Assembly (NCBI GenBank): GCA_018057705.1
Contig: JAGPDF010000010.1
Location: 1-64,000 of the forward strand
Length of the DNA stretch: 64,000 bases
DNA from: Thermoanaerobaculia bacterium
GTDB taxonomy: Bacteria; Acidobacteriota; Thermoanaerobaculia; Multivoradales; JAGPDF01
Reading direction: 5' to 3'
Part shown: piece after piece, positions 1-64,000 of the stretch
How the letters are laid out: the number at the start of each line of letters is the position of its first letter
Position numbering within the stretch: the first letter of the stretch is position 1
The notes under the pieces: model-generated
What the model was told of the DNA's origin: nothing
The model's database searches: none
What the model saw: the letters and a program-made list of their open reading frames with translations, nothing else
Made by a program: the position numbers and the translations under genes

Positions 1-336
1 GAAGATCGACGGCAGGACGAAGAGGATCCCCGCCGCGAGACCGCCGCGAATTCCGTGGAGCGTCCAGCCGATGTAGGTCGCGAGTTGCTGAGCTTCAGGT
101 CCCGGCAGGAGCGAGCAGAAGTTGAGCGCGTGCAGGTAGCGCGGCTCGTCAATCCACTTCCTCTCCACGACGAGGTCGCGGTGCATCATCGCGATCTGCC
201 CGGCCGGCCCGCCGAAGTTCACACAGCCGAGGCGCGCCCAGTATCGAAAAGCCGTCGCGAACGACGGCGTCGGGGGCGAAGTCCGAGGCGGGGCCGGGGC
301 CGGCGGACCCGGCTCCGGCTCTGGCGCTGCGATCAT
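1..336 (-). CDS. chrA: Chromate transporter, N-terminal part (cut by window edge)
   Basis: The reading frame runs off position 1; about 112 residues are visible. After a proline-rich cytoplasmic start, the protein shows the ChrA signature: a [10 protein letters not shown] stretch, then MMHRDLV and, further on, [20 protein letters not shown]. These are the conserved loops of the CHR family of membrane transporters, which export chromate or related oxyanions. The ATG at 336 overlaps the stop of the upstream flavoprotein gene as ATGA, so the two are probably translationally coupled. Substrate is inferred from family only; CHR proteins are often annotated without tested chromate resistance. The proline-rich N-terminus (about residues 4-22) is longer than usual. 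Confidence 0.85.
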
Positions 337-1790
337 CCGGGCGACCAGGCGGGCGCGACGAGACGCCGCCGGCCGTCGCGCGACTTGAGGATCCCCGGTT
401 CCTCGAGATCCTCACGATCCCAGAGCTGGCAGGTCACCTGCTTGTGCATCTGGTCGAGACCTTCGCAGTAGTTCGAGAAGATGCAGCGCCGAACCTCGGC
501 ACCCCGCCCCACGCGGACCTTGCGGAACCAGTCGGGATCGGCGAGCGACTGGCGCGCAGCGGCGATGATGTCGGCGGCGCCGGCGGCGAGCAACGCCTCC
601 GCCTGCGCGAAGCCCGAGATCCCACCGGCGAGAACCACCGGAGTCGTGAAGCCGGCGCCGCGCACCGCGGCGCGGATCGCGGCCACCGCGGCCACATTGC
701 GCCCGAACGGCCCGAAGGCGTCCGAGATCGCCGTCGGCATGCACTCGTAGCCCGAAGGGCCGGTGTACGGATAGGCCGACCAGCCGACCTTCGGCTGCTT
801 GGCGTCCTCGAACTTTCCACCGCGCGACAGCGACAGGAAGTCGACCCCGGCGCGCGCGAACTCGGTGGCGAAGAACGCGGCGTCCTCGACCGTCCCTCCC
901 CCACCCTCGACGCCGATCTTCTCCTTGGCGAGAAAACGGCAGCCGACCGCGAGGCCCGAGCCGACCGCGGCGCGAACGGCAGAGAGAACCTCGAGCGGCA
1001 GCCGCACCCGGTTCTCGCGCGGCCCGCCGTAGCCGTCGGAGCGCGTGTTGAGCGGCGAGAGAAACGACGCCATGGTGTAGGCATGCGCAAAGTGGAGTTC
1101 CACTCCATCGAAGCCGGCGCGCTTCGCGCGCAGGGCCGCGGAAGCGAACAGCGGTGGCAAGACCGCGGGCAAGGAACGCACCGAGGGAACATGGAGATCG
1201 GTCACCAGCTCCCGCGCTCCGAACTGCAGATCGTGCCACTCGCGCTCCGACAGCACTTCGCGCAACTCGGAATCGGTGAGCGTCAAGAGGGCGCCCCGAG
1301 CTTCCACGTCTCCCTTTACCGAGAGCTTTTCTTTCAGGGAGTCGGAGATGTTCAGGAATCGGGAAAGGAAAACCTCCCGCTCAGGCCGCCGCCGAATCGA
1401 AAGAAAATCGATGATCTGAAGAAAGACCTTCGATCGCCCGCCGCTCGCGCGGTGGACGGTCGAGACCAGTTCAGTGAGCCCGGGGAGAAACCGATCGTCG
1501 CCCGCGCGCAGCAAGGGGCCGCTCGGCACGTCGCGGATGCCAGTCGCCTCGACGACGATCGCCCCCGGCTCGCCGCGCGCGAAGCGCTCGTACCAGGCAA
1601 GGACCTCGGGAGTGACGAACCCATCCTCGGTGGCCCGCCAGGGCACCATCGCCGGCACCCAGGTGCGCTCGGCGAGCCGCAGCGGCCCGACGTCCACCGG
1701 CTGGAACCAGCGCGCCGCCGCTGCCGCCTCGGCGGTCGGCCAGGCCGGCTCCGGCAGCGCGTGCCGGATGCGCTCGGGCGGTTTCCACAT
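333..1790 (-). CDS. NADH:flavin oxidoreductase, old yellow enzyme family
   Basis: A 485-residue FMN-binding TIM-barrel protein of the OYE type. The substrate-anion-binding histidine pair is at residues 233 and 236 (ELHFAHAY), followed by the family motif [14 protein letters not shown] and an ENR triplet. The late barrel shows the phosphate-binding LAGGISG segment and a conserved [11 protein letters not shown] stretch. Near the C-terminus three cysteines (C436, C442, C454) sit where larger family members carry an iron-sulfur cluster, but one expected cysteine is not evident, so cluster binding is uncertain. No second NAD(P)H domain follows. A TAGACT hexamer lies 6 bases before the ATG. The gene overlaps chrA by four bases. 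It could be a partner of the CoA-ester cluster at 2778-6074, but a terminator and another gene separate them. Confidence 0.85.
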
Positions 1791-1796
1791 CGGAAG

Positions 1797-1802
1797 AGTC
1801 TA
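1797..1802 (-). promoter_or_regulatory. Putative leaderless -10 element of the OYE gene
   Basis: On the minus strand TAGACT ends 6 bases before the ATG at 1790, too close for a ribosome binding site. It is one of about ten similarly placed TANNNT hexamers in this window. No convincing -35 box was found. Confidence 0.5.
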
Positions 1803-1813
1803 GCGATGAAACG

Positions 1814-1843
1814 AAAAGGGGGACACGATCTCTCGTGCCCCCC
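1814..1843 (-). terminator. Intrinsic terminator after the IPTL-CTERM gene
   Basis: Read on the minus strand, a G/C-rich stem (CCCCC and CACGA arms, one A-C mismatch, 4-base loop at 1829-1832) is followed by TTTT at 1817-1814. It lies about 60 bases past the stop of the gene at 1906-2715 and just before the promoter of the next gene, so it separates the two transcription units. Confidence 0.7.
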
Positions 1844-1905
1844 GTTGAGCTCTCGAGCGAGCCGGCCCGCAGCTGGCGCCGGCGAGGCGGGCGGCGACGC
1901 CCGGA

Positions 1906-2715
1906 TCAGACCGCGCTGCGCCTGCGCAGCACGAGGAACGCCGCGCCCGCGAGCGCCATTCCGAGCAGGACCACTCCCCAGCTCCCGAGGGTCGGGATCT
2001 CGATGATCGAAGGCCCGCCGATTCCCGGGTCACCACTCGCATTGAGGACGATCTGCATGTTGGCGAAGCCGAGCGCGCCGGTGGGCGTCGGGACGACTGC
2101 GCCGCAGGCCGGGGCCTGAAGGTAGGACGGAGCGCTCTCGCCGAGGTTGTTCGAGCCCATGAAGAAGGAGTGGCCGGCCGTCTGTCCGTTCGGAGTGAAG
2201 ACTTCGAGGACCATCTCGAGAGCGCCCGCCGGAACGCTCGCGGCGAGCGGTACCGTGAGAACGGTCAGCGCCTGGTCAGCGAGGTCCACCGCCGCCGTTC
2301 CGACCAGAGTGAGCGTCCCGCCGGGGAATGCTGAGCCGGTGTTGGAGTAGACGTTGACCGTCATCGGCTGGGTGATTCCCGCGCCGACACCGGGCGCTCC
2401 GGCGGCCGCGGACTCGATACCGATCTGGACTTCACAGACGTCGAAACCGTCCGGATATCCGGACATGTCGTAGGCACGGAAGTAGCTGTTGTCGGTGTGC
2501 AGGCCGCCGGTGTTGCAGCTGATGCTGTTCAGGGCGGCGATGCTCTGCGAGGTCGACCGGGTCAGGAATGTCGAGCCGCAGCCGGCGCCCTCCGCGACTC
2601 TGCTGCCCACCTGCCCGGCGACGCCGGTCGGACTGGCGGAGAATGTCGCACCCCAAGACGCAGAAGCCAGCAGGCCGAGCGCCAGCGCCCCTACCATCCA
2701 AGTTCGAGCCCTCAT
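1906..2715 (-). CDS. Secreted protein with IPTL-CTERM sorting signal
   Basis: A 269-residue exported protein. The N-terminus is a signal peptide (Arg-rich start, hydrophobic core, Ala-Ser-Trp-Gly-Ala cleavage region about residue 22). The C-terminus is a textbook IPTLxxWG-CTERM signal: IPTLGSWG, then a hydrophobic helix and a terminal Arg cluster (LRRRSAV). This class is known to be paired with the membrane transpeptidase-like exosortase H, so an xrtH gene is predicted elsewhere in the genome. The central region has no recognised domain; it contains several cysteines and beta-rich sequence. A good ribosome binding site (GGGGGA) lies 6 bases before the ATG, and a terminator follows. It is probably a surface-anchored or released protein of unknown function. 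Confidence 0.85.
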   Translation of the reverse strand: MRARTWMVGALALGLLASASWGATFSASPTGVAGQVGSRVAEGAGCGSTFLTRSTSQSIAALNSISCNTGGLHTDNSYFRAYDMSGYPDGFDVCEVQIGIESAAAGAPGVGAGITQPMTVNVYSNTGSAFPGGTLTLVGTAAVDLADQALTVLTVPLAASVPAGALEMVLEVFTPNGQTAGHSFFMGSNNLGESAPSYLQAPACGAVVPTPTGALGFANMQIVLNASGDPGIGGPSIIEIPTLGSWGVVLLGMALAGAAFLVLRRRSAV

Positions 2716-2777
2716 GCGGAATCCCCCCGTCTAGAGCCAGCAGAAAAGTGCAGTAATTTCAATATGCAAGATTACCA

Positions 2778-4016
2778 TCAATGGTCCTGAAGGTCGCGGC
2801 CGGGCCCGCCCGGCCCCTCGGGACGCAGGAGATCGCGCGCGATGACGAGGTGCTGGATCTCGGAGGTTCCTTCGTAGATCCTGAGTCCCCGCACTGCGCG
2901 ATAGAGCCGGTCCACGACGCTCTTCGCGAGCACGCCGCGGCCACCGAGGATCTGCACCGCGTCGTCCACGATGCGCTGCGCCGCCTCGGTGGCGAAGAGC
3001 TTCGCCATCGCGGCCTCACGCGTCACCCTGGCGGCGCCGCGATCGCTCTCCCAGGCGGCGCGAAAGGTGAGCAGGCGCGAGGCCACGAGGTCAGTCGCCA
3101 TGCGCGCGATCTTGGCCTGGATCAGCTGGAACTCGGCGAGCGCTGCGCCGAACTGGCGCCGCGAGCGGGCATGGGCGATCGCCTCTTCGAGCCCTCTCGC
3201 GGCCATCCCACAGGCCGCGGCAGCGACGGTCGGCCGCAGCATGTCGAGGCTGCGCATGCCCAGTTTGAAGCCCCCGGTCTCGGCTCCCACGAGCGCCGAG
3301 GCCGGAATCCGGCAGGCTTCGAAAGCCAGCTCGCCCAACGGATGCGGCTCCGAGAGCACGTAGGGCGCGACGAAGCGCAGACCAGGAGTCGCGGCCGGAA
3401 CCAGGAAGCAGCCGATGCCGCGCGCCCCCTGCGAACGGTCGGTCGAGGCGAAGACGCAGTAGAAGTCCGCGATCCCGGCATTGGAGATGAAGCTCTTCGT
3501 ACCCTCGAGCACCCAGGAGTCGCCCTCGCGGCGGGCCGTCGTGGCGATCGCGCCGACGTCCGAGCCGGCTTCCGGCTCGGTCATGGCGAAACCGGCGATC
3601 GCCCGGCCGGCGGCGACCAGAGGCAGCCATCGGGCGCGCTGTTCGGCGCTGCCGGCGAGCGTGATCGGCATCGATCCGAGACCCTGCAGGGCGAAGAGGG
3701 CATCGGCGAGCGGCGAGGCCCAGCCGAGCGCCTCGCGAATCAGGCAGAGCGAGCGCAGCTCGGGCTCGCCAACCTCCCCGATCCCGCCAGCGGCTGCGCG
3801 CTCGGAGCTCCCGGAGAGGGCCGCCGGAACGACATGCCTCAGCAGGCCCTCGTCGCCCATGGCCTCGACCAGGCCGCGCGCCGCGGTCCGCGCGGCGGCA
3901 TCGTCGGCCGGCGGTTCGAGGGCCGCGAAGCGTCGCGCGACGATCTCCTCGAGCTGCATGGCGAGCTCGAGGTGCCGCGGTTCCAGGAAGGCCCGGATCG
4001 GCCGCGTGCCCTTCAT
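2778..4016 (-). CDS. Acyl-CoA dehydrogenase
   Basis: A 412-residue FAD enzyme that introduces an alpha,beta double bond into an acyl-CoA. Visible family features in order: an alpha-helical N-terminal domain, the beta-domain signature TEPEAGSDVGA, the TKSFISNAG strand, the RRQFGAALAEFQ motif that contacts FAD, and near the C-terminus QILGGRGV and YEGTSEIQ, whose first Glu is the usual catalytic base. The start at 4016 was chosen because it forms an ATGA overlap with the enoyl-CoA hydratase stop and begins a normal-length protein; the longer open frame upstream has no homologous character. It is the last gene of a coupled mscL-SDR-RidA-hydratase-dehydrogenase run. Chain length or aromatic/alicyclic substrate cannot be told from sequence. 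Confidence 0.9.
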   Translation of the reverse strand: MKGTRPIRAFLEPRHLELAMQLEEIVARRFAALEPPADDAAARTAARGLVEAMGDEGLLRHVVPAALSGSSERAAAGGIGEVGEPELRSLCLIREALGWASPLADALFALQGLGSMPITLAGSAEQRARWLPLVAAGRAIAGFAMTEPEAGSDVGAIATTARREGDSWVLEGTKSFISNAGIADFYCVFASTDRSQGARGIGCFLVPAATPGLRFVAPYVLSEPHPLGELAFEACRIPASALVGAETGGFKLGMRSLDMLRPTVAAAACGMAARGLEEAIAHARSRRQFGAALAEFQLIQAKIARMATDLVASRLLTFRAAWESDRGAARVTREAAMAKLFATEAAQRIVDDAVQILGGRGVLAKSVVDRLYRAVRGLRIYEGTSEIQHLVIARDLLRPEGPGGPGRDLQDH

Positions 4017-4810
4017 CGGAAGTCCGGTTTGCGCTTCTCGCGAAAAGCCTCGTAGGCCTCCCGGAAGTTCCCGTCCTGCATGCAGATCGACTGGATCTCG
4101 ACCTCCGCCGCAAGCGCCGCGTCGAGGTCCATCGCCGCTTCGCGATAGAGCATCCTCTTGGTCACTTCGAGCGCGAACGAGGGGCCCGCGGCCAGCTTCA
4201 GGGCCCAGGCACGCGCCTCTTCCAGGATCCGCTCCTGGGGAACGACGCGACTGTAGAGGCCCATGCGCACGGCGGATTCGGCGTCGAGGAAGTCGCCGGT
4301 CATCAGCAACTCCGTCGCGCGGCCGAGACCGACGATGCGCGGCAGCAGCCAAGAGGCTCCCATATCGGCGCCCGACAGGCCGACCTTGGTAAACAGGAAG
4401 GCGATCTTCGCGCTCGGGGCGGCGATGCGAACGTCACAGGCCGCGGCGATCACCGCCCCTGCGCCAGCCACCGTTCCGTTCAGGGCGGCTACGATCGGTC
4501 TGCGGCAGGCGATCATCGACCGGATCAGCGCGCCGGTGGCGCGGGTGAACTCGAGCAGGCCGCGGGCGTCGGTCTCGAAGAGCTTGCCGATGATCCCCTC
4601 GACATCGCCGCCCGAGCAGAAGGCGCGACCCGCGCCGGTGAGCAGGATCGCGCGAACTCCAGGCTCGATGTCGAGCGCGTCGAAGGTCGTCTTGAGCTCG
4701 TCGTAGACGTCGAAGGTGAGGGCGTTCAGGCGCTCGGGACGATCGAGCGTGATCGTCGCCACGCTGGTCGCGGCGTCGAACTGATAGCGGAAGCTGGTGG
4801 GCTGGATCAT
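4013..4810 (-). CDS. Enoyl-CoA hydratase/isomerase (crotonase) family protein
   Basis: A 265-residue crotonase-fold enzyme acting on CoA thioesters. The oxyanion-hole segments are visible: AFCSGGDV around residue 68 and ALNGTVAGAGAV around residue 110. The segment after FLFTKVGLSGADMG differs from the standard hydratase active site (no PE-x-x-x-G-x-x-P-G motif), so the exact reaction (hydration, isomerisation, ring opening) is open. The C-terminal KRKPDFR tail is typical of many crotonases. It overlaps both neighbours by four bases (RidA upstream, acyl-CoA dehydrogenase downstream), so these products are probably made in fixed ratio and belong to one catabolic pathway. Confidence 0.88.
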   Translation of the reverse strand: MIQPTSFRYQFDAATSVATITLDRPERLNALTFDVYDELKTTFDALDIEPGVRAILLTGAGRAFCSGGDVEGIIGKLFETDARGLLEFTRATGALIRSMIACRRPIVAALNGTVAGAGAVIAAACDVRIAAPSAKIAFLFTKVGLSGADMGASWLLPRIVGLGRATELLMTGDFLDAESAVRMGLYSRVVPQERILEEARAWALKLAAGPSFALEVTKRMLYREAAMDLDAALAAEVEIQSICMQDGNFREAYEAFREKRKPDFR

Positions 4811-5271
4811 GGTCGTGCTCCGATTTCGGGAGTGTCGGGAACTGGCAGCTGCGGTGATGCACCGGGAGAGAGGGCCGCGGTGGCCTCGATCTCGACCAGA
4901 GCGCCGGGTTCGAGCAGGCCCGCCACCTCGACCAGCGCCATCGCCGGAAAATGCCGGCCGACGACCCGGCGGTAGGCCTCGCCGACGGCGCGCAAGTCAC
5001 CTTCGTAGAGCTTCCGGTCCGTGACGTAGACCGTCAGCCGGCAGAGCTCGTCCATACGGCCTCCAGCCTCCACGACGACGGTGCGGATGTTCTCGAGCGC
5101 GCGCTCGAACTGCGGCACGAAACCGCCGGGTGCGAGACGCTGCTCGCGATCCCAGCCGACCTGACCGGCGACGAAGAGGAGGCGGCTCCCCGCCGGCGCA
5201 AGGACTCCGTGGCTGAACCCACGCGGCGCTCCGAGCGCTTCGGGATTGATCATCACCAGTCGCAGGCTCAT
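4807..5271 (-). CDS. RidA family (YjgF/YER057c/UK114) protein
   Basis: A 154-residue member of the Rid family, small trimeric proteins that hydrolyse reactive enamine/imine intermediates or related compounds. Seen: the LLFVAGQVGWD strand, an ALENIRTVVVEAGG helix, the conserved LCRLTVYVTD strand and the FPAMALVEVAGLLEPGALVE end. The archetypal RidA catalytic Arg in the sequence before the final strand (R-x-C/x-V-x-V) is not present in its usual context, suggesting a Rid subfamily other than true RidA. The C-terminal 20 residues are an extra proline-rich tail. The start at 5271 forms an ATGA overlap with the SDR gene. Rid homologues occur in aerobic aromatic-CoA degradation clusters, which fits these neighbours. 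Confidence 0.88.
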   Translation of the reverse strand: MSLRLVMINPEALGAPRGFSHGVLAPAGSRLLFVAGQVGWDREQRLAPGGFVPQFERALENIRTVVVEAGGRMDELCRLTVYVTDRKLYEGDLRAVGEAYRRVVGRHFPAMALVEVAGLLEPGALVEIEATAALSPGASPQLPVPDTPEIGARP

Positions 5272-6074
5272 CCGAGGAATCCTCCGCCGTCGATTCCCAG
5301 AGTCTGGCCGTTCACTCCCCGGGCGCGCTCGTCGCACAGCATCACGACGAGAAAAGCGACCTCTTCCGCGGTGATCAGCCGGCGCTGCGGGTTGGCCGCC
5401 ACGAGCTTCTCGCGCGCCGTTTCGGCCGTGACGCCGGCGCGCGCCACGATCCGATCGACGGAGTGATCGGTCATCGGCGTGTCGACATAGCCGGGGCAGA
5501 GTGCGTTCACGGTGATCCCCTTGTCGGCGAGCTCGGCGGCCAGGGACCGGGTGAGGCCGACGAGCGCATGCTTGGTCGAGGCGTAGGCCGCTATGTAGGG
5601 CGCCCCGGTCCGCCCGGCGATCGACGCGATATGGAGGATCCGCCCCCACCGCCGAGCGACCATACCGGGCACGAAAGCCTGCGCGCAGAGGAACGGCCCG
5701 GTTGCATTGACCGCGAAGAGGCGGTTCCACTCGGCGAGCTCGACTCTGGCCAGCGGCGCGGAGCTCGCGATGCCGGCGTTGGCGACCAGGATGTCGACGG
5801 CGCCGAATCGCGCCTCGGCGGTGGCGCGCAGCCGCGCGACGGCTTCGGGATCCGAGACGTCGCAAACTGCCGCTTCGGCGCTCGCACCGGTCCGGCGGAT
5901 CTCCTGCGCCACGGCCTCGATCTCGTCGGCACTGCGGGCCGCGACGACCACCCGAGCACCGGCCTCCGCCAGGAGCCGGGCGGTGGCGGCGCCGATGCCA
6001 CGGCCGCCTCCGGTCACGAGCGCCACCCTGCCCTCGAGACCGACCTGCACCGTGGGTCGCGTGCCGACGGACAC
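5268..6074 (-). CDS. Short-chain dehydrogenase/reductase
   Basis: A 268-residue NAD(P)-dependent oxidoreductase with a Rossmann fold. The cofactor-binding glycine motif TGGGRGIGAA is near residue 20, the NAG motif near residue 98, the catalytic Ser in the SIAG stretch and the YASTK catalytic Tyr/Lys pair near residue 165, followed by NALCPGYVDTPM. In context with a hydratase and an acyl-CoA dehydrogenase it probably oxidises a 3-hydroxyacyl-CoA or a related alcohol. The start is a GTG at 6074, only four bases after the mscL stop, with no strong ribosome binding site, so translation may rely on coupling. A downstream start cannot be excluded. Confidence 0.9.
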   Translation of the reverse strand: MSVGTRPTVQVGLEGRVALVTGGGRGIGAATARLLAEAGARVVVAARSADEIEAVAQEIRRTGASAEAAVCDVSDPEAVARLRATAEARFGAVDILVANAGIASSAPLARVELAEWNRLFAVNATGPFLCAQAFVPGMVARRWGRILHIASIAGRTGAPYIAAYASTKHALVGLTRSLAAELADKGITVNALCPGYVDTPMTDHSVDRIVARAGVTAETAREKLVAANPQRRLITAEEVAFLVVMLCDERARGVNGQTLGIDGGGFLG

Positions 6075-6078
6075 CCGG

Positions 6079-6468
6079 CTAACCGCGGGCTTTCAGGAGG
6101 TCGCGAATCTCGCCGAGCAGGCGCACATCTTCCGGCACGACCACCGGGGCCGGCGGCTCCGGCTTGCGCAGGGCATTGACCGCCTTGACCAGGAGAAAGA
6201 CGCAGAAGGCGAGGATCAGAAAGTCGAAGGTCGCCTGAATCAGGCTGCCGTAGCCGAGCAGGACCGGCGCCTCGGCAGTGCCGCCGATGGTCAGGGCCAG
6301 CTTCGTGAAATCGACTCCGCCGAGGAGCAGTCCGAGCACCGGCATCAGGACGTTGCCGACCAGCGACGAGACGATCTTGCCGAAGGCTCCCCCGATGATC
6401 ACGCCCACCGCCATATCCATCACGTTGCCGCGCTGAATGAACGTCTTGAACTCCTGCACCATTGCCAT
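6079..6468 (-). CDS. mscL: Large-conductance mechanosensitive channel
   Basis: A 129-residue inner-membrane channel that opens under membrane tension to release solutes during hypo-osmotic shock. Family features seen: the N-terminal amphipathic helix (EFKTFIQRGNVMDMAVGVIIG), the first transmembrane pore helix with small residues (GGAFGKIVSSLV), the periplasmic loop, the second membrane helix (ATFDFLILAFCVFLLVKAVN) and a charged C-terminal bundle helix ending KARG. Length is standard. It is unusual that the next gene, an SDR, starts four bases after its stop, so mscL appears to be the first gene of a catabolic operon. Confidence 0.97.
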   Translation of the reverse strand: MAMVQEFKTFIQRGNVMDMAVGVIIGGAFGKIVSSLVGNVLMPVLGLLLGGVDFTKLALTIGGTAEAPVLLGYGSLIQATFDFLILAFCVFLLVKAVNALRKPEPPAPVVVPEDVRLLGEIRDLLKARG

Positions 6469-6553
6469 AGAAGCCTCCCCATCAAGGTTGTACTGCGCGA
6501 TGTTCGTCCACTTCAGGTGACGCCGCTGCTCTTGCGTTCCGTCCCAAGACGAT

Positions 6554-7300
6554 TCAGCCTAATTCTGCACGCACCGCCTCGGCAAGGATCCCGCCCAACA
6601 CCGAGACGAGCGCCCGGCCTTCGGCGGCCGAGGCCGCCGCCGGGTCGCCGCAGTAGGCAAGATCCAGACCGGCCTCGAGGAACGTCGTCTGGCCCCGCTG
6701 CGCCGCCTCGACGAGAGATACCGGCAGCGGCGGAAGGTGCTGGCGCGCCGCATCGTCCACCAGGTCGGGCCGCTCGGCGAGCACGATCGACGACTCGTAG
6801 CGACCCGCATGGCACGCTCCCGAGCGAAACTCCTTGCCGAGCCGCTCAGCCAGTCGACGCCGGGTGAGATCGGGGAAAGCCACTTTGAGCCGGCCCGCCG
6901 CCCGGAGCGCGTGGACCGCCGAGCGCAGGGCGGCGATCTGCTGCGGATCAAAATGGGAATTGGCGAGCGCCAGCATCGCGACACCGCGCTGCGCGATCGC
7001 CGACCCCAGATCCACGACCAGTGCGGTCAGGGTCTCGGGACGGATGGACAGGGTTCCCGCGTGGGCGTTCGCGAACGGCGCCGGCGCATAGGCCAACGGG
7101 GGCAAGATGAGGACAGCGATGCCCTCTGCACCGAGCCTTTCGGCGCCGTCCCGCGCCATCGCCTCGGCGATCCAGACATCGGTTCCGACGGGCAGATGGG
7201 GACCGTGAGCTTCGATCGCTCCCAGCGGCAGAATCGCGACCACGGGTCCCCGGGAGCAAGTGTCGTCAAGCTCGGTGAGGCTCAGCTCCTGCCAGTTCAT
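6554..7300 (-). CDS. Creatininase family amidohydrolase-like protein
   Basis: A 248-residue protein of the creatininase/MftE family, metal-dependent enzymes that hydrolyse amide bonds of small cyclic or peptide substrates. Metal-binding features seen: LPLGAIEAHGPHLPVGTD around residues 25-42 (Glu, His, Asp ligands), an HAGRYESS segment around residue 163 corresponding to the usual HAGE-x-ETS, and a GDP-x-x-A motif late in the protein. The usual NGHGGN motif reads NSHFDP here, a clear departure that may alter substrate binding. It appears monocistronic, with a TAGCAT hexamer 9 bases before the ATG. No mycofactocin genes are nearby, so MftE itself is unlikely. Confidence 0.82.
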   Translation of the reverse strand: MNWQELSLTELDDTCSRGPVVAILPLGAIEAHGPHLPVGTDVWIAEAMARDGAERLGAEGIAVLILPPLAYAPAPFANAHAGTLSIRPETLTALVVDLGSAIAQRGVAMLALANSHFDPQQIAALRSAVHALRAAGRLKVAFPDLTRRRLAERLGKEFRSGACHAGRYESSIVLAERPDLVDDAARQHLPPLPVSLVEAAQRGQTTFLEAGLDLAYCGDPAAASAAEGRALVSVLGGILAEAVRAELG

Positions 7301-7309
7301 ATCGCGGCG

Positions 7310-7315
7310 ATGCTA
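7310..7315 (-). promoter_or_regulatory. Putative leaderless -10 element of the creatininase-family gene
   Basis: TAGCAT on the minus strand ends 9 bases before the ATG at 7300; no ribosome binding site is visible between them. Confidence 0.5.
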
Positions 7316-7357
7316 GCAGTCGCAGCGCCCGCCAGGCCGGCGCTAGCGGCGAGAGGG

Positions 7358-8275
7358 TCAGGGAATTCCGAGCCGCTTGCGCTTCTCCCAGAGGCCCTTG
7401 CGGCTGATGCCGAGCAGGGCGGCCGCCTTCCCCTGGTGCCCACGGCTGGAATCGAGGGCGGCGACGATCGCCCGGCGCTCGGCTTCGCCGATCGAGATCG
7501 GCGCGCCCGAGCCGCTCTCCACCGGCGGAGGCGGGTCGAGAAGCGGCCCGTCGGCGAGCAGCAGGGCGCGCTCGAGGAGGTTGCGAAGCTGGCGGAGATT
7601 CCCCGGCCAGCCATGGTGCTTCATCCAGGTCCAGGCGCGGGGAGTGAGATCGAGACCGGGGCGCGCGAAACGCTCGCCCAGGTCGAGGACCATCGCCGCG
7701 ACGATCTCCTCGAGCTCGGCGGCGCGCTCGCGCAGCGGCGGGAGGATGAAGGTCAGGACCTCGAGCCGAAAGTAGAGGTCGGGCCGGAACAGGCCGCGCT
7801 CGACGCGCGAGACGAGGTCGTGCGCTCCGATCGCCACGAAGCGGACGTCGGCCACGGCCTCGGATCCGCCGAGCGGCGCATAGCGACGCTCCGCGAGAAG
7901 GCGCAGGAGCTTCGGCTGGCTGGAGAGCGGCAGCTCTTCGACATGATCGAGGACCAGGGTGCCGCCCTCGGCGCGCGCCACTCGCCCGGCCTGGCTGCGC
8001 TCGGCACCGGTGAACGCGCCGGCGCGAAAGCCGAAGAGCTCGCTCTCGAAGAGCGCCGCCGGAATCGCCGCCGGATCGAGCTCGACGAGCGGCGCCGCAG
8101 CGCGCGCGCCGGCCGCGTGGATCCGGCGCGCGAACGTCGAGCGTCCGGTGCCCGGTTCACCGAGAATGAGGACTGGAGAGGAGGAGGCTGCGACCTGCTG
8201 CAGGGAAGAGGCGGGCCCGGGCGAACCTGGCAGACTGGCGAAGAAGGAGTCCATCGCCGGCCGCCCGAGGCTCAC
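7358..8275 (-). CDS. Sigma-54-type AAA+ regulator with altered Walker B
   Basis: A 305-residue enhancer-binding-protein-like regulator without a receiver or other sensor domain. In order: Walker A GEPGTGRSTF (about 39-48), the sigma-54 contact loop GAFTGA (86-91), the Walker B region at 107-111, an arginine-finger stretch FRPDLYFRL, the WPGNLRQLRNLLE segment and a C-terminal Fis-type helix-turn-helix (GKAAALLGISRKGLWEKRKRL). The Walker B pair is Asp-His (D110-H111) instead of the usual Asp-Glu, which should impair ATP hydrolysis. Start is ambiguous: GTG at 8275 overlaps the rsfS stop as GTGA and was preferred over the ATG at 8254. It is the last gene of the rplU-rpmA-obgE-nadD-rsfS series. 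Confidence 0.85.
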   Translation of the reverse strand: MSLGRPAMDSFFASLPGSPGPASSLQQVAASSSPVLILGEPGTGRSTFARRIHAAGARAAAPLVELDPAAIPAALFESELFGFRAGAFTGAERSQAGRVARAEGGTLVLDHVEELPLSSQPKLLRLLAERRYAPLGGSEAVADVRFVAIGAHDLVSRVERGLFRPDLYFRLEVLTFILPPLRERAAELEEIVAAMVLDLGERFARPGLDLTPRAWTWMKHHGWPGNLRQLRNLLERALLLADGPLLDPPPPVESGSGAPISIGEAERRAIVAALDSSRGHQGKAAALLGISRKGLWEKRKRLGIP

Positions 8276-8732
8276 GGGATCTCTTCCGGATCGGGCGGAA
8301 CGTGCGGTTCGCCCGGAGCGTGCGGGAGGTGCGGCTGCCCAGGGCTGGGCGGCGGCGCGAAGTCCGGCGTCACGTCCGGCGCATCCTTCCAGAGGCGTTC
8401 GAGGCCGTAGTAGTCCCGGCGCTCTTCGAGGAGGGAGTGGACGAGGAAGTCGCCGTAGTCGAGCAGCACCCACTGCGCGGCGCTGTAGCCCTCGATATGC
8501 AGCGCGCGGACGCCCATCTTGAGCAGCTGTTCCTCGACGGCATTGGCGATCGCCTGCACCTGGCGCTCGTTGGTGGCGCTCGCGATGATGAAGTAGTCGG
8601 TGAACGAGGTGACCGGCTCGAGGTGGCGGACGCGAACGTTCTCCGCCTTCGTGTCGTGCGCCGCGGCGACGGCCTCGCGAACGCGCGCCCGTATGTCTTC
8701 AGAGGAGGTGACGGCGGCGCGCGAGGGTAGGG

Positions 8733-8736
<4 letters not shown>
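8272..8736 (-). CDS. rsfS: Ribosomal silencing factor RsfS
   Basis: A 154-residue protein that binds ribosomal protein L14 and blocks joining of the ribosomal subunits under poor growth conditions. The RsfS/Iojap core is clear: a stretch TSFTDYFIIASATNERQVQA, then HIEGYSAAQWVLLDYGDFLVH and the conserved YYGLERLW-type end at about residue 120. After it comes a roughly 35-residue Pro/His-rich tail (residues about 120-154) that is not part of the family core. It overlaps nadD by four bases, the usual nadD-rsfS arrangement, and overlaps the downstream AAA+ regulator as GTGA. Confidence 0.96.
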
Positions 8737-10692
<1,956 letters not shown>

Positions 10693-10719
10693 TGACGAAA
10701 GCTCCTGAAGGGGTTCTGC

Positions 10720-11046
10720 TCAGATGACGATGTTCTGGACGCGGACCTTGAGATAGTCCTGGCGGTGCCCGGCCTGACGCTTGTAGCCCTTGCGCCGGAC
10801 CTTCTTGAAGATCCGCACCCTGGGACCACGGGTATCGTGGAGCAGCTCCGCCTCGACGCGCGCACCGGGAATCACCGGATTGCCGACTCGGGTACCGCCC
10901 TCACCGTAGACCAGCAACACGCGATCGAAGACGATCTTCTCGCGCTCGTCGCCCTTGCGGGGCTCGATCGGGAGCAGCTCGACGTCGAGCACGTCCCCGG
11001 CCTGCACACGGTACTGCTTTCCACCTGTTTCGATCACAGCAAACAT
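10720..11046 (-). CDS. rplU: 50S ribosomal protein L21
   Basis: A 108-residue rRNA-binding protein of the large subunit. MFAVIETGGKQYRV at the start and the basic KKVRRKGYKRQAGHRQ stretch near the end, followed by a short strand, are family hallmarks. The start at 11046 gives the conserved N-terminus and has an AGAGGTG ribosome binding site 7-8 bases upstream; an ATG 24 bases further upstream would add residues absent from the family. It is the first gene of the L21-L27-Obg-NadD-RsfS-AAA+ series, divergent from the hydrolase gene at 11182 across a 135-base intergenic region in which no further feature was recognised apart from the hydrolase promoter. Confidence 0.97.
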   Translation of the reverse strand: MFAVIETGGKQYRVQAGDVLDVELLPIEPRKGDEREKIVFDRVLLVYGEGGTRVGNPVIPGARVEAELLHDTRGPRVRIFKKVRRKGYKRQAGHRQDYLKVRVQNIVI

Positions 11047-11169
11047 GACGACACACCTCTTTCGCCGCACTGGTTGCGGGCCGCAAAGCTTACCTGCCCG
11101 GAGCGGCCGCCGTCAACCGGACCCGCCACACCACCCGCAATGCCGGCATCCGCCCCGGAATTGCGCTGG

Positions 11170-11175
11170 TAGGCT
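11170..11175 (+). promoter_or_regulatory. Putative leaderless -10 element of the alpha/beta hydrolase gene
   Basis: TAGGCT ends 6 bases before the GTG start at 11182. Its position supports that start codon and a transcript with almost no leader. Confidence 0.5.
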
Positions 11176-11181
11176 CGACGC

Positions 11182-12027
11182 GTGCTCACCCGCGCCTTCG
11201 AGCTCGCCACCGCCACGGCCCTGGCCGCGCGCGGGCTCAGGGCGACGACCATCCTCACCGGCGAGGGCTGGAGCGTCAAGTGCTGGCGAGGCGGAAATCC
11301 GGCCGGAGAACCGTGGCTCCTGCTGCACGGGCTCGGCGCGACCGCTGCTACCTATCTCCCTTTATTGCCGCAGTTGCAGCCTGACTGCAACCTCCTGCTG
11401 CCGGAGCTCTCGACGCTCGGCGGCACGCGCGGTCCGCAGCCGGCCATAGGCATCCCGCAAGCCACCCGCGCCCTCTCGGGGCTCATCGAGCAGCAGTTCC
11501 CCGGCCGGCCGGTGACGGTCTGCGGCATCAGCCTGGGGGGCTGGATCGCCGTCCGGCTGGCGCTCGCCCGCCCGGAGCTCGTCGCCCGCCTCCTTCTGGT
11601 CGTCCCCGGGGGCTACCGCGAGCAGGACTGGGAGCGCATCGGCCGGATGGTCCGGGTCGAGACCTACCGCGACAGCGCGGCGATCTGGCAGGCGCTCTTC
11701 GCCCGGCCGCCCCTGCTGCTGCGGCTCGGCCGCCCGCTCCTCTACCTCGCCTATCGCTCCGAGGCGGTGCGCGCAGCGCTCGGCGCGCTACGCGAAGAGG
11801 ACGCCTTCGGGGATGCCGAGCTCGCCAGGCTCACGATGCCGGTCGGCCTCGTCTGGGGGGCCGAAGACCGGCTCTTTCTCCGCGAAGCCGGCGAGCGGAT
11901 GGCCCGCGCCATCCCCAACGGCCGCTTCGAGGCGATCGCCGACGCCGGGCACGGCGTGCAATGGGAGAAGCCGCGGAAGTTCTTCGACGCCGTCCGGGCT
12001 TTCCGGCGCGAGCGCCCCTTGTCCTAG
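11182..12027 (+). CDS. Alpha/beta hydrolase
   Basis: A 281-residue serine hydrolase of the alpha/beta fold. The oxyanion strand LLLHGLGAT is near residue 46, the nucleophile elbow GISLGG near residue 115, the acid in VWGAEDRLF near residue 229 and the catalytic His in DAGHGVQWEKP near residue 256, giving a complete triad. The lid region between about 150 and 200 is Leu/Arg-rich. The substrate is unknown; the sequence resembles generic esterase/lactonase-type proteins. The GTG start fits the promoter hexamer 6 bases upstream. A small zinc-ribbon gene follows after 41 bases. Confidence 0.85.
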   Translation: MLTRAFELATATALAARGLRATTILTGEGWSVKCWRGGNPAGEPWLLLHGLGATAATYLPLLPQLQPDCNLLLPELSTLGGTRGPQPAIGIPQATRALSGLIEQQFPGRPVTVCGISLGGWIAVRLALARPELVARLLLVVPGGYREQDWERIGRMVRVETYRDSAAIWQALFARPPLLLRLGRPLLYLAYRSEAVRAALGALREEDAFGDAELARLTMPVGLVWGAEDRLFLREAGERMARAIPNGRFEAIADAGHGVQWEKPRKFFDAVRAFRRERPLS

Positions 12028-12068
12028 CGGCGGCAAGCGGGGCAAGATCCCGTCGGAAGGAACCGCCC

Positions 12069-12248
12069 ATGTCCCAGCCCGATTTCCTCATCTGCCTCAA
12101 CTGCGAATCGCCCTGTTACGTCTTCGAATGGGGCGACAACGGCTGCGAAGAGGCCCTCTGCCAGGTCTGCGGCAACGACGAGCCCGACCAGTTCGCCACC
12201 GAAGACGACTTCGACGCCATCGTCATCGACCACGGCGAGAAGCAATAG
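12069..12248 (+). CDS. Small zinc-ribbon-like protein
   Basis: A 59-residue acidic protein not recognised as a named family. Two cysteine knuckles are visible (CLNCESPC at residues 9-16 and CQVCGND at about 31-37), the arrangement of a zinc ribbon, and the C-terminal third is very acidic (TEDDFD...). A GGAAGG ribosome binding site lies 7-8 bases before the ATG. It follows the alpha/beta hydrolase by 41 bases and may be co-transcribed. Its end overlaps the convergent toxin gene by 26 bases. Role unknown; an adaptor or nucleic-acid-binding function is only a guess. Confidence 0.7.
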   Translation: MSQPDFLICLNCESPCYVFEWGDNGCEEALCQVCGNDEPDQFATEDDFDAIVIDHGEKQ

Positions 12249-13092
12249 GGTGGATCGCGTTCAATCCACTCTGGAAGCCTGCGAGCAGCTTTCGCGCCGA
12301 CTCGGCGTCGTTGCGGTGCATCTCAGTCGCGAGCCGCAGCTCGCCTTGCGGGCTTGACTCCACTTCCAGGGTTCGAATGAGCTCCGCTCGCAGCTCCTCG
12401 GAAAGCTGCTGACCGAGGTCCCGCCCCAGCAGTTCTGCGCCAGCGTGCTCGATGTCGAAGTCGTCGCGGTCGGCGAGCTCCGAAATTTCGACGAAGGCGC
12501 GCTCCTGGTTTCCGGCCTCGAAGTACGTTCTCAGAATGAGATGCAAGTCTCTGGCGTCTTTGCCTGGCTCCACGAGACGCCGGTCTCTCCAGGCAAGCAG
12601 CTTCAGCATCGCGAGTGCGGCGAGCGATGCCACTGGGACCGCGACATCGCCCGGGAGGCGGAAGGTCACGGTGGAACGAAAGGCCTCCGCGAAACCGACG
12701 AGGTTCATCACGTGGCTTCCGTCGGGAGGCCACGCAATCGTTCTGTCGCGCCGCTCGATTCCCCCGAACGGGACGAGGTCGACGGAGATTCCGCCGGAAT
12801 GAACGAAGCGGTGGGGCCGTTTCGTCGATGGCGCGTGGAATCCAGAGGCGACCAGCGCCGCTGAGATCCTGTGAAACGCCTCCCAATCTTCACATTGGAC
12901 GGCGCAGTCGATATCCGCAGTCGCGCGAACGGGGCCCATGTAGTGGGCAAATTGCAGCCAGAGATCTCTGGCAAAGGCCCCGGCGACAAAGATCTCCGCT
13001 TTGGCCCCCTCACTCGCCCTCACGACGTCGCGGACGACGTCAGACAGCGGCGCGAGCGCGGTATCGTTGGAGAGGTTGATCAATCCACTCAT
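12223..13092 (-). CDS. Nucleotidyltransferase of AbiEii type (putative toxin)
   Basis: A 289-residue predicted nucleotidyltransferase. Motifs of the superfamily are visible: VAGAFARDL (residues 36-44, the G-x-x-x-R-D helix start) and TADIDCAV (58-65) with the two metal-binding aspartates D60 and D62; SVDLVPFGG near residue 103 supplies the likely third carboxylate. AbiEii-type toxins transfer nucleotides to tRNA or other targets and are held in check by an AbiEi partner. The start at 13092 was chosen since it begins a normal N-terminus (MSGLINLSND) and overlaps the upstream antitoxin frame by 53 bases; a start at 13128 is possible. Base composition of this pair looks poorer in G+C than the flanking genes, suggesting transfer. 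Confidence 0.78.
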   Translation of the reverse strand: MSGLINLSNDTALAPLSDVVRDVVRASEGAKAEIFVAGAFARDLWLQFAHYMGPVRATADIDCAVQCEDWEAFHRISAALVASGFHAPSTKRPHRFVHSGGISVDLVPFGGIERRDRTIAWPPDGSHVMNLVGFAEAFRSTVTFRLPGDVAVPVASLAALAMLKLLAWRDRRLVEPGKDARDLHLILRTYFEAGNQERAFVEISELADRDDFDIEHAGAELLGRDLGQQLSEELRAELIRTLEVESSPQGELRLATEMHRNDAESARKLLAGFQSGLNAIHPIASRRGR

Positions 13093-14152
13093 CCCGGAGT
13101 TTTCGTGCGGTTTCGATGGTCCGCGCATCGCCGATCGCCAGAAGCTCCGCGTAGACGAGGACCGGCGGCGCGGCGAGCTCGGGCAGCGGCACCGGGGTCT
13201 CCATCGCCGGCTCCCCGAGACCAGGAGCTGTCAGTTCGGGCTTCCAGAATATCTGGCGAATCTGCACACGCCCCCTCGCGTCCTGACGCAGGCCGAGCTC
13301 TGCAAGAAGTCGCGGCGTCGGTTTGTCGACCCACAACGTCAGCGTTTCCGGCTTCAGGTAGCGCGTGATCAGCGCAGCCGCCGGCTCGCCACCCCAGACG
13401 GCGTCAAACCTGCGAGGATCGATGTCGCGCCACTTCTCAAAGGCTCTCGTTTCGTAGCGACCCAGCAGGAGCTTCGGTTGGAGATCGCGCGCATAGCCGA
13501 GAGCCCACTCATCGAGAAGCCGATCCAGCTGAATCAGGCGGCGACCCGTACGCCCCTCTCGGTGAACGTAGCCGTCCTGAATCAGATCCCGCATGACCCA
13601 CTGGACGGTGCCTAGAGCCACGTCGGCGACCTGTGCCAGAGTCCGGTAGTCCTTCTCGACGAGCTCGGGCCGGCAGAGGAGGGTGAAGATCACCTTCAGT
13701 CCGGTCGGCTGGAAGGCGCGGCGGGTTTCGCGTTCGATCTGAATTCTCCGGGTGTCCTTGCGTCCGGTGACCCAGACCAGCATTCCCTCGCCTCGCAGGT
13801 AGGCGTTGCCCTCCATGTCGAGGAAGCAGACCTCGCTACGGCGCAGCTCTTCCGCGAGCTCCGGATTGATGTAGTCGGCGAGGAGGAGACCGGGGTGCTC
13901 GCGGTGACCCAACTGAGCGACGATCGCTCCGACCTGAGCCGTTCGCGGACGAATCTTGATCTCGACGATGAACGTCGTCTTCCGCTCCCCCTCCCCGATC
14001 TCGACCACGGCATCGGGGCGGTCTTGGCCGAGCGCTGGATCAGCCTCTAGCAGCTTCCACTCGAAATCGTATTCGTGGAGGATTCGAGCTGCGCCATCCA
14101 GCAGGCGCTGCTTGTGCCTTTCGAAGCGCTTGGCGTGTTTCTCGTTCATCAT
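13040..14152 (-). CDS. AbiEi-family antitoxin with winged helix and nuclease-like N-terminus
   Basis: A 370-residue protein placed directly upstream of the nucleotidyltransferase, as in type IV-like AbiE toxin-antitoxin systems. The middle part contains a winged-helix segment (YRTLAQVADVALGTVQWVMR and LIQDGYVHREG), expected to bind DNA for autoregulation. The N-terminal part has P46-D47 followed by FIVEIK with E64 and K66, the spacing of a PD-(D/E)xK nuclease-like fold; whether it is catalytic is unknown. The C-terminal region (about 250-370) is typical of AbiEi-like proteins with no clear motif. ATGs at 14152 and 14149 are both plausible. Its promoter and operators are at 14161-14270. Confidence 0.78.
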   Translation of the reverse strand: MMNEKHAKRFERHKQRLLDGAARILHEYDFEWKLLEADPALGQDRPDAVVEIGEGERKTTFIVEIKIRPRTAQVGAIVAQLGHREHPGLLLADYINPELAEELRRSEVCFLDMEGNAYLRGEGMLVWVTGRKDTRRIQIERETRRAFQPTGLKVIFTLLCRPELVEKDYRTLAQVADVALGTVQWVMRDLIQDGYVHREGRTGRRLIQLDRLLDEWALGYARDLQPKLLLGRYETRAFEKWRDIDPRRFDAVWGGEPAAALITRYLKPETLTLWVDKPTPRLLAELGLRQDARGRVQIRQIFWKPELTAPGLGEPAMETPVPLPELAAPPVLVYAELLAIGDARTIETARKLRDEWIDQPLQRYRARAAV

Positions 14153-14160
14153 TTCATCTC

Positions 14161-14177
14161 GTTCGCGATTCACGAAC
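14161..14177. promoter_or_regulatory. Palindromic operator candidate near the antitoxin start
   Basis: GTTCGCGATTCACGAAC has GTTCG/CGAAC arms and matches the palindrome at 14237-14253 in 11 of 17 positions including both arms. It lies 8 bases upstream of the ATG, inside the presumed untranslated leader. Confidence 0.5.
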
Positions 14178-14219
14178 AATGGCCTCAGGCAGAACAAAAA
14201 TGTCCAGGCAGCTGCGCTC

Positions 14220-14270
14220 GTTCACGTCAGCGTCTTGTTCATAATACACGAACGGCGCAATATTGTGAAC
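14220..14270. promoter_or_regulatory. Symmetric four-half-site operator array of the TA operon
   Basis: GTTCAC (14220-14225), an 11-base spacer, the palindrome GTTCATAATACACGAAC (14237-14253), an 11-base spacer and GTGAAC (14265-14270) share one exact centre at 14245. The outer half-site covers the -35 box and the inner palindrome covers the -10 box of the promoter below, an arrangement expected for repression by the antitoxin or the complex. Confidence 0.65.
14241..14269 (-). promoter_or_regulatory. Sigma-70-type promoter of the toxin-antitoxin operon
   Basis: Minus strand: TTCACA (14269-14264), 17-base spacer, TATTAT (14246-14241), each one mismatch from consensus. It is the best-formed promoter in the window and implies an mRNA leader of about 80 bases. 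Confidence 0.65.
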
Positions 14271-14349
14271 GCAACGGGCGGCGTTCGGCGCCGAGGTGGT
14301 CGGGACCCGGATCCGCCGCAGCCAGCAGTTGAAACGAGCAGCTGGCCTT

Positions 14350-15450
14350 CTAGATCCGTTCGTCGCCGAAGCCGACGCCGACGGCGCGGGCGGTGGCGAC
14401 GAGCTCGCCCTGGGGGTCGACGAGTTTCTGGCCGGCGGTCGCCTGGTCGAGGGAGACCTCGGCGACCTGGCCGTCGCGCAGGCAGACCATGGTGCCGAAG
14501 CGGCCGCCGGCGGCGGCCTCGGCGGCGCGGCGGCCGAGGCGGGTGGCGAGGATGCGGTCGTACGGCACCGGCGAGCCGCCGCGCTGAAGGTGGCCGAGGA
14601 CGGTGACGCGGATCTCGTGCTCGATATGCGGCGCGAGCTCGCGCGCCAGGCGATCCCCGGCGCCGCCGAGGCGGGGATGACCGTCGCCGGCGTCGGCCAG
14701 GCGAAAGGACCGCTCCCCGCCTTCGGGCACTGCGCCTTCCGCGACCACGACGAGCGAGTAGGACTGGCCGCGCGATGCACGCTCCTCGATCTTGGCCTCG
14801 ACCGCGTGAATGCGGTACGGAATCTCCGGAATCAGGATCACGTCGGCCGCCCCCGCGAGGCCTGCGTGCAAGGCGATCCAGCCGGCGTCGCGCCCCATCA
14901 CCTCGAGGATCATGACCCGGTGGTGGCTCTCGGCGGTGTCGCGAAGCCGGTCGAGAGCGTAGGTCGCGACTTCGATCGCGGTCCAGAAGCCGAAGGTGTA
15001 GTCGGTCGCGGCGAGGTCGTTGTCGATCGTCTTCGGGACGCCGACGATCGGCAGACCGAGCTCCGAGAACTGGCGCGCGATGCGCAGGCTCCCGTCGCCG
15101 CCGATGACGATCAGGGCATCGAGCTCCGCCTCGCGGGCGTGGCGCACGACCTCGGCCGAGCGGTCGACGCGCGCTCCGCCGGCGACCGGCGGGTCCGGGA
15201 GCATCGCGAACGGATTGCAGCGGTTCGTCGTGCCCAGGACGGTGCCCCCCTTGTCCACCAGGTCGCGAACCTGGGAGCTGGTGAACTTGCGGTAGCGGCG
15301 CTCGAGGAGCCCCTCGAAGCCGTCGAGCACACCGAGCGTCTCGATCCCGCCGAGGCGGTCGGCGGTGCGCACCACGGCGCGAATGACTGCGTTCAATCCC
15401 GGCGCGTCGCCGCCGCCGGTGAGCACGCCGATCCTGCGGATCCTGTTCAT
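14350..15450 (-). CDS. pfkA: 6-phosphofructokinase
   Basis: A 366-residue glycolytic kinase forming fructose 1,6-bisphosphate. Seen in order: TGGGDAPGLNAVIR (residues 11-24), the phosphoryl-donor loop IGGDGSLRIA (116-125), the catalytic VPKTIDNDL (138-146), the MGRDAGWIAL substrate loop and PEIPY. The donor-loop residue is Gly (GGDGS), as in ATP enzymes, but the catalytic loop has Lys (PKTIDND) as in pyrophosphate and group III enzymes, so the donor cannot be assigned with certainty. The start at 15450 gives the standard N-terminus; a TAGAAT hexamer 7 bases upstream overlaps the stop codon of the histidine kinase gene. Confidence 0.94.
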   Translation of the reverse strand: MNRIRRIGVLTGGGDAPGLNAVIRAVVRTADRLGGIETLGVLDGFEGLLERRYRKFTSSQVRDLVDKGGTVLGTTNRCNPFAMLPDPPVAGGARVDRSAEVVRHAREAELDALIVIGGDGSLRIARQFSELGLPIVGVPKTIDNDLAATDYTFGFWTAIEVATYALDRLRDTAESHHRVMILEVMGRDAGWIALHAGLAGAADVILIPEIPYRIHAVEAKIEERASRGQSYSLVVVAEGAVPEGGERSFRLADAGDGHPRLGGAGDRLARELAPHIEHEIRVTVLGHLQRGGSPVPYDRILATRLGRRAAEAAAGGRFGTMVCLRDGQVAEVSLDQATAGQKLVDPQGELVATARAVGVGFGDERI

Positions 15451-15457
15451 GACGTCG

Positions 15458-15463
15458 ATTCTA
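15458..15463 (-). promoter_or_regulatory. Putative leaderless -10 element of pfkA
   Basis: TAGAAT on the minus strand ends 7 bases before the ATG at 15450. Its first three bases are the TAG stop codon of the upstream histidine kinase. Confidence 0.5.
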
Positions 15464-16888
15464 GCGGTCGCCGGGATCTTGAGGGGCGGCAGCGGTCCCG
15501 GCGGGCGGTTGCGCCACGCTGAGCGGCAGCGCGACGCGGAAGATCGATCCTCTGCCGACTTCGCTTTCGAACGAGAGCTCGCCGCCGTGGGCGCGCACGA
15601 CCCGCTCGGCGATCGCGAGACCGAGCCCCGACCCGCCTTTACGGGTCGAGAAGAACAGCTCGAAGATGCGCTCGCGGATCTCATCGGGGATGCCGGCGCC
15701 GTTGTCCTCCACCTCGAGCAGGACGCGCGGACCCTCGCGGCGGGAGCGCAGCACCACGCGCGGCGGCCGGCCCGTGCCTTCGCTCGCCGCGAGCGCGTTC
15801 TGCAGCAGGTTGATCAACAACTGCTGGAGCTGCTCTTCGTCCACGCGGACGGCGGCTCCCGGCGATTCGTCCGTGACTTCGAAGATCGCGCCGCGCAGGG
15901 CGAACTCGCGCGCCACGACGTCCCGCGCGCGCTCCAGGAGCTCCGCTGCCGGGACCGTTTCGAGGCGCAGCGCGCGCGGCCGGGCGTAGCTCAGAAAGTC
16001 GCTCACCAGGCGCTCGAGACGGCCGATCTCCGAGCGCGTGATGGCGAGGAGCTTCTTCTGCCCCGACGCCGCCTGGGCGCTCGCGAGGTCCTCCTCGAGC
16101 ATCTGCATGTTGAGACTCAGCGAGTTGAGCGGATTGCGGATCTCGTGGGCGAGGCCCGCCGCGAGCGTGCCGAGATAGGCGAGCCGCTCGGCCTCCGCGG
16201 CCTGCGCCTCGAGTCTCTGGCCGCGGCGTATCAGGGCCGAGATCAGGAAGAAGGCGAGGATGAAGATCGCCACCGTCAGCCCGCCGATCCATGTCGTCTG
16301 CCGGACGAGCTCCTGACGCAGTTCGCCGATCCGGCGATCCATCTCGAGCGGGCTGATGCCGATGCGCAGCGACCCGAACTCGCCGATCGGCACGGTGACG
16401 TCGAGCGAATTGACGGCGCTCGACGGCAGCTGCACCGCGCGGCTCTCCTGGCGCTCCAGGGTGCGGCTCTCGACCCGGGGCGTCCCGGCGGGCAGCTCTC
16501 GCTCGGCGCTCGCGGCGCGAGCAGGGGCGGCGATCTCGGTCTCGCGACGCTCTTTCATCACGAGCACGCCGTCGCGGTCGGTGATCTCGACCGTCTGGAC
16601 GATCTGGCGCTGGCGCAGGACCGAATCGATGTAGGTCTGGGTCTCGCGCTCGAGGGCGACCGCGGTGAAGAGGTCGCCCCCGGTGCTCTCGGCGCTCCCG
16701 GCGATGCGGCCGGCAAGATCCTGCGCCTCGCGCCGGGTTTCGAGCAGGACGCGATCGAGCTCGCGCCGGGAGAGGGTCTGGAAGATCAGCCAGGAGAAGA
16801 GCGCAAGATCGCTGAGGATGAAGAGCCCGAGGAGGGCGAAGATGATCCAATTACGCCGGGATGGGGGCCTTCTGGGCCGCGGAAACAC
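15461..16888 (-). CDS. Membrane sensor histidine kinase, NtrB-like
   Basis: A 475-residue two-component sensor. After a basic N-terminus come a first membrane helix (about 14-36), a periplasmic sensing region (about 40-200, including an ITDRDGVLVMK strand), a second membrane helix (about 201-220), a short signalling helix, the HisKA domain with phosphoacceptor H248 (GLAHEIRNPLNSLS) and a HATPase domain with N (NLLQNALAA), G1 (VEDNGAGIP), F (IFELFFSTRKGGSGLGLAI) boxes. HisKA type is that of NtrB/AtoS kinases. No response regulator is adjacent; the sigma-54-type regulators it would normally partner are not next door. The downstream pfkA starts 10 bases after its stop. Confidence 0.93.
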   Translation of the reverse strand: MFPRPRRPPSRRNWIIFALLGLFILSDLALFSWLIFQTLSRRELDRVLLETRREAQDLAGRIAGSAESTGGDLFTAVALERETQTYIDSVLRQRQIVQTVEITDRDGVLVMKERRETEIAAPARAASAERELPAGTPRVESRTLERQESRAVQLPSSAVNSLDVTVPIGEFGSLRIGISPLEMDRRIGELRQELVRQTTWIGGLTVAIFILAFFLISALIRRGQRLEAQAAEAERLAYLGTLAAGLAHEIRNPLNSLSLNMQMLEEDLASAQAASGQKKLLAITRSEIGRLERLVSDFLSYARPRALRLETVPAAELLERARDVVAREFALRGAIFEVTDESPGAAVRVDEEQLQQLLINLLQNALAASEGTGRPPRVVLRSRREGPRVLLEVEDNGAGIPDEIRERIFELFFSTRKGGSGLGLAIAERVVRAHGGELSFESEVGRGSIFRVALPLSVAQPPAGTAAAPQDPGDR

Positions 16889-16986
16889 CTGAAAATCATA
16901 GCACCGGCGCCCGCTTGAGAGGCTAAGTCAATGAAAAGGCGCAACTTGGGCTGAAACGTAACATCTTAGTCGCCAATCAGCAGATT

Positions 16987-17013
16987 TTTCTCGAACTGGA
17001 ATATTCGAAGAAA
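16987..17013. promoter_or_regulatory. AT-rich imperfect palindrome upstream of hsp20
   Basis: The 200-base gap 16889-17088 is AT-rich. It contains an inverted repeat of TTCTCGAA and TTCGAAGAA arms around 17000, and the word ATCTTAG twice (16963-16969 and 17013-17019). No CIRCE element or clear heat-shock sigma promoter was found; regulation of hsp20 through this site is a guess. Confidence 0.3.
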
Positions 17014-17088
17014 TCTTAGCGTTACACACTACGAACCCAAGCCCAGATCCACCCGGATCGTGGGCCATCCGACGAAAGGAGAAGGACC

Positions 17089-17538
17089 ATGACGACTGGA
17101 CTGATTCGCTTCAACCCGGAGACCGACCTCTTCCGCGGGCGGATGGACCGTCTCTTCAACCAGATGCTGAACAGCCCCTGGACACCGGCCCTGTCGGAGG
17201 ACGTCACCAATCGCGGTTTCCTGCCGGCGGTCGACATCCGCGAGACGCCGGAGAACCTCACCATCACGGCGGAGCTGCCCGGCCTCGACAAGAAGGATGT
17301 CTCGATCACCCTCGAGAACCAGGTGCTGACCATCTCCGGCGAGCGCAGCTTCGAGAAGGAGGTCAAGGACGAGACCTGCCATCGGATCGAGCGCAGCTAC
17401 GGCACCTTCTCCCGCTCCTTCACGCTGCCGGCGAACCTCAAGACCGACAAGGTGGACGCGAAGTTCGACAAGGGCGTGCTGGTCGTCACGGTGCCCAAGG
17501 CGGAAGAGAGCAAGCCGCGCAAGATCACCATCCTCTGA
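17089..17538 (+). CDS. Small heat-shock protein, Hsp20/alpha-crystallin family
   Basis: A 149-residue ATP-independent holdase chaperone that binds unfolding proteins. A short variable N-terminal arm (residues 1-45) with FNPETDLFRGRMDRLF precedes the alpha-crystallin domain (about 46-138), whose conserved strands PAVDIRETPENLTITAELPG and the A-x-x-x-n-GVL motif (AKFDKGVLVVTVPK) are clear. The C-terminal tail ends PRKITIL, matching the usual I-x-I/V oligomerisation motif. A strong ribosome binding site (GGAGAAGG) precedes the ATG. It is monocistronic: a perfect terminator follows at 17595. Confidence 0.96.
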   Translation: MTTGLIRFNPETDLFRGRMDRLFNQMLNSPWTPALSEDVTNRGFLPAVDIRETPENLTITAELPGLDKKDVSITLENQVLTISGERSFEKEVKDETCHRIERSYGTFSRSFTLPANLKTDKVDAKFDKGVLVVTVPKAEESKPRKITIL

Positions 17539-17594
17539 AGTCGTTCCGGAGGACGCCCCCTCCACCGGAAGTCGGTGGAGGTCGGCGGGGGTCA

Positions 17595-17626
17595 GCGGGA
17601 GCCGCGCCGGCTCCCGCTTTTCTTTT
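17595..17626 (+). terminator. Intrinsic terminator after hsp20
   Basis: A perfect 10-bp stem (GCGGGAGCCG / CGGCTCCCGC) with a 3-base loop is followed by TTTTCTTTT. A second hairpin (CCTCCACC / GGTGGAGG, 17559-17581) lies just upstream. Confidence 0.92.
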
Positions 17627-17640
17627 GCGGACGACTTCTC

Positions 17641-17646
17641 TACGAT
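17641..17646 (+). promoter_or_regulatory. Putative leaderless -10 element of the ABC importer operon
   Basis: TACGAT ends 9 bases before the ATG at 17656 and lies just after the hsp20 terminator. No ribosome binding site is present in the 9 bases. Confidence 0.45.
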
Positions 17647-17655
17647 CCTCGTTCC

Positions 17656-19329
17656 ATGGCCCACAGTTGCGCCTCGAAGGGTCCGTTGGGCAGACCAGCC
17701 CCGACGGCTCGCGCCCTGCCGGGAGTCCTCGTTCTGCTCGTGGGCTTCGTGCTCGGCTGCGGCGCCGACAGGCCGTCGGCGGCGCCGGGCACGGCGCGCG
17801 CCGCGACCGCCGTCGGCGCCACCATCGCCGACCTGTCCGGAGTCAACGAACTGGTGGCGAGCGACATCCAGTTCACTACCGACGTGCTCGACCAGCTCTT
17901 CGTCCAGTTGCTCGACGAGCAGGCCGACTTCGCCGATCATCCGCCCACATTCGCTCCCGAGCTCGCCAGGAGTTACGACTGGTCGGACGACCATCTCGCC
18001 CTGACCTTCCATCTCCGCGAGGATGCCCGCTGGAGCGATGGTGTTCCGATGACCGCCGAGGACGTCCGCTGGACCTGGCAGGCCCAGACCTCTCCGGAAG
18101 TCGCCTGGAGCTACGCAGACCAGAAGGACGGCATCACGGACGTCGAGGTGGTCGATCCCCACACCGTCCGATTCCGCTTCAAGGCGGCCTACTCCCACCA
18201 GCTCACCGACGCGATCGACGGCAAGATCCTGCCGAAGCACGTCTGGGGCCAGGTGCCGTTCGCAGCGTGGCGGGAGAGCGCCGCCTGGTTCCGCGACCAC
18301 CTGGTGACCAGCGGCCCGTTCCGCCTGGCTGAGTGGCGGCCGGGCGAGGAGCTGGTGCTGGTGCGGAACGAGAACTATTTCGACCCGGCGCTTCCGAAGC
18401 TCGACCGGGTGATCTTCCGGGTCGCCCCGGACGCTGCGACGCACATCGAGCAGTTGCTCGCGGGAACGCTCGACTTCGCCTGCGGCATCACTCCGTCCGA
18501 TGCGGCCCGCATCACGGACCGGAAAGACCTGCGGGTGATCGCCTTCGACAACCGGCAGTACGACTACATCGCCTGGAACCTGCTGCGGGCTCCTTTCGAC
18601 GACCGGGAGATCCGCCGCGCCCTGACCCTTGCGATCGACCGGCAGGCCCTCGTCGACACCCTGTTCAAGGGCTATGCGCGCGTCGCCTCCTCGCCGATCC
18701 CATCGAACATCTGGGCGCACGACCGGACGCTCACGCCCCTGCCGTACGCTCCCGCCGAGTCCCGGCGCATTCTCGCGCAGCAGGGCTTTGCCGACCGCGA
18801 TGGCGACGGAGTCCTCGAACGCGATGGCCGGCCGTTCGCCTTCGAGTTGACCACAAACTCCTCGAACCGGATCCGCACCGCGGCCCTGGTGTTGATCCAG
18901 GAGCAGCTGCGCCGGGTGGGCGTCGCCGCCACCCCCCGCACGATGGAGATCCACGCCCTCACCCAAGCCAATCGGGGGCACGAGTTCGACGCCACGGTCT
19001 CCGGTTGGGCGATCGACACCACGCTCGATTTCAGGCCGTACTTCCATTCGACCGAGAGCGCCGGCGGCTACAACATCGGCAGCTACGGCAACGCCGAAGT
19101 CGACCGACTGCTCGACACCTCGCGGCGCGCACCGAGCCCCGAAGCTGCACTTCCGGACCTCGTCCGCCTGCAGCAGATACTCCATGCCGACCAGCCCTAC
19201 ACTTTCCTCTGGGAACCGCAGCGCCTGTGCGCTGTGCGCGCCGACCTCGAGGAGGTGCGGCCGAACGCCCTTTCCGCCTATTTCAATCTGCCCGAGTGGC
19301 AGCGCCGCGCGTCTCCAGACGGACCGTGA
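17656..19329 (+). CDS. Peptide/solute ABC transporter substrate-binding lipoprotein (SBP family 5)
   Basis: A 557-residue extracellular binding protein of the DppA/OppA class. A hydrophobic signal segment ends in a lipobox (FVLGC, Cys35), so the mature protein is probably lipid-anchored. Family features: LARSYDWSDDHLALTFHLREDARWSDG (written in two parts in the protein around residue 105-130), the TAEDVRWTW segment, an RRALTLAIDRQALVD stretch and an FADRDGDGVLERDG loop typical of this family. It is followed with a GTGA overlap by two permease genes. The ligand is most likely a peptide, but SBP5 proteins also bind nickel chelates, sugars or opines. No ATPase gene is adjacent. Confidence 0.92.
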   Translation: MAHSCASKGPLGRPAPTARALPGVLVLLVGFVLGCGADRPSAAPGTARAATAVGATIADLSGVNELVASDIQFTTDVLDQLFVQLLDEQADFADHPPTFAPELARSYDWSDDHLALTFHLREDARWSDGVPMTAEDVRWTWQAQTSPEVAWSYADQKDGITDVEVVDPHTVRFRFKAAYSHQLTDAIDGKILPKHVWGQVPFAAWRESAAWFRDHLVTSGPFRLAEWRPGEELVLVRNENYFDPALPKLDRVIFRVAPDAATHIEQLLAGTLDFACGITPSDAARITDRKDLRVIAFDNRQYDYIAWNLLRAPFDDREIRRALTLAIDRQALVDTLFKGYARVASSPIPSNIWAHDRTLTPLPYAPAESRRILAQQGFADRDGDGVLERDGRPFAFELTTNSSNRIRTAALVLIQEQLRRVGVAATPRTMEIHALTQANRGHEFDATVSGWAIDTTLDFRPYFHSTESAGGYNIGSYGNAEVDRLLDTSRRAPSPEAALPDLVRLQQILHADQPYTFLWEPQRLCAVRADLEEVRPNALSAYFNLPEWQRRASPDGP

Positions 19330-20291
19330 CGCGCGCGCTGCTGGCCAGGTTCGCGTCGGCGCTGCTCGCCTGCTGGATCGTCCTCTCCGCCGTCTTCTTC
19401 CTCCTCCGGCTGCTTCCGGGTGAACCCGGGGCCGCTTTCGAGGATCCGCGCGTACCGCAGGAGCAGCGTCTCCGCCTGCGCGCCATCTACGGCCTCGACC
19501 GGCCGCTCCCGGAGCAGTACCTGCGCTGGCTCGGCGGGGTGGCGCGCGGCGAGTGGGGATACTCGCTCAGTCAGCATCGGCCGGTCGCCCAGATCCTCCG
19601 CGAGACGGCTCCGAACACTGTGCTGCTGTCGGCCGCAGCTCTCGCCATCGAGCTCGTTCTCGGCCTCGCGCTCGGCATCGCCGCGGCCCGGCGAGCCGGC
19701 TCGTGGTTCGACCACGGGCTGCGCGCTTTGTCGCTCGCCCTCTGGTCGCTGCCGACCTTCTGGCTGGGGCTGATGCTGCTCGCCGCTTTCGCGGTCGCGC
19801 TGCCGCTCTTCCCTCCCGGGGCGATGCACGCGGTGGATGCCGACGGGCTCGGCCTCGGGCGCCGTAGCCTCGACCTCGCCTGGCACCTCGTGCTGCCCGC
19901 CGCCGCCATCGGGTTGCCCGGCGCCGCAGCGACGGCGCGCTTCGTGCGCTCGACGGTCCTCGAGCGGTTGGGCGAGCCGTTCGTGCAATCGGCGCGCGCC
20001 CGCGGGCTCTCCGAACGCCGAGTCCTGTGGACGCACGCGCTGCGTGCCGGACTGGCGCCGATCGCCCAGCTCGCGGGCCTGTCGCTCGCCGCTCTGCTCT
20101 CCGGCACGATCGCGGTCGAGGTCGTCTTCGGCTGGCCCGGACTCGGGCGCGCCACGTACGACGCCCTGGTGGCGCGGGACTATCCGCTGCTCCTTGCCGG
20201 AACTGCGCTATCCGCCGCTTTCGTTCTCGCCGGAAGCTTCCTCGCCGAGGCGCTGCAGGCCTGCCTCGACCCGCGGCTGCGCGATGCCTGA
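19326..20291 (+). CDS. ABC transporter permease, DppB type
   Basis: A 321-residue inner-membrane permease. The N-terminal membrane helix is followed by the DppB-type periplasmic segment (RLLPGEPG..., IYGLDRPLPEQYLRWL) and WGYSLSQHRPV. Several further helices follow, and the ATPase-contact EAA loop reads ARARGLSERRVLWTHALRAG near residue 225. The C-terminal part (VEVVFGWPGLGRATYDAL, DYPLLLAG) is diagnostic. The GTG start at 19326 overlaps the stop of the binding-protein gene as GTGA. It overlaps the next permease by 8 bases. Confidence 0.93.
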   Translation: MTRALLARFASALLACWIVLSAVFFLLRLLPGEPGAAFEDPRVPQEQRLRLRAIYGLDRPLPEQYLRWLGGVARGEWGYSLSQHRPVAQILRETAPNTVLLSAAALAIELVLGLALGIAAARRAGSWFDHGLRALSLALWSLPTFWLGLMLLAAFAVALPLFPPGAMHAVDADGLGLGRRSLDLAWHLVLPAAAIGLPGAAATARFVRSTVLERLGEPFVQSARARGLSERRVLWTHALRAGLAPIAQLAGLSLAALLSGTIAVEVVFGWPGLGRATYDALVARDYPLLLAGTALSAAFVLAGSFLAEALQACLDPRLRDA

Positions 20292-21339
20292 GATCGCCCC
20301 CCGGGCCGAGCGGAGCGACTCGCGGACCTTCCGTGCCGGCTGGGTGCTGCTCGCTTTCATCGTCGGCACGGTCGCGCTCCTGCCGGAGCTCTGGCCGCGC
20401 TCGCCCGATCGCCAGCTCGACCCGGCCGCCGCCGGGCTCGCCCGGCCCGGCAGCCGCTTCGACATCGTCCCTCTGGCGGACGGCCGTACCCTCGCCGCCG
20501 TCGCGATCGAAGTCACCTCCTCGGAGGTCGTGCTGCACGGGCAACCGCGGCCGACACGGGTCGCGCTCGGCGACCTCGCAGGCGCCATGGACTCGCAGAC
20601 TTTCCCGCTCGGCAGCGACGAATTCGGCCGCGATGTCGCGGCCCGCGTGCTCGCCGGTGGGCGTGTCTCGCTCGCCGTCGCCGGCTGGACCGTGTTGCTG
20701 ATCTGTCTGGTCGCGGTCCCCCTGGGCGCGCTCTCCGGCAGCGCCCCGCCGGCGGTCGACCGCGTCGTCTTGCGGACGCTCGAAGCGCTGCAGGCATTTC
20801 CACGGCTCTTTCTGCTCCTCGGCCTGGCGGCGATCGTGCGGCCGGGCGTGCTCTCGATCGTCCTCATCCTCGGCCTCACCGGATGGATTCCGATGGCCCG
20901 CCTGGTGCGCGCCGAGGTGCGCGCCCTGCGCGACCGCGAGTTCGTGCTCGCGGCGCGCGCCACCGGCGCCGGGCGCGCCAGGGTCGTCCTCCGCCACTTG
21001 CTCCCCAACGCCCTCGCGCCGGCACTCGTCGAAGCCTCGCTCGCCGCCGCCTCGGCGATCGTCAACGAAGCGGCGCTCTCGTTTCTCGGATTCGGGCTCC
21101 AACCGCCGTCCGCGAGTTGGGGAAACATGATCGCCGACGGGCGTTCCACGCTCTCCGCCGGCTGGTGGGTCGCCTTCTTCCCCGGCGCGGCCCTGGCGCT
21201 GACGGCGATCGCCTTCAATCTGGTCGGCGAAGGGCTGCGCGACAAGCTCGATCCGCGCGCGCGCGTTCGGGCCTCTCTCCAGGGTCGCCCCCCCGCCGCC
21301 CAGGATCCGTCGCCGCAGGTCTCGTCGCAGGTCTCTTGA
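20284..21339 (+). CDS. ABC transporter permease, DppC type
   Basis: A 351-residue inner-membrane permease pairing with the DppB-type protein. After the first membrane helix a periplasmic insert of about 60 residues (residues 40-100) precedes the family motif PLGSDEFGRDVAARVLAGGRVSLAVA-like region (written here in parts). The EAA loop is visible in REFVLAARATGAGRARVVLR, followed by HLLPNALAPALVEAS and the ALSFLGFGLQPPSASWGNM signature. The periplasmic insert (ending before PLGSDEFG) is longer than in DppC. The stop overlaps the queA start as TGATG. The operon thus reads binding protein - permease - permease - queA. Confidence 0.93.
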   Translation: MPEIAPRAERSDSRTFRAGWVLLAFIVGTVALLPELWPRSPDRQLDPAAAGLARPGSRFDIVPLADGRTLAAVAIEVTSSEVVLHGQPRPTRVALGDLAGAMDSQTFPLGSDEFGRDVAARVLAGGRVSLAVAGWTVLLICLVAVPLGALSGSAPPAVDRVVLRTLEALQAFPRLFLLLGLAAIVRPGVLSIVLILGLTGWIPMARLVRAEVRALRDREFVLAARATGAGRARVVLRHLLPNALAPALVEASLAAASAIVNEAALSFLGFGLQPPSASWGNMIADGRSTLSAGWWVAFFPGAALALTAIAFNLVGEGLRDKLDPRARVRASLQGRPPAAQDPSPQVSSQVS

Positions 21340-22436
21340 TGCTGGTCGGGGACTTCGACTTCGAGCTCCCCGCGAGCGCGATCGCTCAAGAGGCCGCACC
21401 GCGCGGCAGCAGCCGGCTGCTGTGCCTCGACGCGGCGGGAGCCGCGCGCCATGCCGGCATCGGCGACCTGCCCTCGATCCTCGGGCCGGGCGACCTCCTG
21501 ATTGCGAACGACACGCGGGTCATTCCGGCGCGCCTCTTCGCCCGCCGAACCGCGCGAGAGGGATCAGAGGCCGGAGAAGGAGCCCGAGTCGAGCTTCTTC
21601 TGATCGAGAAGCTCGGCCCACGGCGCTGGCACTGCCTCGCGAAACCCGGCCGCAAGGCCCGGGTCGGGACCCGGCTGCGCCTCAGTGCCGAAGTCTCCGG
21701 GCTCGTTGTCGCCAAGGAGGAGGACGGCCGCCACACCGTCGACTTCTCGCTCGAGATCGAGCCCCACCTCGAAACTCTCGGCCACGTGCCGCTGCCGCCC
21801 TACATCGCACGCGCCGACCGGCCCGAGGACCGGGCGCGCTATCAGACGGTCTGGGCGCGGGAACCCGGGGCGATCGCCGCCCCGACCGCCGGCCTCCACT
21901 TCTCGGAACAGCTCCTGCAGCGCCTCGACACGCGCGGCGTCGAGCGCGCATTCGTCACCCTGCACGTCGGCATCGGGACCTTCAAGCCCGTGACGGCCGA
22001 GCTCGTGCACGAGCACCGCATGGAGCGCGAGCGCTACGAGATTCCACCGGCGACCGCCGCGGCGATCGCCCGCGCCCGTCGCGAAGGACGGCGGATCGTC
22101 GCCGTCGGCACGACGGTGGTCCGCGCTCTCGAGAGCGCCGCTCTCGCGGAAGCGCCCGCGGCCGCCGCACCGGCCTCGAATGCCGCGGCTGCCGCCGGCA
22201 ACGTTCCCGCCGGCGCCGGAACGACCGCGATCTTCATCACGCCCGGGTTCCGCTTCCAGGTCGTCGATCTCCTGCTCACCAACTTTCACCTTCCCCGTTC
22301 GACCCTGCTCATGCTGGTCTCGGCTTTTGCCGGCCGCGAGCGCGTGCTCGCGGCCTACGCCGAGGCGATCGCCCAGGGCTACCGCTTCTACTCCTATGGC
22401 GACGCCATGCTCGTGGAGCGCCAGCCGCCGCCCTGA
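21339..22436 (+). CDS. queA: S-adenosylmethionine:tRNA ribosyltransferase-isomerase
   Basis: A 365-residue enzyme that transfers and isomerises the ribosyl part of SAM onto 7-aminomethyl-7-deazaguanine in tRNA, making epoxyqueuosine. Family motifs: FDFELPASAIAQEA at the start, LLIANDTRVIPARLF near residue 55, AAPTAGLHFSE near residue 180, FVTLHVGIGTFKPV near residue 207, HRMERERYEIP, VGTTVVRALES near residue 255 and LLTNFHLPRSTLLMLVSAF near residue 312. An Ala/Pro-rich insert of about 35 residues sits before the ITPGFRFQVVD strand. The start overlaps the permease stop (TGATG); there is no functional link to transport. Confidence 0.96.
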   Translation: MLVGDFDFELPASAIAQEAAPRGSSRLLCLDAAGAARHAGIGDLPSILGPGDLLIANDTRVIPARLFARRTAREGSEAGEGARVELLLIEKLGPRRWHCLAKPGRKARVGTRLRLSAEVSGLVVAKEEDGRHTVDFSLEIEPHLETLGHVPLPPYIARADRPEDRARYQTVWAREPGAIAAPTAGLHFSEQLLQRLDTRGVERAFVTLHVGIGTFKPVTAELVHEHRMERERYEIPPATAAAIARARREGRRIVAVGTTVVRALESAALAEAPAAAAPASNAAAAAGNVPAGAGTTAIFITPGFRFQVVDLLLTNFHLPRSTLLMLVSAFAGRERVLAAYAEAIAQGYRFYSYGDAMLVERQPPP

Positions 22437-22481
22437 GGAGTAGAATCGGCATCAACCTACCGCTCGAAAGGAGAGCCCGCC

Positions 22482-23531
22482 ATGTCGACTTCTGTCCGTG
22501 GATTGCGCAGCTCGTTACCCGTCCTTCTTCTGACCCTCGCCCTGGGCCTGGTCGCCGGGCCGATCGCCGCCCAGCCCTACGGCGCCTGGCTGGCGCTCTC
22601 CGGCGCCAACTCCACCTACATCTCGGTGCCGCACTCTTCGAGTCTCAATCCGACCGACGGCTTCACTTTCGAAGCCTGGGTCGCGATCACCGACAGTGAC
22701 GGCTGCACGAGCATCGCGGGCAAGGACTACACGCAGGCCTGGTGGATCGGCGTCTGCGGTACGACGCTCAGAAGCTACCTGCGCGGCTCCGGCTCCAGCC
22801 GCGACGGCGGCGTCGTTCCGGCAGGAAAGTGGACCCATGTCGCGGTCACCTGGGACGGAACGACGCGCCGCCACTACATCAACGGCGAGGTGGTCGCCTC
22901 GTTCGCCCAGGCCGACGCTCCCACGACCAGCACAGCCGCGCTGCGCATCGCCGGCGACGTCTCCTGGCAGTACACCCCGGCGGGCGCGATCGACGAGGTC
23001 CGGCTGTGGAACGTGGCGCGCACCACGCAGCAGCTGCGCGACGCCATCAACGAAGCGATCCTCGCCGACACGGCCGGACTGGTCGCGACCTGGGGACTCG
23101 ACGCCAACGAGGACGACGTCACCGGGGACCATGACGGCAACGGCATCGGCGGACCCGGTTACCTCACCTTCCCGGTCGCGCCGTTCTGTGTCCCCAACGC
23201 CACCACGCTCTGCCTCGACGGGCGCTTCGCGGTGAGCGTCGAATGGCGCACCGCCAGCGGTACGGGCGTCGGCACGGTCGCCGGCTGCGGCACCGACGAA
23301 TCAGGGCTCTTCTGGTTCTTCCATCCGCTGAATTGGGAGATCCTGGTGAAGTCCGTCAACGCCTGCGGCCTGAACGACCGCTACTGGATCTACTCCGCGG
23401 CGACCACCGATGTCTTCTATCGCATGACGGTCACCGACGTCTCCGGCGGCGCCTCGAAGACCTATTTCAACTATCCCGGCGCGCCGGCGCCGGCGGTCAC
23501 CGACTCAGGCGCCTTCGCGACCTGTCCCTGA
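22482..23531 (+). CDS. Secreted LamG-like protein with a shared C-terminal domain
   Basis: A 349-residue exported protein. A signal peptide (about 1-30, ending PIAAQ) is followed by a LamG/concanavalin-like jelly-roll domain (about 33-225: FTFEAWVAI, KWTHVAVTWDGTTRRHYING, DEVRLWNVART). The last 110 residues (from CVPNATTLCL to the terminal ATCP) form a separate domain containing DESGLFWFF, LVKSVNACG, YWIYSAATTDV and a VTD strand. The same domain ends the protein at 36690-38087. Conserved cysteines suggest disulfides. A strong ribosome binding site (AAAGGAGAG) precedes the ATG, and TAGAAT lies 35 bases upstream. It ends 27 bases inside the convergent larB gene. Function probably surface or carbohydrate binding (inference). 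Confidence 0.85.
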   Translation: MSTSVRGLRSSLPVLLLTLALGLVAGPIAAQPYGAWLALSGANSTYISVPHSSSLNPTDGFTFEAWVAITDSDGCTSIAGKDYTQAWWIGVCGTTLRSYLRGSGSSRDGGVVPAGKWTHVAVTWDGTTRRHYINGEVVASFAQADAPTTSTAALRIAGDVSWQYTPAGAIDEVRLWNVARTTQQLRDAINEAILADTAGLVATWGLDANEDDVTGDHDGNGIGGPGYLTFPVAPFCVPNATTLCLDGRFAVSVEWRTASGTGVGTVAGCGTDESGLFWFFHPLNWEILVKSVNACGLNDRYWIYSAATTDVFYRMTVTDVSGGASKTYFNYPGAPAPAVTDSGAFATCP

Positions 23532-24293
23532 GGACGGAGGCGACGGCGGCAGCGACCTCACGATGCGGCTCGCCACGATTGCCGCGCCGAAGCCGTTGTC
23601 GATGTTGACCACGGCGACGCCCGGCGCGCACGAGTTGAGCATCGTGAGAAGTGGCGCGAGACCGCCGAACGCGGCGCCGTAGCCCACGCTCGTCGGCACA
23701 GCGACGACCGGGGCAGCGACCAGGCCGGCGGCGAGCGCCGCCAGGGCGCCGTCCATGCCGGCGACTGCGATGACGACCTGTGCGCGCCGCAGGGCCGGCA
23801 GGCGGTCGAGCAGGCGATGCAGGCCGGCGACGCCGACGTCGGTGAAGCGCTCGACCCGGTGGCCGAAGTGCTCGAGGCAGACCGCAGCCTCCTCCGCTAC
23901 CGGCAGATCGGAAGTCCCGGCGGCGAGGAGAGCGATCTCGCCCGCCTCGCTCCGGGGCTCGCTCCCCAGCGTGACGATGCGCGCCCGTTCGTGATGGATC
24001 GCTCCGGCGAACTCCGACGCGAGTCGAAGTCCGGCCTCGCTCGCGAGCCGGGTCACCAGAAAGCGGCCGTGCGCCGCTGCAAAGCGGCGACAGATTGCAA
24101 CGAGATCCTCCCAGCGCTTGCCCTCGCCGTACACCACCTCCGGATGCCCCGTGCGCAGCTCGCGGTGGAGGTCGAGCCTGGCGAAATCGAGATCGGCGAA
24201 CGGCAGCTCGGCCAGGTCGGCGAGTGCCTCCGCCGGCGATCGCAGGCCGGAGGCGACCTCTTCGAGCAGTTCCTTGAGTCGTTGCGGCTTCAT
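23505..24293 (-). CDS. larB: Nickel-pincer cofactor biosynthesis protein LarB
   Basis: A 262-residue protein that carboxylates the pyridinium ring of nicotinic acid adenine dinucleotide and hydrolyses the phosphoanhydride, the first step of the nickel-pincer nucleotide cofactor of lactate racemase-type enzymes. The N-terminal helix (LKELLEEVASGLRSPAEAL) and an RTGHPEVVYGEGK motif are typical. The C-terminal half resembles PurE, with VVIAVAGMDGALAALAAGL and VPTSVGYGAAFGG. It overlaps larE by four bases (ATGA). The third gene, larC, and a LarA-type racemase are not in this window. Confidence 0.95.
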   Translation of the reverse strand: MKPQRLKELLEEVASGLRSPAEALADLAELPFADLDFARLDLHRELRTGHPEVVYGEGKRWEDLVAICRRFAAAHGRFLVTRLASEAGLRLASEFAGAIHHERARIVTLGSEPRSEAGEIALLAAGTSDLPVAEEAAVCLEHFGHRVERFTDVGVAGLHRLLDRLPALRRAQVVIAVAGMDGALAALAAGLVAAPVVAVPTSVGYGAAFGGLAPLLTMLNSCAPGVAVVNIDNGFGAAIVASRIVRSLPPSPPSSGTGREGA

Positions 24294-25099
24294 GCGCCGG
24301 CAAGCCGGTCGGCGCCACCGCTGCGGTACCCCGCGGGCTCGAGTGTCGCGCCGCGGAATCCGAGCGCGAGGAGATCGGGCACCAGCTCCCGCCAGATCGA
24401 CGCCAGCCGACTCACCTCGTCGCCGCCCACCTCGACGCGGGCGCTGGCCTCATCGTGCCGGACCCGCACCACCCGGAAGCCGCGCGCCAGCAACAGGCTC
24501 TCGGCGCGCTCGACCCGACGCAGCTTGGCCAGAGTCACCGCCTGCCCGTGCGGGATCCGCGACGACAGGCAGGCATTCGCAGGCCGGTCCCAGGCCGAGA
24601 GGCCGAGGCCGCGCGCGATCTCGCGCACCAGCTCCTTGGTCACGCCGTGGGCGAGCAGCGGACTCTCGACACCCTGCTCGCGCACCGCGCGGAGGCCGGG
24701 CCGGGCCGGCCCGGGATCCGAGGCGTTGGTGCCATCGCAGACCCGCGAGATACCCCGTTCGCGTGCCAGGCGGACCATCGTCCTCATGCGCATCCCCTGG
24801 CACACATAGCAGCGCCAGGCGGGATTGGCCACGTACTCGGGGTCGTCGAGCTCGGAATAGGTTACGACCTCGTGTGCGATGCCGATCTCGATGGCGAGCG
24901 CCCGCGCCTGGTCGAGCTCGGCTCCGGCGAGGGTCTCCGCCGCTGCGGTCACTGCCAGCGCCCGCCCGCCGAGAGCGCGCGCCGCGAGCGCTGCGACCAC
25001 CGCGGAATCGACGCCGCCCGAGAACGCGACCAGCAACGGACCACCCGCGGCGAGGTCCTGCTCGATCCCCCGGCGGAGGCGAAGGGCGTGCTCGTTCAT
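24290..25099 (-). CDS. larE: ATP-dependent sacrificial sulfur transferase LarE
   Basis: A 269-residue PP-loop enzyme that adenylates the LarB product and donates sulfur to it. The P-loop AFSGGVDSAVVAA is at residues 25-37. The NPAWRCYVC segment is near residue 96. C177 in the NACLSSRIP motif matches the sacrificial cysteine of the classic LarE, so this protein is probably of the single-turnover, self-sacrificing type rather than the iron-sulfur type. It overlaps larB by four bases. A TACACT hexamer lies 7 bases before the ATG, suggesting its own leaderless promoter. Confidence 0.94.
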   Translation of the reverse strand: MNEHALRLRRGIEQDLAAGGPLLVAFSGGVDSAVVAALAARALGGRALAVTAAAETLAGAELDQARALAIEIGIAHEVVTYSELDDPEYVANPAWRCYVCQGMRMRTMVRLARERGISRVCDGTNASDPGPARPGLRAVREQGVESPLLAHGVTKELVREIARGLGLSAWDRPANACLSSRIPHGQAVTLAKLRRVERAESLLLARGFRVVRVRHDEASARVEVGGDEVSRLASIWRELVPDLLALGFRGATLEPAGYRSGGADRLAGA

Positions 25100-25106
25100 C
25101 CGCCGC

Positions 25107-25112
25107 AGTGTA
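25107..25112 (-). promoter_or_regulatory. Putative leaderless -10 element of larE-larB
   Basis: TACACT on the minus strand ends 7 bases before the larE ATG at 25099; no ribosome binding site is visible between. Confidence 0.45.
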
Positions 25113-25151
25113 GCCCGGCTGCCGTCCGGCCGCTGTCCGCCGCCGCCCGGT

Positions 25152-25736
25152 TCAGAGGCGGCTCTCGTCGGCAGCCGGTGGCGACAGGGGCGGCCGGCCG
25201 GCGCTCGCGAGCTTCGACAGCAGGACGGCGGGGTCGTTCGCCACCTTGAGCAGCCCGCGATGTCCCGGGCTGACGAAGCCCTCCTCCACGGCGCGATCGA
25301 GAAACGCCAGCAGGGGATCGTAGTAATTGCCGACGGTGAGCAGCCCGCACGGCTTCTGCTGCAGCCCTAGCACGACCCAGGTCCACGCTTCGAAGATCTC
25401 CTCGAGCGTCCCCAGCCCGCCGGGCAGTGCGACGAAAGCGTCGGACAGCTCGGCCATCTTCGCCTTGCGCTCGTGCATCGAGTCGACGAGATGCAGCTCC
25501 GACAGTCCGGCATGCCCAACCTCGCGATCCATCAGGAAGCGGGGCAGCACGCCGACCACCCTTCCCCCGGTTGCGAGCGCGGCGTCCGCGAGGACACCCA
25601 TGAGACCGACGTTGCCGCCGCCGTAGACGATCGTGATGCCTCGCCGCGCCACCTCCCGCCCGAACTGAGCCGCCGCCGTGCGGTAGATCTCGCCGCGACC
25701 GGCATGCGACCCGCAGAAGACGCCGAGGCTCTTCAT
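25152..25736 (-). CDS. LOG family protein (nucleotide 5'-monophosphate phosphoribohydrolase-like)
   Basis: A 194-residue Rossmann-like protein of the LONELY GUY/TIGR00730 group, long misnamed lysine decarboxylase. Family members remove ribose 5-phosphate from cytokinin or other nucleotides. Seen: GVFCGSHAGRG at the start, VYGGGNVGLMGVLADAAL near residue 40, an HERKAKM motif and the catalytic PGGLGTLEE at about 105-113. It starts directly after the gcvP stop (TGA then ATG with no gap), so it is the last gene of the glycine cleavage operon, although no metabolic link is obvious. The C-terminal 20 residues are Pro/Ser-rich. Confidence 0.92.
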   Translation of the reverse strand: MKSLGVFCGSHAGRGEIYRTAAAQFGREVARRGITIVYGGGNVGLMGVLADAALATGGRVVGVLPRFLMDREVGHAGLSELHLVDSMHERKAKMAELSDAFVALPGGLGTLEEIFEAWTWVVLGLQQKPCGLLTVGNYYDPLLAFLDRAVEEGFVSPGHRGLLKVANDPAVLLSKLASAGRPPLSPPAADESRL

Positions 25737-28634
<2,898 letters not shown>

Positions 28635-28635
28635 C

Positions 28636-29022
28636 TCAGTGCTTCCCCTGCTGCACGAACTCGCCGTAGGCCTCGGCATCCATCAGGCTGTCGAGGTCCG
28701 AGGAGGCGGAATAGCGCACCTTGACCAGCCAGCCGTCGACGTGCGGGTCCTCGTTGATCAGCTCCGGGTCGTCGGCCAACGCCTCGTTGACCTCGACGAT
28801 CTCGCCGGCGATCGGGGTGAAGACCTCGGCGACCGCCTTGACCGACTCGATCGTACCGATCTCGTCGCCGGCGTCGTAGACATGCCCGACCTGCGGCAGC
28901 TCGACGAAGACGACCTCTCCCAACTCCTTCTGGGCGAAGTCCGTGACCCCGAGTACGGCGATGTCGTCTTCGACCCGCACCCATTCGTGTTCCGTCGTGT
29001 AGCGATAGTCTTCCGGATACAT
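28636..29022 (-). CDS. gcvH: Glycine cleavage system H protein
   Basis: A 128-residue lipoyl carrier protein that shuttles the aminomethyl group between the P, T and L proteins. The family start [14 protein letters not shown] and the lipoyl-attachment site [13 protein letters not shown] (Lys about residue 64) are clear, as is the [16 protein letters not shown] segment. A strong ribosome binding site (GGAGGGAG) precedes the ATG. It lies between gcvT (55 bases upstream) and gcvP (one base downstream). A lipoylation pathway must exist elsewhere; no lipoyl synthase or ligase gene is in the window. Confidence 0.97.
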
Positions 29023-29077
29023 TTCAGTCTCCCTCCTGGAGCTGGTTGCGCCGCGCCCTTCTCGTACTCGGGATGCG

Positions 29078-30184
29078 CTAGCGTGATCGCTTGTAGAACG
29101 GCAGGGCGGTGACGCGGGCCTGCAGGAGCTTGCCGCGCACGTCGATCTCTACGCCAGTGCCGACCGCGGCCATCGCGACCGGAACATAGGCCATGCCGAG
29201 CGCCTTCTCGAAGGTGGGGCTCCAGGTTCCGCTGGTCACGACCCCCACCTGCTGTCCATCCTTCATGATCGCGCAGCCCTGGCGGGCGATGCCGCGCGAC
29301 TCGACCTCGTAGCCGACCAGATGGCGGCTCTCGCCGCGCGCCCGCGCAGCGACCAGCGCGGAACGGCCGATGAAGTCACCCTTCTCGAGCTTCACCGTCC
29401 AGTCCAGCCGGGCGTCCCACGGAGTCGTCGCGCGGTCGATCTCATGGCCGTAGAGCGCCATGCCGGCCTCGAGGCGCAGGGTGTCGCGGGCTCCGAGCCC
29501 CGCCGGCACCAGGCCGGCCGGCCCGCCGGCGGCGAACAGCGCCCGCCAGAGATCCATCGCATCCTGCGGTGCGACGAAGATCTCGAAGCCATCCTCTCCG
29601 GTGTATCCGGTGCGCGAGAGGATCGCCTTCCGGCCGGCGACTTCACCGTGCGCGAAGCCGTAGTACTTGATCGGTGCGAGTGGCGTCGCGGTGAGCGGCT
29701 GCAGGATCGCGACCGAGCGTGGACCCTGCAACGCGAGCAGGGCGAACTGGTCGGAGCGGTTCTCGAGGGTCACGCTCGCGGGGCGCGGCAGCGACGCGAC
29801 CCAGGCGAAGTCGCCCTCGATGTTCGAGGCGTTCACGACCAGCATGAACTCCTCATCCCCCATGCGGTAGACCAGCAGGTCGTCGATGAAGGTGCCTTCG
29901 GGGGTGAGCAGCGCGCTGTAGTGGATACGCCCGAGGGCGAGCTTCGACACATCGTTCGGCGTGAAGCTCTGCACGAACGCCAGGGCACCCGGCCCGGCGA
30001 TCGCGAACTCCCCCATGTGCGAGCAGTCGAAGAGACCGGCCGCCGTGCGCACCGCGCGATGTTCGTCGATCAGCCCCTGGTACTGCACGGGCATCTCCCA
30101 GCCGGCGAAATCGACGATCTTCCCACCGGCGGCAACATGAGCTTCGTAGAGCGGCGTGCGGCGAAGAATCGGGTCGGCGGACAT
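29078..30184 (-). CDS. gcvT: Glycine cleavage system T protein (aminomethyltransferase)
   Basis: A 368-residue tetrahydrofolate-dependent aminomethyltransferase releasing ammonia and forming methylene-THF. Characteristic stretches: TPLYEAHVAAGGKIVDFAGW at the N-terminus, LFDCSHMGEF near residue 50, FTPNDVSKL, LLALQGPRS, SRTGYTGEDGFEIF near 190 and LGARDTLRLEAGMALYGHE near 230, which carries the catalytic Asp region. It is the first gene of gcvT-gcvH-gcvP-LOG. A TATAGT hexamer 9 bases before the ATG suggests a leaderless transcript, leaving no room for a glycine riboswitch. The L protein gene is not present here. Confidence 0.97.
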   Translation of the reverse strand: MSADPILRRTPLYEAHVAAGGKIVDFAGWEMPVQYQGLIDEHRAVRTAAGLFDCSHMGEFAIAGPGALAFVQSFTPNDVSKLALGRIHYSALLTPEGTFIDDLLVYRMGDEEFMLVVNASNIEGDFAWVASLPRPASVTLENRSDQFALLALQGPRSVAILQPLTATPLAPIKYYGFAHGEVAGRKAILSRTGYTGEDGFEIFVAPQDAMDLWRALFAAGGPAGLVPAGLGARDTLRLEAGMALYGHEIDRATTPWDARLDWTVKLEKGDFIGRSALVAARARGESRHLVGYEVESRGIARQGCAIMKDGQQVGVVTSGTWSPTFEKALGMAYVPVAMAAVGTGVEIDVRGKLLQARVTALPFYKRSR

Positions 30185-30193
30185 ATCGTGGAA

Positions 30194-30199
30194 ACTATA
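30194..30199 (-). promoter_or_regulatory. Putative leaderless -10 element of the gcv operon
   Basis: TATAGT (one mismatch from TATAAT) on the minus strand ends 9 bases before the gcvT ATG at 30184. The 94-base divergent gap to 30279 holds nothing else clear apart from a short CCTAC/GTAGG hairpin at about 30251-30267. Confidence 0.5.
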
Positions 30200-30278
30200 T
30201 CGCGGCGGGAATCCACCGGCAGCCTGTGATGCTGCTCACTTCGCGGAGGACCTACCCCAAAGTAGGGTTCCCGGTCTC

Positions 30279-32042
30279 ATGAACGTTCATCCGAGCCGGG
30301 AGCGTCGTCGCCGCCCTGCGCCAGCGCCATCGGCTCCGGCCGGCCGGTCGCGGCGCAGCCTCCTCCTTCCGCTTTCCGGGGACGCCTATCGGCCGGCCCG
30401 CGAGATGCGCCGCCCGGAAGGCCCGGAAGGACCCGGGGAGGAGTCCCTCACACCTCCGGCCCTGGCAGTCCTGGCGCTCACCCGGCTGGCCTTCGGCCCG
30501 ACCGCGGGCGATATCGCAGCTTTCAACGCCCTGGGCGGCAACGACCTCCAGCGGCTCACCGCCTGGGTCGATCAGCAACTCGCCCCGGCGACGCTCCCCG
30601 ACGCCGCCTGCGACGCCCGAATCGCGGCGAGCGGCTTCAGCACGCTCGGCAAGAGCCTGACGCAGCTCTTCCTCGACCATCACGTCGCCGACCCGGAGTG
30701 GTACGAGCGCATCCGCCCTGCCACCGAGACCGAGCTCGCGACCTGGACCCGTGCGGTCTATTCGAAGCGCCAGCTCTTCGAGGTCCTGGTCGATTTCTGG
30801 CACAACCACTTCAATGTCTACGCCTGGGAGTTCATCGAGGCCCCTCTCTGGGTGCACCACGATCGCGACGTCATTCGCGCCCACGCGCTGGGGAACTTCC
30901 GGCAGATGCTCGAAGCCGTGGTGAAGTCGCCGGCGATGCTCGTCTACCTCGACAACTACATCAATTTCGCCGCCGATCTCGATGGGAATCCGGTCGGGTC
31001 GAACGAGAACTTCGCCCGCGAAATGATCGAGCTCCACTGCCTTGGTGCCGAGAACTCCCACGGCAATCTGCCGCGCGAGCAGGTGCCCGGTTACCCCAAC
31101 CCCACCGGCTATTGCCAGGCGGACGTCGTGGACGTGGCGCGCGCCCTCACCGGCTGGACCTTCGCCATCGACTGGGTGCAGTGGGACTGTCCCGAAGGTC
31201 TCGACAACGACGGTCACTTCTTCTATTGCGACGAGGCGCACGATACGCTGCCGAAGCAGGTGCTGGGGACGTCGATCCCCGGCGGCGGCACTGCCGCCAG
31301 CGACGGCGCAGCGGTGCTCGACCGCCTTGCCTCCCACCCCGCCGCCGGCCGCTTCATCGCCCGCAAGCTCTGCCGCCGATTGGTGGGCGACTTCCCGCCG
31401 CAGTCGCTCGTCGACTCCGCGGGCGCGCTCTTCACCGCCCAGTGGCAGGCCCCGGACCAGATCCGCCAGGTCGTCCGCCACATCGTGCTGTCGAACGAGT
31501 TCCGCACCACCTGGGGCGAGAAGGTGAAGCGGCCGTTCGAGATCGCCGCCTCCGCCCTGCGGGCCGGTGGTGCGAACTTCCCGTTCACGACTTTCCTGGC
31601 CGACGAGGACGCGGTCAACAGCTTTCACTGGTTCTTCGAGGCCGGCGGACAGGCGCTCTTCGCCTGGCATCCGCCGAACGGCTATCCGGACGTCCGCGGC
31701 GCCTGGCAGAGCGCCAATCCGCGCGTCGCCCTCTGGCGGCTGGTGAACTGGCTCGTCGAGGCGGACCAGGACGACAACGACCGCTTCCTGAGCATCGTCG
31801 ACGCGACCCTCGCCTCGCCGGCGCGATCGGCCGAAGCGATCGTCGACTTCTGGATCGCGCGCATCTTCGGCCGGGCGCTCGCCGCCGCCGACCGGGGCGA
31901 GCTGGTCGATTTCATGGCCGCCGGGCACAATCCGACGTTCGCGCTTCCCATCCACACCAACGACTGGCCCGACTACACCCAGGACCGCCTGCGCAGCCTC
32001 GTCGGGCTGATGCTCATGTCGCCCGAATTCCTCTGGCGCTGA
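30279..32042 (+). CDS. DUF1800 family protein, copy 1
   Basis: A 587-residue protein of the DUF1800 family, whose function is unknown but whose gene is regularly followed by a DUF1501 gene, as here. After an Arg/Pro-rich N-terminal 50 residues lacking a clear signal peptide come the family features: ALTRLAFGPTAGDIAAFNALG near residue 68, an LVDFWHNHFNVYAW stretch near 170, LVYLDNYINF near 220, NENFAREMIELHCLGAEN near 240, ALTGWTF, RFIARKLCRRLVGDFPP and FEIAASALRAGG. It is clearly paralogous to the gene at 33573-35333. A DUF1501 gene follows after 25 bases. Export route is uncertain. Confidence 0.88.
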   Translation: MNVHPSRERRRRPAPAPSAPAGRSRRSLLLPLSGDAYRPAREMRRPEGPEGPGEESLTPPALAVLALTRLAFGPTAGDIAAFNALGGNDLQRLTAWVDQQLAPATLPDAACDARIAASGFSTLGKSLTQLFLDHHVADPEWYERIRPATETELATWTRAVYSKRQLFEVLVDFWHNHFNVYAWEFIEAPLWVHHDRDVIRAHALGNFRQMLEAVVKSPAMLVYLDNYINFAADLDGNPVGSNENFAREMIELHCLGAENSHGNLPREQVPGYPNPTGYCQADVVDVARALTGWTFAIDWVQWDCPEGLDNDGHFFYCDEAHDTLPKQVLGTSIPGGGTAASDGAAVLDRLASHPAAGRFIARKLCRRLVGDFPPQSLVDSAGALFTAQWQAPDQIRQVVRHIVLSNEFRTTWGEKVKRPFEIAASALRAGGANFPFTTFLADEDAVNSFHWFFEAGGQALFAWHPPNGYPDVRGAWQSANPRVALWRLVNWLVEADQDDNDRFLSIVDATLASPARSAEAIVDFWIARIFGRALAAADRGELVDFMAAGHNPTFALPIHTNDWPDYTQDRLRSLVGLMLMSPEFLWR

Positions 32043-32067
32043 CGGCGCGAGGCAAGGAGATCCAGCA

Positions 32068-33444
32068 ATGTGTTCGCCTACACGCCGGGGATTCCTGGTC
32101 GGCTGTTCCACCGCCATCGCGAGCCTCGCCGGTTCGCGCTTCAACTCGTTCGCCTTCGCCCAGGGGAGCGGCGGTGGTGGGTCGAACGACGAGATCCTCG
32201 TCGTGCTCTTCCTGCGCGGCGGCCAGGACGGGCTCAACCTCGTCGTCCCGACCGGCGGGGCCTCGAACGACCGGCAGTTCTACGAACAGGCGCGACCCAA
32301 CCTGCGCCTGCCGATCTCCGGACCCGGCGCTGCTCTCCCGCTCGGCACGCTCGGAGGGACCAGCTTCGGCCTTCACCCGGGAGCGGCGGGGCTGCACGAG
32401 CTCTTCCAGGACGGCAGGCTCGCGGTGGTCACCGCCTGCGGCATGGCGGCCAACGAGCGCAGCCACTTCGACTCGATGAACTGGATGGAGTTGGGCACCC
32501 CCGGGGTCAGCAACATCACCAACGGCTGGCTGACGCGCCACTTCCAGTCGGCGACCAATCTGCCGTCCGAGATCATCATGCCGTCGCTCGCGGTGGGTGG
32601 CACCCAGACCATCTCGCTGCTCGCGAGCTACGACACCATCAACCTCGCGAGCGTCGATTCGTTCTCCCTTTCGACCGGTCCCTGGGCCTGGCGGAGCCCG
32701 CAGCGCACGGCTCTGCGCCACCTCTACGGCGGCGGCGCGAGCTGGCTACATCAGGCAGGCCTGCAGGCCCTCGATGCGGTCGACATCGTCGAGCTCTACG
32801 CCAGCGGCGCCTACACGCCGGCGAACGGCGCCGTCTACCCGCAGACCTGGTTCGGCGAGAACCTCCAGACGATCGCGCAGATGGTGAAGCTCGACCTCGG
32901 CCTGCGCGTCGCGACGCTCGACCTGGGGGGTTGGGACACGCACGAGAACCAGGGCAATGCCGGCGGAGGAATGTACGCCGGGCTGGTCGAGGAGCTGTCG
33001 CAGGGCCTGGCCGCCCTCTATGCCGACCTCGATGGCGCCGGCGCGGCGAACTACACCCAGCGCCTGACCGTCGTCGTGATGAGCGAATTCGGCAGGCGCT
33101 TCGCCGAGAACGCCGACGCCGGCACCGACCATGGGCACGGCAACAACATGCTCGTCCTGTCGGGCAACGCCATCGGCGGACTGCACGGCACCTGGCCGGG
33201 TCTCGCCGAGGGCCAGCTGAACGACGGCGATGTCGAGGTCACGACCGACTTCCGGCGCGTCCTCTCGGAGATCCTGATTCGCCGCCTGGGCAACCCGCAC
33301 CTCGGCACGGTCTTCCCCGGCTATCAGGCCTACAGTCCGCTCGGCGTCGTCGCCGGAGTCGACTTTCCGCCGGTCGGCGCCGACCTCTTCACCGACGACT
33401 TCGAGGGCGGTGACCCCAGCCGGTGGAGCGTCGTCGCCGGCTGA
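32068..33444 (+). CDS. DUF1501 family exported protein, copy 1, with GFExG-type C-terminal tail
   Basis: A 458-residue member of the DUF1501 family (alkaline phosphatase/sulfatase-like fold; function unknown). The N-terminus has a Tat-like TRRGFLVGCSTAIASLAG signal. Family stretches include LVVLFLRGGQDGLNLVVPTG near residue 45, FGLHPGAAGLHELFQDGRLA near 110, SHFDSMNWMELG near 137, ATLDLGGWDTHENQG near 287, VVMSEFGRRFAENADAGTDHGHGNNM-like His/Asp region near 350 and TTDFRRVLSEIL near 395. The last 15 residues, LFTDDFEGGDPSRWS, are a tail also found on four other coding sequences here. Paralogue of the gene at 35345. Confidence 0.88.
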   Translation: MCSPTRRGFLVGCSTAIASLAGSRFNSFAFAQGSGGGGSNDEILVVLFLRGGQDGLNLVVPTGGASNDRQFYEQARPNLRLPISGPGAALPLGTLGGTSFGLHPGAAGLHELFQDGRLAVVTACGMAANERSHFDSMNWMELGTPGVSNITNGWLTRHFQSATNLPSEIIMPSLAVGGTQTISLLASYDTINLASVDSFSLSTGPWAWRSPQRTALRHLYGGGASWLHQAGLQALDAVDIVELYASGAYTPANGAVYPQTWFGENLQTIAQMVKLDLGLRVATLDLGGWDTHENQGNAGGGMYAGLVEELSQGLAALYADLDGAGAANYTQRLTVVVMSEFGRRFAENADAGTDHGHGNNMLVLSGNAIGGLHGTWPGLAEGQLNDGDVEVTTDFRRVLSEILIRRLGNPHLGTVFPGYQAYSPLGVVAGVDFPPVGADLFTDDFEGGDPSRWSVVAG

Positions 33445-33572
33445 ACGGCCGGCGCTCCAGCCGCGGAGGCCCATCCCGTCGGTGTGTGAATTGATTCATT
33501 CTCCGGCCGCGCCCGGGCAGATTAGCCTTGCCCTTTCCAACGGAACGTGACGAATTCGCCGGGAGAGCCCTC

Positions 33573-35333
33573 GTGCCGAACGCCAACGCCTTCCCCCGCC
33601 ATCGGCCCCGGCCCTCGCGCCGGGAGCTCCTCACCTCACTCCCCCCCCTCGAACGCCCGAGCTCCGGAAAGGTCCGACCGGCCCGGACGCGGGCACCGCT
33701 CGTCTATCCCGGCCTCGCGATCGTCGCCCTGAACCGCATGGGCTTCGGGCCGCGCCCGGGCGACGTCGCGGCCTTCAATGCTCTTGGCGCCGACGACGAC
33801 GCCCGGCTCGCAGCCTATGTCGCGCAGCAGCTCAACCCCGACCCGGTCGCGGCCAACGACACCGAGTACCACCAGCGTCGCAACGGCCTCGCCGGCTATC
33901 CGAATCCCGGTTTCACCACTCTCGGCAAGTCGCTCACCCAACTCTGGCAGGACCACCAGACCGGCGGCACGCAGCGCGGCCGCCCGGTGGAGGAGACGCG
34001 CCTCAACACCTACCTGCGCATGGTCTACAGCAAGTGGCAGCTGCGCGAGGTGCTGGCCGACTTCTGGCTGAACCACTTCAACATCTACGGCTTCGAGATG
34101 TACACCCAGGAGACGTTCGTCCACTACGACCGCGACGTCATCCGCCCCAGCATCTTCGGCAACTTCCGCACCATGCTCGAGGCCGTGACGCGCAGCACCT
34201 CGATGCTCTACTACCTCGACAACTACACCAACACGCGGAACGGCCCGAACGAGAACTGGGCGCGCGAGCTCTTCGAGCTCATGACGCTGGGCGCCGAGAA
34301 CTACTATGGCGTCGGTTCGCAGGACCAGGTCCCGGTGTGGGAGGGCGTCGTCTGGCCGGCCGGCACGGCAAGCGCCGGAGATGCGATTCCCGCCGGCTAC
34401 GTCGACAACGACGTCTACGAGACGGCGCGCGCCTTCACCGGCTGGGGCGTCTCGAGCACGCTCGGTACCTTCCTCTATTCGGCGGGCAATCACGACATCT
34501 TCCAGAAGGCCGTGCTGTCGTTCGGCCAGGTCAACATCCAGCCGAACCAGGCCGACGAAAAGGACGGTGAAGACGTCCTCACCATGCTCGCCGCCCACCC
34601 CGGGACCGGCCGGTACGTGGCGCGCAAGCTCTGCCGCCGCCTGATCTCCGACGAGCCACCGCAGGCCCTCGTCGAGGCGATCGGCGACCTCTTCACGGCG
34701 CAGTGGCAGGCCCCCGATCAGTTGAAGCAGGTCTACGAAGCGATCCTGCTGTCGGACGAGTTCAAGACCACCTGGGGCGAGAAGATCAAGCGGCCGGTCG
34801 AGTTCTCGGTGAGCGCGATGCGCGCCGCCAACGCCAACTGGAATTTCGGCTATTCGAACCAGGACCCGCTCACCGTCGAGTCGGACACCTCGAGCTTCCT
34901 CTCACGCCAGAGCAGGACCGGACAGAACCTCTTCGCCCGCGTGCCGCCCGACGGCTACGGCGACCGCGAAGAGCTCTGGTCGGGGACCAACACACGCCTG
35001 CAGTGCTGGCGCCTCGGCAGCTGGCTCATCGACCAGGACATCGACGGGTCGAGCGCGACGGACGACTTCCGGCTCGACATCCTCGGCCAGACCTACGCCG
35101 CATTTCCCGCCCTGCCCCACCAGGCGACTTCGGAGGAACTGGTCGACCTCTGGATCGGCCGGGTTTTCCGGCGCGACATCGAGCCGGAACAGCGCGACGA
35201 GCTGATCGATTTCACGGCGCAGGGCAACAGCCCGACCCTGAAGCTGAACCTCGACGCCTCGTCTTCGGTGCGGGCGCGCCTGCGCGCCCTCGTCGGCCTC
35301 ATGTTCATGACGCCCGAATTCTTTCTGAAGTAG
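33573..35333 (+). CDS. DUF1800 family protein, copy 2
   Basis: A 586-residue paralogue of the protein at 30279-32042, almost the same length. Conserved stretches: ALNRMGFGPRPGDVAAFNALG, LADFWLNHFNIYGFEM, MLYYLDNYTNT, NENWARELFELMTLGAENYY, TGWGVSS, RYVARKLCRRLISDEPPQ and WGEKIKRPVEFSVSAMRAAN. Differences lie mainly in an extra acidic loop near residue 255-290 and in the region around 440-470. The GTG at 33573 was chosen: it has a GGGAGAG ribosome binding site 6 bases upstream and gives a length matching the paralogue; a TTG at 33528 is in frame but less likely. A DUF1501 gene follows after 11 bases. The preceding 128 bases (33445-33572) contain only a TAGCCT hexamer at 33523. Confidence 0.87.
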   Translation: MPNANAFPRHRPRPSRRELLTSLPPLERPSSGKVRPARTRAPLVYPGLAIVALNRMGFGPRPGDVAAFNALGADDDARLAAYVAQQLNPDPVAANDTEYHQRRNGLAGYPNPGFTTLGKSLTQLWQDHQTGGTQRGRPVEETRLNTYLRMVYSKWQLREVLADFWLNHFNIYGFEMYTQETFVHYDRDVIRPSIFGNFRTMLEAVTRSTSMLYYLDNYTNTRNGPNENWARELFELMTLGAENYYGVGSQDQVPVWEGVVWPAGTASAGDAIPAGYVDNDVYETARAFTGWGVSSTLGTFLYSAGNHDIFQKAVLSFGQVNIQPNQADEKDGEDVLTMLAAHPGTGRYVARKLCRRLISDEPPQALVEAIGDLFTAQWQAPDQLKQVYEAILLSDEFKTTWGEKIKRPVEFSVSAMRAANANWNFGYSNQDPLTVESDTSSFLSRQSRTGQNLFARVPPDGYGDREELWSGTNTRLQCWRLGSWLIDQDIDGSSATDDFRLDILGQTYAAFPALPHQATSEELVDLWIGRVFRRDIEPEQRDELIDFTAQGNSPTLKLNLDASSSVRARLRALVGLMFMTPEFFLK

Positions 35334-35344
35334 GAGAGCCCGCC

Positions 35345-36706
35345 ATGTACCGACCCACACGCCGCGGTTTCATGATGGGCTGCTCGGCCGCGATCGCCAA
35401 CGTCGCCGCGGCCCGTTTCACCAGCCTGGTCTTCGCCGATCCGATGATCGTCGGCAACCACGACACCCTGATCGTGCTCTTCCTGCGCGGTGGCATGGAC
35501 GGGCTCTCCTTCGTCATGCCGACCGGCGGACCCGATCGCGCCCACTACGAGACCGCCCGCCCCGTGTTGAAGGTCCCGGCGGCCGGAGCCAACGCGGCGC
35601 TCCCCCTCGGGACGATGGGCGGCAACCAGTTCGGGCTGCACCCGGCAGCGACCGGCCTGCACAATCTCTTCCAGGACGGCAAGGTCGCATTCGTCCACGC
35701 CGCCGGCCTCGACACCTCCAGCCGCAGCCACTTCGACAACCAGGCGCAGATGGAGCTCGGCACGCCGGGCGACGGCGGTACGACCGACGGCTGGCTCACC
35801 CGCCACTTCCTGACCTGCCCGGGGCTGCCGGCGGACACGCCCATGGTGCAACGGATCGCGGTCTCTTCGACCATCCAGAGCGCCTGGCTCGCCGACACCA
35901 ACGTCGTTGCCTTCGCGAACCGCGACGACTTTCTCTTCAACACCGGCCCGTCGGCCTGGCGCGACGCCCAGAAGTCGTCGCTGCGCAATATCCTCGATCT
36001 GCACAGCGACGTGGACCCGCGCTACGCCCAGGGCCTGGTCTCGCTCGACGCCTCCGGCTTCATCGAGCAGAACATCCCGACGCTCTCCTCCTACGTACCG
36101 GCGAACGGCGCGGTCTACCCTTCCGGTTCTTTCGGCGATTCGCTGAAGCTCACCGCACAGCTCATCAAGCTCGACATGGGGCTGCGCGCGGCGACCCTCG
36201 ACCTCGGCGGCTGGGACACCCACAACGGCCAGGGCACCGCCGCCGACGGACAGTTCTTCTGGGAGAAGATCCAGGAGCTCTCGCAGGCGCTCGCCGCCTT
36301 CTACACCGATCTCGACGGCGCCGGCGCGAGTGCCTACGCGGGTCGCACGACGGTCGCCGTGATGTCCGAGTTCGGCCGCCGATTCCGCGAGAACAACGAT
36401 TCCGGGACCGACCACGGCCACGGCGGCGTGATCACCGTCATGGGTGGACCGGTCGTCGGCGGTCTCTATGGCAGCTGGCCGGGGCTCGCCAACGACCAGC
36501 TCTACGACGCCGCCGACCTCGACATCACCACGGATTTCCGCCGCGTGCTCTCCGAGATCGTCGTCAGCCGGCTCGAGAATCCCAACTGGCAGCAGGTCTT
36601 CCCCGGCTACGTCGGCTACTCGCCGCTGGGTCTCGTCCGGCCAATTCTGTTCAACGACGGCTTCGAGAGTGGCAACACGGCGTCCTGGAATGCCGCCGTT
36701 CCCTGA
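35345..36706 (+). CDS. DUF1501 family exported protein, copy 2, with GFExG-type C-terminal tail
   Basis: A 453-residue paralogue of the protein at 32068. The Tat-like start reads TRRGFMMGCSAAIAN. Family stretches: IVLFLRGGMDGLSFVMPTGG, FGLHPAATGLHNLFQDGKVA, SHFDNQAQMELGTPG, LDLGGWDTHNGQG, VMSEFGRRFRENN followed by GTDHGHGG, and TTDFRRVLSEIVV. It ends in the tail ILFNDGFESGNTASWN. A GGAGAG ribosome binding site precedes the ATG. Its last 17 bases overlap the start of the next secreted-protein gene. The two DUF1800-DUF1501 pairs are a tandem duplication, since pair order, orientation and lengths are the same. Confidence 0.88.
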   Translation: MYRPTRRGFMMGCSAAIANVAAARFTSLVFADPMIVGNHDTLIVLFLRGGMDGLSFVMPTGGPDRAHYETARPVLKVPAAGANAALPLGTMGGNQFGLHPAATGLHNLFQDGKVAFVHAAGLDTSSRSHFDNQAQMELGTPGDGGTTDGWLTRHFLTCPGLPADTPMVQRIAVSSTIQSAWLADTNVVAFANRDDFLFNTGPSAWRDAQKSSLRNILDLHSDVDPRYAQGLVSLDASGFIEQNIPTLSSYVPANGAVYPSGSFGDSLKLTAQLIKLDMGLRAATLDLGGWDTHNGQGTAADGQFFWEKIQELSQALAAFYTDLDGAGASAYAGRTTVAVMSEFGRRFRENNDSGTDHGHGGVITVMGGPVVGGLYGSWPGLANDQLYDAADLDITTDFRRVLSEIVVSRLENPNWQQVFPGYVGYSPLGLVRPILFNDGFESGNTASWNAAVP

Positions 36707-38087
36707 CCGGCGGCACCCGCAGGCTTTTCCGGCGCATCTCGCGACGCTCGCGCTCCTCTTGGTCGGCGCCTTCGGTACCGCCCTCGCCCAGGGCCCGACG
36801 CAGGGAGGCGCCTTGCCGGGACCTCTCCCGCTCCTGCCGGCCGACAACTGGTGGAACGTCGATGTCTCGCAGGCGCCGGTCGACCCAGCGAGCGCCGCTT
36901 TCCTCCAGTACGTCGGGGTGAACCGGGGAATGCACCCGGACTTCGGCGGGGACGCCGCCGAGGAGCCGGAGATCTACGGCATCCCCTACTCCACCGTGCC
37001 GGGAAACCAGCCGCTCGTGGCGGTCGATTTCTACTACCCCGACGAGAGCGATCCTGGAGCTCCCGGCCGGCCCGCCGGCTATCCGATCCCCGAGCAGGCG
37101 AAGACGCAACCGAGGTGGATCGAAGGCGGCTACCCCGGAGCTGCCGACCCGGGGGGCGACCGGCACCTGCTGCTCGTCGATCGCGACCACCGGCTGCTCT
37201 TCGAGCTCTACGACCTGCACTGGGACGGAGAGCGCTGGACCGGCGGCTCGGGTGCCGTCTGGCCTCTGGACACCAACCGTCGACGCCCGGAAGGCTGGAC
37301 CAGTGCCGATGCCGCCGGCCTGGCGATCCTCCCGGGACTGGTGCGTTACGACGAGGCCAATGAAGACGGTCCGATCCGGCACGCCTTCAGGGTCACCGTG
37401 CGGGCCACGAACGGCTACGTCTTCCCGGCTTCGCACGCAGCGGGAGGGACCGCGGGCGCGCTGCCGATGGGCGCCCGCCTGCGCCTCAAGGCCGCGAAGG
37501 ACCTTTCCGCCTTCGCGCCGCCGTTGCGCCGGATCTTCCAGGCGATGAAGACCTACGGGCTCATCGTCGCCGACAACGGTAGCGACCTCTACGTCTCGGG
37601 CACCTACGACACCCGCTGGGACAACGACATGCTGAATCCGGCCTTCGCCGCCCTGAAGGGCGCCGATTTCGAGGTCGTCCGCCTCGGCTGGCAGCCCGAG
37701 GGCGATCCTCCGCCGCCTCCTCCCCCGCCAGACCCCGAGCCGTGCGTCGAGAGCTCGAGCACCCTCTGTCTCAACCGGGAGCGCTTCGGCGTGCGTGTCG
37801 AGTGGACCGATTACACAGGTCACCAGGGCGCCGGCAGCGCCCATCCACTCACCACCGACTCCGGACTCTTCTGGTTCTTCAGCGAGTCGAACCTGGAGAT
37901 GCTGGTGAAGGTGATCGACGGGTGCGACTTCAATGGGCAGTTCTGGATCTACGCCGCCGCGACCACCGACGTCGCCTATACCGTCAGGGTGACGGACTCG
38001 GAGACCGGGGAAACCTGGTCGCGCAGCAACCTCCTGGGGCACGCCTCCCCCGCGTTCACCGACACCTCCGCCTTCGCCTGCCCCTGA
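36690..38087 (+). CDS. Secreted protein with NWWNxD-type domain and shared C-terminal domain
   Basis: A 465-residue exported protein with a signal peptide (about 1-34, ending ALAQ). The main domain (about 45-335) has the conserved stretches PADNWWNVDVSQAPVD, RPEGWTSADAAGLAILPG, VRYDEAN, FRVTVRATNGYVFPASH and YGLIVADNGSDLYVSGTYD; similar secreted proteins are known in several phyla, but function is unknown. A Pro-rich linker (PPPPPPPPDPEP) leads to a roughly 115-residue C-terminal domain with LCLNRERFGVRVEW, DSGLFWFF, LVKVIDGCDFN, FWIYAAATTDV and terminal FACP, the same module that ends the LamG protein at 22482-23531. The ATG at 36690 overlaps the DUF1501 stop by 17 bases. Confidence 0.82.
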   Translation: MPPFPDRRHPQAFPAHLATLALLLVGAFGTALAQGPTQGGALPGPLPLLPADNWWNVDVSQAPVDPASAAFLQYVGVNRGMHPDFGGDAAEEPEIYGIPYSTVPGNQPLVAVDFYYPDESDPGAPGRPAGYPIPEQAKTQPRWIEGGYPGAADPGGDRHLLLVDRDHRLLFELYDLHWDGERWTGGSGAVWPLDTNRRRPEGWTSADAAGLAILPGLVRYDEANEDGPIRHAFRVTVRATNGYVFPASHAAGGTAGALPMGARLRLKAAKDLSAFAPPLRRIFQAMKTYGLIVADNGSDLYVSGTYDTRWDNDMLNPAFAALKGADFEVVRLGWQPEGDPPPPPPPPDPEPCVESSSTLCLNRERFGVRVEWTDYTGHQGAGSAHPLTTDSGLFWFFSESNLEMLVKVIDGCDFNGQFWIYAAATTDVAYTVRVTDSETGETWSRSNLLGHASPAFTDTSAFACP

Positions 38088-38167
38088 GGGCATCGGCGTC
38101 GGGCCCAGCGCCGGTCGCAGGTCGAATATGATCCGCGATCCACGCAGTGCCATTCCGGAGGCCGTTG

Positions 38168-40066
38168 ATGAGCAAACCCAGTCTGCGCGAGCGTCTCGCG
38201 TACGCGTTCGACAACTCGCTGGCGCGCGGACCGATCGTGATCATCGCCTACCTGGCGCTGCTCTCGATCGCCCTGATCGTCGTGCTCGCCACGCTGGTCT
38301 GGGTGACCGGAGTCGCGCCCGAAGCCGAGAGCGGGGACAAGCCCGGCTTCGTCGGTATCGCCTGGATGGCGCTCATGCGTACGCTCGACTCCGGCACCAT
38401 GGGGGGGGACACCGGCAGCTGGTCGTTCCTGCTCGCCATGCTGGCGGTGACCTTCGGCGGCATCTTCGTCATCAGCACGTTCATCGGCACGCTGACGACC
38501 GCGATCGAGGCCAAGATGGACGCACTGCGCAAAGGCCGTTCGCGGGTGCTCGAGAGCGGGCATACGGTCGTCCTGGGCTGGTCGCCGCGCGTCTTCTCCA
38601 TCATCTCCGAGCTGGTGACGGCGAACGAAAACCAGAAGCGCGCGGCGGTGGTGATTCTGGGCGACCGCGACAAGGTCGAAATGGAGGATGAGATCCGCGA
38701 GCGGATCGGCGACACCCGGACCACGCGGGTGATCTGCCGCTCCGGCAATCCGGCGGACATGGACGATCTCGCCATCGTCAACCTTCCGGAATCGCGCAGC
38801 ATCATTCTGCTGCCGCCGGTCGGACCGGAGGCCGACACGCAGACCATCAAGGCGCTGCTCGCGATCACCAACAGCCCGAACCGGCGGCCGGAGCCGTACC
38901 ACGTGGTGACCGAGATCCGCGATCCGAAGAATCTCGCCGTGGCCACCATGGCGGCGCACGGCGAGGCCGAGCTGGTGCTGGTTCCCGACCTTCTCGCCCG
39001 GGTCACCGTGCAGACCTCCCGCCAGGCGGGCCTTTCGGTGGTCTACCAGGAGCTGCTGGATTTCGGCGGCGACGAGATCTACTTCAAGGCCGAGCCGACG
39101 CTCGCCGGGAAGCGCTTCGGGGAGATTCTCGGGCTCTACGAGGACTCCTCGATCCTCGGCCTCTGCCGGGCGGGCGGCACGATCCAGTTGAACCCGCCGA
39201 TGGACGCCGAGGTCGGCGCCGGCGACCAGGTGATCGCGATCTCCGAAGACGACGACACCGTCCGGCTGTCGCGCTCGGGACCTGCCGCGATCGATGAAGC
39301 GGCGATCGTCTTCGGCGAACCGCGCCCCCCGCAGGCCGAGAAGACGCTGATCCTGGGCTGGAACCCGATGGCGCCGCTCCTCCTGCGCGAGCTCGAGCAC
39401 TACGTCGCGGCCGGTTCGGAGGCGCGCGTCGTCGGGAGCTTCCCCGAGAGCATCGAGGCCGCCCGCGTCGCCTGCCCGCCGGCCGAGAGGCTCCGCATCA
39501 CCCTGCTCGAGGGCGACCCGACCGATCGCGCGACGCTCGACCGGCTGGATATCCCGGCCTACGACCACGTCGTCCTCATCTCCGAGGACCCCGACGACGA
39601 CGAGCGCACCGATGCCCGGACCCTGGTGACCCTGCTGCACCTTCGCGACATCCGCGAGCGCAGCGGCAGCCGCTTCTCGATCGTCTCGGAGATGCAGGAC
39701 GTCCGCAACCGGGCGCTCGCCGAGATCACCCGGGCCGACGACTTCATCATCGGCGACCAGTTGGTCAGCCTGCTGCTCACCCAGATTTCGGAGAACAAGG
39801 CGCTCAACGCGGTGTTCACCGACCTCTTCGACCCGGAGGGCGCCGAGCTCTACCTCAAGCCGGCCGAAGACTATGTCCGGCTCGATCGCGAGGTCAGCTT
39901 CGCTACCGTGGTCGAAGCGGCCCGGAGGCGGGGCGAGATCGCGATCGGCTTCCGGCAGCCGCCGGCGCCGGGCACCGGGGGTCACGGCGTCGCGACCAAC
40001 CCGGCGAAGTCGCATCGCGTTCGCTTCACCGCACGCGATTCGGTTATCGTCCTGGCAGAAAATTAA
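38168..40066 (+). CDS. CASTOR/POLLUX-like ion channel with RCK (TrkA-N) domains
   Basis: A 632-residue membrane protein. Two N-terminal hydrophobic helices (about 22-47 and 90-115) flank a pore-like segment (AWMALMRTLDSGTMGGDTG), followed by VISTFIGTLTTAIEAKMDALRKGRSRV, the linker typical of CASTOR/POLLUX/DMI1-type channels. The rest is cytoplasmic and contains two nucleotide-binding RCK-like domains (HTVVLGWSPRVFSIISELV near 138; TLILGWNPMAPLLLREL near 395). Plant homologues conduct calcium or potassium; the ion here is unknown. The ATG at 38168 has GGAGG 6-7 bases upstream, better supported than the upstream in-frame start. The DUF937 gene follows after 9 bases. Confidence 0.87.
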   Translation: MSKPSLRERLAYAFDNSLARGPIVIIAYLALLSIALIVVLATLVWVTGVAPEAESGDKPGFVGIAWMALMRTLDSGTMGGDTGSWSFLLAMLAVTFGGIFVISTFIGTLTTAIEAKMDALRKGRSRVLESGHTVVLGWSPRVFSIISELVTANENQKRAAVVILGDRDKVEMEDEIRERIGDTRTTRVICRSGNPADMDDLAIVNLPESRSIILLPPVGPEADTQTIKALLAITNSPNRRPEPYHVVTEIRDPKNLAVATMAAHGEAELVLVPDLLARVTVQTSRQAGLSVVYQELLDFGGDEIYFKAEPTLAGKRFGEILGLYEDSSILGLCRAGGTIQLNPPMDAEVGAGDQVIAISEDDDTVRLSRSGPAAIDEAAIVFGEPRPPQAEKTLILGWNPMAPLLLRELEHYVAAGSEARVVGSFPESIEAARVACPPAERLRITLLEGDPTDRATLDRLDIPAYDHVVLISEDPDDDERTDARTLVTLLHLRDIRERSGSRFSIVSEMQDVRNRALAEITRADDFIIGDQLVSLLLTQISENKALNAVFTDLFDPEGAELYLKPAEDYVRLDREVSFATVVEAARRRGEIAIGFRQPPAPGTGGHGVATNPAKSHRVRFTARDSVIVLAEN

Positions 40067-40075
40067 GGAGACCCC

Positions 40076-40834
40076 ATGTCGTCACTCTTCGACCAGCTCT
40101 CGCAGCACGTCAACGCCGACACCGTCTCGAAGATCGCCACCCAGATCGGCGCCACGCCGAGCCAGACGCAGGCGGCGGTCTCGGCTGCGATGCCGATGCT
40201 GCTCGGCGCCCTGGCCCGGAACAGCGCTACGCCGCAAGGAGCGGACGGCATCCTCGGCGCGCTCGGGCGCGACCACGACGGCAGCCTCCTCGACAATCTC
40301 GGCGGCCTGCTCGGCGGCCTCGACGGTCGCAGCGGCTCCGGCGGCGGACTCGGGGACATCGGCGGCATTCTGAGCGGGATGCTCGGCGGCGGCGCCCCGC
40401 CCGCCGGTCAGGCCGGATCGGGCGGCGGAGGTGGCGGGATGATGGACATGGGCGGAGCGATCCTTGGCCACGTCTTCGGCGGCAAGCAGGGCAACGTCGC
40501 GAGCACGCTCGGCAAGTCGACGGGACTCGAGTCCGGCCAGATCCTGCAGCTCCTCGCCATGCTCGCGCCGATCGTCATGGCGGTCCTCGGCAAGCAGAAC
40601 AAGCAGAGCGGCGGCCTCGACCAGGGCGGCCTCGCCGACATCCTCGGCGGCGCCTTTGAGCAGTCTGCCGCCAAAGCCCCTCCGAGCGTCACCCAGGGCG
40701 CGGGCGCAGGCGGCATCGGCGACCTCCTCTCCTCTGTCCTCGACGCGAACAAGGACGGGAGCGTCATGGACGACCTCATGAAGCAGGGCGGCGGCATCCT
40801 CGGCTCGCTCCTCGGGGGGCCGAAGAAGGGCTGA
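40076..40834 (+). CDS. DUF937 domain protein
   Basis: A 252-residue Gly-rich protein of the DUF937/YidB-like family, function unknown. The N-terminal part (LFDQLSQHVNADTVSKIATQ, then a QTQAAVSAAMPMLLGALARN helix) and a second similar part after residue 140 (STGLESGQILQLLAMLAPIVMAVLG) represent the paired helical units of the family. Between them are Gly/Ser-rich linkers (residues 80-125), and the C-terminus repeats the DANKDGSVMDDLMKQGGGILGSLLG pattern. There is no signal peptide. It lies 9 bases after the ion-channel gene and is probably co-transcribed with it. Confidence 0.85.
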   Translation: MSSLFDQLSQHVNADTVSKIATQIGATPSQTQAAVSAAMPMLLGALARNSATPQGADGILGALGRDHDGSLLDNLGGLLGGLDGRSGSGGGLGDIGGILSGMLGGGAPPAGQAGSGGGGGGMMDMGGAILGHVFGGKQGNVASTLGKSTGLESGQILQLLAMLAPIVMAVLGKQNKQSGGLDQGGLADILGGAFEQSAAKAPPSVTQGAGAGGIGDLLSSVLDANKDGSVMDDLMKQGGGILGSLLGGPKKG

Positions 40835-40843
40835 ACGCTCCTG

Positions 40844-40865
40844 CCCTGGTGGAAACCAACCAGGG
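40844..40865. other. Hairpin between the DUF937 and DUF4932-like genes
   Basis: CCCTGGT (40844-40850) and ACCAGGG (40859-40865) form a 7-bp stem with an 8-base loop. Only ATTT follows, so it is a weak terminator candidate or an mRNA processing/stability hairpin. Confidence 0.35.
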
Positions 40866-40876
40866 GATTTCCCGTA

Positions 40877-42409
40877 GTGCGGGGGATGAACCCCCTGCTT
40901 CTTGCTCTCGCCCTGCTAGCTGGGCCGGCTGCGGCGGCCCGGCCGCAGCCACTGCAGCCATCGCAGCCACCTGCACCACCGGCGCTCCCGGTCCTGCTCT
41001 CCGGCATCGACACGCTCACGATCCAGGATGGCGAGGAGCTCTCGGTCGGCTCCTGGCGACTGGCGCCGGAGGCCGACCCCGACATCTACGAAGCCAGACT
41101 GCTGCACGGCAGGCCGCACGCGGTGGTCTTTCGCTCCGATCAGGGCGAGATCCGCTTCGACGTCGAGGTGGGCAAGGAGTACGACTTCGTGGTCCGCTGG
41201 AAGGGGCAGGACTGTCGCACCCGGATCGTCGGCACCCGGTTCATCCCGCCGGCAGTCTTCGACGAGGCCTACCGCGCGGCCCACCGCGGCAGGGTGGAAG
41301 TGGAGATTCCCGAGGTCTATGAGCTGGTCAATGTCGCGATCGCTCTCTCGCCCACCGGCATCGCGAACAAGAACCTCGTCTTTCAGAACTCCGAGTACTA
41401 CGCCCGGCTGCGCGCTCGATTCGACCCTTACCGCGACCAACCGGTGATCGCCGCGCTCGACGCCGAGCTGGCGCGCGACGAGGGCCGGTACTTCACGCTC
41501 AAGATGAACGCCTACAGCTTCGAGTTCGACGGCGCCGGGAAGATCGTCCAGAGCCCGGTCTACGACCGCACCGGATTTGCCGGCGCGCGCGCGAACGACC
41601 TGCGTCCCTTCCTGCCGGGGCTGCAGCAGTTCGCCGACGCCAGCGGATTCCGGAGCTTCTTCCGCGAAAACCGCGCGCTCTACGAGGAGCAGGTCGCCTT
41701 CTTCCGTGAGCAGGCCGACCTTCCGGCCATGCTCTCCTGGCTCAACCGGAACTTCCCCGCCGGCGGCGGCTACGACGGCTACAAGGTCGTCTTCTCGCCG
41801 CTCGTGGCCTACAACCAGTCGGCCACCTGGCTCGAAACACCGGACTACCGGGAGCTCCAGGCGCACGTCAACTTCCCGTATCCGCAGGACCTGACGCGCA
41901 GCGGCGCGGAGAACCTGTCGCCCGCTGCGGCGCTCCTCTTCCGCGGCTGCATCGTCTTCACCGAGCTCAACCACGGGTTCATCAATCCGGAGGCGGACCG
42001 CCACGCCGCCCGCGCTGCGGCGGCAGTCTCCGACCGCGACTTCTGGGTCGACGCCGCCAAGGGAAAGAGCTACTACCCCGGCCTCGCCACCTTCAACGAG
42101 TACATGAACTGGGCGCTGGTGAGCCTGCGTTTGGTCGACCTCGCCCCGCCCGGGGAGCTCGCCGGGTTGATCGAGCGCATCGACCGGATGATGGTCGAGA
42201 GCCGCGGCTTCCGCCGCTTCCGCGAGTTCGACACCTTTCTCGTCGCCCTCTACCGCGCCCGCAAGCCCAACGAGACCGTGGCCGACCTCTACCCGCAGAT
42301 TCTCGACTGGTTCGAGCGCCAGCCGAGCGCCTCTCCTGGCGCTCCAGGAGAGCCGGCGCCCGCTACCACTTCCAGCTCGCCGCCGTCCCCGTCTCGAAGC
42401 CGTCGCTGA
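40877..42409 (+). CDS. DUF4932-like exported putative metalloprotease with an overprinted C-terminus
   Basis: A 510-residue exported protein: signal peptide (LLLALALLAGPAAAA), a short beta domain with an IDTLTIQDGEELSVGSW strand, then a helical domain. The stretch CIVFTELNHGFINPEADR near residue 360 matches the DUF4932 family active-site region, in which His-Glu-x-x-His is normal; the first His is Thr here, so catalysis is doubtful. The GTG at 40877 has an AGGGGA site 10 bases upstream; an ATG at 40886 is also possible. From about 42363 to its stop the frame reads the antisense of a GFExG-type tail (see 42363-42431), so the last 15 residues (Ser/Pro-rich) are probably not original. Confidence 0.72.
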   Translation: MRGMNPLLLALALLAGPAAAARPQPLQPSQPPAPPALPVLLSGIDTLTIQDGEELSVGSWRLAPEADPDIYEARLLHGRPHAVVFRSDQGEIRFDVEVGKEYDFVVRWKGQDCRTRIVGTRFIPPAVFDEAYRAAHRGRVEVEIPEVYELVNVAIALSPTGIANKNLVFQNSEYYARLRARFDPYRDQPVIAALDAELARDEGRYFTLKMNAYSFEFDGAGKIVQSPVYDRTGFAGARANDLRPFLPGLQQFADASGFRSFFRENRALYEEQVAFFREQADLPAMLSWLNRNFPAGGGYDGYKVVFSPLVAYNQSATWLETPDYRELQAHVNFPYPQDLTRSGAENLSPAAALLFRGCIVFTELNHGFINPEADRHAARAAAAVSDRDFWVDAAKGKSYYPGLATFNEYMNWALVSLRLVDLAPPGELAGLIERIDRMMVESRGFRRFREFDTFLVALYRARKPNETVADLYPQILDWFERQPSASPGAPGEPAPATTSSSPPSPSRSRR

Positions 42410-42431
42410 AGACTGCCGGGTTGGGTCTTCC
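42363..42431 (-). pseudogene. Orphan GFExG-type C-terminal tail (gene remnant)
   Basis: On the minus strand this encodes PNPAVFSDGFETGTAASWKW then a stop, the tail that ends the beta-helix gene at 45523. Identity at DNA level includes a 19-base exact run (42394-42412 and 45554-45572). The open frame extends upstream only to 42704, with no signal peptide or domain, and it overlaps the 3' end of the DUF4932-like gene. It is best read as the surviving 3' end of a lost secreted-protein gene. Confidence 0.6.
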
Positions 42432-42558
42432 TTCTCTCGTCGACCCTTCGTCTGGGGTCTGACCGCGTTCGCCGGAACCGAGGTCGGTGCCGGCGCCCTC
42501 GATTGGGATTCGAGCGCAGGGGGGCTCGAACTGGCATACTGATGGAGTGATTGGGTTG

Positions 42559-45501
42559 ATGCCGGAGTCCGGTGAGCGCCTCGCCGGTGGGCGGCGTCGA
42601 CTCCGACCCAGGACGTTCCGCTGCTGGTCGCTGGCGCTCGCCTGCGGGCTCGTCCTGTTGAATCCGGGAGCAGCAGGAGCGCAGGCGCCAAAGCTGCTCT
42701 TCAATTCGCCTCCCGATGCGATTCCCGGTGCCCCCTGGCGAACGTTCCAACTGACCCGGACAGGAACGCGGCTGGCCTTCGCCGACGAGCTCCGAGACGG
42801 CCTTTACTCCTACGAGCCGGAAACCGGACAGACCCACCTCCTGGTCGACCTCTCCGAAGGGCAGTCGTTCCAGAGCTTCAACCTGCTCGGAGGAGGGGAC
42901 GAGGACATCTTTGCCAGCTTCGGCTCCCTCGAATCGCGGCCACTGGCTGGAACCGATGCCACGCCGGCAGGAACACGGATGGTGCTCGAGTCCGACCTGC
43001 CGGGCGTTTCGCTCGGCCACGGTGTGGGCCCTGACGAGAAGACCCCAATACGGAACGACCACATCTTCCTCCTGGCGTTCCATCCCGGCGGTTCGAGGGC
43101 CATCTGGGCGACGGATGCGACCGCCGCCGGAACCTTTCAGGTTTCGATTCCGACCGCCGCTTCCACATCCTCCTTCTGCGACCCGACTGTGCTCGGAGAC
43201 GAGGCCCTTTTCCCGGTCGCCGCAGGCGCCGGCGCGACGGAGCTCTGGCTCAGCGACGGAACGCCTTCCGGCACCTCCTTGTCTGGGGTCGTTCCGTATG
43301 CGTTCCACTGTACCGATTCCGCCTTCACATTGCAGTCCAGGGCGGTCTATACCTGCTCTACCAGCCCTGGCGTGCGAGCGCTCTGCCTCACCGACGGCAC
43401 CGCCTCGGGCACGGAGGTGGTCGCGGTGGCGGCTTATCCCAGCTTCTCGGGGGACCTTGAGCGGGTCTACTTCCGGGGCTGGAACGGTCGAGCCTGGAAT
43501 CTCTGGCGCTCCGACGGCTCCGCGCGGGGCACCTATGAGCTCCAGGCCGCGACAAAGCTGGACCCGCCACTCGACCTCACCAACAACTCCGCGAGCGTAC
43601 CCCGCGGGCTCGTCTTCAACCTTTTTCTTTCGAACGCCCCTTCCGAGCTCTGGTTCGCTGGCTCCGACGGGACAGTTGCAGAGCGACTGGCGGTGACGTG
43701 CGACAGCAGCGCCGGATGCACCGGCCTGCCCACCCGGAGAATCTGGCGGGTCGGCGACGTCGCTCTCTTCTTCGCCTTCGACAGCCAGAGGGGTGCCTGG
43801 CTCTGGGCTACCGACGGGACGGCGCCGGGCACCGTGCCCGTTCTGGAAGTGAACGGCATTACGGTCACGAGCCACTACCCCCAGTTCGAAGCCTTCGAGG
43901 ACGGTCGATGGTACTTCCTGGGATCCTCCGCCGAACTCGGCGAAGAGCTCTATGTATCGGATGGAACGGCCGGAGGGAGTCGACGCCTGACGGAGTTCGC
44001 CAATGCGGGTGCCATCACGGGCGGCGGCTTCGGCAACCTGGAGCTAGCGATTCTCGGCGATCGGGCCTGGTTCGCCGCCGCTGAGACCGACGCTGGCCAT
44101 CAGCTCTATTCGGTCTCTCCGCACTCCGCTGGAGCCGTCCAGGAGACCCATTGGTCCCATGCCTGGAGTGGAGTGCTCGGCAGCGTGGGCGGTCGTCCCG
44201 CCCTCTTCGGCTTCGAGCGACTCTGCTATGCCGGCACTCAGGCAGGACTCTGGGCGTCGGACGGCACCCCCGCGAACACTTTCCGGATACTTCTTCCGTC
44301 CAGTTCGGACTGCGCCGGGTTTCCGATTCCGACCACAGGGGCTCCCTATTCCTGGGGCAGTGGACTGGCAGTTCCCTGGCGCGGCCAGTCCGGGCTCCAC
44401 CAGCTCTTCTGGCTCGGCTCCATCGCGCAGGATGTGCAAGAGGTCACTCAGTTCGATGACCGGGATGTCGGCAACGGGATGCAGGTCGGATCGGCGGCGG
44501 TGTATCAGGCGCAGAGGCCGGATTCGTCCTGGGAGCTCTGGGCCTCCGACACACCGCTCACCGCCCCTCGATTCATCGGTGCGTTGCCAGCGGAGACGTG
44601 GTTCACGTCGCGCTTCCAGCCCCTGCGGGAACTTGGGCTCTTCGCCGCCGCGGCAGAGGACAACGAGTGCGACGTCTTTCGCACCGACGCCACCGCCGCC
44701 GGGACCTATTCGCTCGGGTTCGGTACAGGTGCCTTCGTCTGTCCGAACATCTCCTCGTTCCATGTCACTCGGGTCGGGAACCGTGGCTTCTTCCTGATGC
44801 GAGAGCTGAGTACCGGAGGCGCGATCTGGGAAACTGGCGGAGACCTGGAGGACACCGCTCCGTTCACACCGCCCACTCTCGATGTGCTCAGTCTCCTGGA
44901 GCCGTCGCTCATGCAGGGCCAGATCGTGTTCGCCGCCGGCGAGCACGGACGACCCCGCGGCCTCTACTCCCAGCTTCTCGACACGGAATCGGCCAGACGC
45001 CTGACCGACCTGGCTCCGCTTCCGCCGCCCGAGGCGACAGGACTCGGGACCTACGCCGCTGCAACCTCCAGCCACGTCTTCATGACCGGCTACGACTCCG
45101 ATCATGGTCAGGAGCTCTGGGTATCCGATGGTAACGGTGCTTCCTTCACGTTGCTGCGCGACATCGCACCCGGAAGCCGGTCCTCTCTTCCGCAGTACCT
45201 CACCGTCGTCGACGACCTCCTGCTTTTCTCGGCGAACGACGACTCGCATGGGCGGGAGCTCTGGATCTCCGACGGCACCGAGGCCGGAACGCGAATGATC
45301 TGGGAACCGGCGCAGGGAGGCTTCTCATCAGCTCCTTCCAACCTCTCGGTGATCGGACAGGACCTGCTCTTCACTGCCTATCATCCCCGGATCGGTCGCG
45401 AGCAGTGGATCCTCCATCTCGGCACGGGGACCGACGGACTGATCTTCGATGACGACTTCGAATCCGGCACTACCGCGCAGTGGGAAGAACCACCCTATTA
45501 G
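42559..45501 (+). CDS. Large exported ELWxxDGT-repeat protein with GFExG-type tail
   Basis: A 980-residue protein with a signal peptide (CWSLALACGLVLLNPGAAGAQ, residues about 22-43). It contains about ten divergent repeats of the ELWxxDGTxxGT type (for example ELWLSDGTPSGT, LWATDGTAPGT, ELYVSDGTAGGS, GLWASDGTPANT, ELWISDGTEAGT), which usually build a beta-propeller-like or hyalin-like extracellular surface protein. It ends LIFDDDFESGTTAQWEEPPY, the shared tail. The start at 42559 places the signal peptide normally; an in-frame ATG at 42487 would add 24 residues. The gene sits between two direct repeats (42394 and 45554) and looks somewhat less G+C-rich than its neighbours. Role in adhesion or polymer binding is inference. 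Confidence 0.85.
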   Translation: MPESGERLAGGRRRLRPRTFRCWSLALACGLVLLNPGAAGAQAPKLLFNSPPDAIPGAPWRTFQLTRTGTRLAFADELRDGLYSYEPETGQTHLLVDLSEGQSFQSFNLLGGGDEDIFASFGSLESRPLAGTDATPAGTRMVLESDLPGVSLGHGVGPDEKTPIRNDHIFLLAFHPGGSRAIWATDATAAGTFQVSIPTAASTSSFCDPTVLGDEALFPVAAGAGATELWLSDGTPSGTSLSGVVPYAFHCTDSAFTLQSRAVYTCSTSPGVRALCLTDGTASGTEVVAVAAYPSFSGDLERVYFRGWNGRAWNLWRSDGSARGTYELQAATKLDPPLDLTNNSASVPRGLVFNLFLSNAPSELWFAGSDGTVAERLAVTCDSSAGCTGLPTRRIWRVGDVALFFAFDSQRGAWLWATDGTAPGTVPVLEVNGITVTSHYPQFEAFEDGRWYFLGSSAELGEELYVSDGTAGGSRRLTEFANAGAITGGGFGNLELAILGDRAWFAAAETDAGHQLYSVSPHSAGAVQETHWSHAWSGVLGSVGGRPALFGFERLCYAGTQAGLWASDGTPANTFRILLPSSSDCAGFPIPTTGAPYSWGSGLAVPWRGQSGLHQLFWLGSIAQDVQEVTQFDDRDVGNGMQVGSAAVYQAQRPDSSWELWASDTPLTAPRFIGALPAETWFTSRFQPLRELGLFAAAAEDNECDVFRTDATAAGTYSLGFGTGAFVCPNISSFHVTRVGNRGFFLMRELSTGGAIWETGGDLEDTAPFTPPTLDVLSLLEPSLMQGQIVFAAGEHGRPRGLYSQLLDTESARRLTDLAPLPPPEATGLGTYAAATSSHVFMTGYDSDHGQELWVSDGNGASFTLLRDIAPGSRSSLPQYLTVVDDLLLFSANDDSHGRELWISDGTEAGTRMIWEPAQGGFSSAPSNLSVIGQDLLFTAYHPRIGREQWILHLGTGTDGLIFDDDFESGTTAQWEEPPY

Positions 45502-45522
45502 CAGGCGCAGCGCTTCCCGGCT

Positions 45523-47037
45523 CTACCAGCTCCAGACTCCGGTCGTCCCCGCTTCGAAGCCGTCGCTGAAGAGCGCGCCGCGCTCGAAGGCGCCGAGGTC
45601 GGTTTCGGGGCCGACGAGGCGGGCGCCGTGGGCGAGGTCGTAGGGGCCCATGCCGGAGAAGGTGGTGTCGCCGGCGTCCTCCGCCGGCGAGCCGGCGGCG
45701 AGAGTGTAGTCGCCGCCCGCGGCGTTCGTGAACAGCGGGTCGATGCCAACGAGGTTCGCCGGGAAGATCGCCGGAGATCCGATTGTCCCGATGTCCGTAC
45801 CGTTGCCGAAGGCGATCGAGTTGACCAGGCTGATCGAGCCCGTGCCGACCTCGTCGAGCTCGAGCCCGGTCCCGGTGTGGTCCGTGACGGTGAGCTGCGA
45901 GAGCACGGCCACACCCTCCGTCGCCGCCGACACCAACATGCCGCCTTCCCCCATGGCTACGAGTGTGTCCCGCATCGAGACGAAGGCCGAGCTCTGGGTC
46001 GAGAACTGCGCCTGCTCGACCGCCACACCCGCCGTGTTGTCGACCACGCGGAGGCGGTCGATCGTGCCCTGCGTCGAGCCGAAGAGAAGCATCGCCAGGC
46101 CGGTTCCGCCCATGGGATTCGCCGCCTGAACCATGTTGCCGCGAACCTCCACGTCCTCGATGCGGAGGGTGGCGCCCTGGAAGTGGCCGTTGAGAGCGCC
46201 GGCGATCGCGAAGCCGTTCGCGCCGGCGGACGCCGCTGAATTGCCGAGGAATCGCGTCCGTTCCAGGGTGACCTTCGAACCGCTGCCCTCGGAATTGAGG
46301 TCGGCGCCGCCGGCGCGAGCGAAATCGGACGGCAGCGTGGCCTCGGAATGATTGTCGAGGAAGAGAGTGTCGGAGATCCGTGTCTCCGCTCCGGAGACCG
46401 CGGTGGCCCACAGTGCGCCGCCCAGGCAGGCATCGGAGTTGTCGGGTCGCTGCGCGCGATTCTGTTCGAAAACCGTGTCCTCGATGATCAGGCTGCGCGA
46501 AGCGCCGCTCGCCGCCCAGCCGATCGCGCCGCCGCGGCGGGCAACGTTGGCGAAGAAGCGGCTCCGGCGCACGGTGAGCGAGGCCTCGATCACCCGCACA
46601 CCCGCGCCGAGCGGCAGGACGGTGCCGAGATCGCGGCCGTCGCGGATCTCGAGGTCCTCGAGCGTCAGGTGGCCGCCCGCCTGCAGGTCGAAGACGCGAT
46701 GGGTCGTGCCGCCCGAGAGCACGGCCGTCGGCGGACTGGCCGCCGGCCCGCGCACGGTGAGGTCGGCGCAGCCGGAGGCATCGAGCACGCCGAGCGGCAG
46801 CAGGTAGATGCCCGCTCCCAAGACGATCGTGTCCGACCCGACCGCCGAGCCTGCCGGGCAGGCGTCGACCGCAGCATCGGTCACCGCCGCCGCGAGTGCC
46901 TCACGGAGGGTGCAGTTGCCGTTGCCGGTGAAGTCGTCGGCAACAGTCGCGATCGCATAGTCGGTCGCGACTGCGGGAGCGACCCAGCTCAGAAACAGGC
47001 AGAAGTGAAGAAGACCGCGGCAGAGATCCCGGTACAT
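45523..47037 (-). CDS. Secreted right-handed beta-helix protein with CSLREA-like start and GFExG-type tail
   Basis: A 504-residue exported protein. The signal peptide (about 1-24) is followed by the CSLREA-type segment NGNCTLREALAAAV near residue 40 and then by a long right-handed parallel beta-helix (LTLEDLEIRDGRDLG, LTVRRSRFFANVARRGGAI, LIIEDTVFEQNRA, GLELDEVGTGSISLVNSIAF), ending in the usual LGAFERG segment. The C-terminus is ALFSDGFEAGTTGVWSW, the shared tail. It is convergent with the ELWxxDGT gene. The 116-base gap 47038-47153 upstream shows a G/C-rich stem region but nothing assignable. Confidence 0.86.
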   Translation of the reverse strand: MYRDLCRGLLHFCLFLSWVAPAVATDYAIATVADDFTGNGNCTLREALAAAVTDAAVDACPAGSAVGSDTIVLGAGIYLLPLGVLDASGCADLTVRGPAASPPTAVLSGGTTHRVFDLQAGGHLTLEDLEIRDGRDLGTVLPLGAGVRVIEASLTVRRSRFFANVARRGGAIGWAASGASRSLIIEDTVFEQNRAQRPDNSDACLGGALWATAVSGAETRISDTLFLDNHSEATLPSDFARAGGADLNSEGSGSKVTLERTRFLGNSAASAGANGFAIAGALNGHFQGATLRIEDVEVRGNMVQAANPMGGTGLAMLLFGSTQGTIDRLRVVDNTAGVAVEQAQFSTQSSAFVSMRDTLVAMGEGGMLVSAATEGVAVLSQLTVTDHTGTGLELDEVGTGSISLVNSIAFGNGTDIGTIGSPAIFPANLVGIDPLFTNAAGGDYTLAAGSPAEDAGDTTFSGMGPYDLAHGARLVGPETDLGAFERGALFSDGFEAGTTGVWSW

Positions 47038-47153
47038 GGCGCCTCCTCGAGGAATCCGGTTGTCTGTCCAGGCGGAATTCGCTCTACGGAGGGGCCATCC
47101 CGCGGCCGAGCCGGGCCACGGGCCCTTCCGGGCGGCAACGATCCAGGCGCGAG

Positions 47154-47891
47154 CTACCGCTTCTCTTCGACCAGCGGCGGCAGGGGGCGCGCTTCGCGGT
47201 CGAGGTAGTCGACGACGTCGGCCTTGCTGCGGAGGTCCAGCGTCCAGCGGTCGAGCTCTTCGTTCAGGCGGCGCTCACGGAGCACGGCGCGGATGCTCTC
47301 GCGCACCGACTCGAGGGTGGGGAGATCGGCGGCCCTGGCGCCGCCGCGCTGCAGTTCCGGCACCAGCTCTTCGTTGTAGTAGCGCGCGATGTCGTCGACG
47401 CTGACGAAGACCCGCGGACCGAGCCGTTCTTCGACGTAGGCGAATACCGCGAGCTGGCGAGCGAGGAGCTGGCGGAGCGTGCTCTCGTCGAGACCCAGGC
47501 GAAGGAGCTCGGCGCGAAAAGCTTCCTCCGAGGGAAAGCGCGAACGGGTCACCTCCATCTGCCGGTCGAGCAGCTCGAGCGGTGTCTCCTCGAAGCCGAA
47601 GCGGTCGACCTCGTGCAACCGCAGCCGCTGCTCGATGAGCAGGTCGAGTGCCTCGCGACGCTGGACGGCGAGCGCCTCGCCGGTGCCCGTTTCGAGAAGA
47701 CCGAGCCGCAGCACGCGTTCGATGTCGGAATCGAGGATCGGGTCCTCGTCGACCACCGCCACGACGCGATCGACGAGTCGGGGTGCCTGGGGCACAACCT
47801 CCTGCGCCGGAACCCCGAAGCCGGGGGGAACGCCCGCCCAGATGCCGGCGGCGAACGCGAAGAGGAGTGGCGGAAGAGAGCGCGGTGGCAA
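47154..47891 (-). CDS. SurA N-terminal-like exported protein without PPIase domain
   Basis: A 245-residue protein with a signal peptide (about 1-30). The VDRVVAVVDEDPILDSDIER motif near residue 40 is the hallmark of the SurA/PrsA-type chaperone N-terminal domain, and the following helices (LDLLIEQRLRLHEVDRFGFE, SEEAFRAELLRLGLDESTLR) fit. No parvulin-type peptidyl-prolyl isomerase domain follows; the C-terminal region is a helical tail ending VEEKR. Family knowledge suggests a periplasmic chaperone for outer-membrane proteins, but the missing domain makes it a variant. It is divergent from the nitrilase gene, with 38 bases between the starts. Confidence 0.78.
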   Translation of the reverse strand: MPPRSLPPLLFAFAAGIWAGVPPGFGVPAQEVVPQAPRLVDRVVAVVDEDPILDSDIERVLRLGLLETGTGEALAVQRREALDLLIEQRLRLHEVDRFGFEETPLELLDRQMEVTRSRFPSEEAFRAELLRLGLDESTLRQLLARQLAVFAYVEERLGPRVFVSVDDIARYYNEELVPELQRGGARAADLPTLESVRESIRAVLRERRLNEELDRWTLDLRSKADVVDYLDREARPLPPLVEEKR

Positions 47892-47913
47892 GCGAAGGGC
47901 CTCTCCTGGATGC

Positions 47914-47919
47914 TAGCAT
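47914..47919 (+). promoter_or_regulatory. Putative leaderless -10 element of the nitrilase-nadE-rsmI unit
   Basis: TAGCAT ends 10 bases before the ATG at 47930; the intervening bases hold no ribosome binding site. Confidence 0.45.
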
Positions 47920-47929
47920 TCGGCTTCCG

Positions 47930-48766
47930 ATGCCCGAGAGACGATCGAAGATCAAGGTCGGCCTGGCGCAGATCGACGCCCGCCTGGGTGACCTCGAGTT
48001 CAATCTCGCCCACCACCTCGAGTGGATCGGCCAGGCGCGCGCCGAGGGCGTGGAGCTCCTGCTCTTCCCGGAGCTTTCCCTCACCGGCTACCGGCTCCTC
48101 CACCTGACGCCGCGAGTGGCCATCCATACGGCATCTTCGCCGGTCATCGCGCGCCTGCGCGAAGCGGCGCCCGAGATGGCGGTGGTCGTCGGTTGCGTCG
48201 AGGAGGACGAGAACGGGGCGCTCTACAACAGCGCTCTTCTCCTGGCCGGCGGCGAGATCACCCACGTCCACCGCAAGCTCTACCTGCCGACCTACGGCAT
48301 CTTCCAGGAGGGCCGCTTTTTCTCCGAGGGACGCAGGCTCCAGATGGCCCGGCTCTTCGGCAATCCGCTGGGGGTGCTGATCTGCGAGGATTTCTGGCAC
48401 TCCGATCCGGCCGAGAAGCTCGCGCGTCACGGCGCCAAACTGATCGCGATCATCTCCGCCTCTCCAGGGCGCATCGGACCCGAGGCGATGCCACCGTCCC
48501 AGGAAGCCTGGGAATCGCTGACCCGCGCCTCGGCCCTCCTCAACACCTCGTGGATCGTCTATTGCGGACGCGTCGGCTGGGAAGAGGGCACCTTCTACAC
48601 CGGCGGCAGCCATATCGTCCGCCCCGGCGGCGAGCTCCTGGCACGCGCCCCCTACCTCGAGGAGCACCTGCTCACGGCCGAGGTCGATCTCCGCGAAGTC
48701 GACCGCCTGCGCTGGCGCCTGCCGATCCTGGCCGACGAACGCAGCGACATCGAGTGGGTCGGGTGA
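47930..48766 (+). CDS. Carbon-nitrogen hydrolase (nitrilase superfamily), probable glutaminase partner of NadE
   Basis: A 278-residue nitrilase-fold enzyme with the complete Glu-Lys-Cys triad: E48 (LLFPELSLTGY), K116 (HRKLYLPTYG) and C152 (VLICEDFWHS). The CEDFWH form is typical of the glutaminase domain of NAD synthetase and its close relatives. NadE lies 22 bases downstream without such a domain, so this protein may supply ammonia to it, or deaminate glutamine separately. The start at 47930 is supported by the promoter hexamer 10 bases upstream. Alternative: a general amidase such as omega-amidase. Confidence 0.82.
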   Translation: MPERRSKIKVGLAQIDARLGDLEFNLAHHLEWIGQARAEGVELLLFPELSLTGYRLLHLTPRVAIHTASSPVIARLREAAPEMAVVVGCVEEDENGALYNSALLLAGGEITHVHRKLYLPTYGIFQEGRFFSEGRRLQMARLFGNPLGVLICEDFWHSDPAEKLARHGAKLIAIISASPGRIGPEAMPPSQEAWESLTRASALLNTSWIVYCGRVGWEEGTFYTGGSHIVRPGGELLARAPYLEEHLLTAEVDLREVDRLRWRLPILADERSDIEWVG

Positions 48767-48788
48767 GCGGAGCGATCGGAATGACCAG

Positions 48789-49625
48789 ATGATCCGCAAG
48801 GACGAAGTCGCCGGCCGCATCAAGCTGAACGAGAGCCTCGCGATCGCGGCGCTCGCCGACTTCCTGCGCGACGGCGTCGAGAACGCGGGCAGCGACGGCC
48901 TGGTTCTCGGGCTCTCGGGAGGCGTCGACTCGGCGCTCGCCGCCGCTCTCGCCGCCCGCGCCATCGGCACCGACCGGGTGCACGCCTACTACCTTCCCTA
49001 CCGCACCTCGGATCCGCAGTCGGCGGTGGACGCCGCGGCGGTCGCAGCGAAGTTCGGGCTCGCCCTGACGACGATCGACATCACGCCCCAGGTGGATGCC
49101 TATTTCGACCGGGTGGACCGCGACGCCGACCGCGTCCGGCGGGGCAACAAGATGGCGCGCGAGCGCATGTCGATCCTCTTCGACCAGTCGAAGAAGCTCG
49201 GCGCGCTGGTCACCGGCACCTCGAACAAGAGCGAGATCCTGCTCGGCTACTCGACCATCTTCGGCGACAATGCGAGCTCGCTCAACCCGATCGGCGACCT
49301 CTACAAGCAGCAGGTGTGGCAGCTCGCGCGGGCCCTGGGCGTGCCGGAACAGGTCGTCGCCAAGCGCCCGTCGGCCGACCTCTGGCCCGGGCAGACCTCC
49401 GAAGGCGAGCTCGGCTTCGAGTACGCGATGGCCGACGAAGTCCTCTACCTGATGTTCGACCAGGGTATGACCGCCGACGAAGTGGTCGACCGCGGCTACC
49501 CGGAGGCGGTGGTCGCGCGCATCGTCAAGCTCGAGCGCGCCAACCGATTCAAGCGCCGGCTGATGCTCATCGCCCGCCTCTCCGGCAGCGCCATCAACCT
49601 CGACCGCGAGATCCCGCGCGACTGA
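48789..49625 (+). CDS. nadE: NAD synthetase, single-domain
   Basis: A 278-residue enzyme converting deamido-NAD to NAD with ATP and ammonia. The PP-loop GLSGGVDSALAAALAARAIG is near residue 40, the GNKMARERMSILFD segment near 118, the VTGTSNKSEILLGYSTIFGDN motif near 140 and the RPSADLWPGQTSEGELGF-like Zn/substrate loop near 195. It lacks the N-terminal nitrilase domain of glutamine-dependent enzymes; that activity is probably provided by the preceding gene. A start ATG at 48789 follows the nitrilase stop by 22 bases. NadD of the same pathway is at 8733. Confidence 0.95.
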   Translation: MIRKDEVAGRIKLNESLAIAALADFLRDGVENAGSDGLVLGLSGGVDSALAAALAARAIGTDRVHAYYLPYRTSDPQSAVDAAAVAAKFGLALTTIDITPQVDAYFDRVDRDADRVRRGNKMARERMSILFDQSKKLGALVTGTSNKSEILLGYSTIFGDNASSLNPIGDLYKQQVWQLARALGVPEQVVAKRPSADLWPGQTSEGELGFEYAMADEVLYLMFDQGMTADEVVDRGYPEAVVARIVKLERANRFKRRLMLIARLSGSAINLDREIPRD

Positions 49626-49671
49626 GGCGCCGGGCCGCCCCCGCCCCGGGCCCTCCGCCTCGCCATCTGCC

Positions 49672-50406
49672 GTGACCGGCCGCCTCCTCCTCGTCGCGAC
49701 CCCTATCGGGAATCTCGACGATCTCTCGCCGCGGGCCGTCGCGTCGTTTGCGGCGGCCGATCTCGTCGCCTGCGAAGATACGCGACGCACGGGCCTCCTT
49801 CTCCACAACCTGGGGATCAAGAAGCCCCTCGTTTCCCTGCACGAGCACAACGAGCGCGCCCGCACGAGCTCGATCCTCGCGGCGCTCGACGCCGGACAGA
49901 CGGTCGCCGTCGCCTCGGACGCCGGCACGCCGCTGCTCTCCGATCCCGGCTACGTCCTCACCCGCGCCGCGATCGCCGCCGGCCACCGGGTGGAGGCCAT
50001 TCCCGGCGCGTCGGCGCCGCTCACCGCGCTCCTGGTCTCCGGGCTGCCACCCCATCCGTTCACCTTCGCCGGCTTCCCGCCGCCGAAGAGCGGCAAACGG
50101 AGGGCGTTCTTCCGCCGGTTCGCCAATCTCGGGCACACCCTCATCCTCTTCGAGTCCCCGCATCGGATCGTGGCGAGCCTCGCCGACGCCGCCGGTGAGC
50201 TCGGCGACCGCCCGGCCGCGCTGGCACGCGAGCTGACGAAGATGAACGAAGAGGTCGTGCGCGGCACGCTGACGGAAATCCACCGGAACCTCGCCGCGCG
50301 CGACCGCATCCTCGGCGAATTCGTCCTGGTGATCGGCGGCGGAACTGGCGAGCCGAAGGACGGCGATGGCGACGGCGACGATGCCGAGCCCGGCGCCGCC
50401 ACCTGA
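49672..50406 (+). CDS. rsmI: 16S rRNA (cytidine1402-2'-O)-methyltransferase
   Basis: A 244-residue SAM-dependent methyltransferase of the tetrapyrrole-methylase-like fold that modifies C1402 in the ribosomal P site. Seen: LLLVATPIGNLDDLSPRA at the start, ACEDTRRTGLLL near residue 35, LHEHNE near residue 58, ASDAGTPLLSDPGY near residue 83, IPGASAPLTALLVSGL near residue 107, and FESPHRI near residue 158 with ELTKMNEEV following. The start is GTG at 49672. The C-terminal 25 residues are an acidic/Gly-rich tail (DGDGDGDD). Its end faces the convergent metallo-beta-lactamase gene across a 110-base T-rich and repeat-bearing gap. Confidence 0.95.
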   Translation: MTGRLLLVATPIGNLDDLSPRAVASFAAADLVACEDTRRTGLLLHNLGIKKPLVSLHEHNERARTSSILAALDAGQTVAVASDAGTPLLSDPGYVLTRAAIAAGHRVEAIPGASAPLTALLVSGLPPHPFTFAGFPPPKSGKRRAFFRRFANLGHTLILFESPHRIVASLADAAGELGDRPAALARELTKMNEEVVRGTLTEIHRNLAARDRILGEFVLVIGGGTGEPKDGDGDGDDAEPGAAT

Positions 50407-50421
50407 CGAGCGCCCAAACCT

Positions 50422-50440
50422 CCCTTTACCGGAGCTTTTT
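50422..50440. repeat. Dispersed short motif, intergenic copy
   Basis: CCCTTTACCGGAGCTTTTT in the rsmI - metallo-beta-lactamase gap closely matches CCCTTTGCCGGAGCTTTC at 50524-50541, CCCTTTACCGAGCTTTTC at about 51800-51817 and CCCTTTACCGAGAGCTTTTC at 1312-1331. The other three copies lie inside coding sequences. Nature unknown. Confidence 0.45.
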
Positions 50441-50478
50441 CCTTTTCTTCTTCTTCAGGAGAAAGAAGCAAAGGCTCA

Positions 50479-50496
50479 CACAATGAAAAAAGAGCG
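50479..50496. repeat. 18-base exact direct repeat, copy 1
   Basis: CACAATGAAAAAAGAGCG is repeated exactly at 51370-51387. This copy forms the A-run and one arm of the terminator of the metallo-beta-lactamase gene. Confidence 0.6.
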
Positions 50497-50517
50497 CGGC
50501 TCGCAGACGAGCGCTCT
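50486..50517 (-). terminator. Intrinsic terminator of the metallo-beta-lactamase operon
   Basis: On the minus strand AGAGCGC (50517-50511) pairs with GCGCTCT (50497-50491) around a 13-base loop and is followed by a TTTTTT run. It starts inside the stop codon of the gene at 50517. Confidence 0.75.
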
Positions 50518-51398
50518 CACTTTCCCTTTGCCGGAGCTTTCTCTCCTTCTCGCTGGCCCTCGAGGGCCGCTCGAAATGCGCCCTCCGCGCGCGCGACCCA
50601 GGCTTTGTAGCCCTCGGGATCGACGAATGGGTGGCTCTTCCCGGCGCCGAGCGCGAGGCGCTCGCGCTTGCCGGCGAGATCGAAAAAGCCGCCGTGGGGC
50701 GCGAGGAAGATCTGCACCGGCAAGGACTTGAGGGTTGCGAACGTGCGCTCGAAATCGGCGGCGATCCCAGGGTAACTCTCGGCGCCGACGAAGCGGTAGT
50801 CGAGGATCGAGGCGCTGCTGACGATCACCACGTCGAACGAGTCCACCCTGAAGGTCCAGGTGGTGGCACCTCGCGTGTGTCCGGGAGTGAGACGCGCAGT
50901 CAGGGTCGTCCCGCCGAGGGTCACTTGCTCGCCGTCCGCGAGGCGGCGGTCGACCGCGACCGCAGGAAAGGCCCCTTCGTCACCCCAGCGGAAGTCCCCC
51001 TTGCCGCCGTTCTCGAGCAGCGTCGCATCCGCCGCACTGGCGAAGAGCCTCGCTCCGGTCGACGCCTTGAGCGCTGCGAGCCCGCCGGCGTGGTCGAAGT
51101 GAGCGTGGCTGTTGAGCAGGATCTCGACGTCCGTGACCTTGAATCCCAGCTTCACGAGGTTCGCCTCGATCTGCGGCGCCGTCTCGACGAAGCCGCCGTC
51201 GATCAAGATGTGCCCCGCGGGCGTGGTGATCAGATACGACGCTATGTCGGACGCGCCGACGTAATAGAGGTTGTCCGCGATGCGGAACGGCTCGACGGGT
51301 TGGTTCCACGAGCGCCATTCCTCGGTGGCCTGGCCAAACACGATCGAGCTTCGGAGCGCGAAAAGCGCGCACAATGAAAAAAGAGCGATGCGGCGCAT
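50517..51398 (-). CDS. Subclass B3-like metallo-beta-lactamase
   Basis: A 293-residue exported zinc hydrolase with a signal peptide (about 1-23, ending VFGQA). It carries all subclass B3 zinc ligands: the HAHFDH motif (98-103), H174 (PGHTRG) and H235 (APHGGFF). Other B3-like stretches are PFRIADNLYYVGASDIASYL, TPAGHILIDGG, GKGDFRWGD, VDRRLADGEQV and IAADFERTFATLKSLP. B3 enzymes hydrolyse penicillins, cephalosporins and carbapenems; activity is inferred. The C-terminal GEKAPAKGK is a basic tail made from the dispersed motif (50524-50541). The start at 51398 gives the signal peptide. The mnmA gene lies 29 bases upstream, probably in the same operon. Confidence 0.85.
   Translation of the reverse strand: MRRIALFSLCALFALRSSIVFGQATEEWRSWNQPVEPFRIADNLYYVGASDIASYLITTPAGHILIDGGFVETAPQIEANLVKLGFKVTDVEILLNSHAHFDHAGGLAALKASTGARLFASAADATLLENGGKGDFRWGDEGAFPAVAVDRRLADGEQVTLGGTTLTARLTPGHTRGATTWTFRVDSFDVVIVSSASILDYRFVGAESYPGIAADFERTFATLKSLPVQIFLAPHGGFFDLAGKRERLALGAGKSHPFVDPEGYKAWVARAEGAFRAALEGQREGEKAPAKGK
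51370..51387. repeat. 18-base exact direct repeat, copy 2
   Basis: CACAATGAAAAAAGAGCG, identical to 50479-50496. Here it lies in the signal-peptide coding region of the metallo-beta-lactamase, so the gene is bracketed by the two copies. Confidence 0.6.
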
Positions 51399-51427
51399 CC
51401 TTGGGTCCCCTTTATTTTCTGTTCGGG

Positions 51428-52528
51428 CTAAAGCCTGCCGGAGATCCAGCAGCCGCCGAGGACTTGCGTGCCGCGGTAGAAGACCGCCGCTTGGCCCGGC
51501 GTGACGCCGCGCTGGGGCTCGGCGAAGTCGACCTCGACCCGGCATTCGGCCTGCGGCCGCACGAGCGCCGCGACGCCGGGGTGGCGCGAGCGGATCTTCA
51601 CTGTCACTTCGACCGGCCCGCTCGGGGCGGTGCCGATCCAATGCAATCGCTCGCCAGCGAGGCCGGGGGCCATGAGGTCCGCCTCGTCACCGACCACCAC
51701 CGCGTTCTCCGCCGGCAGGACTTCGAGGACGTACAGGCGCTTGCTCGAAGCCACGCCCAGCCCGCGTCGCTGGCCGACCGTGTAGCGGTAGTACGGATCC
51801 CCTTTACCGAGCTTTTCGCCTTCCGCTGTCCGAACCTCTGCAGGCAAAGCGTCAGGAGCTTTGCCGTAGCGCCCGGGGTGCTCCGCGATCTGCCCCTCGA
51901 CGAACTCGCGCACGCCGGAGGCGACGAAGCAGACCTCCATCGACTCGCTCTTCTCGGCGACGACCAGTCCGGCGCGCCGCGCCAGCTCCCGGACCTCGGA
52001 CTTCGTCATGCCTCCGAGCGGGAACGAGGCCGCGGCAAGCTGTTCGCGGGTGAGCTCGAAGAGGAAGTAACTCTGGTCCTTGTCGAGGTCGACCGCGGTG
52101 TGGAGCTCCGGCCCCTCGAGCCCGTCTAGGATGCGCGCGTAGTGCCCGGTCGCGATACGTGACGCGCCGAGCCGCGCCGCGCGCTCTTGCAGCAGGTCGA
52201 ACTTGACGAAAGTGTTGCAGCGGACGCAGGGCGATGGCGTCCGGCCGCCCAGATAGTCGCGCACGAACGGATCGACGACGTGCTCGCGAAACTCCTCGTC
52301 CATCTTGAGCGTGTAGTGCGGGATGCCCGCCTGGGCGGCCACCCTTCTCGCGTCGCCGAGATCGAGCGCCGAACAGCAGCGTCCGTGAACGCGATCGCCG
52401 GAGTGGTCCCAGAGCAGCATCGAGAGGCCGACCACCGGCTCGCCGCGCTCGGCGAGCAGCCAGGCGGTGACCGAGGAGTCGAGTCCACCGGACATGGCGA
52501 CCGCCACCAGGGGCTGCGCGGCTTTCAT
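51428..52528 (-). CDS. mnmA: tRNA-specific 2-thiouridylase
   Basis: A 366-residue enzyme that thiolates U34 of Lys, Glu and Gln tRNAs. The PP-loop [15 protein letters not shown] is at residues 11-25; the catalytic cysteines sit in [12 protein letters not shown] near residue 103 and MEVCFV near residue 199; [17 protein letters not shown] and [12 protein letters not shown] are family motifs. An unusual [14 protein letters not shown] stretch follows the LLWDHSGD segment. The region [23 protein letters not shown] (in the variable loop) contains a copy of the dispersed AAAGCTC motif. It overlaps the cysteine desulfurase gene by four bases (ATGA), the usual sulfur-relay pair. Confidence 0.96.
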
Positions 52529-53697
52529 CGGGCCACCGCCGCCGAACGCAGGACGGCGACCGCCTCGGCCAGCGCCTGAAGGAGAACGTCGACCTCGTCC
52601 ACCGTGTTCGACAGGCCGAACGACACCCGGAGCGAGGCGATCGCCTCGTCGTGCGCCATGCCCATGGCGAGCAGGGTGGAGCTCGCCCGCACCGTGCCGG
52701 AGCCGCAGGCGGCGCCGGTCGATACCGCGAGCCCCATGAGGTCGAGGCGGATCATCAACTCCTGCCCCACGAGCCCCGGGAAGGCGACGTGCGAGGTGTG
52801 CGGCAGGCGGGGCGCGCCGGCGCAGTGCACGCGCGCTTCCGGCAGGGCCGTCAGCCCGGCCTCGAAGCGATCGCGCAGCAGGCGCAGCCTGGCGTGGCGC
52901 GCCGGAAGATCCCGCGCCGCCAGCGCGCAGGCCTTGCCGAACCCGACCACCGCCGGGACATTGACCGTCGAAGCCCGGCGCTGACGCTCCTGCGCGCCGC
53001 CGACGAGCAGCGGTGAAAAGGCGGCGCCACCGCGGATCCAGAGCGCCGCCGCGCCGAGGGGACCGTGAAACTTATGCGCGGCGAGCGTCAGGTAGTCCAC
53101 TCCAAGCGCCTGAACCGAAACCGGGATCTTTCCAACCGCCTGGACCGCGTCGCACAGCACGGGCACGCCGCGCTCGCGCAGGGCCGCCGCCAGTTCGGGC
53201 ACCGGCTGGAGGGTCCCGAGCTCGTTGTTGGCCAGCATGAGAGCAGCGAGCCGCGTTCCGGGAGCGGCGGCGGCAACCATCCGGTCCGGCGACACCACCC
53301 CGTCCTCCTGCGGCGGCACCTCCTCCACCACGACTCCGGCGCGGGGGGCGCCGGCCCGCGCGGCAACGAGGATCGAGGGGTGCTCGAGGGCCGAAACGAC
53401 AAAGCGGTCGCCGGGAGCGCACTCGCCCAGGCGGCTCGCGACCACGGCATTGTTGGCTTCCGTCCCCGACGAAACGAAGACGATCTCCTCCGGTGTCCGG
53501 CAGCCGATCAGCCCCGCCACCTGCTCGCGGGCGGCTTCGACGGCCTCGCGGGCCGCCTGCCCGAAGCGATGCACCGAGGAGGGATTCCCCCACAGTCCAT
53601 CGCTGCCGCCCGCCCCGCCGAGCCAGGGGAGCATCGCCTCCCGGACCTCCGGGTCGAGAGGGGTCGTCGCATTGTGGTCGAAGTACGATCCGCGCAT
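52525..53697 (-). CDS. Cysteine desulfurase (NifS/IscS family)
   Basis: A 390-residue PLP enzyme removing sulfur from cysteine for tRNA thiolation or Fe-S clusters. Family features: [14 protein letters not shown] at the start, [14 protein letters not shown] near residue 38, [13 protein letters not shown] near 75, [12 protein letters not shown] near 155, the PLP lysine in [10 protein letters not shown] near 207, the [12 protein letters not shown] segment and the active Cys in STGAACGSG near 327. The short Cys loop (CGSG) is IscS-like/group I-related but the enzyme is close to its usual length. The ATGA overlap with mnmA indicates that it feeds sulfur to MnmA. A TAGAAT hexamer lies 8 bases before the ATG. 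Confidence 0.94.
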
Positions 53698-53705
53698 CGG
53701 CGCCG

Positions 53706-53711
53706 ATTCTA
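53706..53711 (-). promoter_or_regulatory. Putative leaderless -10 element of the cysteine desulfurase-mnmA operon
   Basis: TAGAAT on the minus strand ends 8 bases before the ATG at 53697, in the 55-base divergent gap to the gene at 53753. Confidence 0.5.
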
Positions 53712-53752
53712 TCGCTGCGCGCCCGGCACCGGATCTGCAACAATCGACAGGG

Positions 53753-56365
53753 ATGCCGACCCCACCTCGCCGAATCGGCCGGACCCGCGGACGCCTCCCG
53801 GTCGGACTGTGCCTGTGGCTCGCCCTGCTCGGCCAACTGGCCCCCAGCCCTGCGCTGCCCGCGGTCGAGCCGGCCGCACTTTCGCAGGAGTACCTCGCCT
53901 GGCTCGACGAGGTCGACTCGATCCTCACCCCGGAGGAGCGCGCCGCCTTCCTGGCACTCGACAAGGACTACCAGCGCGACGCTTTCATCGAGCGTTTCTG
54001 GCAGGCGCGCGATCCCTATCCCGACACCGTGCGCAACGAGATGCGCGAGACCTGGACGGCGCGGGTGGAGCAGGCCCGCCTCTGGTTCGGCAGCCTCAAA
54101 GAGGAGCGCGCCCGCCTCTTCCTCCTCAACGGGGCGCCGGCGGCGCGCCTGGAAGGGCAGTGCGCCGGGACCACCTGGCCGCTCGAGATCTGGGTCTACC
54201 CACGCAGCGAACGCATCCGCGAAGACGTCGTCATGTTCGTCTTCTATCGCCGATTCGCGCAGGGACCGTTCCGGCTCTGGTATCCGGACGAGGGACTGGC
54301 GATGTTGATGCAGTTCGCCCCGGTCGGCACGAGCGATTCCGCCCTGCTCGAAGAGATGTCGCGCAGCTGCATGCAGCGCGACGACATCGCCGCGGCTCTG
54401 GCCAACATCCTGCGCCGCGGGCGCATCGACTTCCAGCGCGTCCTGGAGACCGCCCTGGCGCCGATCGCCCCGATCTCGCGCGAATGGGTGGCGACCTTCA
54501 ACTCCTACTCCACCGACCTGCCCGAGGGCGTCGCGAACCTCTCGGCCGAGCTCGCCATCGCCTTCCCCGGGCGCCGTCAGAGCCGCTCGGTGATGCAGGG
54601 GACTCTGGCGGTCTCGACCTCCGGTCTCACGCCGGCGGACAACGCCGGCGCCCAGTCCTTCGACTTCCAGTTGAACGGCGAGATCCTGATCGGCAAGAAG
54701 CTCTTCGACGCCTTCCGCTACAAGTTCGATATCCCCCTCGCGACCGCCGACCCCGCGCCTCCCCCTGCGAACAGCGAGAGTCCGGCGACCGCCGCCGGGG
54801 GGCCAGCCGCGCCCGCGATTCCGGCCACGATTCCGCTCGTCTTCGAGCGTTTCCTGCGTCCGGGCAAGTACACCCTGATCCTCAAGCTCGAGGACCTGAA
54901 CGGTGGCGGATTCTTCCGCAAACTGATCGAGGTCGAAGTGCCGGCGGTCGAGGGACCGGTGCCCCAGGAGGTCGACGCGTTTTCCGCCGGGATCTTCGCC
55001 GAGGCCAACGCGGCGCTTTCGACGCTCGACAACACCATCCGCATCGTGCCGCCGCGCGGCGAGCTCCAGGCAGGGCTGGTGCGCTTCGACAGCCTCACCA
55101 CCGGAACCGCCATCTCCGAGGTGCTGTTCACCCTCGACGGCCGGTCGATCCTGCGCAAGAACCGGCCGCCCTATTCGGTGGAGCTCGACCTCGGCGAGGT
55201 GCCTCGCACCCGGACGTTGCGCGCCAGCGCCTTCGACGACCAGGGGAAAGAGGTCGCCTGGGACGAGATCCAGGTCAATGCCAGCAGCCACCGTTTCCGC
55301 GTGCGGCTCATCGAGCCGCGCCGCGGCGCGCAGTACGAGAAGAGCCTGCGCGCCGAAGCCGAGATCGAAGTGCCCGAGGACGGCGCGCTCGATCGCGTCG
55401 AGTTCTTCCTCAACGAGACCCTGGTGGCGACGCTCTACCAGGAGCCCTTCACCCAGCCGATCGCCCTCCCCGCGGACGGCGGCATCGCTTACGTCCGCGC
55501 CGTCGCCCATCAGGTCGACGGCAACCAGACCGAGGATCTCGTCTTCGTCAACGCGCCGGACAACCTCGAGGAGCTCGATGTCCAGTTCGTCGAGCTCTAC
55601 ACCACGGTGCTCGACCGCGAGAACCACCCGGTCCGGGATCTCGAACAGGGCGACTTCCGCGTCCTCGAGGACGGCGTGCCGCAGGAGATCGCGCGCTTCG
55701 AGCACCTCGAAAATCTGCCCATTCACGTCGCCATCCTGCTCGACGTCTCGGCTTCCATGGAGAGCAACCTGGCGCAGGCCAAGGCGGCGGCGCTCAAGTT
55801 CTTCGAGAGCGCCATCACGCCGAAGGACCGCGGCGCCCTCATCGTCTTCAACGACCACCCCCTGCTGGCCGTCAAGCTCACCAACCAACTGCCGGCGCTC
55901 GCCGGGGGCCTCGCCGGGCTCAAGGCCGAGCGCGGCACCGCGCTCTACGATTCCGTCGTCTTCTCGCTCTTCTACTTCAATGGCGTCAAGGGCCAGCGCG
56001 CGATCCTGCTGCTTTCCGACGGCAAGGACGAGGGCAGCAGGTTCGACGTCGAGGAGACCCTGGACTTCGCGCGCCGGGCCGGGATCGCCATCTACACCGT
56101 CGGTCTGAACATTCCGCGCACCGACTCCGAGGTGCGGAAGGTCCTGAAGAAGCTCGCCGAAGAGACCGGCGGCCGCAACTTCTTCATCAAGGAGTCCACT
56201 GAGCTCGCGGCGATCTACGAGGCGATTCAGACCGAGTTGCGGTCGCGTTACCTGCTGGCCTATCAGTCGACCAATTCGAACCGCGAGCTGCGCTTTCGCC
56301 TCGTCGATCTCGAAGTCGGGCGCTCCGGACTCGACGCCAAGACGATTCGCGGCTACTACCCCTGA
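53753..56365 (+). CDS. GWxTD-VWFA domain secreted protein, copy 1
   Basis: An 870-residue exported protein. After a signal peptide (about 16-37) comes a GWxTD-type domain (about 45-200: LTPEERAAFLALDKDYQRDA, FIERFWQARDPYPDTVRNE), a central part with Ig-like strands (residues about 440-600, such as VLFTLDGRSILRKNRPPYSVE) and a C-terminal von Willebrand factor A domain of the acidobacterial type (about 615-870). The MIDAS motif DVSASM is near residue 662 and TVVFS-like and LLLSDGKDEGSRFDVEETLD elements follow. It probably acts at the cell surface in metal-dependent protein binding; exact role unknown. A close paralogue follows 46 bases later. Confidence 0.87.
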   Translation: MPTPPRRIGRTRGRLPVGLCLWLALLGQLAPSPALPAVEPAALSQEYLAWLDEVDSILTPEERAAFLALDKDYQRDAFIERFWQARDPYPDTVRNEMRETWTARVEQARLWFGSLKEERARLFLLNGAPAARLEGQCAGTTWPLEIWVYPRSERIREDVVMFVFYRRFAQGPFRLWYPDEGLAMLMQFAPVGTSDSALLEEMSRSCMQRDDIAAALANILRRGRIDFQRVLETALAPIAPISREWVATFNSYSTDLPEGVANLSAELAIAFPGRRQSRSVMQGTLAVSTSGLTPADNAGAQSFDFQLNGEILIGKKLFDAFRYKFDIPLATADPAPPPANSESPATAAGGPAAPAIPATIPLVFERFLRPGKYTLILKLEDLNGGGFFRKLIEVEVPAVEGPVPQEVDAFSAGIFAEANAALSTLDNTIRIVPPRGELQAGLVRFDSLTTGTAISEVLFTLDGRSILRKNRPPYSVELDLGEVPRTRTLRASAFDDQGKEVAWDEIQVNASSHRFRVRLIEPRRGAQYEKSLRAEAEIEVPEDGALDRVEFFLNETLVATLYQEPFTQPIALPADGGIAYVRAVAHQVDGNQTEDLVFVNAPDNLEELDVQFVELYTTVLDRENHPVRDLEQGDFRVLEDGVPQEIARFEHLENLPIHVAILLDVSASMESNLAQAKAAALKFFESAITPKDRGALIVFNDHPLLAVKLTNQLPALAGGLAGLKAERGTALYDSVVFSLFYFNGVKGQRAILLLSDGKDEGSRFDVEETLDFARRAGIAIYTVGLNIPRTDSEVRKVLKKLAEETGGRNFFIKESTELAAIYEAIQTELRSRYLLAYQSTNSNRELRFRLVDLEVGRSGLDAKTIRGYYP

Positions 56366-56411
56366 GAGCCCGGGTGAGCCGCCCTCGGGTTAGGATCACC
56401 CTCCCTCGCCG

Positions 56412-59051
56412 ATGCGACTTCGCGCTCTCGCCGTTTCGCTGCTTCTCTGCCTGACCGGCGGCACTGCGGCCCCGGCTGCCCTTGCCGGTCCGCAAGGCGA
56501 GGCCCTGCCTGTTGCGGCGCCAGCAGAGTCTTCGGATGCCGCCACCGGCAGCTTCCTCGCCGACGTCGAGCCGCTGCTCTCGAGCGTCGAGCGCGAGGCC
56601 TATCTCGCCCTCACCCGCTCCTACCAGCGCCAGGCGTTCGAGCGCCGCTTCTGGGAGGTGCGCGACCCGTATCCCGAGACGGCGAGAAACGAGCTCCAGG
56701 AGCGCTTCGGTGAGCGCCTCCGCCTGGCCCGGGAACGCTACCCTGAGCCTGCCGACGAGCGCTTTCGCATGACGCTGCTCAACGGCGAGCCGGCGCGGCG
56801 GCTGCCGCTGCGTTGCGCCGAGCTGCTGCAGGCGGGCGAGATCTGGTTTTTCGGCTCCACCGACCGGATCCCGCACGGCTTCGCGCTCGTCTTCGTCTCG
56901 GGCGGCGTCAGCGAGAGCGCCCCGCACCGCCTCTGGTCGCCGCGGTCGGGCTACCAGGAGCTCCTGCTCTGGCCGCTCCCGGCCACAGGTGACGTCGCGG
57001 GCGAGATGGCCGAGAGGATTCCGCGCGACTGCCCGCGCGGGGAGGAGATCGTCGGCGGCCTCGCGGCGGCTTCCGACTGGAATGACCTCGCGACCCAGTG
57101 GGAGGTCATTCCGCATCCGAATCCCGAGTGGGTCCGCACCTTCCTGTCCTATTCGACCGACCTCCCCGAAGGTGCGCTGCCGCTCGCCGCGCAGGTCGAG
57201 ATCCGCTTTCGTGGCCGCAATCAGAGCCGCACGATCGTCGATGCCAGCGTCATCGTCGAAGCCGCCGCGCTCCGGGGGGAGGCCTCCGGCCCGGTGCCGG
57301 CGGCGACCGCGCTGCTCCTCGACGGCGAGGTCCTGCGCGACGACGAGCTCTTCGACCACTTTCGCTACCGCTTCGAGATCTCCGCCGAACGTCTGAGCGG
57401 CGCCACGACGCTGCCCTTCTCCGCGCGGCGCTTCCTGCGTCCGGGGAGCTACACGCTGGTGCTTCGGCTCCAGGACCCGGCGAGCCGCCGGGTCTTCCGC
57501 AGCGAGCGGGCGCTCGAGGTGCCGGCACCCGGTTCGGCCGCTGCGGGTACCGCGACCGATACGGTCACTGCGGTCGCCGCGTCAGCCAGACCGCAGGCCC
57601 TGGGGGCCGAGGACGCCACCGCTCTGCCGACCCCGCCGCCGACGCTCGCCGCGGCCGCCGATGCCGCGGGTGCCGCGGGCGCTGCCAGCTCCCGCATCTC
57701 CGATGCAGCTCAGGAACCGAGCCTGCGCCTGCTGGCGCCGACCTCCCGGCTGGCCATCGGCCTGGTGCGGGTGGAGGCCGACATCCGCGGCGTCGTACCG
57801 GCACGGGTCGACTTCGAGCTCGATGGCAAGCCACTGCTCTCCAAGCGCCGGCCGCCGTTCTCGATCGAGATCGACCTCGGGCGCTCGCCGCGCTTCCGTC
57901 GTCTTTCGGCTGCGGCGGTCGACCAGGCTGGCGAGATCGTCGCCGCCGGCGAAGTGCTGCTCAACGGCGGCCCGCATCGTTTCGCGCTCCGCCTGACCGA
58001 GCCGCAGCAGACGCCCGCTGCCGGCGAGCCCCTCCAGGCCCGGGCCGAGGTCGATCTTCCCGAGGGGGAGGAGCTCGACCGGGTCGAGTTCTACCTCAAC
58101 GAGACCCGGCTCGCGACGCTCTTCCAGGCGCCCTGGACGGTCTCTCTGATCGCCCCCCCGATCGACGGCCTCACCTACCTGCGCGCCGTCGCCTTTCTGG
58201 CCGGCGGAGGCGCCGCCGAAGACGTCCGGGTCCTGGGCGCCGAGGCGAGCACCGAAGCGGTCGACGTGGATTTCGTGGAGCTCTACGCCACGGTGCTCGA
58301 CAAGCGGGGCCGTCCGGTGACCGACCTCGCGGCGGAAGAGTTTCGCGTGCTGGAAGACGGCGAGGAGCAGGAGATCCGGCGCTTCGAACAGGTCGACACG
58401 CTGCCGATCCATGCCGGCGTGATGATCGACACGTCCGCCTCGATGATCGAGGAGCTGACCGATGCCGAAGCCGCCGCGCACCGCTTCTTCCGCGAGGTCC
58501 TGACTCCGGTGGACCGGGCGGCGGTCATCACCTTCGCCGACGCGCCGCGACTTGCGGTCCGCTTCACCAACAAGCTCGAGCTCCTGGCCGGAGGCCTCGC
58601 CGGCCTCGAGGCCTCGGGCGAGACCCGCTTTCACGACGCCCTCGCCTTCGCTCTGCACTACTTCTCCGGCGTGCGCGGCAAGCGGGCGCTCATCCTGCTC
58701 ACTGACGGGGCCGACTCCGAGAGCCGTTTTCGCTTCGACGAGGTCCTCGAGTACGCGCGCCGGACCGGCGTGACGATCTACGCGATCGGTCTGAACGTTC
58801 CCGGGAAGCCGGTCGATGCCGGGGCGCACCTCGACCAGCTGGCGCGCGAGACCGGCGGGCGCTCGTTCCGCATCCGGCGCGCCAGCGAGCTCGCCAGCGT
58901 CTACGAGACGATCCGGCAGGAGCTGCGTTCGCAGTACCTCCTGGCCTACCAGTCGTCCCGACTCGACGGCTCGACCGCCTTTCGCGAGATCCGCCTCGAA
59001 GTCGGCCGTCCGGGCGTCACGGCACGCACGCTCTCCGGCTACTATCCCTGA
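56412..59051 (+). CDS. GWxTD-VWFA domain secreted protein, copy 2
   Basis: An 879-residue paralogue of the preceding protein, same domain order. Signal peptide (about 1-25), GWxTD-type domain (EREAYLALTRSYQRQAFERRF, WEVRDPYPETARNELQERF), central Ig-like strands (FELDGKPLLSKRRPPFSIEI, NETRLATLFQAPWTV) and the VWFA domain with MIDAS DTSASM near residue 675 and LILLTDGADSESRF. An Ala-rich, low-complexity linker around residues 375-435 is absent from copy 1. A TAGGAT hexamer lies 15 bases before the ATG, too far for the leaderless pattern. Maf follows after 75 bases. The pair is a tandem duplication. Confidence 0.87.
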   Translation: MRLRALAVSLLLCLTGGTAAPAALAGPQGEALPVAAPAESSDAATGSFLADVEPLLSSVEREAYLALTRSYQRQAFERRFWEVRDPYPETARNELQERFGERLRLARERYPEPADERFRMTLLNGEPARRLPLRCAELLQAGEIWFFGSTDRIPHGFALVFVSGGVSESAPHRLWSPRSGYQELLLWPLPATGDVAGEMAERIPRDCPRGEEIVGGLAAASDWNDLATQWEVIPHPNPEWVRTFLSYSTDLPEGALPLAAQVEIRFRGRNQSRTIVDASVIVEAAALRGEASGPVPAATALLLDGEVLRDDELFDHFRYRFEISAERLSGATTLPFSARRFLRPGSYTLVLRLQDPASRRVFRSERALEVPAPGSAAAGTATDTVTAVAASARPQALGAEDATALPTPPPTLAAAADAAGAAGAASSRISDAAQEPSLRLLAPTSRLAIGLVRVEADIRGVVPARVDFELDGKPLLSKRRPPFSIEIDLGRSPRFRRLSAAAVDQAGEIVAAGEVLLNGGPHRFALRLTEPQQTPAAGEPLQARAEVDLPEGEELDRVEFYLNETRLATLFQAPWTVSLIAPPIDGLTYLRAVAFLAGGGAAEDVRVLGAEASTEAVDVDFVELYATVLDKRGRPVTDLAAEEFRVLEDGEEQEIRRFEQVDTLPIHAGVMIDTSASMIEELTDAEAAAHRFFREVLTPVDRAAVITFADAPRLAVRFTNKLELLAGGLAGLEASGETRFHDALAFALHYFSGVRGKRALILLTDGADSESRFRFDEVLEYARRTGVTIYAIGLNVPGKPVDAGAHLDQLARETGGRSFRIRRASELASVYETIRQELRSQYLLAYQSSRLDGSTAFREIRLEVGRPGVTARTLSGYYP

Positions 59052-59126
59052 AACCTGCGGCGACCCTGCACCAGGGGATCCGCGCGAACCGAGCTTCCGA
59101 CGTCGCAGACCCTGGAAGGAATCCGC

Positions 59127-59753
59127 ATGCCTCTTCGCCTGGTCCTCGCTTCCGCCTCTCCACGTCGAAGCGCTCTGCTTGCGGACCTCGACCTCGACTT
59201 CACGGTGCGGCCGCCGCAGACCGACGAGAGCCCCCTTCCGTTCGAACGCCCGGCCGACCTGGTGACTCGCCTGGCGATCGAGAAGGCGCGGACCACGATC
59301 CACCAGGGAGAGATCGTGCTCGCCGCGGACACCATCGTGGTCATCGGTAACGAGATTCTCGGCAAGCCCGCCGACGAGGCTGACGCCCGCTGGATGCTCG
59401 AGCGTCTCTCCGGCCGCGATCACGAGGTCTACACCGGCGTCGCCGTGGCGGCGGGGGACGGCGGAGCCGCGACACCGCCCGGCATTGGGACCCTCGCGAC
59501 TCGGGTCGAGCGCACCCAGGTCCGCATCCGCACCATGAGCGACGCGGAGATCGCCGCCTACGTCGCGGGCGGCGAACCGATGGACAAGGCGGGCGCCTAC
59601 GCCATCCAGGGCTGGGGAGCGGTCTACGTCGAAGCGATCACCGGCAACTACACCAATGTCGTGGGACTTCCGATTCCGGCGGTCGAGGCCTGCTTCCGCG
59701 AGCTCGGTTACGACCTCGCGAGCTTTCGGCGCAGCCGCGCTGGCGCGAGCTGA
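59127..59753 (+). CDS. maf: Maf nucleotide pyrophosphatase
   Basis: A 208-residue Maf/HAM1-like protein, a nucleoside triphosphate pyrophosphatase that removes aberrant or excess nucleotides (probably dTTP/UTP-type). Seen: LVLASASPRRSALLADL at residues 5-21, the DES stretch in PPQTDESPL, RLAIEKA near residue 50, LAADTIVVIGNEILGKP near residue 70, LSGRDHEVYTGVAV near residue 95, and DKAGAYAIQGWGAVYVEAITGNYTNVVGLP near residue 155-185 (in parts). It has a GGAAGG ribosome binding site. Its stop abuts the stop of the convergent gene at 59754 with no gap. Confidence 0.95.
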   Translation: MPLRLVLASASPRRSALLADLDLDFTVRPPQTDESPLPFERPADLVTRLAIEKARTTIHQGEIVLAADTIVVIGNEILGKPADEADARWMLERLSGRDHEVYTGVAVAAGDGGAATPPGIGTLATRVERTQVRIRTMSDAEIAAYVAGGEPMDKAGAYAIQGWGAVYVEAITGNYTNVVGLPIPAVEACFRELGYDLASFRRSRAGAS

Positions 59754-60065
59754 TCAGCCTTCGAACTTGATCGGTTCGCCGAGCTCGGAGAGCGAGAAGT
59801 TGGTCATGATCTGGTGGCCGTTGAAATCGAGCACCCGCAGGTCCTCGACCGACGCCAGGTCGGCGGCCACCTTCTCGAAGGAGCGCGCATAGCGCTCCTG
59901 CACCGCGGCGAGCGCGACCTCGTAGGCGATGAACTTCACGATCCCCTTGTAGCGCAGCTTCTCCACCAGCCGGGAATCGGACAGCTCGGGATAGGTCGAG
60001 AGCACGAGGATCGGTCCGGTTCCGGTGAAGATGATGTAGGACCGGATGGGATTCTGGGGGTTCAT
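59754..60065 (-). CDS. Conserved small cytosolic protein of unknown function
   Basis: A 103-residue protein without signal peptide or membrane segment. It shows alternating strands and helices: SYIIFTGTGPILVLSTYPEL, LVEKLRYKGIVKFIAYEVAL, AAVQERYARSFEKVAADL, LRVLDFNGHQIMTNFSLSEL and ends with EPIKFEG. It resembles a small family seen in acidobacterial genomes and labelled only as cytosolic protein; I do not recognise a function. Its start faces the Pho-box-like repeats 86 bases upstream, so it could be phosphate-regulated. It converges on maf. Confidence 0.72.
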   Translation of the reverse strand: MNPQNPIRSYIIFTGTGPILVLSTYPELSDSRLVEKLRYKGIVKFIAYEVALAAVQERYARSFEKVAADLASVEDLRVLDFNGHQIMTNFSLSELGEPIKFEG

Positions 60066-60150
60066 GGTGGCGCTCTCCCGGCTGCGCCCGCACCGTAACC
60101 GGCGCCTCGGCAGCTGTCAAGGCGGGCCGGTCAGAATGGGCTAAACCTAT

Positions 60151-60194
60151 CTGTCACAGACATTTATGACTCCTGTAACCCTCCCGTCACGAAG
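60151..60194. promoter_or_regulatory. Pho-box-like array of four 11-base units
   Basis: Units at exact 11-base spacing: CTGTCACAGAC, ATTTATGACTC, CTGTAACCCTC, CCGTCACGAAG. Units 1, 3 and 4 share the CTGTCAC core, the form of a PhoB binding site (7-base core plus 4-base spacer). It lies between the small gene at 59754-60065 and a PhoB-type regulator, upstream of sixA-CHAD and near polyphosphate kinase. Confidence 0.6.
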
Positions 60195-60401
60195 CCGCTG
60201 TGGAAAAGAACCGGCGAGGCGCCGGCCAGGAGCCGGCAACCGCTCACATCGGCCGGCTTAACTACTCATTTCAGGGCACTTATGTTGGTTGCACAGTTTC
60301 CTGTTCAAAATGCTGGCGAGGCCGGAACGATCGCGATTCCGATCCCCCTGCGGGGCAGTTTTCCGCAGGCTTTTCCGCGCTTGCTGCGGAGAGGTGCATG
60401 C
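60195..60401. other. Long leader or intergenic region with terminator-like hairpin
   Basis: Part of the 349-base gap 60066-60414. It contains GCCGGC repeats around 60220-60240, an AT-rich stretch (60255-60305) and a 7-bp hairpin CCTGCGG/CCGCAGG (60347-60369, 9-base loop) followed by TTTT. No protein-coding sequence was recognised. If transcription starts at the Pho box this would be a long, possibly attenuated leader. Confidence 0.4.
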
Positions 60402-60407
60402 TAGCCT
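60402..60407 (+). promoter_or_regulatory. Putative leaderless -10 element of the phoB-like gene
   Basis: TAGCCT ends 7 bases before the ATG at 60415; there is no ribosome binding site between them. Confidence 0.5.
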
Positions 60408-60414
60408 CACGGAC

Positions 60415-61098
60415 ATGGTCGCGACCCGGATTCTGGTCGTCGAAGACGAGCCCGATATCGCCGAGGTGCTGCAGTTCAACCTCGAACGCGCCGGCTTCGC
60501 GGTGACCGTCGAGCGGCGCGGCGACAGCGCGCTCGAGGCCATCCGCCGGCGTCCGCCCGACCTCCTCGTTCTCGACCTGATGCTCCCCGGGCTCGACGGC
60601 CTCGAGCTCGCTCGACTGCTCAAGCGCGATCCTGCGACCTCGAACCTCCCCCTCGTCATGCTCACGGCGAAGGGCGAGGAGCTCGACCGGATCGTCGGCC
60701 TCGAGCTCGGCGCCGACGACTACATCTCCAAGCCGTTCAGCCCACGCGAAGTCGTCCTCCGGATCAAGGCGGTGCTGCGCCGCCACGCCGGTGAGGAGGA
60801 GCCCAGCGCCCGGATCGAGATCGGCAGGATCCGGCTCGACGCCGCCGCTCATCGCGCCGAAGTGCGCGGAGTCGACGTCCCCCTCACCGCCACCGAGTTC
60901 CGCCTGTTGCGGATCCTGATGGAGCGCCAGGGCCGCGTTCAGACGCGGGCGCGCCTGCTGACCGACGTCTGGGGCTATGCCGAGGACGTCGACAGCCGGA
61001 CCGTCGACACGCACGTGCGAAGGCTCCGGCACAAGCTCGGTCCGGAGTCCGACCGCATCGAGACGGTGATCGGCGTCGGCTACCGGATGCGCGGCTAG
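60415..61098 (+). CDS. phoB: PhoB-type response regulator
   Basis: A 227-residue OmpR/PhoB-family regulator. Receiver domain (residues 1-120): ILVVEDEPDIAEVLQF with the acidic pocket, phospho-Asp in VLDLMLPGLDG near residue 55, Thr/Ala in MLTAKGEELD and the KPF switch near residue 105. Winged-helix domain (about 130-227): LTATEFRLLRILMERQGRV, and DSRTVDTHVRRLRHKLG, ending VIGVGYRMRG. The start at 60415 follows a TAGCCT hexamer and gives the normal N-terminus. Its assignment to the phosphate regulon rests on context: sixA, CHAD and polyphosphate kinase neighbours and a Pho-box-like array upstream. No PhoR kinase lies here. Confidence 0.88.
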   Translation: MVATRILVVEDEPDIAEVLQFNLERAGFAVTVERRGDSALEAIRRRPPDLLVLDLMLPGLDGLELARLLKRDPATSNLPLVMLTAKGEELDRIVGLELGADDYISKPFSPREVVLRIKAVLRRHAGEEEPSARIEIGRIRLDAAAHRAEVRGVDVPLTATEFRLLRILMERQGRVQTRARLLTDVWGYAEDVDSRTVDTHVRRLRHKLGPESDRIETVIGVGYRMRG

Positions 61099-61111
61099 AA
61101 GCGCGGCGCAG

Positions 61112-61618
61112 ATGAAGCTGCTGCTGCTGCGCCACGCCGTCGCCCACGACCGCGCCACGTTCGCGGCCACCGGCAAAGAGGACCGGCTGCGCCCCCTCAC
61201 CGAAGAGGGGAGGAAGAAGATGCGCCGGATCGGCGATGCCCTGGCCGGCCTCCTTCCCGAGCTCGCCCTGATCGCGACCAGCCCCTATGCGAGAGCGCGC
61301 GAGTCGGCGGAGATTCTCGCTCGGGCCTATCCCGGCCGCCCGGTGCTGTCGGAAGCCGCCGAGCTCGCGCCCGCCGGAGCCTCGGCGGGCCTCCTCAAGT
61401 TCCTGCAGACGCAGAAGTCGTTGCCGGCCGTCGCCTGTGTCGGGCACGAACCGGACCTTTCGCAGCTCGCCGGCTGGCTCCTCTCGGGGCAGCAGAAGTC
61501 GTTCCTCGAGTTGCGCAAGGGGGGCGCCTGTCTGCTCGATTTCACCGGCCGCCTCGCGCCGGGCAACGCCACCCTGCTCTGGCACCTCACTCCATCCCTG
61601 CTGCGGGCGCTGCGGTGA
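61112..61618 (+). CDS. sixA: SixA-type phosphohistidine phosphatase
   Basis: A 168-residue histidine-phosphatase-fold protein. The catalytic LLRHAVAHDR is at residues 5-14, ATSPYARARESAEILARAY near residue 52 supplies the second Arg, and GHEPDLSQLAGWLL near residue 109 carries the other His. SixA proteins dephosphorylate phosphohistidine in phosphotransfer systems. It lies 13 bases after the phoB-like gene and 40 bases before the CHAD gene, so it may act on a phospho-signal in the phosphate/polyphosphate system. Confidence 0.93.
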   Translation: MKLLLLRHAVAHDRATFAATGKEDRLRPLTEEGRKKMRRIGDALAGLLPELALIATSPYARARESAEILARAYPGRPVLSEAAELAPAGASAGLLKFLQTQKSLPAVACVGHEPDLSQLAGWLLSGQQKSFLELRKGGACLLDFTGRLAPGNATLLWHLTPSLLRALR

Positions 61619-61658
61619 ACGGCGAGGCGTTCTCCAGCGCGCACTCCGGCGGCGGCGC

Positions 61659-62816
61659 GTGAAGATCCCGGCCGATCTGCTCACCCGGCCAGCGGAGGAG
61701 GCCGTTCGCCGGCTGGCGCTCGTCCAGCTCGAGCGGGCGATCGAGGCTCGAAAGCAGCTGGTCGACGGCGACCGCGAAGAGGCGTTGCACGACTTCCGCG
61801 TCGCGCTGCGTCGCCTGCGGAGTCTCCTGCGCTCGCACCGGTCGGCTTTCAGTGTCGAGTTTCCCAAGCGGGCGCTGCGCAACCTGGCAACCCTGGCGCG
61901 CGACACCAACCCCGGGCGCGATGCCGAGGTGCAGCTCGCCTGGCTCGGCACCTTCGCCGCCGAGCTCAAACCGGCCGAGCGCGCCGGGCACCGGGTCCTC
62001 GCGGCGGATCTCACCGTGCGCCGTGACGAGAGCTATCGCAAGGTCGAACGCGAGATCGTGCGCGACTTCGCCGGTATCGCGGAAGATCTGGCGGCCCGCC
62101 TCGTCGCCTACAAGGTGACCGTGAACCTCGCGCAGCCCGCGCCGCCGCCGAGCTTCGCGGCCGCGACGCGCGAAGCGCTCGTCCGCAGCCGCGACGAGCT
62201 CTTCGACAAGCTGGCGCGGATCGAGACCGTCGCGGACGAGACCGAAGGGCATGCCGCGCGCATCGCCGCCAAGCGGCTGCGCTACCTGGCCGAACCTCTC
62301 GCCCCCTGGATCGACAGCGCGCGCCGCCCGGTCGAGCTGCTCAAAGCGCTGCAGGATCTCCTCGGCGAGCTCCACGACGGGCAGCTCCTGGCGGCCCACG
62401 TGGCCCAGTCCCTGGCGGAGATCGAGTCGAAACGGGCTCAGCGGCTCATCGCCGACACGCTGGACGGGGCGGACCCGACATCGCCTGCCGGACGCGCCGC
62501 GCAGGCTCTCCCGACGCTGCGGCGGAGCGAGCGCTCCGGCCTCATCGCCGTGGCCCGACGGCTCGGCGCGCGGAGAAGCGACCTCTTCGCCTCCCTGACG
62601 CAGGGCTGGCTGGGCGAGACCGCCCCTCTCCGCCAGGAGCTCGTCGCGGCGCTCGAAACGCTCGACCGCAGTCTCGGCGCGCCCCCCCGCCGGCGTCCGC
62701 CGCGAGAGAAGCCGGCCGCAGGCGCCCCTGCAGCTCGCAAGCCGCGCCGGCCGGGCGGGCGCCAAGCCCCCGTCCGGCGAACCCGGCCCGCGCGGTCGCC
62801 GTCGACCACCGGCTAG
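61659..62816 (+). CDS. CHAD domain protein (putative polyphosphate-binding)
   Basis: A 385-residue protein with the all-helical CHAD domain: EALHDFRVALRRLRSLLRSH near residue 43, with the conserved His and Arg/Lys residues that bind polyphosphate, and AARIAAKRLRYLAEPLAPWI near residue 203, followed by LLGELHDGQLLA. The C-terminal 60 residues are Pro/Arg-rich and basic. CHAD proteins bind polyphosphate granules. Start is GTG at 61659, giving a normal N-terminus; a long upstream open frame is not of this character. It lies next to sixA and tail-to-tail with polyphosphate kinase (6-base gap), supporting a polyphosphate role. Confidence 0.9.
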   Translation: MKIPADLLTRPAEEAVRRLALVQLERAIEARKQLVDGDREEALHDFRVALRRLRSLLRSHRSAFSVEFPKRALRNLATLARDTNPGRDAEVQLAWLGTFAAELKPAERAGHRVLAADLTVRRDESYRKVEREIVRDFAGIAEDLAARLVAYKVTVNLAQPAPPPSFAAATREALVRSRDELFDKLARIETVADETEGHAARIAAKRLRYLAEPLAPWIDSARRPVELLKALQDLLGELHDGQLLAAHVAQSLAEIESKRAQRLIADTLDGADPTSPAGRAAQALPTLRRSERSGLIAVARRLGARRSDLFASLTQGWLGETAPLRQELVAALETLDRSLGAPPRRRPPREKPAAGAPAARKPRRPGGRQAPVRRTRPARSPSTTG

Positions 62817-62822
62817 CTGCGC

Positions 62823-64000
62823 TCAGCGCGCGCGGCGACGGAGGGCGTTCGCCATGAAGATCGCCTGGCTGTCGCGCTCCGGCTCGCCCTCTGCGGGCTG
62901 TTCTTGCCGCCAGCTGCCGTCGGACTCGAGCGCCCAGGCCTTGCGGTTGTCGGCGAGCTGAACGTCGAGGATCGACTGCAGCTCGGCGCGCAGGTCGGGC
63001 GCCTCGACCGGGACCATCGTCTCCACCCGGCGATCGAGGTTCCGCGACATCCAGTCGGCGGAGGCGATGAAATACTCCGGGGCGCCGCCGTTGGCGAAGT
63101 GGAAGATGCGGGCGTGCTCGAGGAATCGCCCGACGATCGAGCGCACGCGGATGGTCTCGCTCATCCCGGGGACGCCCGGACGCAGCCGGCAGACGCCGCG
63201 CACGATGAGGTCGATCTCCACTCCGGCGCGCGAGGCGTCGTAGAGCGCCCGCACGATCTGCGGATCCTCGAGCGAGTTCATCTTGGCGATGATCCGTCCC
63301 TGGCGGCCGTGGCTCTCGTGCCCGGCCTCGCGCGCGATGAGCTCGAGGATACGCCGGCGCATGCTCGTCGGCGCCACGACGAGCTTCTCGAATCGCTGGT
63401 CTCCGATATGCCCCGAAGTCAGCAGGTTGAAGAGCTGGGCGGTGTCGGCGCCGAGAACGGGATCGCAGCTGAAGAGCCCGAGGTCGGTGTAGAGCTCGGC
63501 GGTGTCGGTGTTGTAGTTACCGGTCGCGAGGTGGACATAGGTGCGCATGCCGTCGGGCTCCTGGCGCACGACGAGCGATACCTTGGCGTGCGTCTTGTAG
63601 CCCAGCACGCCGTAGGCGACGTGCGCGCCCGCGCCCTCGAGCGCCTCCGCCCACTCGATGTTGCGGGCCTCGTCGAAGCTCGCCTTGAGCTCCACCAGGA
63701 CGGCGACCTGCTTGCCGCGTTCGGCGGCCTCGATGAGCGACTGCACCACCGGCGAGTTGCGCGAGGTGCGGTAGAGAGTCTGCTTGATCGCCAGCACCGC
63801 CGGATCCTCGGCCGCGATCCGCAGGAAGCGCTCCACCGAGCTCGAGAAAGCGTCGTAAGGGTGGTGCACGAGAAGGTCGCCGCTGCGGATCACCCGGAAG
63901 AGATCGACTTCGCGAGTGTCGCCCGCGGGCTCGAGGCGCGGGTGGGTCTGCGGCCGCCACTTCGGCTCCTGCAACGCCGGCAGATTCAGCGCGGCGAGCT
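62823..64000 (-). CDS. ppk1: Polyphosphate kinase 1, C-terminal part (cut by window edge)
   Basis: The frame is open to the window end; about 392 residues of the C-terminal catalytic half are visible. Seen: [55 protein letters not shown], the phosphorylated His in [47 protein letters not shown] and [15 protein letters not shown]. The enzyme reversibly makes long-chain polyphosphate from ATP. It converges on the CHAD gene. The N-terminal half lies beyond position 64000. Confidence 0.97.

Follow-up and report, generated by a model that had tools for sequence, protein, structure and literature searches.

The window, by which we mean the whole 64-kb stretch of DNA analysed here, encodes secreted proteins of different families that end in one short tail. 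This tail is real and undescribed, a tag confined to particular lineages that marks the ends of exported proteins. It lies outside every known sorting-signal family tested and is not tripartite, and the families that carry it bear it where their relatives have known sorting signals. From these sequence comparisons, we put the chance that the tail serves for sorting or attachment at slightly better than even.

The first-pass annotation had reported five copies of the tail in the window, and all five are present, in frame, with a stop codon after each (Table 1). The matches lie at 33388 (FTDDFEGGDPSRW-SVVAG), 36650 (FNDGFESGNTASW-NAAVP) and 45445 (FDDDFESGTTAQW-EEPPY) on the forward strand and at 45570 (FSDGFEAGTTGVW-SW) and 42410 (FSDGFETGTAASW-KW) on the reverse strand, each string running up to its stop. 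A relaxed motif applied to all other frames of the window gave zero further matches. The carriers had been described as unrelated secreted proteins. The two DUF1501 proteins are paralogues with 54% identity. Counted by family, the window therefore has three independent carriers among its four tailed proteins, and to that extent the description stands. The start of the ELWxxDGT-repeat protein is uncertain, an in-frame ATG at 42559 fitting a signal peptide. In the choice-of-anchor Q protein the anchor-Q domain spans residues 443-486 and the tail follows directly at residues 488-504. The solitary copy comprises only the ~20-residue tail; its ORF runs antisense to the adjacent genes, lacks a signal peptide and overlaps the 3' end of the forward-strand ORF 40877-42409.

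Table 1. Tailed genes and tail copies in the window, and phage contigs carrying the EGHP family.
Feature	Position	Strand	Evidence
DUF1501 protein 1, tailed, twin-arginine (TRRGFLVG) leader	32068..33444	+	ORF; PF07394 E=1.2e-25; RR motif
Tail DLFTDDFEGGDPSRWSVVAG, then TGA (DUF1501 protein 1)	33382..33441	+	
DUF1501 protein 2, tailed, twin-arginine (TRRGFMMG) leader	35345..36706	+	ORF; PF07394 E=1.8e-27
Tail ILFNDGFESGNTASWNAAVP, then TGA (DUF1501 protein 2)	36644..36703	+	
ELWxxDGT-repeat protein, tailed	42487..45501	+	TIGR04534 E=5.6e-61; signal peptide
Tail LIFDDDFESGTTAQWEEPPY, then TAG (ELWxxDGT-repeat protein)	45439..45498	+	
CSLREA / beta-helix / choice-of-anchor Q protein	45523..47037	-	TIGR04214 E=1e-5; NF041518 24.0 bits (slightly below the 25-bit cut-off)
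Tail ALFSDGFEAGTTGVWSW, then TAG (CSLREA / choice-of-anchor Q protein)	45526..45576	-	
Solitary tail remnant NPAVFSDGFETGTAASWKW and TAG, no protein body	42363..42422	-	
EGHP-family contigs	L282:10897-11319; L237; L249; L238; L228; L314; L267; L222; L215		

The DUF1501 genes belong to two tandem pairs (30156-36706), each made up of a gene that we take to be DUF1800-like followed by the DUF1501 gene, and only the DUF1501 members are tailed. Some secreted proteins of the window lack the tail. One of these (36444-38087, forward strand) has in its place a C-terminal domain of ~110 residues (37740-38084, ...FWFF...VIKVLDGC...AFACP, then stop). The same domain closes choice-of-anchor Q proteins in two other genomes (G176 and G238), making it a second recurrent terminal domain.

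The genome-wide motif search that the first-pass annotation had called for uncovered far more copies than it had noted, most of them C-terminal. Across 5.08 Mb in 177 contigs, the core pattern GAYGRYTTYGARNNNGGN (D-[DG]-F-E-x-G) matched 101 times (50+51), against 0+0 for the reversed control, and the full motif matched 80 times, again against 0. About 1.0 Mb around the core matches was retrieved, recovering 100 of them. The W stands at the correct distance in 93/100; some of the other seven copies are read in non-coding frames. By position, the 93 complete copies divide into 78 at the very C-terminus, 12 at the mature N-terminus, where the F falls 4-26 residues past the predicted signal-peptide cleavage site, and three that are truly internal. 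These counts speak against equal occurrence inside proteins, which had been named as grounds for dropping the idea; extreme C-terminal placement is the rule but is not strict, given the 12 copies just past a signal peptide. No ORF of this genome has two tails. In a second genome, G309, 59 of 60 tails were C-terminal, one was mature-N-terminal and none was internal.

The consensus is x-[LI]-F-x-D-[GD]-F-E-[ST]-G-x-[TS]-x-x-W-S-[AS]-x-[VA]-P, about 20 residues with three conserved aromatic positions. The stop codon comes exactly 16 residues past the D in 45 of the 78 C-terminal copies, and 37 of these 45 end in Pro, as do 48 of the 59 C-terminal tails of G309. Several N-terminal copies keep the WS...P end as well (WSATFP, WSAVVP, WSMTVP), which indicates that the unit is independent of a free carboxyl end.

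Tailed proteins are predominantly exported. Of the 63 tailed proteins whose 5' end is intact, 59 have a signal-peptide-like start by a permissive home-made score; among 353 control ORFs the number is 196 (Fisher p = 7e-10). This result goes against a tail borne by non-exported proteins, the other finding that was to have counted against the proposal. The two DUF1501 proteins have twin-arginine leaders (TRRGF) and the remaining tailed proteins mostly Sec-like ones; with both Tat-type and Sec-type leaders represented, the tag would most simply act after the inner membrane. The carriers include propellers (FG-GAP, delta-60, kelch, PD40), beta-helices, choice-of-anchor Q, ELWxxDGT and DUF1501 proteins, and lyases, together with M36, S8 and M28 peptidases, PHA depolymerases, galactose oxidase-like proteins and others. 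Among them are homologues of rhombosortase-, myxosortase- and T9SS-dependent M36 peptidases, LapA and PelZ, the M36 families being named by NCBI after the sorting systems used elsewhere. Homologues of one enzyme tagged at the N-terminus in one case and at the C-terminus in another were absent among the retrieved proteins. Choice-of-anchor Q domains in tail-rich genomes are usually followed by the tail within a few residues. In the tail-less genome G042, a relative in the same class, a choice-of-anchor Q protein (L359) ends in ...IPTLDPFALALLAAILAFFGIAVTKK, an IPTL-CTERM-like helix and basic end, and in tail-less G176 such proteins end plainly or in another domain. Nothing else argues as strongly for a role in sorting as this replacement of an IPTL-CTERM-like signal by the tail.

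The distribution of the tail is all-or-none, with tens of HMM matches in tail-rich lineages, which make up most families of the order and part of f9, background levels in their sisters and a maximum of ~125 copies per genome. Across the 297 phylum genomes searched with the full motif, four members of the order had 80, 65, 58 and 33 copies and a further one had 2, while all eleven g3 genomes had 0 and counts elsewhere were approximately 0. A profile search of 120 genomes of the class found tails abundant in f1, f2, f4, f82, f85 and most of f5, as well as in part of f83, two genera of f3 and several genera of f9, with background in f3 g3, f6, f7, f8, f10, f12, f13 and some f9 genera. Named matches are mostly Thermoanaerobaculia or Acidobacteriota MAGs, and the named tail-rich genomes are all MAGs; P_S1_bin.14, labelled Deltaproteobacteria, has 100 copies. 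Broad occurrence was rejected, as none of the 369 genomes in the class to which a Kangiella MAG belongs (presumably Gammaproteobacteria) was tail-rich, even with the pattern loosened to F-x-DGFE. The tail occurs in some lineages of one class and is absent from their sisters; going by the named matches, that class, and with it the source of the window, is probably Thermoanaerobaculia. The tail-less g3 genomes G089, G108, G117, G126, G135 and G184 are also missing exosortase, choice-of-anchor Q proteins and a PilQ-type secretin that is present in relatives of their order.

In several respects the tail resembles known sorting signals. GlyGly-CTERM, recognized by rhombosortase, and MYXO-CTERM, recognized by myxosortase, are C-terminal homology regions found many times per genome on unrelated signal-peptide proteins in a lineage-patchy manner (PMC3237569, PMC11980579). 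The tail shares these traits, down to M36 peptidases among its carriers, and has the short C-terminal homology on unrelated signal-peptide proteins that marks tripartite CTERM signals in general (LPXTG, PEP-CTERM, GlyGly-CTERM, MYXO-CTERM). Those signals, however, consist of a motif, a membrane helix and a basic cluster, whereas the tail has neither of the latter two, is acidic and also occurs at mature N-termini. Among the 78 C-terminal copies, there was no membrane helix in or after the tail, a hydrophobic window occurred in 6/78 and only upstream, and a C-terminal basic cluster in 0/78, the last 20 residues having a mean net charge of -2.3; lacking helix and basic cluster, the tail falls outside the tripartite CTERM signals. 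The C-terminal domains of T9SS substrates (TIGR04183) are likewise non-membrane signals on exported proteins of diverse families, but they form a 72-position domain model that is missing in nearly all tail-rich genomes tested. Searches with the isolated tail gave no match among NCBIfam models at E<=10, nothing above cut-off in Pfam and only a chance match in a PDB profile search, and a literature text search for the motif letters returned nothing relevant. Two AlphaFold models had low confidence over the tail and were uninformative there.

Co-occurrence with one secretion or processing gene had been suggested as a check, and no such gene proved tied to the tail when exosortase, T9SS and T2SS were examined. 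It is quite improbable that a known machine, be it exosortase, T9SS or T2SS with a linear signal, reads the tail as a variant of its substrate signal. Exosortase (PF09721) occurs in most tail-rich genomes, yet tail-rich genomes such as G387 and G394, and those of f83, lack it and many tail-less ones have it, and it was rejected as the machine. T9SS was rejected as well, with 0 TIGR04183 matches in G000 and stray matches in 4/40 genomes. As for T2SS, such systems accept both Sec and Tat cargo, and G000 has two secretins, one in a PilMNOPQ-like operon and one in a GspE/GspF T2SS-like operon, both assigned from gene order and not by profile. A loss of T2SS in tail-less g3 was rejected, since the secretin type missing there is PilMNOPQ-like and the T2SS-type secretin is retained. 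With T2SS-type secretin matches in these genomes too, and the operon seemingly occurring with or without tails, T2SS is compatible with the tail but not diagnostic of it.

The tail is conserved as protein. Nucleotide identity among copies is 0.580, close to the 0.566 expected from residues and codon use, and a mobile DNA element was rejected because synonymous identity is near expectation. In G000, two diverged propeller paralogues 2.2 kb apart on contig C10 (80307 and 82524; L086) are near-identical in DNA along the ~70-nt tail, stop codon included, and nowhere else. The pair is a snapshot of tail conversion and shows that tails can be copied. In the paralogue at 80307, a TAG interrupts the frame ~20 codons upstream of the tail. 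The string F-x-DGFESG-x4-W also begins ~200-residue LamG/CBM-like domains in Chloroflexi, Actinomycetota, Armatimonadota and Acanthopleuribacter, and in the Pfam comparison only CBM_4_9 profile positions 3-19 resembled the tail (E=0.1). The tail thus resembles the first strand of CBM_4_9 and LamG-like jelly rolls, and probably arose from the start of such a domain. Those, however, are complete jelly-roll domains, while tailed chains mostly stop 0-10 residues past the W and have their own WSxxVP end. That the tail is merely what is left of a lost carbohydrate-binding or LamG-like domain, retained by chance, is very hard to credit and was rejected: the constant stop spacing and WSxxVP end recur on tens of proteins per genome and were replicated in G309, and a decaying domain would not retain such features.

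Two further explanations need no sorting step. The tail could serve permanently as a peptide ligand, or as a donated beta-strand, docking into an extracellular scaffold or matrix protein in the manner of a dockerin or strand donor, and so builds an extracellular assembly. Dockerin modules are short tags of exported proteins, usable at either end; no sequence relation between them and the tail was seen, and no cohesin was identified. A ligand could sit at either terminus, as the tail does, the retained Pro and WS of N-terminal copies suit it, and its partner could be a jelly-roll domain minus the first strand. Against it, no receptor domain was identified, and most C-terminal copies stop at or near a fixed Pro end that a pure ligand would not need; we regard it as unlikely, if the most serious of the rivals. 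Less probable again is a cap for folding or stability: the tail would form a small hairpin that closes off the chain end or shields it from proteases, with no partner at all. The compact unit with its conserved aromatic residues would fit, and Pro-ended C-termini resist carboxypeptidases. But one sequence is found on propellers, beta-helices, peptidases, lyases and DUF1501 proteins, which need different caps, and it is missing from same-family relatives in sister lineages.

Sorting or anchoring, which the first-pass annotation had proposed alongside secretion, remains best supported, in that the tail is terminal, borne by exported proteins, patchy and a replacement for known signals; a strictly C-terminal position, a tripartite or T9SS architecture and a tied processing gene were not borne out. 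Weighing against it are the failure to find a partner, the copies away from the C-terminus and the untailed secreted proteins of the window. In such a sorting scheme, proteins would exit the cytoplasm via Sec or Tat, and the exposed tag would then be recognized by one dedicated periplasmic or outer-membrane partner. This putative partner would place its cargo outside or on the cell, in the way that GlyGly-CTERM and MYXO-CTERM proteins come to lie on the surface.

Phages may draw on the same route. IMG/VR contigs contain about 20 C-terminal tails on small ORFs, many with signal peptides. The EGHP family, composed of a signal peptide, often a Thr-Pro linker, an EGHP domain and the tail, is found on at least nine phage contigs (Table 1), and a tailed propeller family recurs on L265 (972-2546), L278 (83-1309), L280 and L292. 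Phage-type genes beside tails include tape-measure (L278), primase (L226) and fibre-like (L267) genes, and L215 has an endolysin- or pyrophosphohydrolase-like gene. The EGHP protein had no match among isolated phage records. Judging from these contigs, the host-type tail is also used by phages of such bacteria, on their predicted secreted proteins. Tentatively, and with more doubt than confidence, we propose that an either-end tag of ~20 residues from a jelly-roll first strand defines an undescribed sorting or attachment system of one bacterial class, with tens to >100 clients per genome, and that phages tag proteins which they secrete so that these arrive at the host surface, for example in superinfection exclusion.

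If the sorting reading is right, the tail would be the address label on a good many exported proteins in a mostly uncultured class, which we take to be Thermoanaerobaculia. As a sorting signal it would depart from the tripartite rule and be able to act at either protein end. Many proteins that now lack annotation could be assigned a location, and a comparison of tailed with tail-less sister genera would allow a search for the partner. The tail would also point out phage proteins that travel by the delivery route of the host.
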